The notes beneath the pieces were generated by a model. That model worked only from the letters and a program-made list of their open reading frames with translations, did no database searches and was not told where the DNA came from. The position numbers and the translations under genes were made by a program. A stretch of DNA of 35,885 bases from a virus: IMG/VR virus record IMGVR_UViG_3300035034_001388, positions 1 to 35,885 of that record; one strand, written 5' to 3'. Shown in pieces: positions 1 to 35,885 of the stretch. Positions within the stretch are counted from its first letter, which is position 1. Each line of letters begins with the position of its first letter.

Positions 1-157
1 AAGGGTCTGGATAGAGGTAGTTTTCCCCCTCCTCCTTGGGGTCATAGATCCTCCCGCAAGGACACTTCCATTTGCCTTCGGGCTGAATCATCTCGTCGTA
101 AGCGGCTTCCGCTCGTGCCTCACCTCTCTCTATTGGGTCTGGTATGTATGTTGTCAT
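1..157 (-). CDS. Partial CDS, small zinc-knuckle-like phage protein (C-terminus outside window)
   Basis: An open frame reads leftward from ATG at 157 to the window edge, 52 codons without a stop. The N-terminus is acidic and begins MTTYIPDPIERGEARAEAAY. A C-P-C-G knuckle near residues 38-41 (context WKCPCGRIYDP) suggests half of a zinc ribbon; the partner cysteines would lie outside the window. There is no Shine-Dalgarno before the ATG. It is the last visible member of the leftward gene series, 27 nt after the preceding gene. I do not recognise the family and the function is unknown. Confidence 0.6.
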   Translation of the reverse strand, partial: MTTYIPDPIERGEARAEAAYDEMIQPEGKWKCPCGRIYDPKEEGENYLYPDP

Positions 158-184
158 AATTAAGAATCGAACAAAACGTTGCTC

Positions 185-682
185 TCAATCCTCGTTCCTC
201 GGATGAGAGAACTCAGTGTTTTGCCAAAAAGAGGCGATACCGCCGATGATGGCTTCTGAGCTTGGATACCCATTTGGGTCGCAAGTTTTACACCGGTCGC
301 AAAACACTTGGAATCGAAAGTCGGGGTCTTCGCAGTCGTTTTCTCCGTCTATTCTTAGTTGCCCGCCACACTCGCACTTTACCCCCTTGACGCGGCCGTA
401 GAACGCGCCGTTGGGAAGCACAACCGAAACGAGCGGCTCAATGCTTTTCGATTTCTTGGCGGCCTTCCGCTCGCGCTTCCGCTGCGCCGCTTCGATGCGC
501 TCCACATCTTCTTCGGTCTTAGCGCGGGCGGGGTCGTAGCGCTTGGCTCGTGAGGAGCGACGGGCGACCCGATAGAACATATCTGGATCTACGGGAAAAC
601 GCCCAAACGCTTCCATTAGCATCATTGAAACGGCCAGCGGTTTACGGCGGTCGATGGGCTTAAGTTCAGTTTCGTCGTTCAT
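185..682 (-). CDS. Hypothetical protein with C-terminal Cys-rich zinc-ribbon-like segment
   Basis: 165 residues. The middle (about 50-80) is highly charged (RKRERKAAKKSKS) and probably helical. The C-terminal half carries C-E-C-G-G near residue 103 and F-C-D-R-C-K-T-C near 128, a spacing that fits a zinc ribbon. Such ribbons often mediate nucleic-acid or protein contacts, but no specific function can be assigned. The start is the ATG at 682; its leader has no obvious Shine-Dalgarno and it lies 12 nt after the stop of the upstream gene, so translational coupling is likely. Confidence 0.7.
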   Translation of the reverse strand: MNDETELKPIDRRKPLAVSMMLMEAFGRFPVDPDMFYRVARRSSRAKRYDPARAKTEEDVERIEAAQRKRERKAAKKSKSIEPLVSVVLPNGAFYGRVKGVKCECGGQLRIDGENDCEDPDFRFQVFCDRCKTCDPNGYPSSEAIIGGIASFWQNTEFSHPRNED

Positions 683-694
683 TGTGGATTTGGG

Positions 695-1582
695 TTATGC
701 GGTGATGGCACGGTCGCCAAAGCTGCCTTGGAACTTCTTGTGAAGGTTATCGGCCATAAAGGAGACGCGCTTACGGGTGCCCTTGTGGGCGCGGAGGTTC
801 TCGGCATTGAGGTCTAGGGCTGCGAGTGCTTCAGCGCGTAGCTGAATCAGTACAGGGTTGCCCTCAATATTGAGGTCGGGGAGACGTTGCAAATGGTCGC
901 GGAGCTTCGGGATGCAGCCCTTGCGGCCTTCGCTATCCACGATCGGCTTGTCAGGATCTCCAAGCGTATCGGCCACTTCCTTGATCAGATCAAGCGTGCG
1001 GCGAATGGTATCAGCTTCCATGCCGGCGCGCGCGGCTTGAATCTGCACTTCGAGGCGCACGGCCATGTCTTCGCGCTCAGTCTCGGTCAGCTCTTGGATG
1101 AGCCTGAACTGATGCGGGTCAGGCATGGGTTCGATTTGCAACTCGAAAGAGAATAGGCTACGCAGGGCTTCACCGCTCGACGGGTAGTTGGTCGGGTCGA
1201 AGCTCCCGTTGAGTTCACGGCGCTCAATCTCGATCAGGTTGTCCCAGTCCGCGATTAGAGCATCTAGCGCGTCGTAGGCCGCAGACACGCGAACCGCCAC
1301 TTGACGGCGAATGCGGTCGCTCTCGGCCGCTACCATGATGCGGGTCTCACCGATACCCTCGAAAGAGTTCAGCTTGAGGAATCGGCGAATCTTACCCACT
1401 TCCGAGTTGATCGGATCGATCGCACCAGCAAGAATCTTCTTGGTAGTGCGGACACGCTTCGCGTCCATCTGGTGATTGCGCGCTAGTTCGGCTTCCATGG
1501 CCTCGTCTCGAATGTTGAGGCCGATGCCAGTCGCCTTAAAGGAGATTTTCAGTAGTGCTTTGATTTTATTTTCGTTACTCAT
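695..1582 (-). CDS. Helical phage protein, possibly DUF3150-like
   Basis: 295 residues, almost entirely predicted helical and charged. The mid-region pattern (ADWDNLIEIE..., then F-D-P-T-N-Y-P-S, then a P-M-P-D-P-H-Q-F segment) resembles what I recall of DUF3150 proteins, which occur in phages and plasmids and have no firm function. This assignment is from memory and tentative. The start at 1582 is supported by a leader CCAAGGCAAAC directly before ATG, the ribosome-binding pattern shared by neighbouring minus-strand genes. A copy of the AT-rich palindrome sits 29 nt upstream (1610-1630). Confidence 0.72.
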   Translation of the reverse strand: MSNENKIKALLKISFKATGIGLNIRDEAMEAELARNHQMDAKRVRTTKKILAGAIDPINSEVGKIRRFLKLNSFEGIGETRIMVAAESDRIRRQVAVRVSAAYDALDALIADWDNLIEIERRELNGSFDPTNYPSSGEALRSLFSFELQIEPMPDPHQFRLIQELTETEREDMAVRLEVQIQAARAGMEADTIRRTLDLIKEVADTLGDPDKPIVDSEGRKGCIPKLRDHLQRLPDLNIEGNPVLIQLRAEALAALDLNAENLRAHKGTRKRVSFMADNLHKKFQGSFGDRAITA

Positions 1583-1609
1583 TGTTTGCCTTGGTTGAGT
1601 TTGGGTTGA

Positions 1610-1630
1610 GCATCATTAAAATAATGATGC
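1610..1630. repeat. AT-rich palindrome, copy 1
   Basis: Core ATCATTAAAATAATGAT with GC flanks, arms of 9 bp. It lies 28 nt upstream of the minus-strand start at 1582. Confidence 0.88.
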
Positions 1631-1654
1631 GTGGATATAAGGTCAGCCGTCCTT

Positions 1655-1689
1655 GCCTTCGTCGGCTTCGTCGGCTTCGTCGGCTTCAT
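1655..1689. repeat. Short tandem repeat, GTCGGCTTC units
   Basis: About three and a half head-to-tail copies of the 9-mer GTCGGCTTC lie in the 212-nt gene-free gap between the clamp gene and the gene ending at 695. Its role is unclear. Small forward frames through it look non-coding. Confidence 0.6.
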
Positions 1690-1716
1690 GGGCGAAATGG
1701 CGGAAACGAGGTGCGA

Positions 1717-1779
1717 CGACTCGACACTGCCCGCGAAAGGCAAGCGTGCAATGTCGAGCCGCGCACAAAATTCGTGCGG
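1717..1779. other. Two adjacent hairpins downstream of the clamp gene
   Basis: CTCGACA-c-TGC (1720-1730) pairs with GCA-a-TGTCGAG (1748-1758), ten pairs with one internal mismatch. CGCAC (1762-1766) pairs with GTGCG (1774-1778). They lie 16-75 nt beyond the stop of the clamp gene on the minus strand. No T-run follows, so this is not a classical terminator; a processing site or small RNA structure is possible. Confidence 0.4.
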
Positions 1780-1794
1780 TGTAGTTTACTGGCA

Positions 1795-2997
1795 TCAACT
1801 CAGGCGCAGAGGCATCACGACTGCTAGGCGCTGATCCTCACCAGTGGCAACCATCGTCGATAATTCGTCCCTGAATGCCCAGGTCAGGCAACCAGCGGCG
1901 AGTGCTCCTAGTAGGTATGGCGCGTTGAAGGCAATCTCCACGGTCTCGTGCGAAGGCGTCATAATGCCATTGATCGTCACTGAAGAGCGCCCCGTAATCT
2001 CGGAGCCCGCATCAAGGCGCAAGCTCTTGGCATTACCATCAGCGGTAATCTTTACGGCGACGGAACCTTCCTTTCCGCACTTCGGTGCAGACTTGAGGAA
2101 GGCCGATATCTTCTCGGCGTCGGCTTTCCTTAGAAAGCCTATCCAGTTCCCCGGACTTTTAGGAATCACCTGCTTGTAATTCGGAAAGTTCCCTTCTACG
2201 AGAGTGGTAACGATCGTCCACTCGCCATCACCCAAAATGATCTGGGCGGATTTAGCTTCTGCATTTTCGGGATTCGAATCGGACGCCACGTGAGCGAACA
2301 ACTCAACGGAGCAAGGTCGCTCCTGCAGTGCCTTGAGGCTGAAAAGCTTGGCCGTCGCAGCGGGAACAATCACACTGCGCGGTAAAGAGGCAATATCCCC
2401 ACTAGGTATCTTGAGCAGGCGTCGTCCGTCTGTCGCCACAATCGCACCTTCACGGGACAGAAATACACCGTTCAGGATATAGCGGGTCTCATCCGCAGAA
2501 GCGAATTTTACGGCATCACTCAAGTCCTCGGCGAGATTGGAGTGGATTGTGCGGCTACCCAAGGAATCGCCACGGGGGAACGTGTTGTATTCCTCGAGTT
2601 CGCGGCAGATGATTTGACTGCTCCCTCGATCATGGGAGACCGTCAGTATCGGGCGCTCGGCGGGGTATGGACTTACGTCCGGATCCTCGCTAGTAACCGT
2701 GTAAGTCTCGCCCTCAGTGACGAGCGTCACGGTGTCGCCGGGCTTCGCAGATTTAAGAGCTGCCGCGAGTTTCTTGAGCGGCACCAATGCCGCAAAGTCG
2801 CGATCAAAGGTGCCGCGCCAGACGAGCTCGCGGTCAAAGTCATTTGCGTGGATGTTGCCATCCATGAAAACAACGCACTCCATTACGGGCAGTTTGGGGC
2901 TGTTCGGTACGATTTTTCCGAGTACGGCCAAAGCGCGTTGCAGCGTCTTGACGTTCATGTGGATAGTAGAACTCTTTGTCGATAATACGGCATTCAT
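1795..2997 (-). CDS. dnaN: DNA polymerase III beta subunit (sliding clamp)
   Basis: 400 residues, close to the usual ~365-375 of bacterial clamps. Family hallmarks are visible: D-E-T-R-Y-I-L-N-G-V-F-L followed by I-V-A-T-D-G-R-R-L in the middle domain, a late E-G-N-F-P-N-Y motif, and a C-terminal V-M-P-L-R-L, matching the family's conserved M-P-M-R-L end. It should form the ring that tethers a replicative polymerase to DNA. The frame stays open for 27 codons upstream, but the ATG at 2997 is preferred because AAAGGAAACC precedes it and the domain begins after it. A phage-encoded clamp implies replication that is partly independent of the host clamp, or competition for host polymerase. It lies next to radC in the early arm. 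Confidence 0.93.
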   Translation of the reverse strand: MNAVLSTKSSTIHMNVKTLQRALAVLGKIVPNSPKLPVMECVVFMDGNIHANDFDRELVWRGTFDRDFAALVPLKKLAAALKSAKPGDTVTLVTEGETYTVTSEDPDVSPYPAERPILTVSHDRGSSQIICRELEEYNTFPRGDSLGSRTIHSNLAEDLSDAVKFASADETRYILNGVFLSREGAIVATDGRRLLKIPSGDIASLPRSVIVPAATAKLFSLKALQERPCSVELFAHVASDSNPENAEAKSAQIILGDGEWTIVTTLVEGNFPNYKQVIPKSPGNWIGFLRKADAEKISAFLKSAPKCGKEGSVAVKITADGNAKSLRLDAGSEITGRSSVTINGIMTPSHETVEIAFNAPYLLGALAAGCLTWAFRDELSTMVATGEDQRLAVVMPLRLS

Positions 2998-3034
2998 GGT
3001 TTCCTTTGATTTGTGGTTGTTGGTGGAGCCGAGC

Positions 3035-3703
3035 TCAAATGAGCCCCGCCTCGCTAAATGAGTAGTAACCGATTCCAAGCGGGTCTAACTCGCGCTCGCC
3101 CATAATAATGTGATCATCGAGGTCAACGCCGATAATCTTGGAAGCCTCACGGAGTTGTCTCGTTACTTGCATGTCGGCACGGCTCGGCGCAGGGTCGCCG
3201 CTTGGGTGGTTATGCACCGCAATGATCGCGGTAGCGGTATGCAGGATGGCAGCGCGGAATGCTTCGCGGGGATGAACCAAGCAACTGGTCGCAGTGCCAC
3301 TGCTGATCTCGACACGCTTGAGCAGCCGATTTTTACGATCAAGGCAGAGCACCCAGAATTTTTCGACCGTCAGAGGGGCGGTCAATGGGTGCATGTAGCG
3401 GGAGACTGCATCTGGAGTAGTGAAGCATCCACGGTCAAGTGGAGCGCTACGGGCGAACAATGAAAAGCTCGCCATAAGTTTCGACGCGGTGGCTTTACTG
3501 ATACCCGGCACGAAGCAAAGCTCTTCAAGGCTCCACTTCGATATTTTGTTTAGGCTCTCGCCCATGTCGAGCAAGGCAGTCGCGACGGGGAGATTGCCGA
3601 TGATAAGCGCCAGCAATTCGCGGTCGGAGAGTGTTTGTGAGCCGTAGAGCGCCGAACGCTCTTGAACCTCTTGGATAAGATAATTTTTCATAAAAAGTTG
3701 CAC
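3035..3703 (-). CDS. radC: RadC family protein, JAMM/MPN metalloprotease-like fold
   Basis: 222 residues from a GTG at 3703, or 218 from the ATG at 3691; neither has a good Shine-Dalgarno. An N-terminal helix-hairpin-helix-like segment (F-V-P-G-I-S-K, about residues 64-76) precedes the JAB domain. The JAMM signature H-N-H-P-S-G-D-P-A-P-S-R-A-D (His164, His166, Ser174, Asp177) is intact, so metal binding is expected. RadC proteins are common on phages, plasmids and integrative elements. The original repair role is doubtful and the biochemical function is unresolved. Here it lies just upstream of the clamp in the leftward unit, suggesting a DNA-metabolism or anti-defence role. Confidence 0.93.
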   Translation of the reverse strand: MQLFMKNYLIQEVQERSALYGSQTLSDRELLALIIGNLPVATALLDMGESLNKISKWSLEELCFVPGISKATASKLMASFSLFARSAPLDRGCFTTPDAVSRYMHPLTAPLTVEKFWVLCLDRKNRLLKRVEISSGTATSCLVHPREAFRAAILHTATAIIAVHNHPSGDPAPSRADMQVTRQLREASKIIGVDLDDHIIMGERELDPLGIGYYSFSEAGLI

Positions 3704-3788
3704 GGATGAAGAAGAAGCCCGCGAGCGCAGCGGGCATTAGGAAGACCACCCAAGCGACGGCCTCAAAGGGAGTAGGGACGTAGCCCAT
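3525..3788 (-). CDS. Possible small membrane protein overlapping radC
   Basis: The ATG at 3788 shares its bases with the stop of the upstream gene (TAATG), a classic coupling arrangement. The first ~45 residues contain a convincing hydrophobic stretch (V-A-W-V-V-F-L-M-P-A-A-L-A-G-F-F-F-I). The remaining ~50 residues are Arg-rich and lie inside radC in another frame, so the tail may be coincidental, or the true product may be shorter. Function unknown. The evidence is the coupled start plus the transmembrane segment; the overlap with radC lowers confidence. Confidence 0.4.
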   Translation of the reverse strand: MGYVPTPFEAVAWVVFLMPAALAGFFFIRATFYEKLSYPRGSRAFGALRLTNTLRPRIAGAYHRQSPRRDCLARHGREPKQNIEVEP

Positions 3789-4168
3789 TAGGCGACGGCC
3801 TCCGAGTGTTTGTAGGTGACGGCGCACGGGCTCACGACATAATCGTCGAGGGTGTTGTCGGTAGAGAACCCATTGTTAAGCCAGTAGCCGCCCTCCATCC
3901 ATCGCTCGGATGAGAGCCACGGAAGCTTCAACACTTCGTTTTGGATTCGCTTGTCGGCCTCGACGCAGAGACGGAAGAGCCACTGCGTGGTCTTAGTGTT
4001 TACGTGCGGATAGTCTTCGATGCGGGCGATCTTTTCCAGATCGGGGAAGACCATCGTAAGCAGCCCGGCCATGTAGTCGCGCGGGTTGCTCACTTCAGAG
4101 AAAAGCTTCTCTACCTTTTTCGGGTCGAGCAGCACGTTGTCGTGTATGATTGAGTATTTGTTGCTCAT
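3788..4168 (-). CDS. Hypothetical early protein
   Basis: 126 residues with no motif I recognise. It is soluble-looking, with a mixed charged N-terminal half and a Trp/Tyr-rich stretch (W-M-E-G-G-Y-W-L-N-N) around residues 90-100. The start at 4168 is preceded by GGGGGAGGACGC, a strong Shine-Dalgarno unlike the AAGGCAAA leaders of its neighbours. It lies two nt from the upstream small gene and overlaps the next start by TAATG, so it is clearly within an operon. Role unknown. Confidence 0.7.
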   Translation of the reverse strand: MSNKYSIIHDNVLLDPKKVEKLFSEVSNPRDYMAGLLTMVFPDLEKIARIEDYPHVNTKTTQWLFRLCVEADKRIQNEVLKLPWLSSERWMEGGYWLNNGFSTDNTLDDYVVSPCAVTYKHSEAVA

Positions 4169-4170
4169 GG

Positions 4171-4359
4171 CTAAGCGTCCTCCCCCGACATTTCGTTTTC
4201 AATATCCACTTCGACTGCGCCCATCTTGACGTATTGAACTTCCGCCACATCGTCGGGGTTGATACTGTCTTCGACTTCAGCAACGCTCCAGAAGTTGAGC
4301 GGAAAAAAGGTCACGCCACCGGCGACCCAGATTACTTTTAAATATGGTAGAACATTCAT
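4171..4359 (-). CDS. Small acidic hypothetical protein
   Basis: 62 residues. A hydrophobic N-terminal half (L-K-V-I-W-V-A-G-G-V-T-F-F-P-L) is followed by a very acidic tail. It could be weakly membrane-associated, but the hydrophobic part is short and broken by Pro. The ATG at 4359 has the shared leader GAAAGGCAAATC, which supports real translation. A palindrome copy lies 35 nt upstream (4395-4411), and beyond it the folded RNA-like segment. No family recognised. Confidence 0.65.
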   Translation of the reverse strand: MNVLPYLKVIWVAGGVTFFPLNFWSVAEVEDSINPDDVAEVQYVKMGAVEVDIENEMSGEDA

Positions 4360-4394
4360 GATTTGCCTTTCGTTGGTTTTGCTTAGTGCGCCCC

Positions 4395-4411
4395 ATCATT
4401 AAAATAATGAT
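4395..4411. repeat. AT-rich palindrome, copy 2 (core only)
   Basis: Exact core ATCATTAAAATAATGAT with 7-bp arms. The flanking bases (C at 4394, A at 4412) do not pair, making this the shortest-armed copy. It lies about 35 nt before the start codon of the 62-residue gene read leftward. Confidence 0.85.
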
Positions 4412-4430
4412 AGAAGCATGAGCGTGAGAT

Positions 4431-4702
4431 ATACGCACAGAGAGGCGGCGAGTCTCAAGGAGGGCTATTATCCTCCGGCCATTTCGCCCATTGCCTGTGC
4501 GTGAAAGTGAGTGAGTAGCGAAGTTGTGCTGAAAGGAAGCTAGGCCACGGCATTCACCTGACTACCACATGGCAGCAGGTTCCACGGGATTCTTCCGGAC
4601 TCAGACTACAGAGCTTCGCTACTCGGTTGATGGTTAATGAGCAGACAGACTGGCTTCTCGCGAAGCGTCCTCCGTTGCGGCTCCTGCCGTACGACGGGAG
4701 CT
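4431..4702. ncRNA. Candidate structured RNA in 355-nt gene-free gap
   Basis: No credible reading frame fills the interval 4360-4715, yet it is dense in long perfect stems. An 8-bp stem pairs 4433-4440 with 4495-4502 and encloses GGCG/CGCC (4444-4447 with 4485-4488) and the hairpin GGAGG/CCTCC (4459-4463 with 4472-4476). An 11-bp perfect stem, GAGTAGCGAAG (4513-4523) with CTTCGCTACTC (4614-4624), closes a 90-nt subdomain. A GCTTC-tcgc-GAAGC hairpin lies at 4653-4666, and a GCTCC...GGAGC hairpin with inner CCGT/ACGG at 4680-4701. Neighbouring genes are on the minus strand, but stems are strand-symmetric so the strand is undecided. It does not match tRNA, tmRNA, RNase P or the group I core as I know them. 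Function unknown. Confidence 0.6.
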
Positions 4703-4715
4703 AGAAATAGGTGGC

Positions 4716-4898
4716 CTATGTAGCCTTGATGTAGGCATTGAAACCTACGGTCACGGGCTTGCCATCGACTAAGACCTGAGTGGTAATGTTGCCACCGCTG
4801 GACGCAACGATGCGCGTTTTCCCAGACTTGCTGAGTTGCGGGATTTCAGTGACATCAGCCTCGATAATGATCTTTTTACCTTTAATAGATACATTCAT
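4716..4898 (-). CDS. Small basic hypothetical protein
   Basis: 60 residues, probably all beta, with alternating hydrophobic strands and a L-S-K-S-G-K-T-R-I-V-A-S-S-G-G-N core and a D-G-K-P-V-T-V-G-F-N-A-Y-I ending. I recall similar short proteins in phages but know no function. The start at 4898 is fixed by the leader ACGAAAGGCAAATT immediately before ATG; the frame is open further upstream but without a leader. A palindrome copy (4926-4948) lies 28 nt upstream. The stop is followed within 15 nt by the folded 4431-4702 segment. Confidence 0.75.
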   Translation of the reverse strand: MNVSIKGKKIIIEADVTEIPQLSKSGKTRIVASSGGNITTQVLVDGKPVTVGFNAYIKAT

Positions 4899-4925
4899 AA
4901 TTTGCCTTTCGTTTTGTTTATGTGA

Positions 4926-4948
4926 GCTATCATTAGAATAATGATAGC
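4926..4948. repeat. AT-rich palindrome, copy 3
   Basis: Core ATCATTAGAATAATGAT, one centre base different from the consensus (AAA becomes GAA). The arms extend to 10 bp with GCT...AGC flanks. It lies 28 nt upstream of the minus-strand start at 4898. Confidence 0.85.
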
Positions 4949-5041
4949 AGGGTTTGAGCGATCGTTTGGGGCACCCGCGACAGCGGATACCGAGGACAAG
5001 TCGCAGCGGCTCAGAAATGCAACGGCTCTCCAATTGAATAC

Positions 5042-5073
5042 AAAAAAAGCCCGCACCGGTGAAGGTGCGGGCT
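5042..5073 (-). terminator. Rho-independent terminator, minus strand
   Basis: A 10-bp perfect stem, AGCCCGCACC (5048-5057) with GGTGCGGGCT (5064-5073), has a 6-nt loop. Read leftward it runs into seven T (A5042-5048 on the plus strand). It begins 19 nt after the stop of the 291-residue gene, which it should terminate. The small gene starting at 4898 therefore needs its own promoter, presumably near the palindrome at 4926. Confidence 0.9.
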
Positions 5074-5091
5074 GGTTGAATCTTGCTCGGC

Positions 5092-5967
5092 TTAGAAGTT
5101 TACACTTTCGAGCTGAGCTTCGCTAGTCGCGACCACTTCGAGTGTAGACTTGATCGCCGTGAGGTACTGGTCGACTAGGGCAAGGGCCTCATTCGCGTGA
5201 CCGGGCTGCTCCATCGCGATTTCGGTCGCGAGTGCCTCAAGCTTGTTGAGGGAATTGCGAAGCATGGGGAGTTTCGGCATTGGAACTGGAGCAGTGTCCG
5301 GCTTTGTGGCCTTTGCTTTCGTTTCGGGTTCGACTTCCGTTTCCGCTTCCGCCTCGACCGCGACCTCCGCTTCGGCTTCCGCTTCGGCTTCCGCTTCGGC
5401 CTCCGCTTCGGCCTCGACCGCGACTTCCGCTTCGGCTTCGGCTTCGGGTTCAGCCTCAGCGTTCAGCTTCTCAGCTTCCGCTTTAACTTTCGCGGCATGG
5501 ATCTTTGCATCGGTCTCAGCCTTAGCTTTGGCTTCTGATACGAGGAAATCGCTGTGCGCTTGGGTTGTCATTCCCGTATCGGCGAGCGACTTCCACTCTT
5601 CGGGCTCGCCTAGGTAGGCTTCCGCCATGGTCGCGTTTTTCGCCGTGAGCTTGTTCAACGACACGGCGAGACCGTAATTGATGGAATTATCAAACTCCAC
5701 CTCAGTCATTTTTCCGGTCGCGACGTAGGTCTCGTAGACCATCGCTATTTGACGGCCGTTGGCGATTTGAGACTTGGAAAGTCCTGCTTTTTCAAGCAAG
5801 CCATAAACAGTCTCTTTTCCGCGCAAAACGGAAGCCAGGGCTACACACGCCTTGCCGGCGACAACATAGGCCTTGCGGCCAGTCTCAAATGCCGTAACGG
5901 CAGTCGAGACGATTTCTTTGCGGGTTCCGGAGCTAAGCTCTTCTACGGATATTAGTTTATTCGACAT
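5092..5967 (-). CDS. Hypothetical protein with Glu-Ala repeat linker
   Basis: 291 residues in three parts. The N-terminal helical domain (1-150) holds a helix-turn-helix-like stretch (L-L-E-K-A-G-L-S-K-S-Q-I-A-N-G-R-Q). A low-complexity Ala/Glu linker follows (roughly 165-225, repeated AEAEAE with two V-A-V-E insertions). A C-terminal helical domain ends the protein. The linker is encoded by degenerate GCTTCCGCTTCGG-type DNA repeats, so its length may drift by recombination. The start at 5967 has leader ACAAAGGAAAATT. A strong terminator follows the stop. It could be a DNA-binding or structural organiser protein; function unknown. Confidence 0.75.
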   Translation of the reverse strand: MSNKLISVEELSSGTRKEIVSTAVTAFETGRKAYVVAGKACVALASVLRGKETVYGLLEKAGLSKSQIANGRQIAMVYETYVATGKMTEVEFDNSINYGLAVSLNKLTAKNATMAEAYLGEPEEWKSLADTGMTTQAHSDFLVSEAKAKAETDAKIHAAKVKAEAEKLNAEAEPEAEAEAEVAVEAEAEAEAEAEAEAEAEVAVEAEAETEVEPETKAKATKPDTAPVPMPKLPMLRNSLNKLEALATEIAMEQPGHANEALALVDQYLTAIKSTLEVVATSEAQLESVNF

Positions 5968-5997
5968 AATTTTCCTTTGTCTTGTTATTTTGAATGA

Positions 5998-6012
5998 TTC
6001 AAACCGTTTGAA
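5998..6012. promoter_or_regulatory. Perfect 15-bp palindrome, possible operator
   Basis: TTCAAAC-C-GTTTGAA, 7-bp arms around one base, lies 31 nt before the minus-strand start at 5967. It sits between that start and the first copy of the ATAAG/CTTAT repeat. Position and symmetry suggest an operator controlling the 291-residue gene. No protein partner is known. Confidence 0.4.
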
Positions 6013-6023
6013 CCATTGCTCAG

Positions 6024-6052
6024 TATAAGGGTAAAGCTTGTGACTTATTCAG
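6024..6052. repeat. ATAAG-n14-CTTAT repeat, copy a
   Basis: TATAAGGGTAAAGCTTG followed by TGACTTATTCAG. The half-sites ATAAG and CTTAT are separated by 14 nt centred on AAGCTT. It lies 57 nt upstream of the minus-strand start at 5967. It is identical over 29 nt to the copies at 6176 and 6275. Confidence 0.9.
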
Positions 6053-6065
6053 TCAGTGGCTTGCC

Positions 6066-6098
6066 TTGAATCTATCATTATTTTAATGATAGATTCAA
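6066..6098. repeat. AT-rich palindrome, copy 4 (longest arms)
   Basis: The core ATCATTATTTTAATGAT (consensus on the opposite strand) is extended to perfect 15-bp arms, TTGAATCTATCATTA with TAATGATAGATTCAA, around TTT. It lies 99 nt upstream of the start at 5967, in the 328-nt gene-free stretch 5968-6295 that also holds three ATAAG/CTTAT repeats and a terminator. Confidence 0.9.
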
Positions 6099-6175
6099 AA
6101 AACCTTGGCGGCCTAGCTCGCATCGGAGCTGGCGCTTGCCAGTGGGCTATCAAGTGCTTTCACTTCATTGCCCAA

Positions 6176-6204
6176 TATAAGGGTAAAGCTTGTGACTTAT
6201 TCAG
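6176..6204. repeat. ATAAG-n14-CTTAT repeat, copy b
   Basis: Identical over 29 nt to copy a, in the same orientation, 152 nt further right. No gene begins next to it; it lies in the gene-free 5968-6295 stretch. Confidence 0.9.
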
Positions 6205-6240
6205 AAACTGCCTTCCCTTGCGCGCTAAGAAAGCGTGCAT

Positions 6241-6272
6241 AAAAGAGCCCGCATTCATAAGAATGCGGGCTC
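6241..6272 (-). terminator. Rho-independent terminator, minus strand
   Basis: A 12-bp perfect stem, GAGCCCGCATTC (6245-6256) with GAATGCGGGCTC (6261-6272), has loop ATAA. Read leftward it runs into TTTT (A6241-6244). It lies 24 nt after the stop of the 299-residue gene and should end that transcript. It shares its GC-rich AGCCCGC stem style with the terminator at 5042-5073. Confidence 0.85.
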
Positions 6273-6274
6273 GA

Positions 6275-6303
6275 TATAAGGGTAAAGCTTGTGACTTATT
6301 CAG
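6275..6303. repeat. ATAAG-n14-CTTAT repeat, copy c (overlaps gene end)
   Basis: Same 29 nt as copies a and b. Its right end supplies the stop codon and the last residues (V-S-E) of the 299-residue gene at 6296-7195. The repeat therefore sits between that gene's end and its terminator. Confidence 0.9.
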
Positions 6304-13433: not shown

Positions 13434-15175
13434 GCGATTTACAAAAGAAATTAGATCAGCTCGCGCCGACCCGCTTTGAACGCGGCTTGGTCAAGATTGC
13501 TCCCAAGGCTGCGGTCACTCGCATGCAAGCCCGGCACCAGATGCTCGAGTTTCAGTGGCGTGCCGCCAGTCCGGGCAAACGACGCGCTCCATCAGGAGGG
13601 CGATCAAGGAACGCCACCACCCAAAGCCCTGCGAGCCAGCGCGATCGCGTAAAGCTTATTTGGGATGCGCGTAAGTCTTACCGCGATGTGCCTGTCGTTG
13701 CTTGCGCCACCAACCGTCTCGCTGAGTATGTGATCCCCCAGATCATGTATCAAGCCAACACGGGCGACGATGAACTCGATACCATCTACGAGGCCTACTG
13801 GAAAAACTGGTCAACAAATGAGGCCGATATGCGTCAAATGACTGACCTAGCAGGCTTGTGCAAGGTGGCTTTTATCCAAATGCTCGTGGATGGAGATTTC
13901 TCCTTTCACCCTATCCACACAGAAAGAAGCTATTCCCTCCAGTGTATTGAGGCTGACCGCATCGGGCACCCCGACCTTGCTGGTGGCGACGTGGATCCGA
14001 ATAAGGTATCGGGAGTCTTCATGGATGATTCAGGTAAGCCGCTCGGCTACGAAATCTTTAACCGCGATAAGCACGGAAACTACAAAGCCGTTCCTGATGG
14101 CGTAATCCCCGCCGAACAAATTTTAATGCTGATGAGCATGGAGAGCTCCGACCAGGTTCGTGGCATCTCATTTTTCTGTCGAGTCCTTGATCAGATCAAC
14201 GATCTTTACGAGTCTTTTGAAATGGAGCGCGGCGCGGCCAAGTGGGCGGCCAGCTACGCAGGTGTCGTGTTCGAGAAGGACAGTCGTAGCGGTCGAGGCA
14301 CAGGTGCGGCCGAATTCGATGGGGTGACCGCCGAGGGCACCCCTACTCAGTCCGTCGTGCCAAATAAGTTACTGCGCCTGACCACCGGTGAAGATGTATC
14401 GGCCTTCCCGCCCTCCAACCGCCCCTCCGGGGCATTTATCGCTCTAATCGACGCCACTCTTCGCGACATAGCAATGGGTCTTGATCTGCCTTTTGGCTTC
14501 TTTGACATGCGGGGCTTCGGTGGCGCAAATTCTCGACTCGAGGCGCATCAAATTCAGCGGAAAATTACCGCTTGGCAGAACGTGATTAAACGATCGGTAT
14601 TAAACCCACTGCGGGATATGGTCTTCCGGAAGGCAGTCTTGATGGGTGACTTACCGCCAGCGCCTGACGCTAGTGGTGGCTCATGGACATTCGGCGCACA
14701 CATCACCGCCGACCTAGGCTACCAAACTAATGCCGACCTAGCGATGCTCAATGCTGGGCTCACCACCGCAAGCAAGCTCGTCGCCGCACAAGGGCTCGAC
14801 TTTGATCAGGTCTTGCGCGGACGCATCTCCGAGATCAAGAAAACTCACGCGGAGGCAATCTTCCAAGGAGTTCCGATTGAACTCATCAACCCAAGCTTGA
14901 GCAACGCAACTAGCATGTTCGCCGACCTCCTAGCCGCGCAGAAGCCTGCCCCGAAAATCAAGCCTACGATTCAAGACGCAGGTGATAAAGTGGCCAAGCA
15001 GATACTAGAGGTGATTAACAACGTGGCCGAGGGAGTCTTGCCACGCGACGAAGCGATCGAGTTACTGTGCTACACCTACCAAATGCCTCGCGGTAAAGCT
15101 GAATCCATTGTGCCAAATCAAGGCGACGCCGAGGTGCCCGCCGGCCCCATCAACCAACCCACACAACAACCATGA
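13430..15175 (+). CDS. Portal protein, lambda (gpB) family
   Basis: 581 residues. The lambda-type portal pattern is visible: an N-terminal A-R-K-S-Y-R-D-V-P-V-V-A-C-A-T-N segment, Y-S-L-Q-C-I-E-A-D-R-I near residue 165, V-R-G-I-S-F-F near 240, and R-D-I-A-M-G-L-D-L-P-F-G-F near 345, followed by a helical A-H-Q-I-Q-R-K-I-T-A-W stretch. It forms the dodecameric vertex through which DNA enters and the neck attaches. It lies between the gpW-like gene (4-nt overlap) and the next small gene (ATGA overlap), as expected for the head operon. Confidence 0.9.
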   Translation: MSDLQKKLDQLAPTRFERGLVKIAPKAAVTRMQARHQMLEFQWRAASPGKRRAPSGGRSRNATTQSPASQRDRVKLIWDARKSYRDVPVVACATNRLAEYVIPQIMYQANTGDDELDTIYEAYWKNWSTNEADMRQMTDLAGLCKVAFIQMLVDGDFSFHPIHTERSYSLQCIEADRIGHPDLAGGDVDPNKVSGVFMDDSGKPLGYEIFNRDKHGNYKAVPDGVIPAEQILMLMSMESSDQVRGISFFCRVLDQINDLYESFEMERGAAKWAASYAGVVFEKDSRSGRGTGAAEFDGVTAEGTPTQSVVPNKLLRLTTGEDVSAFPPSNRPSGAFIALIDATLRDIAMGLDLPFGFFDMRGFGGANSRLEAHQIQRKITAWQNVIKRSVLNPLRDMVFRKAVLMGDLPPAPDASGGSWTFGAHITADLGYQTNADLAMLNAGLTTASKLVAAQGLDFDQVLRGRISEIKKTHAEAIFQGVPIELINPSLSNATSMFADLLAAQKPAPKIKPTIQDAGDKVAKQILEVINNVAEGVLPRDEAIELLCYTYQMPRGKAESIVPNQGDAEVPAGPINQPTQQP

Positions 15176-15552
15176 ATGAATCCATCCTAGTTTACGGAGA
15201 TGCTAAACCTAAATCGATTGAATTGCCTGAGGGGTTCGAGCTGGCCGGGACGGTTGTGACCGCTCCCAACCGACTCGCCCTTGTTGCGGTCAACTCCGAG
15301 GGAGTGATCGCGCACTACTACGTCCAGAAGGGCGGAATCAAGTGGACACTCGGGCCCATTGCAAAGGAACCTTATGAGCCAAAAACGATCAAAGAAACCG
15401 TCACCCGAAGCGAGCCAACCATTGTATGCGGACAGTCTGATCAAGGATCAGATACGAGAAGCACTCGAAGCCGGAAATCTAGAGCGCGCCGCGGAGCTGA
15501 TGGACAAGCTGAGAAATCCGCCGATAACGCCGCCACTGGTAGCGAGGATTAA
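15172..15552 (+). CDS. Small protein after portal, with low-complexity tail
   Basis: 126 residues starting in the ATGA overlap with the portal stop. The first ~75 residues form a plausible beta domain (V-T-A-P-N-R-L-A-L-V-A-V-N-S-E-G-V-I-A-H). The last ~50 are Ser/Arg/Ala-rich without hydrophobic core, exactly where the next gene (15374) overlaps in another frame. So either the tail is a disordered extension or a frame change joins the two. Function unknown; probably a virion accessory protein. Confidence 0.6.
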   Translation: MNESILVYGDAKPKSIELPEGFELAGTVVTAPNRLALVAVNSEGVIAHYYVQKGGIKWTLGPIAKEPYEPKTIKETVTRSEPTIVCGQSDQGSDTRSTRSRKSRARRGADGQAEKSADNAATGSED

Positions 15553-15637
15553 CCTCCTGCTCTCTTTCACCTTCCTCGTCGCGTTGGCGTGGTTTGCAAT
15601 TCCGCTGACTGCAACCGCGTGGGCTTGGTGGTATTGA
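15374..15637 (+). CDS. Small membrane-anchored protein overlapping the previous gene
   Basis: 87 residues from the ATG at 15374 (an upstream in-frame TTG exists at 15359). A basic N-terminus leads to an amphipathic helix (L-I-K-D-Q-I-R-E-A-L-E-A-G-N-L-E-R-A-A-E) and a clear C-terminal transmembrane segment (I-N-L-L-L-S-F-T-F-L-V-A-L-A-W-F-A-I-P-L). The frame differs by one from the overlapping gene, and this frame has the better protein character over the 179-nt overlap. Could be holin-like or an assembly membrane factor; unassigned. Confidence 0.6.
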   Translation: MSQKRSKKPSPEASQPLYADSLIKDQIREALEAGNLERAAELMDKLRNPPITPPLVARINLLLSFTFLVALAWFAIPLTATAWAWWY

Positions 15638-15643
15638 TTGACC

Positions 15644-17953
15644 ATGAACCACACCGACCTAAATCCATCTGAGGCGAAGAAACGTGCAGGCAACTACCGT
15701 AAGCGTAAACTGAGATGGAACGGGTTGCCTATCTCGATCGAGAACCCCGCAGGCGGGGCACGATCCGGCACAGACAAGTCCGGCAAGAAATGGTCGTCGG
15801 TAATGCCGTACGACTATGGCTATATCCGCGGTACGACTGGACGCGACGGCGACCACATTGATGTATTCATGGGGCCTCACACTCGAAGCGAGCTTATCGT
15901 CATTATTAACCAAGTCGAACCGAAGACCCGCAAGTTCGACGAGCATAAATGTATGCTCGGGTTCTTTACGAAGGACGAAGCGATTCGCGCCTACCATGCG
16001 GCCTATGCGCCAGGGTGGAAAGGCATGGGATCCGCCACTACGATGGGTCTTAATCAATTCAAGAAATGGGTGCGCTCTGGGCGCAAGATGGCACCGGTGA
16101 AGTTTGACGTTCGCAATCTCCCCATGGAAGGTCGTATCACTAATTTCAGCTCAACTCTCAAGCAAGAAGAGCGCAAGCAGCGCAACGTGCAAACCGCCGT
16201 CAACACCGTAGGGGTCGTTGGCAGTCTAGGGCTGGGGCTTTACTCCTACCGCACTGCATTGAAGGCAGGCAAGGTGGTAGATTCTGTGCAGGACAATATA
16301 GATTCGATTTCCAGAAACGCTAAAAGCACTGCACATAGCGCCGCGAGAACTGCCAGACGCGCCGATAAAGCATCACAGAGAGTTGTTGTGAATTCGCACC
16401 TTATAGGGAAGCGACTGCGCGCTTCAGCCAACCCGAAGAACTGGACAACCGGCAAGCTTGCAAATCGGCTTATCAAGGGCGCGACTCGTGGGCGAAGGAA
16501 GCTCTTCAGTGCTCGCATGGGCGTCACTGAATTTCAAGGTCGGGGGCGCCCTTACCGGGACACGCCAGATAATTTAATGGGATTCCCTAGAGATCAATCG
16601 AAAGCCAAAGGCTACCACCAGCAAAAATATAGCAAGTCAATTGATGTTAGCGTCCGCCATACAGGCATGAAAAATAGTGGATACAGCGATAGCATAAAAG
16701 GGCTGAATACTCCCCATGCACTAGAACGCGCTCACCGGAATTGGCCTGATAGTGCTGTCCGGAAAACTCCAAAACTCTCAATTCGCCTCCGTAAATCTCG
16801 CTTACTTCGCCATTTAGAATCAATTGATAGTGTCACCAACTTTCGCGCTCGTGGTGAATGGGATGGCAAGACCGGTATCAATCCTGAGACCAATAAATTT
16901 GAAGATAACCGCAGCTTCTTGCGCAAGGCTGCGCCGTTTGCAGTCGGCGCAGGTCTCACCATAGCGGGTGGACTGGCGATGCGCCACCGGGTTCGCCCTA
17001 AAGTGCCATTTCAAAAAGGTATCCATTGGGCGGCCGGCACTAGCCTCGAACCAACTGCGCGGAAGGCTGCGCGGGTAGCAGAGAATGCGGCGCGCGGTAG
17101 CGTAATCCGTGAAGGCAAGGCTACAGCAAGAACGGCATCAAGAGAAGCCGCGAAGTTAGCTAAGAAGAAGGTAGTCAAGAAGAGCACTCGCAGGAGAAAT
17201 ATTCCTCCCTTGACTGGCGGCGTTCGCGGCACAAGCCGTAGTATGACTGCAAATCGCACCGGAGTCATTGAGCTCAATCTTCCGAATGCAGATCACAATA
17301 ATCAGTATTCTGGCACCTTGAGTTATCCGGGGATGATGCGTAAGGCACAGAGTACTCGCAAGTGGGCAGGCCGTGCAGGCGGGGCAGCGCAAGACGTTGA
17401 CGACATGGTAAGCGGCCGTGCGCGAAACCCCAAGAAAAAGCGCTTCTACGAAAAAAGTTGGTTCAAGAACGCGCTTGGAGCTGCGGCCATTGCAGCGCCC
17501 ATGTATGCGTCCCGTGTCGCAGCCTCACAAGGTTATCAGTCGAAGTTGCTTAAAAAGTACGGGGGTAAAATTGGCTCGGCCATTAACCGCCAGCACGGGA
17601 GGAATATGCCAGTGTTTACGGCTCAGTTAAGCCGCACCCTAGAGCTTTCTTACTTAGACTCTGACGAGACTCGCGGGGCAGGATGGGATGTTCGTGATGC
17701 ACGAGGTAAGAGCGCTCGCGTTTTTACGCCTGGCTCGCTCCCGCGAAATCGTCGCGAGAAGAAACCACATGAGCGGGTTGGCAGTATCCGGACTCAGCGC
17801 AATGTCGCGATCGGGGTCGGGATACTTGGTATCGGACTTGGAAGCTATGGCCTCGCCAGCCGCAGAAGCGCAATTCGAGGCATCATGCGTAAAGCCAACA
17901 AGACTCCGATTACGCCTATGGCGAAAGTAATAAAATTCCCAAAACGCGCCTAA
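15644..17953 (+). CDS. Large virion-type protein with N-terminal phage InPase-like domain
   Basis: 769 residues from the ATG at 15644. Residues 1-150 match the inorganic-pyrophosphatase-like domain described in phage and plasmid polyvalent proteins: D-Y-G-Y-I (57-61), G-R-D-G-D-H-I-D-V-F-M-G-P (66-78), F-D-E-H-K-C-M-L-G-F (98-107). The rest is very basic with several glycine-rich hydrophobic segments (near residues 184-201, 427-443, 605-625 and 717-737) separated by long Ala/Arg/Lys helices. Polyvalent proteins are thought to be delivered into the host with the DNA, so an ejected virion protein fits, but that is inference. It precedes three small basic proteins sharing a motif with it. Confidence 0.7.
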   Translation: MNHTDLNPSEAKKRAGNYRKRKLRWNGLPISIENPAGGARSGTDKSGKKWSSVMPYDYGYIRGTTGRDGDHIDVFMGPHTRSELIVIINQVEPKTRKFDEHKCMLGFFTKDEAIRAYHAAYAPGWKGMGSATTMGLNQFKKWVRSGRKMAPVKFDVRNLPMEGRITNFSSTLKQEERKQRNVQTAVNTVGVVGSLGLGLYSYRTALKAGKVVDSVQDNIDSISRNAKSTAHSAARTARRADKASQRVVVNSHLIGKRLRASANPKNWTTGKLANRLIKGATRGRRKLFSARMGVTEFQGRGRPYRDTPDNLMGFPRDQSKAKGYHQQKYSKSIDVSVRHTGMKNSGYSDSIKGLNTPHALERAHRNWPDSAVRKTPKLSIRLRKSRLLRHLESIDSVTNFRARGEWDGKTGINPETNKFEDNRSFLRKAAPFAVGAGLTIAGGLAMRHRVRPKVPFQKGIHWAAGTSLEPTARKAARVAENAARGSVIREGKATARTASREAAKLAKKKVVKKSTRRRNIPPLTGGVRGTSRSMTANRTGVIELNLPNADHNNQYSGTLSYPGMMRKAQSTRKWAGRAGGAAQDVDDMVSGRARNPKKKRFYEKSWFKNALGAAAIAAPMYASRVAASQGYQSKLLKKYGGKIGSAINRQHGRNMPVFTAQLSRTLELSYLDSDETRGAGWDVRDARGKSARVFTPGSLPRNRREKKPHERVGSIRTQRNVAIGVGILGIGLGSYGLASRRSAIRGIMRKANKTPITPMAKVIKFPKRA

Positions 17954-17961
17954 CCTTTCTT

Positions 17962-17982
17962 CTATCATTAAAATAATGATAG
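17962..17982. repeat. AT-rich palindrome, copy 7
   Basis: CTATCATTA-AAA-TAATGATAG, arms of 9 bp. It is the only copy found inside the late operon, in the 64-nt gap before the gene at 18018 and 35 nt upstream of its ATG. TTTGACATTC follows it. Confidence 0.88.
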
Positions 17983-18017
17983 CCCAGCCCATCATTTGAC
18001 ATTCTTAAAACTGCACC

Positions 18018-18557
18018 ATGGACACACAAACAATTCTCTTTCGCCTACGCGGCCGCAAAATCGCTGAACTGAACGCTAAACTGAAAACGACCGACTTCGC
18101 GTATCGCGATGAATACGGGCGCTACAGACAAGAGGAAAGCGGTGGCCCGGGTATCGGTGGCGTGGCCGCAGTCGGTGCCGTGGGGGGTGGACTTTATGCG
18201 CGTGGCCGCATGAGTGGCGCGATCGGCCCCTCTGGTGTCGAAAGGAGGATTTCAGGCCTCCGCGAACGCATGGCCAACAGCAGAGAAGGGGTCACGGGCA
18301 GACAAACCGGCACGGTCAATGGTGGGATGAGTCGCGCGGCTGGTGTTCGCGAGCAAGCTAGCCGAGTAGGCCGCGAAGCCCGAACCGCTTATCGCGGAGC
18401 TAAAACTGGCGTTTCCGGAGTCTTCCAGGGCACTGACCGCGTTACAGGCCCTGATGCTAGTTTGGTCAAGAAAGTTCGCCGCGCTGGCCGAATCTCTCGT
18501 GGCGGACTTCGCTCTTTCCTTACTCGCACGAGCAAGGCGCTGGCTCGTGGCGCTTAG
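18018..18557 (+). CDS. Small basic Gly/Arg-rich virion-like protein
   Basis: 179 residues. The N-terminus carries I-L-F-R-L-R-G-R-K-I-A-E-L-N-A-K-L then F-A-Y-R-D-E-Y-G-R-Y, a motif echoed in the two next genes. It is followed by a glycine-zipper-like hydrophobic segment (G-I-G-G-V-A-A-V-G-A-V-G-G-G-L) and a long Arg/Gly/Ser-rich basic region. It could be an internal or membrane-interacting virion component. A palindrome copy lies 35 nt before its start, so it may begin a separate transcript. Confidence 0.65.
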   Translation: MDTQTILFRLRGRKIAELNAKLKTTDFAYRDEYGRYRQEESGGPGIGGVAAVGAVGGGLYARGRMSGAIGPSGVERRISGLRERMANSREGVTGRQTGTVNGGMSRAAGVREQASRVGREARTAYRGAKTGVSGVFQGTDRVTGPDASLVKKVRRAGRISRGGLRSFLTRTSKALARGA

Positions 18558-18566
18558 TCCATCCTG

Positions 18567-18746
18567 ATGAATCTCCAAATTTATCAAACGACCCGTATCC
18601 GCGAATTGCAGCGCACGATCAACTTCGAGCGTTCACGTGATGAGATGGGTCAGTTTGCCGGAACCTCCGATACGACACCCGAGAAAATGCGCCTAGCCTA
18701 CGTGAAGCCACTCCGCGAACGGCTTAAATTTGCGCGCCGCCGATAA
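18567..18746 (+). CDS. Small basic protein (59 aa)
   Basis: An ATG-initiated frame of 59 codons fills the gap between its neighbours (9 and 4 nt spacings). The product begins M-N-L-Q-I-Y-Q-T-T-R-I-R-E-L-Q-R-T-I-N-F-E and continues R-S-R-D-E-M-G-Q-F-A-G, the same helix plus R-D-E-x-G-x-F pattern as the gene before it. It ends in R-R-R. The shared motif and tight packing support it being real despite its length. Function unknown. Confidence 0.6.
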   Translation: MNLQIYQTTRIRELQRTINFERSRDEMGQFAGTSDTTPEKMRLAYVKPLRERLKFARRR

Positions 18747-18750
18747 ACCC

Positions 18751-19074
18751 ATGAAGAAGCAAACCATTCTAATCAACGTGCAACAGCGCGGCATTCTCAA
18801 TCTACAATCGGCACTTGCGCCAACTGAGTTTAAGTCGCCTCGTCGAGAATACTACGACGACCTAGATGACGCGATGCAGAAGCGCGTCGATTCAAGTCAA
18901 GAGATTAAAGGTAGCAGGGCTGGAATAATCGGCGGCGCAACGGTCGGATCATTACTAGCTCGCCGCCTTAAGCGCTCAAAATTGGTAGGCGGACTTGCGG
19001 GCGCAGCGGTTCTTGGAACGATCGGCGGGCGTATTGGCTCGCACATACGCAAGGAAAAGAAGCCAGCTCAGTAA
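18751..19074 (+). CDS. Small protein with glycine-zipper hydrophobic segments
   Basis: 107 residues from the ATG at 18751. The N-terminal I-L-I-N-V-Q-Q-R-G-I-L-N-L-Q-S-A-L...F-K-S-P-R-R-E-Y-Y-D repeats the helix motif of the preceding two genes. Two Gly/Ala-rich hydrophobic segments (G-I-I-G-G-A-T-V-G-S-L-L and V-G-G-L-A-G-A-A-V-L-G-T-I-G-G) resemble glycine zippers of membrane-inserting proteins. It is followed by a terminator at 19101. Possibly an internal virion protein acting at the host membrane; inference. Confidence 0.6.
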   Translation: MKKQTILINVQQRGILNLQSALAPTEFKSPRREYYDDLDDAMQKRVDSSQEIKGSRAGIIGGATVGSLLARRLKRSKLVGGLAGAAVLGTIGGRIGSHIRKEKKPAQ

Positions 19075-19100
19075 AAATCGAACATATATATACTTTACCC

Positions 19101-19131
19101 AAGCCCCGCCCTTAGCTGGCCGGGGCTTTTT
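19101..19131 (+). terminator. Rho-independent terminator, plus strand
   Basis: AAGCCCCG (19101-19108) pairs with CGGGGCTT (19121-19128) and runs into T19127-19131. It begins 27 nt after the stop of the 107-residue gene and sits directly before the protease-scaffold gene. It should reduce or end transcription between packaging and capsid modules unless bypassed by antitermination or a new promoter. Confidence 0.75.
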
Positions 19132-19168
19132 CGTGCCCGCGCGGGTTGACGCTTCCCAAGCCGTTGAA

Positions 19169-20479
19169 ATGGCAGAAGACGGCAACCTAGTTCAATTTTA
19201 CGCAAAGCTCGATTCGGGGCAACCGAAGGTTGATCGCGAAGCGGGGATGATCCGTGGCGTCTCTGTGATCACAGGAAACCTTACCGCGATTGGACACGAC
19301 ATCGATGTGGATGACACCACGCTCGATCAGATCGAATTCCAAGGGCGTGAAAAGAAGAAGGTGCCAGTAAAAATCAATCACGGGTCAGGCGTCGACGCGG
19401 TATGCGGCCATCTGGTGAATTTTCGCCGAAAAGATGACAAGGTTTTGGCCGACTGGAAACTTCTAAAGAGCCACCCACAATTTGCGCAGATACTCGAGAC
19501 CGCCGAAGAGCAGCCCGAGACCGTCGGGTTAAGCATTTCAATGAAGCAGCCCGATAGCCCAGTGATCTTTGAAGGACGCGTAAAGGCGCGCTGTGAGAAA
19601 CTACTTTCAACCGACTACGTAATCCACCCTGCAGCCAATCCGACCGGGTTGTTTCAGCAGAAAGTTGACAACCCAAATAACCATAAGATGCCACCAGAAA
19701 ATACAATTCCTAAAGAACCTACTCTCGCCGAAGTAATGGCCGCAATCTCTGGATTGACTGAAAAAGTCGACGCGCAGGGTCAATACATTGAGTCTCAGCA
19801 AACCGAGCAAGCGGAGGCGCAAGCTTACCAAATCGCCGGACTCACCGAAGAGCAAGCCGCCGAGCTTGGCATTGATGCCGAAGACCTCGCAGCCGCTCAA
19901 GAATTTATTGCCGAAGTTGAAGGGGATGAAGGTCTCGCTAGTCTTCAGCAAGAAACCCAAGCGCACTACGCTCAAGGCGAAGGCGGCGAAGGCTACGAAG
20001 GCGGCGAAGGCGGCGAAGGTGCAATTGCCGCCGAAGCTGGCACCGCCACTGCAACTGCCATGAGCGCCCTCATCAAGCAAGTCACCAACCTGACTGCAAA
20101 GCTTGACGCTAAAGACCTCGCAGTTGAAAAGGCTGCGATTAAGGCCGAATTCGCCGAGATCGACAAGACGATCCTCGAACTAACCGAAAAGGCCAAAAAG
20201 GTCACTGAGCTGCAATCTGAAAACTCTCAGCTCAAGAAAGCACTGAGCGGCGCTGGTCGTCGCCCGATCCCCACTAACTTCTCTGCCGCTGGCACTCTGG
20301 TGAATCCCGACGAAGCCGCCTTTGAAAGCAAAGTCGCTAAGCGGATCACCGAGCTTACTGCCAAAGACAGCACTATGACGCCGCAATCCGCCAAGGCTAA
20401 AGCGTGGCACCAGTGCATCTCGGAAGACCCTGACGGCTACACTGAATTCCGCGCCGGAGGCAAAGTAACTAACCTCTAG
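19169..20479 (+). CDS. Prohead protease fused to scaffold
   Basis: 436 residues from the ATG at 19169. A GTG at 19133 is also in frame; starts further upstream would read through the terminator and are unlikely. Residues 1-150 fit phage prohead serine proteases: K-I-N-H-G-S-G (His71), the L-A-D-W-K strand and G-L-S-I-S (Ser122) in the usual order. From about 170 the protein becomes an acidic, coiled-coil-like scaffold with a Gly/Glu-rich linker (about 272-288) and a helical C-terminus likely to bind the capsid protein. Such fusions guide capsid assembly and then degrade the scaffold. It lies just before decoration and capsid genes. Confidence 0.8.
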   Translation: MAEDGNLVQFYAKLDSGQPKVDREAGMIRGVSVITGNLTAIGHDIDVDDTTLDQIEFQGREKKKVPVKINHGSGVDAVCGHLVNFRRKDDKVLADWKLLKSHPQFAQILETAEEQPETVGLSISMKQPDSPVIFEGRVKARCEKLLSTDYVIHPAANPTGLFQQKVDNPNNHKMPPENTIPKEPTLAEVMAAISGLTEKVDAQGQYIESQQTEQAEAQAYQIAGLTEEQAAELGIDAEDLAAAQEFIAEVEGDEGLASLQQETQAHYAQGEGGEGYEGGEGGEGAIAAEAGTATATAMSALIKQVTNLTAKLDAKDLAVEKAAIKAEFAEIDKTILELTEKAKKVTELQSENSQLKKALSGAGRRPIPTNFSAAGTLVNPDEAAFESKVAKRITELTAKDSTMTPQSAKAKAWHQCISEDPDGYTEFRAGGKVTNL

Positions 20480-20482
20480 GGT

Positions 20483-20506
20483 TCACTCACTCACTCACTC
20501 ACTCAC
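20483..20506 (+). repeat. TCAC microsatellite
   Basis: Six perfect TCAC units lie in the 49-nt gap between the protease-scaffold and decoration genes, 22 nt before the next ATG. The tract could change length by slippage and alter the spacing in the 5' leader. It could also be trivial. Confidence 0.8.
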
Positions 20507-20528
20507 CCACTGGGAACGATTTCTTACC

Positions 20529-21197
20529 ATGAACAACGATAACTCCAAGCAAACTTTCATCGCAGGCGAAGCCCTCCTGTATGGCCGCCGCGTTAAAATC
20601 AGTGGCGGGACTGCCGTCTATGCAGACGCCACCGACGCCGGGCACGGCATCACGCAGCACGGTTGCGCATCCGGTTCGCCCATTGGCGTGCGTCTTTTTA
20701 ATGACACTGGGTCTTTCGGCTTTGAAGCCAGTGGTGCCATTGCAGCTTTTGCGCCCTTCTTCGCTGGTGACGACGGCACTATCAGCGCAACCGGTTCGAT
20801 CAAACTTGGCTTGACCAAGGAAGCCGCTCCCGGTGCCAACGCAGAGATTGAGTGCTTGCTCCTTGATCCCGAAGTCGACGCTGAAGACTTCTCAGTCGCT
20901 GTAGTCGATAACGAAGACGGCACTGCAACCGCTACGGTTGAATCGAATCAGCTGTCTCTTGTCCGAGCCTGGCTTTCTAACACCGCCTTGGGGGCAGTCA
21001 ATCCCGCCGAAACTTCGGTGGCCGCAACGACCGGCGCAGTTATTACCAGCCACACCGCCCACGGCGACCTGGAATGCGCGACAGACGCCGACGGCGATCT
21101 TGTTCTCACAATCACAGCAGCCGACGGCGCTATGCACGTGAACGTATCGATCGGGGGCATCGTTAAGACCGCCACCGCCACAATCTCCGGCAACTAG
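20529..21197 (+). CDS. Head decoration protein, DUF2190-like, with extra C-terminal domain
   Basis: 222 residues. The first ~110 (F-I-A-G-E-A-L-L-Y-G-R-R-V-K, A-T-D-A-G-H-G-I-T-Q-H-G, P-F-F-A-G-D-D-G-T-I) resemble DUF2190-type capsid decoration/fibre proteins that bind the capsid surface and stabilise it. The C-terminal ~90 residues are beta-rich and Thr/Ala-rich, like an exposed Ig-type or adhesive domain. Position directly before the major capsid gene supports the call. Start ATG at 20529. Confidence 0.68.
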   Translation: MNNDNSKQTFIAGEALLYGRRVKISGGTAVYADATDAGHGITQHGCASGSPIGVRLFNDTGSFGFEASGAIAAFAPFFAGDDGTISATGSIKLGLTKEAAPGANAEIECLLLDPEVDAEDFSVAVVDNEDGTATATVESNQLSLVRAWLSNTALGAVNPAETSVAATTGAVITSHTAHGDLECATDADGDLVLTITAADGAMHVNVSIGGIVKTATATISGN

Positions 21198-21253
21198 AAA
21201 CTAGCCCGCCTTTTTCACTCACAAAACACACCACCTACTAAGGAAACCCATTT

Positions 21254-22240
21254 ATGGCCTACGAAAATACAAGCGCCGAAATCCGGCCTGATCTCCAAGC
21301 AGTTGTCGAAGAAGCAATGTATGCCGACGAAGGCTACATCGGCCAGGCTCTCATGCCTTATGTCGGCTACGGCACTAAGACCGGCGAATACAAGCGCCTC
21401 CGCCTCCGCACAGGCCAGCTTGCTCGCAGTTCTGATGGCAATGGCACGCTCCGCGCGCCCCGCTCTTCCTACCCTCGCATTGATGGTACCGACGAAGCGG
21501 ATAGCTACTCCTGTAAGGATCGCGGTCTCGAAGAAGCGGTCGACGACTCCGAAAAGGCAGACAAGGCCCGCTACTATGCGCTTGAGACAGTGGCACTCAA
21601 ACGTGTGACTCGCACCATCCGCCTCGACCACGAGATCCGGGTCAAGAATAAGATTTTCGACACCACCGTGTTTCCAACCCTTGATCCGGTTGAAGCCTAC
21701 GAGGCTGCCAACCTCGCCACGATCGACTTCTTGCAGGACATGAAGGCAGCGAAGAGTCAAATGCTCAAGTTGCTCGAGCGCCCCAATGCGATCGCCATGA
21801 GCGACGAGCTTTGGGATCGCATTAGTATGTCGACCCTACTCTCGACTCGCATCTTCGGCGCAAACTCAAGCAGCAAGATCATGGGAGTTGGCGCAGTCGA
21901 AGCCTTTATTTCTGAAATGCTCCAGCTTCCAATCAGGCTCTATATCGGCCAATCGGCCTACGAGAACACGAAGAAGAAGACAGGCAAAGCCACCGCAGCC
22001 GATATGGAATTTGTCTGGTCTAAATCATATATTTGGATGGGTTGCGTCATGGGCGGCGTCCTCGAAGCAGGCGGCGCAGGCCGCACAATTGTATGGGAAG
22101 AAGATTCCCCCGGTTTCTTCGTAACTGAGTCTTACCGCGAAGAAGGAATCCGCTCTGATATTGTTCGCGTCCGCCACAATACGGACGAGAAGATTGTCAA
22201 TGAGAACTGCGGTATCCTCATCCCGACTTCGGCTGACTAA
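21254..22240 (+). CDS. Major capsid protein (lambda E-like)
   Basis: 328 residues, the expected size for HK97-fold lambda E-like capsids (341). It lies directly after protease-scaffold and decoration genes. Compatible features include an N-terminal arm (R-P-D-L-Q-A-V-V-E-E-A-M-Y-A-D), a long helix with A-N-L-A-T-I-D-F-L-Q-D-M-K (spine-helix-like), A-M-S-D-E-L-W-D-R-I and a C-terminal beta region (I-V-R-V-R-H-N-T-D-E-K-I-V). A strong Shine-Dalgarno AAGGAAA lies before the ATG, as expected for the most abundant virion protein. Confidence 0.85.
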   Translation: MAYENTSAEIRPDLQAVVEEAMYADEGYIGQALMPYVGYGTKTGEYKRLRLRTGQLARSSDGNGTLRAPRSSYPRIDGTDEADSYSCKDRGLEEAVDDSEKADKARYYALETVALKRVTRTIRLDHEIRVKNKIFDTTVFPTLDPVEAYEAANLATIDFLQDMKAAKSQMLKLLERPNAIAMSDELWDRISMSTLLSTRIFGANSSSKIMGVGAVEAFISEMLQLPIRLYIGQSAYENTKKKTGKATAADMEFVWSKSYIWMGCVMGGVLEAGGAGRTIVWEEDSPGFFVTESYREEGIRSDIVRVRHNTDEKIVNENCGILIPTSAD

Positions 22241-22288
22241 GCTGGTGTTTAGCCTCCAATTTTAACGCAACCCAAAGAACTTTAAGCC

Positions 22289-22693
22289 ATGCCAAGCGCA
22301 ACTATACAGATCAGTGTTTCTGGAGATATTTCCGGTTTGTACTCTAAGAGTCACTCAGTAACAGGCGGGGCGAGTCACCGAGTGCAAGAGCCGATCCCCG
22401 ACAGCTCTACTGACCTTCAAGTAGCGTTTGCGCTTGATGTGTCTCAAGCTAAATCTTTCATGCTTTTAGCTGACCAAGATATGCTTGTCGAGACGAACTC
22501 CGGCACTGAAGCGGGTAATACATTTACGCTCGCCGCCGGGGTGCCTTACGTTTGGCCTTCGACCAACGGAGCGGCATTTGTCGACACCGAAGCAGACGCC
22601 GTGACCACTGACATTACCGCTCTCTTCGTGACCAATACAAGTGGTACCGCTGGAACGCTTACCCTTGATGCGATCCTTGATCCGACGGCTTAA
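22289..22693 (+). CDS. Hypothetical beta-rich virion protein
   Basis: 134 residues, mainly beta with Thr/Ser/Ala richness. No motif recognised. It lies between the capsid gene and a strong terminator, so it belongs to the head transcript and may be a capsid-binding or head-completion protein. Start ATG 22289, 48 nt after the capsid stop. Confidence 0.65.
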   Translation: MPSATIQISVSGDISGLYSKSHSVTGGASHRVQEPIPDSSTDLQVAFALDVSQAKSFMLLADQDMLVETNSGTEAGNTFTLAAGVPYVWPSTNGAAFVDTEADAVTTDITALFVTNTSGTAGTLTLDAILDPTA

Positions 22694-22742
22694 CATTTTT
22701 GCATAAGATACGTAGTTATTGAGGGATAATTAGTTGTAGATC

Positions 22743-22778
22743 AAAACCCACCTTTCTCGCGAAGGGTGGGTTTTTTTT
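22743..22778 (+). terminator. Strong Rho-independent terminator, plus strand
   Basis: A 12-bp stem, AACCCACCTTTC (22745-22756) with GAAGGGTGGGTT (22761-22772) including one G-T pair, has a 4-nt loop and is followed by eight T (22771-22778). It separates the capsid genes from the tail genes; the next ATG is only 19 nt on. Confidence 0.93.
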
Positions 22779-22796
22779 GACAACTCGATACAGGCA

Positions 22797-23111
22797 ATGA
22801 GCTTCAGAACCTTCATGGCTAAATCCCTTATACAAGCTCTCAAACTGGGCATGGGCGATACAGTCACGCTTAACGGCGGAGACTACCAAGCGATCGTCCA
22901 GGTCAATGAGGCCGGCACAGAACGGGGCTCGCGGGGCGGGCGCAGGACTGTGATGAGTGGGCGCGTTACGATGAAGCTAATCGACTGGACAACGGCGGCC
23001 GGCGCTGAGGGGGGTTCGATCACTCTCCCCGATGGGCTGGCGCGTATCACGAGTAAGCCGACACTGACCGCGAGCACGGCGCGATTCAACATCGAGGGCA
23101 CCGGAGCATGA
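22797..23111 (+). CDS. Putative head-tail connector-region protein
   Basis: 104 residues. After a short helical start (K-S-L-I-Q-A-L-K-L-G-M-G-D-T) the product is beta-rich, with a basic turn (R-G-S-R-G-G-R-R-T-V). Size and place after the capsid gene resemble small neck proteins that join head and tail, but no family is recognised. An alternative ATG lies at 22815. It overlaps the next gene by 4 nt (ATGA). Confidence 0.55.
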   Translation: MSFRTFMAKSLIQALKLGMGDTVTLNGGDYQAIVQVNEAGTERGSRGGRRTVMSGRVTMKLIDWTTAAGAEGGSITLPDGLARITSKPTLTASTARFNIEGTGA

Positions 23112-23296
23112 GTGGTAAGGGTCTGAGTGTAGGTTACGAAATTAAGTCTGATCTTCGATCGGTTGAGCAGTCTGTGGTGGAAGTAGCCGACAACATTAAG
23201 CGAGGCAACCGCTCACCCGTAGCTCGATCTATACAGCGCGAGGTGGAGAGGATCGAGCGCAATAAAACCCGGAAGGAAAACACCCATGTCCAATAA
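23108..23296 (+). CDS. Small basic helical protein
   Basis: 62 residues starting in an ATGA overlap and itself overlapping the next gene by 11 nt. It is helical and highly charged (V-E-R-I-E-R-N-K-T-R-K-E). It may be a short HK97-gp10-like or neck-region protein, but is too small to assign. The tight overlaps on both sides are the main support for it being a gene. Confidence 0.55.
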   Translation: MSGKGLSVGYEIKSDLRSVEQSVVEVADNIKRGNRSPVARSIQREVERIERNKTRKENTHVQ

Positions 23297-23723
23297 CAGT
23301 GCAATCACTCTCAAATGCGAAGAACTCGTAGCCGCGATCATACGCCGAGCACTCCCCGGAGTGGCTGATCTGATCGTCGAAGGATCTGACCAAACATGCG
23401 ACCTACCGCACCCCGTTTACATTTCAGTTATGCAACCCGAGGGCGAAGATGCGGAACCGCAGCTTCCTTCTGGGCCGATCTATAATGTGCCGATTGATGT
23501 GATCCGGATGGCGCATTACGCTCACAGCACCCATGCTGAGCGCAAAGAAGCGGTTGGTAAACTACAGGGTATTTTCAAGGGCAACCTGCCCCTTTGGGCG
23601 CACGGGCGAATTGTTCCAGGGGTCTTCCTGAAAGGATGGTTTATTGAGTCAATCGGTGGAGGTGATTCGGGCGACTACGTGGGCGACGGCATGCGACTGG
23701 TCTTGGCCGTGCTGGAAGCATAA
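23286..23723 (+). CDS. Putative tail terminator/completion protein
   Basis: 145 residues. The alternation of helix (C-E-E-L-V-A-A-I-I-R-R-A-L-P) and strands (P-V-Y-I-S-V-M-Q, V-P-I-D-V-I-R-M, M-R-L-V-L-A-V-L-E) and the location just before the tail tube are typical of gpU/tail-terminator proteins capping the tail at the neck. The start at 23286 has GGAAGGAAA upstream. Moderate confidence based on synteny and size. Confidence 0.58.
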   Translation: MSNNSAITLKCEELVAAIIRRALPGVADLIVEGSDQTCDLPHPVYISVMQPEGEDAEPQLPSGPIYNVPIDVIRMAHYAHSTHAERKEAVGKLQGIFKGNLPLWAHGRIVPGVFLKGWFIESIGGGDSGDYVGDGMRLVLAVLEA

Positions 23724-23751
23724 TGGGTTCAGTTGACATACTGCAGACGCT

Positions 23752-24093
23752 ATGACAGTAGCAGTAAAAGGAACTCAATATACCTTCGGCATTCCGACCA
23801 ATCAAATTACTATCACGGGTCTGGTCTTGGAAAGTGCGACACTCCGATCTTCCGTTCAGGTAGATGAAGAGGGGGTTAATAATCTTGGTATTGTTGAAGC
23901 TTACGCGATTGGGGGCCTTCAATACGAAGTCACCGTATCGGGCAAGTTTACGGGAAACCCCCCTGCTCCCGGCACCAAGTTTGTAGCGCAAGGGGTTACC
24001 CTTTACATGACCAACGTTGAGACCTCTTGGGCTAATCGCGATTGGAAGAAAGCCAGCATCACCGCCAAGGGCTATGACGGTATCACCACCTAG
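23752..24093 (+). CDS. Tail tube protein (putative)
   Basis: 113 residues, beta-rich, with the order found in small phage tube proteins: an N-terminal strand pair (Q-I-T-I-T-G-L-V-L-E-S-A-T), a loop, V-T-V-S-G-K-F-T and a final W-K-K-A-S-I-T-A-K-G-Y-D. It precedes the chaperone-like gene and the tape measure, the standard tail order. Shorter than lambda gpV (246), so it would be a minimal tube subunit. Confidence 0.6.
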   Translation: MTVAVKGTQYTFGIPTNQITITGLVLESATLRSSVQVDEEGVNNLGIVEAYAIGGLQYEVTVSGKFTGNPPAPGTKFVAQGVTLYMTNVETSWANRDWKKASITAKGYDGITT

Positions 24094-24102
24094 CGGGAGA
24101 AT

Positions 24103-24852
24103 GTGCAAGACTCCCGATACAGCGACTCCGTATTAGGGGGTCGGTTCACCATACTAGGCCGGAAACTCCGGCCTTTTTCATACTGGCACTTATTTCAGTT
24201 GGAGGCTAGCGATTCTCCTTTCATCGACGGTAAAGGGGTCGACGAGACTAGGGTGCTCGCAGGCGCGATAAATATCGCTACTTGTATTTGCCGCACTCGC
24301 TATCCCCGGCAGGCTAGATCGTACCCAAAGTGGCTTCGATGGCTTTCCGCGATACGTCTCCGCGATGTAGAGCAGCAAGCGATTGAGTTCGGGAGGTACA
24401 TTAGCTTCCACACACAAGGCCCAGAGTTTTGGATTTCTGAGCGTGCGACAGCTACCCGAGGTCAAATGCCACAATCTCTTTCTGGAGTGTCAGGCCTCAT
24501 GCTTTTGGGGCTATCAGAGAAAGAGGCATGGAACTACCCCGTCGGTAAGGGTGAATGGCTCAAGGCCGCCCGGGGCGTCCACAGCGGCGATGATCTCGAC
24601 TTCGTGCAGCCTGAGAGCGAGGAAGGCATGGCAAAGCTCAATCTACTGCGCGACGGTATGGCGGCACTCTGCGAAGCGCTAAAGAGCGGAGGCGAAGCGA
24701 TCGCGCCCGCTACGCAGCTTAGAGAAGCCGGCCTACTTGCGGACGATTGCTTCAAACTGGTTCAAGCCTGGCAGAAGGCTCGAGCGAAGGAGCGCAAGGT
24801 GCTCTTAAAGGAACTGTCCTTTGAATTACCTAATTTGACCCTCGACGACTAA
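24103..24852 (+). CDS. Putative tail assembly chaperone-like protein
   Basis: 249 residues from GTG at 24103, with GGGAG upstream. The start (L-G-G-R-F-T-I-L-G-R-K-L-R-P-F-S-Y-W-H-L-F-Q-L) resembles phage proteins encoded directly before tape measures. The C-terminal part is helical (A-K-A-R-A-K-E-R-K-V-L-L-K-E-L). Lambda-type chaperones are made with a frameshift, but I see no second overlapping frame here, so a single product is likely. It sits two nt before the tape measure gene. Confidence 0.5.
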   Translation: MQDSRYSDSVLGGRFTILGRKLRPFSYWHLFQLEASDSPFIDGKGVDETRVLAGAINIATCICRTRYPRQARSYPKWLRWLSAIRLRDVEQQAIEFGRYISFHTQGPEFWISERATATRGQMPQSLSGVSGLMLLGLSEKEAWNYPVGKGEWLKAARGVHSGDDLDFVQPESEEGMAKLNLLRDGMAALCEALKSGGEAIAPATQLREAGLLADDCFKLVQAWQKARAKERKVLLKELSFELPNLTLDD

Positions 24853-24853
24853 T

Positions 24854-27673
24854 ATGGACGAACCCAACACGCCCAAAAAAGTACCCATTGAAGCGAGCGT
24901 TCGACCTAAGCTCGTTGGCAAGGCCGCGTTCAAGAACAGCTTGGGCGACATGGCTGGCGATCTGGCTGAACCTGGTATCATCTTGGCATCCGGTGGCAGT
25001 GCCGCGCAAGCGTCGTGGGCAGGTCTTCGTGGCATTTTGCTCACGCGAGTATTGGGCCCGCTCGGACTAATCTCTGGTGCCGTCGTCGGCATTGGATACG
25101 CAATGAGTCTAGTTGTGGGGCAAACGCGCCTCATGGCAGACGGGCTGAAAGAAGCGCGTGGCATGGAGAAGCTCGTCACTCAGTTCACTCCACTGCTCGG
25201 AGGCATTCAGGCAGCTAGAACGCGCCTTGCTGAACTTTTTAAATTTGCCGAAACCACTCCTTTTTCAATCAAAGGTATTGCTGAGTCTTCGCGCCTGCTG
25301 GAGATTATGACGCAAGGCGCACTCGCTACTTCTGCGGGTCTGCGCATGATCGGCGACAGTGCTGCGATCGCAGGACGGCCGCTCGAAGAGGTCTCCTTCT
25401 GGGTCGGGCGACTCTACGATGCTCTCAAGAGTGGAGCCCCTACGGGTGAAGCCATGATGCGGCTGCAGGAAATGGGGGTCGTCTCTGGTTCGGTGCGCCG
25501 CGAAATCGAACAACTTACCGAGGCGGGCGCAAGTACCCGCAGTATGTGGGCGCTAGTCGAGAAACAGCTGCAGCGCAACGCGGGCGGGATGGAGTTACTT
25601 TCTCAAACCGCAGAAGGTTTGAGCTCAACCTTGCTCGACGCTCAAGACGCGATGGCGCGGGGTTTCGGCAACAACTTCCTTGAGCGCGAGAAGGACGGCA
25701 TTAAGGCCGCCATCGTGGCGACTGAAGCCTTTACGCCGGTGATCGCAGAACTAGGGGATCACCTCCGGGCAATGGGGATGATGGGCGATTTTACGAATAA
25801 AATTAAGCAAAACAAGGCCGCCATGGAGGCCGTAGCGACCGCAGCTACCCTTGCGATGCGTGCTTTCATTGTGTTTAGCGCTGCGGCGATCTTCGCGCAG
25901 GCCGCCGTCACGATAAATGGCATCAAGGTGCTCAGGAGCCAACTCGGCTCACTTAGCGCAGCGCTCAAGCAAACAGCCGCTAACATGTTCGCGACTGCCG
26001 CCGGAACCAAGACGATGGATGCAGCCGTCGCCGGGTCAACGATTCGAGGAAAGATACTTACGGGCATAATGAAAGGTCTCAAGGCTATTGTAGGTTTAGT
26101 GGGAGCTGCTTTCAAGGCCGCGTTTGCCGTCCTGGTAACTCCCATTGGTGCCGCCGCCGCAGCCGTCGGCGTCCTTATCGCCAGCCTCTACCTATGGCAC
26201 CGTGCGACCAAGGAACAGACTCAGTATTTGAACGACCTCAAGGAAGCCCAGAAGGGCGTTCGGGAGGAAGCGAACAAGCAGGCTCGTGCGATCACGACTG
26301 TGCAGGAAAAGATGGAAGCGGAGCGTCAGCTAGTCGCTTCACTTATCAAGTCGTACGAGGCACTGGCCGAGGCCAAGGCTATGGATAGGCAGAAATTTTT
26401 CGGAAACAAGGAAGGGGTTGCGATTGCTGAGAAAGGGGCAAGGGATGCGGAAGAGCGACTTGAGCGAGCGCGCGCCAAAGGCACGGAGGGCTTAACTGAC
26501 AGCCGCGACAAGGACGACCTCATTGAGCGGCTGAAACTCGAAAAGCAAATCAAGGACGTAGTTTTTAGTGGCCTAATGGCTCGCGCAAATGGCGAAGAGA
26601 AATCTGTCTTACTAGCACAGCGCCAAAAGGACATTCAAGATCGCATCAATGTTGCTACAGAACTGCGGGAAGGTAACCGAAAATCCAACGACTTCGATAC
26701 TAAAATAGCTGATAGCATTACCGAACTCGAAGGCCGAGCAAATGTGATCAAGGGAGCTATGCCTGATGCGCCAGACGGGAAATTTACTGGCGTTGGTAGC
26801 AGGGGATTCGGGGTGGGGGCGCAAGAAGCCGAGCAGGAGCGTGCCAAGCAGGAGCGTGCTCAGGCGCGTAATGAGCTCGCCCCAATTAACCTACGGATTG
26901 CAGCGCTTAGGCGACTACAAGAAATCCGCACCAAAATCGCATCTCTGGGCGCATGGGATGAGGGATCAATAAACGCTCAGGATGACCTTAAGAATCTCAA
27001 TAGCTTGAAGGCTGAGCAAGAGCAGATTACCCAAGAGCTTCTTTTGCAGAACAAAGAGCGTGAGCGCGCGGGCAAGCTGGCTAAGGATCAACTCGAGATC
27101 GCGGATATGGAAAGCTCTCTTACTTATCACGCAGGTAGGGGCAACATGAGTAATGTTCGCCGTTCCCGCCAAGAATTAGAAGCGAAAAAAGACGAGGTGT
27201 TCCTATCCCAGCGCCGCCAAGAACTGCTCGACCAAGGACTAGACCCTGGTATTGCTGACGGCGAGCTTGCTAACCGAAAAGAGCAGCGCGATACCGACAC
27301 GCGCAACTTCCGTCGCGACCAAGCCGTCGAGATTGCGGCCAATGAAGCCCGCGTTAAAGGAGACAAGAGGGGTGCGCGGGGAATCGAAGACCAAGAGCGC
27401 CTACGATCCCTTACTCTCCAGAACATCATTGAAGGCGACATGACTCGTAGTGACGCCGAAGCGATGGCAGAGCGCCAACTCAAAGCCGAAATCGGCGCTC
27501 AAGAGAAAGCGAAGGGCTCAAGCATTGTAGCCGATCAATTCCAGCGGCTCGGGCTCGGAGGCTTTGCCTCTGGCAGCGATCCCGCCCAGCGCTCACGCGA
27601 CCGTATGGTGAAAGCACTTGAGTCCAGCAACACGAAACTTGACGCCATCATAGGCGAAGGAGGCCCGATCTAA
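24854..27673 (+). CDS. Tape measure protein
   Basis: 939 residues, the longest product here. Long Ala/Glu/Lys/Arg-rich coiled-coil regions (450-860) follow two hydrophobic regions, about residues 60-90 (G-I-L-L-T-R-V-L-G-P-L-G-L-I-S-G) and about 405-445 (I-G-A-A-A-A-A-V-G-V-L-I-A-S-L). The F-A-E-T-T-P-F-S-I-K-G and L-Y-D-A-L-K-S-G-A-P motifs near residues 133-195 are common in tape measures. It sets tail length and may enter the membrane during DNA ejection. At ~0.15 nm per residue the tail would be about 140 nm, consistent with a siphovirus. Confidence 0.88.
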   Translation: MDEPNTPKKVPIEASVRPKLVGKAAFKNSLGDMAGDLAEPGIILASGGSAAQASWAGLRGILLTRVLGPLGLISGAVVGIGYAMSLVVGQTRLMADGLKEARGMEKLVTQFTPLLGGIQAARTRLAELFKFAETTPFSIKGIAESSRLLEIMTQGALATSAGLRMIGDSAAIAGRPLEEVSFWVGRLYDALKSGAPTGEAMMRLQEMGVVSGSVRREIEQLTEAGASTRSMWALVEKQLQRNAGGMELLSQTAEGLSSTLLDAQDAMARGFGNNFLEREKDGIKAAIVATEAFTPVIAELGDHLRAMGMMGDFTNKIKQNKAAMEAVATAATLAMRAFIVFSAAAIFAQAAVTINGIKVLRSQLGSLSAALKQTAANMFATAAGTKTMDAAVAGSTIRGKILTGIMKGLKAIVGLVGAAFKAAFAVLVTPIGAAAAAVGVLIASLYLWHRATKEQTQYLNDLKEAQKGVREEANKQARAITTVQEKMEAERQLVASLIKSYEALAEAKAMDRQKFFGNKEGVAIAEKGARDAEERLERARAKGTEGLTDSRDKDDLIERLKLEKQIKDVVFSGLMARANGEEKSVLLAQRQKDIQDRINVATELREGNRKSNDFDTKIADSITELEGRANVIKGAMPDAPDGKFTGVGSRGFGVGAQEAEQERAKQERAQARNELAPINLRIAALRRLQEIRTKIASLGAWDEGSINAQDDLKNLNSLKAEQEQITQELLLQNKERERAGKLAKDQLEIADMESSLTYHAGRGNMSNVRRSRQELEAKKDEVFLSQRRQELLDQGLDPGIADGELANRKEQRDTDTRNFRRDQAVEIAANEARVKGDKRGARGIEDQERLRSLTLQNIIEGDMTRSDAEAMAERQLKAEIGAQEKAKGSSIVADQFQRLGLGGFASGSDPAQRSRDRMVKALESSNTKLDAIIGEGGPI

Positions 27674-27675
27674 AC

Positions 27676-28374
27676 ATGGGAATTACATACAGGTTCAGAA
27701 GTGGCCGCGTTTGGCTGAATAAGGTGCACGACGTATCGCAAGATCGATATGGGCTCTTCCAAGGGCGCGTCACCTGGATGACCGACCCCGACAACTTCAG
27801 GGCGGCCGTACCTGCACCCAACTCAGGACACCCGCTATTTCCATGGCTTGAGCTCGAGCGATGGTCAATGCGAGGCGTGGGGGCATTTGTCGCAATTGAT
27901 GGCGAGTTTTTTGGCATCGAGGGTAATGAAAGTGAGCCCATTTATGAGCTAGGCAACTCAGCTGGTGAGTTTGCAATCGAAGGCCACCCAAACTTTGACC
28001 AGATACTTTCCGGCGCAGGGCTTACACTGGATGATGTAACCGACGAGGACGGTAAATTTACGGGCTTCCCTGCCAAAGTGGACGGCGAAGACTACCCGGG
28101 AAAAAGAAACCTTGCAGGCGTGGAAGCTTTCTTGAGCTATGGAGAAGTTGTTTGGCGCAAGATATGGAGTGCCCGAAGCGCCCCAAGCGATAGCGATATT
28201 CAGGCTATTGGTAAGATTGATAACCCCGACGGCAGTCCACCGACGCCAGCTGGCCGCGACTGGATACTGATTTCCAACCCTTATTCGCAACGAGGTAAGA
28301 CATTTCAGCGATCAAAAGAGTGGAAGCTGTCTGGCCCAGATGGCGCGAACCCAGACATTTACAGCGAAACCTGA
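27676..28374 (+). CDS. Distal tail protein (putative)
   Basis: 232 residues, mixed beta, beginning M-G-I-T-Y-R-F-R-S-G-R-V-W-L-N. It directly follows the tape measure (2-nt spacing), where distal tail/tip proteins are encoded. No catalytic motif or known domain is visible. It might attach fibres to the tail tip. Confidence 0.55.
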   Translation: MGITYRFRSGRVWLNKVHDVSQDRYGLFQGRVTWMTDPDNFRAAVPAPNSGHPLFPWLELERWSMRGVGAFVAIDGEFFGIEGNESEPIYELGNSAGEFAIEGHPNFDQILSGAGLTLDDVTDEDGKFTGFPAKVDGEDYPGKRNLAGVEAFLSYGEVVWRKIWSARSAPSDSDIQAIGKIDNPDGSPPTPAGRDWILISNPYSQRGKTFQRSKEWKLSGPDGANPDIYSET

Positions 28375-28378
28375 ACTT

Positions 28379-29935
28379 ATGAGTAAATTAGGGCAACTAC
28401 TCACCGAACTGACCGAAGTGGCGGTCGGGAACGGAAGATGGAAGAAGACGCAAGAGCGCCTAAATTCTATGCAAGAGGCGATCAAGGCTTTGGCGCGTGG
28501 AGACAACATAGTGTCGGGGAAGTATATCACAAAAAACCTACTCAACCCGCACACGATTTCGCTCTCCGGAACTCCCGGCGGCGGCGGCGGTGGATCGTCC
28601 GATTACCCTCTTAAAATAAAAACGGCGATCGACCCAGATAATGGCGATGTGCTAGTCGATGTCGTGCCGTCATTCCTCTACGATTACACCGTCGGTTCAA
28701 CTGCGCCTGCGAAATTTGACATCACCCCGGCCGAGCCCATTGCCCTGTCTGCTGCCGGGAACTACACAGCATTTGTCCGCGTCTCGATAGATCAAGCCGT
28801 AGGCAAAAAAGTGACTGCTATAGAGTGGGCAGTTGAGGAGGGAGAAATCGCCTCGGAGGAGGGAGAAATCGCCCCGGAGGACGGAGAAGTATTGCTTGAG
28901 GTCGGCACGGTCGAGGTGATCAAGACGGGCAGCGTCCTATCGGTGGGAGTCGTGGAGAATCTCACGGCAGGCTTCCTGAGCTGGCCTCCGCGCCCACCAT
29001 GGCTCGGATTCGATGAGGCGGAAAACGATGTTACATTCGGGCAGGATTATAATTCCGACGAGGCCCCCACAACCGCTGACCCCACGGTAATTACCGACCT
29101 CACCATCTGGACAGAGGAAGACCTCAATATCAACGGATATGGCGGCGAGTTCCAGCGCGGCGGTGCCACGGAGGGGCAACCCGCCTTTCAGATTGGCACT
29201 AAGCTCGGCACGGAAGAGACGGCGGGGGCGTATTGGTCAACGGCGGGCGGCTATATTGGTGTCGGCTCACTCGCGGGCGGAGCAGAGGACGACTCAGGTT
29301 ACTTACTAGCCGCGAATACAGCCCTGAGCGAGTATGTGGACATTCGGCCAGCGACCGTTAAAGGCGTCGATACAGCAGCGGGGGAGTTCTTGCTTGATGC
29401 GGGAGAAGTTCCAAGCGGTGAGTCGATTCAGGTTAAGCTCATCACTATGCCCAATGGTGACGAGATCCGCACCTTTGCTACTGATGATATTGACCTTTCT
29501 GCCCTTTCGGGTGCCGGAGTCCCGTGGGCGGATTACGATGCAGGAAACCTTAAGATCGGGGGAGCCTCCACCGATGGAGTAGCAGACCTTACGATAGGTT
29601 TTACGGGTCAACTTAGTCTTGTAGGTGGGGCCGATTTTGCCTTCGTAGTGGATCCCATTCGCGCTGAGCTATCCTACCTACGCATGGGCTCAGCCCATGT
29701 GAATGTTCAGGATCTAGCGTCTTTCTTTGCAGGTGACATAACCTCGGAGGTGGGCACGGCTATCTCGCCAAACTCCATAATAATAGACGATCAGGACGCC
29801 AAATCAATTACCGCCGCTCTAGTCGACTTACCCGCGTCGGGAGTGGCTAAGTTTCGCTCAACTATGGTCTGTGATGGCGACGACCTGAAGGAGAGCTACA
29901 TCATGATGACCGAACCCAAAACACCGTCCCCCTAA
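28379..29935 (+). CDS. Tail tip/fibre protein with poly-Gly linker and short tandem repeats
   Basis: 518 residues from the ATG at 28379 (4 nt after the preceding stop). An N-terminal helical segment (K-L-G-Q-L-L-T-E-L-T-E-V) leads to a G-G-G-G-G-G linker near residue 64, then beta-rich regions. Between about 157 and 175 an E-E-G-E-I-A-S/P motif is repeated nearly three times, encoded by ~30-nt tandem repeats. The long C-terminal part is acidic and beta-rich, as in tail tips and fibres. It ends in a TAATG overlap with the next gene. Confidence 0.62.
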   Translation: MSKLGQLLTELTEVAVGNGRWKKTQERLNSMQEAIKALARGDNIVSGKYITKNLLNPHTISLSGTPGGGGGGSSDYPLKIKTAIDPDNGDVLVDVVPSFLYDYTVGSTAPAKFDITPAEPIALSAAGNYTAFVRVSIDQAVGKKVTAIEWAVEEGEIASEEGEIAPEDGEVLLEVGTVEVIKTGSVLSVGVVENLTAGFLSWPPRPPWLGFDEAENDVTFGQDYNSDEAPTTADPTVITDLTIWTEEDLNINGYGGEFQRGGATEGQPAFQIGTKLGTEETAGAYWSTAGGYIGVGSLAGGAEDDSGYLLAANTALSEYVDIRPATVKGVDTAAGEFLLDAGEVPSGESIQVKLITMPNGDEIRTFATDDIDLSALSGAGVPWADYDAGNLKIGGASTDGVADLTIGFTGQLSLVGGADFAFVVDPIRAELSYLRMGSAHVNVQDLASFFAGDITSEVGTAISPNSIIIDDQDAKSITAALVDLPASGVAKFRSTMVCDGDDLKESYIMMTEPKTPSP

Positions 29936-30675
29936 TGGCAATCTGGCTACCCAACAATAAAGACGATTCCGACGCGCCGACTTGCTACGTGCCTGGCCTA
30001 CCTTATGTCTCGCAGGCCGATGGTGTGCAAGACAACCCCAACGGGTTTTTCCAAAAAGAATCTATCGGCAACGCGGGTAACGCCGTGCAGAAGTATATGC
30101 ATTACTGCACGCGAATGTTGAGGTGGAATGACATCAACCTTGATCCCTTCACGGTGAGCGGCACGCCAACGATCAATAAGACTAAGCGGTTCGGCGATCT
30201 TGGCAGCTACCATGTAAGCGACGCCTACGGCATTCGGACGAGCGGTGGATCAGTCGATCTAGATAGCGCGTTTACTCGATACAGATTCCCATCCGAAGAA
30301 GTCCCTTACCACCTATATGATTATAGAGGCGTAAGCGTGGGCACGGGCTTCCCTTTTACGGGGAAGACCTGCGGGTGGTTGCCTGCCGCAGAGGATTCAG
30401 GGTTCTTCTGGGTGCCGACTACGACCGACCTCAGCAATATTGAAACGGGGCTAGAGGCATTTCTCGTTAGCAAAAGCACTAGCCTTTCCGCGCTCGCCGC
30501 CCTCCCGCAAGTGTGGAACCTCTGCATCATCGCATGGATGTGGGCAGGGTATGATGGTGGAGCAACTGAGTTCCACGACGGAGAGGACAGGCCATCGCAA
30601 GGACTTTCAGGACGGCTGACAGAATTACGAGCTGTCAAGGACTGCGACGTTTACTATCTACCCTATCTCTACTAA
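29935..30675 (+). CDS. Intron-split tail-region protein, 5' exon (unspliced ORF)
   Basis: The ATG at 29935 overlaps the stop of the preceding gene (TAATG). The continuous frame is 246 codons and ends at TAA 30673-30675. That stop lies at the predicted 5' splice junction: exon 1 would end with T30673, and splicing to 30923 gives codon T-CG and 31 more residues (total about 278). The product is Trp/Tyr/Gly-rich (W-M-W-A-G-Y-D-G-G), with no recognised domain. It is encoded between two tail fibre-like genes, so a tail tip or fibre role is inferred. Without splicing a shorter protein lacking the last 32 residues would be made. Confidence 0.72.
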   Translation: MAIWLPNNKDDSDAPTCYVPGLPYVSQADGVQDNPNGFFQKESIGNAGNAVQKYMHYCTRMLRWNDINLDPFTVSGTPTINKTKRFGDLGSYHVSDAYGIRTSGGSVDLDSAFTRYRFPSEEVPYHLYDYRGVSVGTGFPFTGKTCGWLPAAEDSGFFWVPTTTDLSNIETGLEAFLVSKSTSLSALAALPQVWNLCIIAWMWAGYDGGATEFHDGEDRPSQGLSGRLTELRAVKDCDVYYLPYLY

Positions 30676-30922
30676 TGATTTTTCAACCACATCGACATCG
30701 ACATCGGGCATTATGGGGTGAACTCAGGGAAACTCCCACGCGGACAATCCTGAGCCAAGCTTTCGCAGGAATGCGATTGAAGGTGCAACGACTAGGTAGC
30801 GAGGCCAGAACGGCCAGTAATCTACCCACGAGCGCCCCACGGCCTAGCCGCCGAAGAGATAGTCTGAACTGCATGGCAACATGCAGAAGCGCGGGATAAA
30901 CAGCCCACGCGATAACACAATG
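30674..30922 (+). ncRNA. Group I self-splicing intron (subgroup IA-like, td-like), no ORF
   Basis: The complete catalytic core can be drawn. P3 is TGGGGTG (30714-30720) with CGCCCCA (30833-30839). AA joins it to P4, CTCAGG (30723-30728) with CCTGAG (30749-30754), and the 3' strand continues into the typical AATCCTGAGCCAAG. P6 hairpin TCGCA-GGAA-TGCGA spans 30763-30776. P7 is GACTA (30790-30794) with TAGTC (30860-30864). P7.1/P7.2-like GGTAG/CTACC spans 30795-30826 and P8 CGGC-cta-GCCG spans 30840-30850. P9.1 is CTGCATG-GCAA-CATGCAG (30869-30886). P9.2 joins 30889-30895 to 30904-30910. The end ACACAATG gives omega-G at 30922. The P7'/P9.1 part closely resembles the T4 td intron as I remember it. 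The 5' end is less certain because I could not place a clean P1 guide. Confidence 0.9.
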
Positions 30923-31020
30923 CGCCGAGAGGCCAGCTCAAAGAGGGTGTCGATGTGGTTGACCCCTTTCCTGCCGTTGACACTCGCCCCCATCTATGGC
31001 GGATTACAACTGGTGGCTAG
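30923..31020 (+). CDS. 3' exon of the intron-split tail-region gene
   Basis: After the intron, the frame starting with two bases CG plus CCG AGA GGC CAG is open for 31 codons to TAG at 31018-31020. It encodes P-R-G-Q-L-K-E-G-V-D-V-V-D-P-F-P-A-V, ending in I-T-T-G-G. It has no start codon of its own, looks protein-like in composition, and is reached in phase only if the 5' exon ends after a first codon base, as T30673 does. It overlaps the start of the next gene by 25 nt. Alternative frames are stopped or non-protein-like. Confidence 0.7.
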
Positions 31021-33218
31021 ACCAAACTTCACGTTCGATACATCAACGTCTCGACACTACTTTGATGCTATCCGGTTTCCGGTTTTTCCAGGGCGACAAC
31101 CCCTCGATCAACCTCCAGCTCAAGAAGACTTCCGAAGAGGCCAATGCGGGGTTTGATCCCATTTCCTTTCCATCAGGCGGAAGTATGCGGGTCGGCATCG
31201 TTAATCCCGATCAAGCTGTCACGGGGGGAACCTTCACCCTTGGATTTGGGGGCAACGAAACTGCCGCCCTTCCCTATAGCGTCACTGCGGCGGCTCTCGA
31301 GACTGCGATCAATGGACTCGCATCAATCGCTACCGCCGGAGACGTTACAGTTACGGGCGAGGCGGGCGGGCCATGGCGAATCAAATTTGACGACCCCGGC
31401 ACCCGAAGTTTGCTCGGGGTGAATGCCGAACTGATTTTACCTTCAGGTGAAGCTCAAATTCACGAGGAGAATGTCGGTGACGCTGACTCATCCAGCGTGC
31501 AATATCTTCGCATTAAACAGGCTGCGCTTGCCGAGCAAGCCACCTGGGCAGACATTCCGGCTGCGGCAGTCGTCGTCGCGACTGTTCAGGCAGGATCCGG
31601 CTCCGTGAATGAGGTGCAAAAAGTTTCCCTGTCCCCTTTTCCGCGCAGTGGTAACTTTACTTTGAGCTTCGATGGCCAGACTACCGCGAGTATCAGCTAC
31701 GACGCCACCGCCGCAACCGTCCAGGCTGCCCTTATAGCACTCTCCAACATTGCGGACGCTGCGGTGATCGTCACCAAGGTCGCATCCGGCTCCTGGCTTA
31801 TTGAGTTTATTGGCGATCTAGCCCTTGCCAATCAACCTGAAATGACGGGTAGCGCGACCGGCCTTCTCTCTTACGAGGGTAAGACCGGCCGCCTTTCGAT
31901 TCGTCGCGCAGCAGTTCAAAACTACCTAGACGCCAATGCTGTCGAAAACGGAATAGCCTTCGCTTACCTTGAGATCGAGATCAAAGACGCTGACGGGAAC
32001 GCGACATCGTACCGGTACGATTGCGAGATCGTGAACGACGGGCTTGGAGAGAATATCTCGAGCGACACCTCGGGGTCACCATTGGTCGCGCAGTCCGTAG
32101 GCGATCAGCGGTACGCCCGCCCACTTTCTGCCATCACTGGGCTCACGGGCGGCGCAGGCACCGACCTCGACTCCATAGTGGCCGCAACCCTCGCAGTCGG
32201 CTCCGTGGTCGTTCTTCCTCGTATCGTAATAGGGGCATCCGTAGTGTCGCGCTGGTGGGTCTTGGAAACCTCAGCCAGCCGGCCGGCTGAATCTCCTCAA
32301 GTTGTGCATCCCGACGACGACTCAAACAAGTATTGGCAGGCACTTGTTTCGGGCGTCACCGCCACCAACGCCGAAATCATCGCAGGCACCGAGGCGGCTA
32401 TCCGCAGCATGTCGCCTGCGATGATTAAGCTCGGAGTGGATGCGCATAGCGGTCTCCAAGAGACGCTCTTTTCCGCAACGACTACGGGGGCTGTCACCAG
32501 TAAGCTCGTAATTGGAGAACTTGTAGCGGGTGACACGCCCTCGAATGTTGAACATGCCTCAATCGGTAGATCAGTGACATCGCTCGGAACAGATGCGTTT
32601 AAATCTAGTCTAAGCCTTGAGTCTGTCACTTTAAACCAGGGACTACTAACAATCGGCAGCTCTGCGTTCCGTGATTGCAGCGCTCTAACGAGTGTCACGA
32701 TTCCCGACTCTGTCACGTCAATCGGCAGCTATGCGTTCAGTTATTGCAGCGGTCTAACGAGTGTCACGATTGGCGACTCTGTCACGTCAATCGGCAGCTC
32801 TGCGTTCCGTGATTGCAGCGCTCTAACGAGTGTCACGATTCCCGACTCTGTCACGACAATCGGCAGCTCTGCGTTCCTTTTTTGCAGCGGTCTAACGAGT
32901 GTCACGATTCCCGACTCTGTCACGACAATCGGCAGCTATGCGTTCCTTTTTTGCAGCGGTCTAACGAGTGTCACGATTGGCGACTCTGTCACGTCAATCG
33001 GCAGCTCTGCGTTCCGTGATTGCAGCGCTCTAACGTCCATTGATTGCTATATCAACAAAACAGTTATTGATTCAGCGTCCAACATGTTGTCAGGGACGAA
33101 TGCGTCACTGGTGATCACGATTCCAGTGGACGCGGCACAACCCGTTAAGGATTCATGGACAGCAGGAACGGGGCTAACAATCGGCGGTAACACCAGCGTT
33201 GATGTCGTCAAACTATAA
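30996..33218 (+). CDS. Receptor-binding-type tail fibre with BspA-like leucine-rich repeats
   Basis: 740 residues. The N-terminus (M-A-D-Y-N-W-W-L-D) is probably tail-attached. Two copies of a beta repeat (G-T-F-T-L-G-F-G-G near 77 and G-N-F-T-L-S-F-D-G-Q-T near 217, each followed by A-A-T-V-Q-A-A-L-type helix and a W-x-I-x-F strand) resemble domains in phage baseplate/fibre proteins. Residues about 551-680 form BspA/LRR_5-type repeats of 23 residues (S-S-A-F-R-D-C-S-A-L-T-S-V-T-I-P-D-S-V-T). A final beta segment follows. BspA-type LRRs bind surface proteins and glycans, so this is the likely host-recognition fibre. Its start overlaps the upstream split gene by 25 nt. Confidence 0.8.
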   Translation: MADYNWWLDQTSRSIHQRLDTTLMLSGFRFFQGDNPSINLQLKKTSEEANAGFDPISFPSGGSMRVGIVNPDQAVTGGTFTLGFGGNETAALPYSVTAAALETAINGLASIATAGDVTVTGEAGGPWRIKFDDPGTRSLLGVNAELILPSGEAQIHEENVGDADSSSVQYLRIKQAALAEQATWADIPAAAVVVATVQAGSGSVNEVQKVSLSPFPRSGNFTLSFDGQTTASISYDATAATVQAALIALSNIADAAVIVTKVASGSWLIEFIGDLALANQPEMTGSATGLLSYEGKTGRLSIRRAAVQNYLDANAVENGIAFAYLEIEIKDADGNATSYRYDCEIVNDGLGENISSDTSGSPLVAQSVGDQRYARPLSAITGLTGGAGTDLDSIVAATLAVGSVVVLPRIVIGASVVSRWWVLETSASRPAESPQVVHPDDDSNKYWQALVSGVTATNAEIIAGTEAAIRSMSPAMIKLGVDAHSGLQETLFSATTTGAVTSKLVIGELVAGDTPSNVEHASIGRSVTSLGTDAFKSSLSLESVTLNQGLLTIGSSAFRDCSALTSVTIPDSVTSIGSYAFSYCSGLTSVTIGDSVTSIGSSAFRDCSALTSVTIPDSVTTIGSSAFLFCSGLTSVTIPDSVTTIGSYAFLFCSGLTSVTIGDSVTSIGSSAFRDCSALTSIDCYINKTVIDSASNMLSGTNASLVITIPVDAAQPVKDSWTAGTGLTIGGNTSVDVVKL
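32650..33033 (+). repeat. Six near-identical 69-bp LRR-coding tandem repeats
   Basis: Units begin at 32650, 32719, 32788, 32857, 32926 and 32995, each starting with (A/T)CAATCGGCAGCT; the last is truncated. They differ only at a few codons (R-D/S-Y/L-F before C-S; S-A/S-G; I-P-D/I-G-D; V-T-S/V-T-T; S-S/S-Y before A-F), and the variants recur in new combinations between units, as expected from recombination among repeats. Confidence 0.95.
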
Positions 33219-33220
33219 TC

Positions 33221-34018
33221 ATGGCTAAACAATTACACTTCGTAAGCGGTTTACCCCGCGCTTGTAGCACCCTGCTAATGCAACTACTCGCCCAGAATCC
33301 CCGCGTCCACAGCACACCAACCAGCGCACTCCATGAGATTGGTTATATAGCTAGGCAAGTATTTCAAACCGAGGAGGCAAAGGCCACAGACATGCAGAAT
33401 GTCCTTGAGCCAATGTATCTTGATTACGTCAAGGCGGGCTGCGAGAACGCTTTTAACTCCCTAACCGACCGACCTGTCGTGGTCGACAAATGCCGCTCGT
33501 GGGTAGGTCACTTGGATCAACTCTTCAAGATATGGCCAGATGCTAAAGTCATTGTTCCAGTGCGTGATGTTCGGGCAATCCTTAGCAGCTTTGAAAAGAA
33601 ACGCCGTCAACACCCCGAAGTATTTAACGGCATCGAAAAAGCCAACCCAGCCAACTGGACAACCATCGAGAAGCGCGTTAATGGCTGGCTCTCAAGCCCA
33701 CCAATTGGTATCGCCATCGAACGGTTGCATGAAGCCCTAAGATTCAAAGACCGCCTGCACTTCGTGCACGCAGAAGATTTAACAACTGACCCACAAGGCA
33801 CCATGCTCAAGGTCTGGGATTACCTAGGCGAAGAATCAGTCATCCACGACGCCAAGAACGTGCAGCAATACACACAAGAACATGATGTGGGGTTCCCTTA
33901 TGGGGATCATGTCATACGACCCGAAGTCAAACCACTCGTCCCCGACTGGCACGACACACTAGGCCGCAATCTCTCTGAGCAAATCAACCAAAAATTCAAC
34001 TGGATTCAAGAACTATGA
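33221..34018 (+). CDS. Sulfotransferase (PAPS-dependent), Sulfotransfer_3-like
   Basis: 265 residues. The 5'-phosphosulfate-binding loop S-G-L-P-R-A-C-S-T-L-L (9-19) and the 3'-phosphate-binding strand V-P-V-R-D-V-R-A-I-L-S-S-F (112-124, Arg115 and Ser122/123) are both intact. Such enzymes transfer sulfate from PAPS to carbohydrate or protein hydroxyls in the cytoplasm. An acceptor cannot be predicted. It directly follows the receptor-binding gene (2 nt after its stop) and overlaps the next gene by ATGA, so it is co-expressed late with fibre genes. Sulfating a surface glycan or a fibre is a possibility. Its codons and composition look somewhat more A/T-rich than the capsid genes, hinting at acquisition. 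Confidence 0.82.
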   Translation: MAKQLHFVSGLPRACSTLLMQLLAQNPRVHSTPTSALHEIGYIARQVFQTEEAKATDMQNVLEPMYLDYVKAGCENAFNSLTDRPVVVDKCRSWVGHLDQLFKIWPDAKVIVPVRDVRAILSSFEKKRRQHPEVFNGIEKANPANWTTIEKRVNGWLSSPPIGIAIERLHEALRFKDRLHFVHAEDLTTDPQGTMLKVWDYLGEESVIHDAKNVQQYTQEHDVGFPYGDHVIRPEVKPLVPDWHDTLGRNLSEQINQKFNWIQEL

Positions 34019-34566
34019 AATACGCCATTGTAAACATCGAGCGCAGACGCATCCGCCGAATTAACGACACTCAACCGCAAAATCTACTAGAGGATTTGGA
34101 AGCTGTGGAGATTAGTAATCAACAAGCAACTGATTTTGAATCCATGCAGAAGCCTGTGTTCCTAGTTGAAGGTGAGCTTATGACACTACTCGAAAAGCGC
34201 GAACTCGACAGAGTGGCAGCGTTGACACTAGCCGAGCAAAAGCTCGAAAAGATTCAAGCGCTTAAACAAGAGCGCGACGCAGCTTGGCAAGGGACGCTAA
34301 TGACGAGCTTTGGCGTTCCGTTTCACACAGATGTACAGACTCAGATCGACATTCAAATGATGCTCCAAATGTTAGCTCCAAAGGAAATCTTTGCTGGTTA
34401 CAAATGCGCAGATGGTGTTCGCCGTGATCTAAGCCGCGAACAGTTCGCCCTAGCGCTCAATGAGGGTGTTGTCCGCAAAGTTACCGCATTTGCAATTGAG
34501 GGCGCAAAACTCGAAGCCGTGGAAGCAGCCACCACTGCCGATCAAATCGCCGCAATCAGCTGGTAA
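34015..34566 (+). CDS. DUF4376-like phage protein (tail fibre associated)
   Basis: 183 residues, starting in an ATGA overlap with the sulfotransferase stop. The C-terminal half has the DUF4376 order: K-I-Q-A-L-K-Q-E-R-D-A-A-W, then F-G-V-P-F-H-T-D, D-G-V-R-R-D-L-S, A-L-A-L-N-E-G-V-V-R-K-V and A-A-T-T-A-D-Q-I-A-A-I-S-W. Such domains sit in or next to tail fibre and fibre-assembly proteins of many phages; the mechanism is unknown. Assembly of the upstream LRR fibre is a plausible role. Confidence 0.7.
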   Translation: MKYAIVNIERRRIRRINDTQPQNLLEDLEAVEISNQQATDFESMQKPVFLVEGELMTLLEKRELDRVAALTLAEQKLEKIQALKQERDAAWQGTLMTSFGVPFHTDVQTQIDIQMMLQMLAPKEIFAGYKCADGVRRDLSREQFALALNEGVVRKVTAFAIEGAKLEAVEAATTADQIAAISW

Positions 34567-34575
34567 ACAATACAC

Positions 34576-34950
34576 ATGCCCGACGATTTTAAACTATTCG
34601 CAAACGACTGGATCAAACGGTTATTGCCCGCGATCATAGTCGGTGCTGCCTGCTATATCGGCTTCCGCGTCGAGACTCAAAAGGATCTGCAATCGCTCAA
34701 CGACTGGCGCGTCGAGATCAAAGAGGTCGTCAGCAATCAGCAGACCGAACTCGGCAGGCTTCGCAACCAGCAGTCGCTCGACGATATGTTTCGCGCTAGC
34801 GGTGAACGTTTTAGTCAGAGCCACGGCAATGCCCTAGAATTGCGCAACCGTGACTACACCGACGACAAGCTCAAAGATGTCATCAACGCAATCACCACGC
34901 GGCTAGCCCGCATGGAGGACAAATTAGACAAATCGATTCAGCAAAAATAA
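34576..34950 (+). CDS. Single-TM protein with coiled coil, holin- or spanin-like
   Basis: 124 residues. A transmembrane segment (L-L-P-A-I-I-V-G-A-A-C-Y-I-G-F, residues 16-30) is followed by a long charged helix with heptad character to the C-terminus (N-Q-Q-T-E-L-G-R-L-R-N-Q-Q...M-E-D-K-L-D-K-S). This topology suits an inner-membrane spanin or accessory lysis protein. The following lipoprotein gene would be a natural partner. Lysis role is inferred from order and topology only. Confidence 0.6.
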   Translation: MPDDFKLFANDWIKRLLPAIIVGAACYIGFRVETQKDLQSLNDWRVEIKEVVSNQQTELGRLRNQQSLDDMFRASGERFSQSHGNALELRNRDYTDDKLKDVINAITTRLARMEDKLDKSIQQK

Positions 34951-34976
34951 CCACCAACCCAACCCACAAAACACCC

Positions 34977-35744
34977 ATGAACTACTACAAAAAACAAACC
35001 CGATGCTCTCTAACCGCGATGCTCGTCACCGCACTAATCGCGTTTATCGGCATCACGATGCCAGGTTGCGCGACAGTCGGTAACGTCGGCGGCATCGTCG
35101 CTGACAATCCTATCGCCAGTAAAGCGGTCATCCAAATCGCCACTGTGCGGTATATCGACGGCGATGCAGCCCGAGCCGCCAGCGTCCTCGAACACCTCGA
35201 TTACGTCGAATTCATCACCGGTGGCGACGGCACGGCATACACGGTCGAGCACGTCACGCAGTCGCTCAAAAACGAGATCGATTGGGCGCAACTCACACCC
35301 ACCGAGACCGTGCTAGTGCTCAACCTAATCGACGGCGTGAGCGCCTACGTGAGCGCACAGCTAGCCGACAGAGACACAACACTGATCGACGCTCAATCTC
35401 TCGTCACCGTCACCCAGGCAGTCGGCTGGATACGCGAAGCCGCAAGCATCACGCGGGCCGAACTCTCACAGCCACTCACCACATCTAGCGTAAATGATCC
35501 GATTGACCTCAGCCTATGGGGCTATCTAACCAGCGCAGAGACCCGCGCATGGTGCCGCGACTATTACGCCTACCGCGATGGCGTGCCCATCGACGAGCAG
35601 TATGCCATGACCGCCGAGAGCTACGACGCTGCAATCGCCGCCGATCACCGAAATAGGGCAACAAAGCTCAACGCGCTAATGATCGCCACCGATCCCGACA
35701 CCGGCAATGTCGATCACAACACCTACCTCGCGCTGACAAAATAA
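34977..35744 (+). CDS. Putative phage lipoprotein
   Basis: 255 residues. A basic N-terminus (K-K-Q-T-R-C), a hydrophobic stretch (A-M-L-V-T-A-L-I-A-F-I-G-I) and M-P-G-C at 28-31 form a type II signal peptide with Cys31 as the lipidation site, although Met-Pro is unusual in the lipobox. The mature part is soluble and mostly helical, without recognised domain. Placed after a one-TM coiled-coil protein and before a probable peptidase, it may act in lysis or in surface exclusion. Confidence 0.65.
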   Translation: MNYYKKQTRCSLTAMLVTALIAFIGITMPGCATVGNVGGIVADNPIASKAVIQIATVRYIDGDAARAASVLEHLDYVEFITGGDGTAYTVEHVTQSLKNEIDWAQLTPTETVLVLNLIDGVSAYVSAQLADRDTTLIDAQSLVTVTQAVGWIREAASITRAELSQPLTTSSVNDPIDLSLWGYLTSAETRAWCRDYYAYRDGVPIDEQYAMTAESYDAAIAADHRNRATKLNALMIATDPDTGNVDHNTYLALTK

Positions 35745-35885
35745 TGAAGCACCGCCGCTCAGACTCTCGCCTCCACCGAGGCCGCAAGCTTGATGTATCG
35801 CTTGCTCAAGATCCGCGCAACAGAGACTTTCGCATGAGTAGCGTCTTGTCGGCTCCGGTCGGCGAGCTGAAGTCAAAACGATGGG
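35744..35885 (+). CDS. Partial CDS, N-terminus of a probable C1-type cysteine peptidase-like phage protein
   Basis: The ATG at 35744 overlaps the previous stop (TAATG) and the frame is open to the window end (47 codons). The start R-G-R-K-L-D-V-S-L-A-Q-D-P-R-N-R-D-F-R-M followed by L-K-S-K-R-W resembles the beginning of papain-like (C1) proteins often seen in phage genomes, where an L-D-Q-G-x-x-G-x-C-V-G motif follows. That motif would lie beyond the window, so the assignment is tentative. Confidence 0.45.
   Translation, partial: MKHRRSDSRLHRGRKLDVSLAQDPRNRDFRMSSVLSAPVGELKSKRW

Follow-up and report, generated by a model that had tools for sequence, protein, structure and literature searches.

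Dispersed palindromes of an uncultivated phage as probable DNA sites of a phage-encoded, self-regulating protein

Introduction

The viral record IMGVR_UViG_3300035034_001388, whose whole stretch of 35,885 nt was analysed and is referred to here as the window, carries a palindrome that is repeated between genes, often a short distance before a start codon, and that is flanked by bases differing from copy to copy. This arrangement raises the question of whether the palindromes are read as double-stranded DNA by a protein, as hairpins in the 5′ leaders of transcripts, or as both, and, if a protein reads them, which protein that is. An initial sequence-only reading had favored control at the RNA level or at both levels. 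Here we argue that the palindromes are probably (at a rough probability of 0.6) dispersed double-stranded DNA sites of a self-regulating helical DNA-binding protein encoded by the phage, most likely the 291-amino acid product of gene 5092-5967, hereafter the 5967 protein.

Results

A palindrome family in the window and in closely related records

The core ATCATTANNNTAATGAT, in which the half-sites ATCATTA and TAATGAT are separated by a 3-bp spacer, is present in seven exact copies in the window (Table 1), a number that is reached in none of 100 shuffles, with only 0.84 copies expected even when up to three mismatches are allowed. The seven-copy family proposed in the sequence-only reading is thereby borne out at the same seven sites, with the qualification that the starts it listed include the flanks, and all seven copies in the window are intergenic, as it had claimed. 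Five copies do lie close before start codons, at distances of 29 to 37 nt that span a slightly wider range than the approximately 25 to 35 nt first given, and the idea that a control element precedes genes throughout the phage is likewise supported.

Table 1. Palindromes and associated features of the window, and palindrome families of related phages.
Feature	Position	Strand	Description
Palindrome copy 1	1610-1630		Core 1612-1628; flanks GC/GC; 29 nt upstream of minus-strand gene starting at 1582
Palindrome copy 2	4395-4411		Core only; 35 nt upstream of minus-strand gene starting at 4359
Palindrome copy 3	4926-4948		Core 4929-4945; 30 nt upstream of minus-strand gene starting at 4898
Palindrome copy 4	6066-6098		Core 6074-6090; 15-bp arms; core edge 106 nt upstream of the 5967 gene
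Palindrome copy 5	7942-7962		Core 7944-7960; 94 nt upstream of minus-strand gene starting at 7849; 70 bp from copy 6
Palindrome copy 6	8010-8034		Core 8014-8030; 29 nt upstream of small terminase gene (8060)
Palindrome copy 7	17962-17982		Core 17964-17980; 37 nt upstream of gene at 18018
Second repeated element	6025-6052		ATAAGGGTAAAGCTTGTGACTTATTCAG; between palindrome copy 4 and the 5967 gene
Candidate site-binding protein gene	5092-5967	-	291 aa; homologs in all 8 phages with a palindrome family
Intrinsic-terminator-like hairpin	6245-6272	-	Downstream of gene 7195-6296
Intrinsic-terminator-like hairpin	5048-5073	-	After gene 5967-5092
G004 family			CCTTACGCGTAAGG
G013 family			TCATTACGTAATGA
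G048 and G049 family			AGTCTTAnnnTAAGACT
G050 family			ACCGTTACGTAACGGT
L140 and L109 family			CCCTTrCGyAAGGG-like sites

The same phage is represented at 99.8% identity by a longer record, IMGVR_UViG_3300012147_000014 (G001, 63,928 bp), which extends the window on both sides and adds three palindromes, one exact and two that differ from the core at its outermost base alone, to give a total of 10 at no more than one mismatch. The ATCATTA/TAATGAT core is the commonest repeated palindrome of this record, and because G001 carries an integrase gene, the phage is probably temperate. In the near relative G002, whose terminase is 79% identical to that of the window phage, the fragment covers two of the sites (those of the small terminase and of the counterpart of gene 18018), and both are kept at the same places with intact half-sites and a changed spacer.

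Other features lie near the palindromes or elsewhere in the window. The second repeated element, ATAAGGGTAAAGCTTGTGACTTATTCAG, is a 28-bp direct repeat found at 6025, 6177, 6276, and 7903, three times exactly and once with three mismatches; two of its copies sit between a palindrome and its gene, and a compact form, ATAAGTGACTTAT, is found near 7319. From palindrome copy 2 to the end of gene 4716-4898 there is a stretch of about 300 nt (4412-4715) without a recognizable gene, and at 1795-2997 and 3035-3703 on the minus strand a phage-encoded DNA polymerase sliding clamp (beta subunit) adjoins a RadC-like protein. A group I intron match at 30624-30886 on the plus strand, which scores 59.4 bits and so exceeds the Rfam gathering score, is located between a tail-region gene and small ORFs, and a putative tail protein contains a tandem leucine-rich (BspA-like) repeat at 32650-33035, the copy number of which is not the same in G001, although that record is otherwise 99.8% identical to the window.

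Differently spelled palindrome families in more distant phages

Related phages have dispersed palindrome families of their own, TCATTACGTAATGA, AGTCTTAnnnTAAGACT, ACCGTTACGTAACGGT, CCTTACGCGTAAGG, and ACCCTTGCGCAAGGGT, with spacers of 2, 3, or 4 bp depending on the phage, and between these phages the spelling and the spacer vary while the layout is constant. The families were recognized through repeated 6-bp arms, a procedure that can miss degenerate families, and none of 56 block-shuffled loci contained one. With orthologs identified from tblastn matches and ORF length rather than from curated gene calls, G013 has TCATTACGTAATGA 29 nt upstream of its ortholog of g4898 and a palindrome at the place equivalent to that of window copy 7, G004 has a differently spelled palindrome 34 nt upstream of its g1582 ortholog, and the dnaN orthologs of both phages are also preceded by differently spelled palindromes. 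In G048 and G049 most palindromes are inside ORFs, as defined by a simple ORF caller, and at corresponding places in both phages. Four of these in-ORF pairs were compared (L150 and L151 of G048, L154 and L155 of G049); three read SYxKT in frame in proteins that are otherwise unrelated, and the fourth, in dnaN, uses another frame.

The stretch fetched for L108 has a small three-copy family, ATAAGTACTTAT, but encodes no 5967-protein homolog. TATCATTAnnnTAATGATA also occurs in other viral contigs, mostly as single copies that are probably due to chance. Two scans of genome contigs with terminase and portal profiles, made as a host and prophage search, found no relative, and among annotated phages the terminase relatives are distant only. 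Apart from its palindrome family, G004 contains at 7635-9326 of L073 a protein sequence that is ParB-like as judged by eye. A tie between the palindrome and the 60-amino acid g4898 gene was rejected, with a repeated palindrome preceding g4898 in only 2 of 44 homolog-bearing loci.

The 5967 protein as candidate binder

Searched with a profile of the 5967-protein N-terminus, each of the eight phages in which a palindrome family is present proved to encode a homolog, and in seven of them a family palindrome lies approximately 22 to 100 nt upstream of the homolog gene, the sole exception being G013, in which family and homolog are both present and no site precedes the homolog gene. Dispersed operators are expected to occur as many near-identical copies, above chance and at regulatory places, with one of them before the gene of the regulator itself; the palindromes have the first of these properties, and, by sequence position, the 5967 family has the second in the seven phages. 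Among control genes a family site stands in front of dnaN in two to three of eight phages (depending on the start codons estimated and on the G013 site), of g4898 in two of eight, and of terL, capsid, and prohead genes in none of five, four, and five, respectively. The chance product computed for the placement before 5967 homologs is 2 × 10−9, a value that is rough and post hoc.

In a first-pass scoring of 44 loci, which had originally been fetched for g4898, the homolog was present in 7 of 8 loci with a palindrome family and in 3 of 36 without (Fisher P = 2 × 10−5), a post hoc test on the same supporting data from which the binder hypotheses were formed. One of the three apparently family-less loci, L109, proved on closer inspection to carry a family, so that the first-pass table understates the association. 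Homologs or distant homologs of the 5967 protein are also found in phages with no recognized family (G009, G010, G014, L132, and L133).

The 5967 protein has a helical N-terminal region with a helix-turn-helix-like arrangement, an Ala/Glu-rich middle, and C-terminal helices, and its structure is predicted with confidence for the helical N-terminal part only (pLDDT approximately 83-92). Among 96 chains compared, the DNA-binding domains of Noc and ParB gave weak fold matches to the model, with Z values of 4.4 to 5.0 that are within the range given by unrelated helical proteins, and no significant sequence similarity to ParB was found. Searches for DNA-binding families in Pfam and PHROGs gave no informative match, Foldseek gave no significant match in the PDB, and among viral models it gave nothing beyond one uncharacterized phage protein (E = 0.004). 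Because the structure matches are weak and Pfam and PHROGs uninformative, we infer the identity of the binder from position and co-occurrence.

Within the window, copy 4 would be the autoregulatory site of the 5967 gene. Terminator-like hairpins predicted from the sequence separate copies 3 and 4 from upstream transcription (Table 1): the hairpin at 6245-6272 suggests that the 5967 gene is transcribed from a new start located between the two, in the stretch containing copy 4, and the one at 5048-5073 suggests that gene 4898 has a promoter of its own within the gap where copy 3 is found. No σ70-like promoter was recognized in these two short gaps.

The palindromes could instead be operators of a lambda-type lysogeny repressor, a small helix-turn-helix protein encoded near the integrase and outside the window, in the manner of the phiC31 inverted repeats. 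G001 does encode, in addition to its integrase, a 110-amino acid protein with a helix-turn-helix arrangement, whose low-confidence model has mostly helix-turn-helix regulators among its weak Foldseek matches, and a degenerate core with two mismatches spans the start codon of its gene. However, this site is degenerate and came to notice only in retrospect, phmmer found no relative of the 110-amino acid protein in the family-bearing phages G013 and G004 (G048 to G050 being left out of this search), none was found elsewhere in the viral contigs, and the site association of the 5967 family is much stronger. We regard a lysogeny repressor as an unlikely reader of the sites.

Flank symmetry and the RNA hairpin

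In the order of the window copies, the flanks form 2, 0, 3, 8, 2, 4, and 2 Watson-Crick pairs beyond the core, which agrees with the earlier claim of complementary flanks in six of seven copies; the flanks of the remaining copy, at 4395, pair only as U·G in the sense transcript. When right flanks were shuffled among the 10 sites of the longer copy, the total run length had P = 0.0006, and P = 0.018 without the two longest-armed copies. Counted on the sense strand over the 12 sites of the window phage and G002, the bases at flank position 1 pair in 11 (nine Watson-Crick and two G·U) and those at position 2 in 10. At the non-autoregulatory sites of relatives, by contrast, at least one flank pair is present in 6 of 24 and at least two in 1 of 24, where chance gives approximately 25% and 6.5%. 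Before the 5967 homolog the extra pairs number 8 in G001, 11 in G049 (total arm length 18 bp), 2 and 4 in G050, 2 in G004, 2 in L140, and 1 in G048. The loss of symmetry in relatives, one half of the condition first named as refuting an RNA element, is thus seen at their non-autoregulatory sites, whereas at most of the putative autoregulatory sites pairing is kept, with differing sequences. Flank symmetry is therefore real in the window phage, is not general, and recurs at the presumed autoregulatory site, and the complementary flanks go beyond what a plain protein site explains. Short-range template switching in replication can lengthen palindrome arms, and possible sources of the long arms are arm growth of this kind, a stronger operator, or a hairpin with a role of its own.

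A hairpin in the 5′ leader, which would act on translation or mRNA stability or as a protein-RNA switch, either alone or alongside a DNA site, would account for the pairing at flank position 1, for a core mismatch in one copy that is a G·U pair in the sense strand, for predicted folding energies of −7 to −17 kcal/mol in most copies, and for the recurrence of long, differently spelled arms at the presumed autoregulatory site of several phages. Yet the arms may owe their length to template switching, flank symmetry falls to chance level at the other sites of relatives, the 3-nt loop varies in the sense strand (UUU, UUC, AAA, AAU, and AUU), one copy is only 2 nt from a start codon, and the near-invariant stem sequence exceeds what a hairpin needs. 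An RNA hairpin role is not needed to account for the palindromes, because the 2-nt-spacer palindromes before orthologous genes in G013 fold weakly as RNA (−2.4 to −4.6 kcal/mol) and some relatives carry copies inside ORFs. Of the RNA or dual control first proposed, the control element is thus supported and the RNA part is not, and we consider a leader hairpin quite doubtful; Rfam gave no RNA family at the palindromes.

An unlikely variant would join the two levels in a dual DNA/hairpin autoregulatory switch, in which an unnamed 5967 DNA-binding family has sites that drift in spelling and spacer and lie both at promoters and in ORFs, and the sites before its own gene, as long perfect palindromes, could double as an RNA or DNA hairpin.

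It is very unlikely that the palindrome serves as a promoter element specific to the phage and recognized by an alternative sigma factor or an activator. Its center always reads TAnnnT, the most conserved −10 positions, which would make the first base of the flank, a purine in 10 of 12 copies, the +1 position, the palindrome is followed by A- and C-rich leaders of 29 to 37 nt, and no similarity was seen by eye upstream of the copies; but there is no −35 element at the proper spacing, TAnnnT is not kept in families whose spacer is 2 or 4 bp or whose center differs, and relatives have copies in ORFs. Promoter-like matches in 1-9000 number 6 against 5.4 expected, just one of them (1595-1622) overlaps a palindrome and it does not share the strand of the gene, and no σ70-like promoter was found at the palindromes. 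Two further candidates were rejected: terminators, as no T-run follows the palindromes, and Fur boxes, the half-sites of which we take to run in the inverse order.

Discussion

The reading that we favor, in which the palindromes are DNA sites of the 5967 protein, leads to a simple model. The protein would bind as a sequence-specific dimer to the two symmetric half-sites, at or beside the promoters of replication and early genes and of the terminase and structural operon, where it would repress, rather than activate, or coordinate the genes behind the bound sites, and the copy at 6074 would let it repress the gene that encodes it. The 5967-family protein and its half-site may have diverged together among related phages. 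If so, the locus offers a protein and a site that can be tested as a pair, for a family of phage regulators that has no name in Pfam or PHROGs, with at least six natural site spellings and matching protein sequences from which the co-evolution of DNA specificity and spacer preference could be read, and it would be useful for the annotation of control networks in uncultivated phages of unknown hosts.

Several known systems provide comparisons. The Streptomyces phage phiC31 has conserved inverted repeats (CIRs) of approximately 17 bp at many intergenic places, which are bound by the phage repressor. The window palindromes are similar in length, symmetry, and intergenic dispersal, but their sequence differs and their binder is probably not a lysogeny repressor. 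The stoperators of Cluster A mycobacteriophages are many genome-wide sites of a phage-encoded repressor, with a motif that diverges together with the repressor (PMC6550527), and they resemble our family in being spread over a temperate phage genome and, as we read the relatives, in the apparent co-divergence of site and protein. Stoperators, however, lack symmetry and mostly point the same way with respect to transcription (PMC6550527), whereas the window palindromes are perfect dyads located between genes. The ESAS elements of Cluster K phages are dispersed inverted repeats before the start codons of a subset of genes, have a phage-group-specific consensus, and were proposed to be operators or promoters (PMC3203893, PMC11373665). 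Placement upstream of some start codons and phage-group-specific spelling are shared with the family described here, but ESAS consists of two 17-bp repeats with a variable spacer and is tied to a 13-bp SAS and SigA-like hexamers (PMC3203893, PMC11373665), whereas here there is a single 7-3-7 dyad with no SigA-like −35/−10 hexamers within it, and the 13-bp SAS GGGATAGGAGCCC gave three two-mismatch matches, none of them at the palindromes. On the grounds of site symmetry, SAS, and promoter hexamers, the window palindromes are not members of the stoperator or ESAS/SAS families.

Plasmids provide two further comparators. KfrA of the RA3 and RK2 plasmids is a helical, self-repressing protein whose N-terminal helix-turn-helix is combined with a long helical tail (PMC7783346), a description that recalls the helical 5967 protein with its helix-turn-helix-like N-terminus and proposed self-repression; in this case the differences are that RA3 KfrA binds a single locus of direct repeats (PMC7783346), whereas the window has many palindromes, and that no sequence match was found. 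Finally, the KorB operators (OB) of plasmid RK2 are dispersed palindromic DNA sites of a ParB-family silencing protein, some of which act at a distance (PMC11790492). Their sequence is unrelated to that of the window palindromes (similarity is at chance level), and the phage protein is only a weak fold match to ParB, but the arrangement of dispersed palindromic sites and a DNA-binding protein that would be encoded by the same replicon is alike. By analogy with these systems, the window palindromes appear to work like the dispersed operators of replicon-encoded regulators.

Follow-up and report, generated by a model that had tools for sequence, protein, structure and literature searches.

The closest described parallels to the locus examined here are the RNase III intercistronic sites of phages T7, T3 and lambda, the REP-type hairpins that stabilise 3′ ends, and the noncoding RNAs (msr-msd) of retrons. 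Transcripts of lambda, T7 and T3 are cut by RNase III, whereas the highly structured ompA RNA is not, and a folded rod alone is thus insufficient as a substrate for this enzyme (PMC5371410). As for short dispersed elements, the Start-Associated and Extended Start-Associated Sequences (SAS and ESAS) of cluster K mycobacteriophages are likewise dispersed over a single phage genome (PMC3203893).

Our locus lies in a viral window (the whole stretch of DNA analysed, 35,885 nucleotides of IMG/VR record IMGVR_UViG_3300035034_001388), where 356 nt (4360-4715) separate the minus-strand ORFs of two small genes, p60 and p62 (Table 1). It resembles the T7, T3 and lambda sites in that a long irregular hairpin falls between early genes of the same direction, where no protein is encoded; it differs in that the hairpin is predicted, and in being one site without relatives. 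As with REP-type elements, stable hairpins follow a short gene and precede a gene with its own leader, but the two domains in question, C and D, are single-copy and belong to no sequence family. The retron parallel is a retron-type reverse transcriptase encoded by this virus, with a strongly folded stretch next to it; that stretch, however, is about 13 kb away and is not matched by models of C and D.

Table 1. Features of the gap and its flanks, in window positions.
Feature	Position	Strand	Remarks
p62, 62-aa orphan	4171-4359	-	downstream gene; starts 35 nt past the E1 core
E1 leader hairpin of p62	4391-4416	-	core 4395-4411; outer arms pair by G-U
Domain D, 70-nt hairpin	4433-4502	-	closed by 8-bp stem 4433-4440/4495-4502
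Domain C, 112-nt irregular rod	4513-4624	-	11-bp closing stem, 90 nt inside
Hairpin B, 38 nt	4641-4678	-	predicted fold; not significant, z -1.3
Hairpin A, 22 nt	4680-4701	-	predicted fold; weak significance, z -2.2
p60, 60-aa orphan family	4716-4898	-	adjoins the gap on its upstream side; signature VASSGGNITT
E1 copy, p60 leader	4929-4945	-	further copy of the palindrome
Rho-independent terminator of gene 5092-5967	5048-5073	-	precedes p60

Position and fold of the gap

The first-pass annotation had described a gene-free gap of about 355 nt that holds an 8-bp and an 11-bp perfect stem, with a copy of a palindrome immediately to their left, and this description is borne out. Among the stop-to-stop frames wholly within the gap, the longest has 61 codons and none is convincing as a gene; a 32-codon frame on the minus strand (4455-4553) was weighed and set aside as unlikely. 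Both stems are exact, the longer one (4513-4523/4614-4624) enclosing exactly 90 nt, and the palindrome copy lies where the p62 leader hairpin has its core. The gap contains the inverted repeats 4433-4451/4484-4502 and 4513-4528/4609-4624. Direct repeats and iterons were sought in the gap, a strong GC-skew change at it, and further copies of the region within the same virus; none was found.

The fold is more stable than expected from shuffled sequence, as the same annotation had proposed to check: the 272 nt claimed there give z -3.45 on the minus strand (0 of 300 shuffles) and -2.09 on the plus strand. Domain C reaches z -4.9 on the minus strand (0 of 1000 shuffles) and -4.1 on the plus strand, values that carry a selection effect in that C was picked post hoc for its stem. 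Domain D gives z about -3 on either strand. For each of the two domains, more than 99% of the shuffled sequences fold less well. The roughly 90 nt adjoining p60 (4625-4715) do not fold significantly against shuffles, so the signal is confined to C and D, about 190 nt together. As minus-strand RNA, C is predicted to form 37 Watson-Crick and 4 G-U pairs, against 1 G-U pair on the plus strand, with energies of -48.3 and -44.5 kcal/mol, respectively. Of the earlier proposal of a structured RNA of about 270 nt, the folding beyond shuffles therefore stands, chiefly for the minus strand; the separate RNA is not supported, given a signal limited to some 190 nt for which neither a promoter nor a terminator was found.

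Set against the rest of the genome, the structure is real as a property of the sequence, yet not extreme. When 5092 overlapping windows of its own genome are compared with a correction for composition, the 290-nt region comes 100th on the minus strand and 475th on the plus strand. Domain C is about the tenth distinct structural peak genome-wide, and the other peaks include coding stretches such as dnaN. The 63.9-kb virus has 8 sites with a perfect inverted repeat of at least 11 bp and a loop no longer than 100 nt, versus 1.0 in shuffles, those 8 sites including several palindrome copies and a terminator.

The genes on either side suggest how the gap may be transcribed. A terminator ends the gene that precedes p60, which indicates that p60 begins its own unit. 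Within 4360-4715, a search for a rho-independent terminator (a G+C-rich hairpin with a run of T after it) found none. Just downstream, p62 has its own short, A-rich leader with a ribosome site, which follows the palindrome, and beyond p62 lie p126, RadC and a DnaN-like sliding clamp. Because no recognisable terminator follows p60 and the palindromic leader of p62 comes just after, the region is probably read-through mRNA of the minus strand between two units; the shared strand and the missing terminator are the two observations from which we infer co-transcription, and with it the read-through transcript. A sigma-70 promoter scan of 4100-6400, with a model that may not suit the host, found no promoter-like site.

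Relatives and known RNA classes

The same virus is also represented by IMGVR_UViG_3300012147_000014 (G001, 63,928 bp), a second, near-identical strain in which the region is 100% identical. The chief difference between the two is a BspA-type leucine-rich repeat array (window 32649-33035, in ORF 30996-33218). The scanned record is stitched from pieces, and its right end carries a 96-nt duplicate because window and larger record are shifted there by 96 nt relative to each other; the break falls in the repeat array and leaves 4360-4715 unaffected.

Beyond this identical copy, we found no homologue. Searches with blastn against phages and plasmids returned only short matches at chance level (E of 1 or more), and IMG/VR scans that took 14-16-base words of the two domains as seeds and were filtered by covariance models gave chance matches only. 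A search of a sample of 294 genomes from one phylum gave no match, an empty answer that shows little. The neighbouring proteins are similarly isolated: p62, p126 and p299 matched the same virus alone. The p60 family reaches further, with relatives on 6 other viral contigs (51-64% identical) and at 8 genome loci, among them MAGs of Ignavibacteria, Hydrogenedentes and Phycisphaeraceae; it has no match in Pfam or PHROG, and covariance models of the region run on these p60 relatives found no matching structure. One syntenic relative, L011, keeps the order p60-DnaN-p295, but there p60 and DnaN are about 70 nt apart. The region and the p62, p126 and RadC genes are therefore additional in the present virus. 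With an identical copy as the sole homologue, no selection on the region is demonstrable.

The earlier reading that the region matches no known RNA class agrees with Rfam 15, whose best permissive matches here have E of 0.8-9.7 and fall far below gathering scores. Hammerhead, HDV-like, attC and group II domain V elements were dropped after an informal inspection by eye, their core sequences being absent. The group I intron model RF00028 does not match the region either; its sole match in the window (30624-30886, plus strand, 59.4 bits) overlaps the 3′ end of ORF 29935-30675. No retron reverse transcriptase adjoins the region, whose neighbours are p60, p62, p126 and RadC. A new RNA class cannot be claimed, and no observation connects the fold with an RNA that is conserved or independent.

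The reverse transcriptase itself lies about 13 kb off and outside the window, at L027:9334-10257 of the larger record (plus strand; PADLOC E 1e-39, Pfam RVT_1). Beside it, a gene-poor stretch at about L027:8357-9080 contains a 70-nt direct repeat and, at -8.2 sd, the fold that stands out most in the whole genome. An Rfam search of this stretch gave no match; it is a probable retron noncoding RNA.

The E1 palindrome and a second dispersed repeat

The palindrome next to the folded domains, which we call E1, has the form ATCATTA-N3-TAATGAT and occurs in 10 copies in the larger record, 2 of them with one arm base changed. Seven are in the window (1612, 4395, 4929, 6074, 7944, 8014 and 17964) and three more in G001. 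The copies sit before genes, on either strand, and one of them precedes an ORF whose sequence looks integrase-like. In 8 of the 10 copies, the two bases flanking the core on each side are symmetric as well (p 0.0022 against permuted flanks), and these symmetric flanks vary among copies (CT/AG, GC/GC and CG/CG). At 4395, the outer arms can pair solely as minus-strand RNA, through G-U. Both an extended operator and a 5′ RNA hairpin would be consistent with this pattern.

Among described elements, ESAS comes nearest to E1. Like SAS and ESAS of cluster K mycobacteriophages, E1 is a short inverted repeat that recurs upstream of several genes; in contrast to them, it has a different sequence and a tight 3-nt centre where theirs are variable spacers, and it belongs to another phage group (PMC3203893). 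A scan of other phages for E1 found it in the same virus only. E1 is more solid than the structured spacer beside it. A second dispersed repeat, TATAAGGGTAAAGCTTGTGACTTATTCAG, occurs in intergenic DNA near two of the palindromes (window 6024-6054, 6175-6209, 6274-6308 and 7917-7932), and when the 290-nt windows of the genome are compared with one another, 5978-6300 folds most strongly.

Possible roles of the folded spacer

Our tentative reading, which we hold at somewhat less than even confidence, is that C and D form hairpins between cistrons and serve in mRNA processing or stability. Transcription starting in the region of the E1 copy before p60 would read through into the p62-p126-RadC-DnaN operon, and C and D, in the untranslated minus-strand spacer, would act as a processing or 3′-end stability element. 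Either a double-strand-specific RNase of the RNase III type would cut there, or the hairpins would block 3′ exonucleases; the p60 message would thereby be separated from the downstream operon, which has its own E1 leader. Several observations point this way: the flanking genes both lie on the minus strand, the strand with the more significant fold; C has more G-U pairs and a better energy on that strand; and a terminator stands before p60, with none in the gap. RNase III targets generally have the shape of a long irregular rod between cistrons. The predicted geometry of C would fit such a rod, of about two helical turns within one transcript, provided that the genes on both sides are co-transcribed as inferred above. 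Similar folds within coding regions of the same phage argue against a processing or stability role.

Those folds also bear on the account that comes second in likelihood, that the region is a neutral, lineage-specific spacer that came with the p62, p126 and RadC cargo between p60 and dnaN, and whose functionless fold belongs to the tail of the distribution. The short p60-DnaN gap of L011 would be expected if region and cargo arrived together, every search ended at the identical copy, the region ranks only 100th on the minus strand, and C shares the structural peaks with coding stretches. Yet both domains surpass nearly all of their shuffles, and phage genomes seldom retain 350 nt without use, which leaves this account rather unlikely. 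A role at the DNA level, with the inverted repeats serving as an origin, a recombination site or the end of a mobile element, would suit the replication gene dnaN 1.3 kb away and the significance of the C fold on both strands; the lack of direct repeats, iterons or a strong GC-skew change, the G-U pairs favouring minus-strand RNA and the single copy in the virus make it very unlikely.

Two further accounts place the function in RNA, as does the processing or stability reading. A free-standing, trans-acting small RNA whose body is C and D, either transcribed from a promoter of its own or released by cleavage of the p60 transcript, is improbable. The significant minus-strand fold is in its favour, as is a perfect complementarity of 14 nt between D (4478-4491) and a site upstream of p295 (1688-1701), which holds between minus-strand RNAs. 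However, chance alone would give about 0.1 matches of this kind (an estimate from the lengths of region and genome), and the p295 side of the match lies upstream of an E1 hairpin and so is probably outside the p295 mRNA. No sigma-70 site was recognised in 4100-6400, with the reservation about the scan given above, and the gap has no terminator. The more specific version, in which 4433-4624 is an undescribed noncoding RNA that is released from the p60 message and works in trans, for example on the p295 leader by way of the 14-nt complementarity, has a slimmer chance still. That the domains are instead a cis-regulator of the p62 operon, be it a riboswitch, an attenuator or a protein-binding leader, is as doubtful as a DNA element: they are separately folded and lie upstream of the operon on the same strand, but the E1 hairpin and the short A-rich leader with its ribosome site intervene before the start codon, and neither an Rfam match nor a terminator/anti-terminator pair was found.

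Without relatives, the spacer says little in favour of a new RNA class. The by-products of the analysis, namely the dispersed E1 hairpin and the retron-type reverse transcriptase with its folded neighbour, are more informative than the spacer itself. If the proposed processing or stability hairpins are real, they would be one more phage case in which hairpins between operons set message levels.

Follow-up and report, generated by a model that had tools for sequence, protein, structure and literature searches.

A group I intron with a putative P10 helix of 16–17 bp was found in the window, by which we mean the whole 35,885-nucleotide stretch analyzed here (IMG/VR record IMGVR_UViG_3300035034_001388). 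Positions 30714–30922 of the plus strand form the core of a group I intron of subgroup IA. Judging from the sequence, we give a probability of about 0.68 to the reading that this core belongs to an ORF-less, self-splicing intron whose 3′ end lies at 30945 or 30946, whose exon 2 is held by the long P10, and which sits near the 3′ end of a late-region gene (29935–31020) of an uncultivated tailed phage. The long covarying P10 is the only unusual feature of the intron.

The initial annotation had described a compact, ORF-less group I intron at this locus, and that identification is borne out. A covariance-model scan with Rfam Intron_gpI (RF00028), the search it had proposed, returned a sole match in the window (59.4 bits, E 8.5e-13, 30624–30886, plus strand) against a gathering score of 50 bits. 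All core helices can be paired directly from the letters of the window (Table 1), and both GNRA loops (GGAA at 30768–30771, GCAA at 30876–30879) and the segment AATCCTGAGCCAAGC (30746–30760) are present. The conserved P3, P4, P6, P7, and P8 of group I introns are thus represented, with P7 as the G-binding helix, while P7.1 and P7.2, located between the 5′ strand of P7 and the 3′ strand of P3, are those of subgroup IA. The same core recurs in other phages: blastn retrieved it from 218 phage records, the terminase intron of Vibrio phage qdvp001 matching best (82.8% over 96 nt), and at least 120 IMG/VR stretches contain it by an exact pattern scan. A second IMG/VR contig (63.9 kb), from virtually the same virus, displays 100% identity across the intron region. 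The ORF list and codon bias gave no homing endonuclease ORF inside the intron, where none of endonuclease size would fit; the longest ORF within it encodes 74 aa with non-coding codon usage, and codon bias is negative in all forward frames of 30720–30922.

Table 1. Positions of the exons, intron, and intron helices in the window; fractions are pairs formed in direct pairing
Feature	Position	Strand	Details and basis
Exon 1	29935–30664	+	End uncertain: U30664 (homology) or U30651 (guide pairing); ORF, homologues
Intron, most likely extent by homology	30665–30946	+	282 nt; homologous P1 of L131/L132, P10 register, reading frame
Intron, alternative extent	30652–30945	+	294 nt; guide pairing
P10 guide strand	30683–30699, partner 30946–30962	+	17/17 pairs; covariation
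P1 guide region	30700–30711	+	Guide pairing
P3	30714–30720/30833–30839	+	7/7 pairs; Rfam alignment
P4	30723–30728/30749–30754	+	6/6 pairs; Rfam
P5	30734–30736/30742–30744	+	3/3 pairs; Rfam
P6 and P6a	30755–30783	+	P6a 5/5 pairs; GGAA tetraloop 30768–30771; Rfam
P7	30790–30794/30860–30864	+	5/5 pairs; encloses P7.1, P7.2, P8
P7.1	30795–30799/30822–30826	+	5/5 pairs
P7.2	30803–30806/30812–30815	+	4/4 pairs
P8	30840–30843/30847–30850	+	4/4 pairs
P9 hairpin	30869–30886	+	7/7 pairs; GCAA tetraloop 30876–30879; Rfam
P9.2-type hairpin	30889–30895/30904–30910	+	6/7 pairs
Motif GATAACACAATG, intron end in relatives	within 30889–30922	+	3′ ends of relatives
Extra segment before exon 2	30923–30946	+	105 nt in L132, 124 nt in L131
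Exon 2	30947–31020	+	VDVVDPFPAVDTRPHLWRITTGG*; TAG 31018–31020; codon usage, P10

Evidence for the long P10 came from homologues of the host gene. Among viral contigs, only two loci, L131 (IMGVR_UViG_3300038520_002359) and L132, encode homologues of the host protein (41–43% protein identity to the window protein), and in both the intron occupies the site that it has in the window gene. L131 was added by a profile scan; L082, on the same contig as L132, was among the loci retrieved with the intron pattern; its alignment extends outside the core, and it encodes a host-protein homologue. Scans and tblastn of genome contigs and phage records yielded no intron-less homologue, and in a synteny test no late gene of the window other than the host gene had a blast match in L131 or L132.

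A perfect 17-bp inverted repeat in the window joins 30683–30699 to 30946–30962, so that P10, in group I introns the pairing of the guide with the first nucleotides of exon 2, would here comprise 16–17 bp. The P10 of Tetrahymena, at 5 bp (PMC10020454), is roughly a third as long. At shift 0, the helix between guide and exon 2 pairs at 16/16 positions in the window and at 15/16 in each of L131 and L132, as opposed to at most 10/16 at other shifts. Nine of the 16 pairs have changed on both sides, a level attained in none of 500 shuffles, and slid controls left no more than 44% of cells paired; with just three homologues, of which two are closely similar, this covariation rests largely on one comparison. 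Among 66 distinct relatives, long-range complementarity reached z −5.3 in the window's virus and z −5.0 in L082, with the next at −3.3. Transposon terminal inverted repeats were rejected as the source of the two arms, since these differ in sequence between homologues while their complementarity, in a register common to all three, is kept. A limited literature search retrieved no paper on a P10 of 16–17 bp in phage introns.

Given that P10 lies at the start of exon 2 in sister introns and that its register is conserved here, exon 2 most likely starts at 30946 or 30947. Sixteen P10 pairs can form from +1 at 30947, the first 16 nt of exon 2 being the 3′ strand of P10. The G expected at the end of a group I intron is found at 30922, 30945, and 30946. 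The first of these had been taken as omega-G in the initial annotation: a G is indeed present there and closes the usual 3′ end motif of relatives, AAYAYAAUG, which ends at 30922 and not at 30946 and so counts against the downstream site, but the covarying P10 places exon 2 at 30946/30947. We regard as unlikely an intron of the same identity that is cleaved after G30922, with exon 2 beginning CGCC and the long helix serving as an accessory intron–exon pairing in place of P10. The sequence GATAACACAATG at this site agrees with the 3′ ends of relatives, L132 has it unchanged together with the CGCC that comes next, and the frame would be kept if exon 1 ended at 30664, 30670, or 30673. Cleavage at G30922 would nevertheless allow no more than 4 bp of P10 at 30923, would leave the covarying helix unexplained, and would have exon 2 of L131 meet a stop after 28 codons, its length being out of frame with that of L132. 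Moreover, the stretch from the usual 3′ motif to the P10 partner is unlikely to be exon, since its lengths in L131 and L132 are 19 nt apart and an in-frame stop interrupts it in L131.

With exon 2 starting at 30946/30947, the junctions 30664^30947 and 30651^30946 both keep the frame open to the stop at 31018–31020, and the two candidate products would be the same except at the junction, where YYLPC or G precedes VDVVD. Read from 30949 in the frame of exon 1, exon 2 has codon usage typical of this virus, with a score that is reached by 57% of true-frame windows and by 1–2% of wrong-frame ones. Homologous junctions give similar protein ends, VGFINCTNTTNMI in L131 and VGFMNCTSTTDMI in L132.

At the 5′ side, exon 1 likely ends at U30651, as suggested by guide pairing, or at U30664, as suggested by homology. 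The former would pair CGACGUU (30645–30651) with GACAUCG (30700–30706) at 6/7 positions, with U30651 opposite G30700; the latter would pair 30659–30664 with GGGCAU (30706–30711) at 3/6 positions, with U30664 opposite G30706. U30664 is the position homologous to the exon end of L132, where UUGCCU pairs with the guide GGGCAA, forming a U–G pair at the splice site and two more pairs beyond; a C-to-U change in L131 leaves this pairing intact, and in the window it is reduced to CCU/GGG. Whichever reading is taken, the P1 of the window is weak, at −2.5 kcal/mol for 30651 and −1.7 kcal/mol for 30664, compared with −4.2 to −8.6 kcal/mol in relatives. Counting against the assignment, the guides of L131 and L132 require a 7-nt gap between P1 and P10 that is missing from sister introns. 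A start at 30674, as initially annotated, is unlikely: an exon ending in UACU at 30673 finds no guide sequence with which it pairs well. A P1 formed by UAAUGAU(U) and GGGCAUUA at 30672–30680 was also rejected; there would be no linker between it and P3, and the frames in which it joins exon 2 at 30923 have a non-coding codon bias. The length of about 249 nt (30674–30922) originally proposed thus probably errs at both ends, and 282–294 nt is the likely value.

The weakness of P1, together with an unspliced ORF that stops soon after exon 1, would suit a decaying, splicing-inactive intron that has lost P1 and leaves the 246-aa unspliced ORF (29935–30675, stop at 30673–30675) as the real product, but the core pairs completely, P10 has been kept by compensatory change, and exon 2 is still coding-like, making decay improbable. 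Least probable, and very much so, is an intron wholly downstream of the host stop (exon 1 ending near 30679–30682) that is spliced within an untranslated region and leaves the protein unchanged: the residues before the unspliced stop are alike in the three homologues (YYLPYLY*, WFFAFIY*) and L131 and L132 can fold CAGUU/AACUG and then GCCYAAAAGGGC, like P1 and P2 of relatives, but these two have no U–G pair at that site, the pairing in the window is weak (−0.4 to −1.0 kcal/mol), and the coding-like frame of exon 2 would be left without a gene.

For an active intron ending at 30945 or 30946, we infer the following course of splicing. GTP would attack after the exon 1 U (U30651 or U30664) held in P1, and exon 1 would then attack after the last intron G (30945 or 30946), with exon 2 held in P10 by the guide. 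Ligation would remove the premature stop at 30673 and add an in-frame tail to the host protein.

The initial annotation had considered the tail-gene site and near-minimal size unusual; precedents exist in mycobacteriophage BAKA (265 bp), Twort orf142, and S-CBWM1 psbA intron 2 (227 nt), and near-minimal, ORF-less group I introns were already known from phage tail genes. In BAKA/Optimus, RT-PCR proved the splicing of a 265-bp group I intron that interrupts a minor tail gene (PMC3706429). It resembles the intron of the window in lacking an ORF, in its size of about 265 bp, and in its group I-type boundaries, with a U before it and a G at its end; it lies in a structural tail gene. Splicing was demonstrated there, whereas the splice sites of the window are predicted and its host protein has no family match. 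Twort orf142 encodes a tail tube protein (PMC11878797). Intron 2 of S-CBWM1 psbA (MG450654), annotated at 227 nt, is likewise ORF-less and has a matching core sequence (76.9% over 85 nt), but it differs in its host gene, its P1 and P2 hairpins, and an exon 2 that follows closely after P9. The terminase introns of Vibrio phages qdvp001 and VnaP have the same core as the window in a different host gene, with a short P10.

Introns in AAA-ATPase genes from IMG/VR (L013 type and L070) provide the closest P9.2 and 3′ end motif and also feature a P10 of 11–16 bp, which begins no more than 3 nt from where exon 2 starts; the L013 type has 11–12 contiguous pairs and L070 has 16. Their exons join in frame (TRAD|HRFMQ). 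Unlike in the window, exon 2 directly follows AAUG, the guide strand of a strong P1 (−8.3 kcal/mol) abuts that of the long P10, and in the L013 type an endonuclease-like ORF precedes the guide. The P10 of L070 is a perfect 16-bp helix from exon 2 position +1 and differs in sequence from that of the L013 type.

The host gene, initially described as a distal tail gene, adjoins a downstream tail-spike-like leucine-rich repeat (LRR) gene, whose 740-aa product contains BspA leucine-rich repeats and has weak matches to tail families, but the host protein itself matches no Pfam or PHROGs family; the tail label is consequently a guess from position. An AlphaFold model of the host protein built from three sequences was unusable (pLDDT 30). 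Within the LRR gene, near-identical repeats of ∼69 nt (32649–33035, plus strand) encode the BspA-type repeats, and viruses seem likely to differ in how many of them they have. A sulfotransferase-family protein (PF13469; 33221–34018, plus strand) is encoded among the late genes, adjoining the LRR gene. Elsewhere, the phage encodes DNA polymerase III beta-clamp-like (PF02767) and RadC-like (PF04002) proteins (1795–3703, minus strand).

The homologous introns contain two further elements. An extra domain follows the usual 3′ motif and precedes the P10 partner (L132:4029–4133, 105 nt; L131:4075–4198, 124 nt); it is much more stable than shuffled sequence in L132 (z −3.7) and not in L131 (z −0.8), and neither copy has a significant match to any Rfam family. 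In the P5 loop of L131, a 66-nt element (L131:3827–3892) scores as tmRNA (RF00023, 49.8 bits; cut-off 47), comprising just the tRNA-like domain, with a G3–U70 pair, and lacking a tag-coding part. Phage DS6A and plastids provide known examples of CDS-less tmRNAs of about 65 nt (PMC11915505), and nesting of such an element in a group I intron looks unusual. ARAGORN made no call on it, and a loose pattern matched no second copy in IMG/VR.

The analysis revises the boundaries of the intron and its coding consequence: automatic annotation would miss the intron and render the host protein too short. It also draws attention to phage introns with a P10 of 11–16 bp, in which the release of long exon–guide duplexes becomes testable. 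Should exon 1 end at 30651, 23 of 24 nt of the guide would pair with the ligated exons, including two G–U pairs. Tentatively, these introns may form a phage clade in which the guide is approximately the antisense of the ligated exons, P10 replaces a weakened P1, and a 3′ domain has been added before the last G. If this antisense-guide reading is true, product release would need translation or a helicase.
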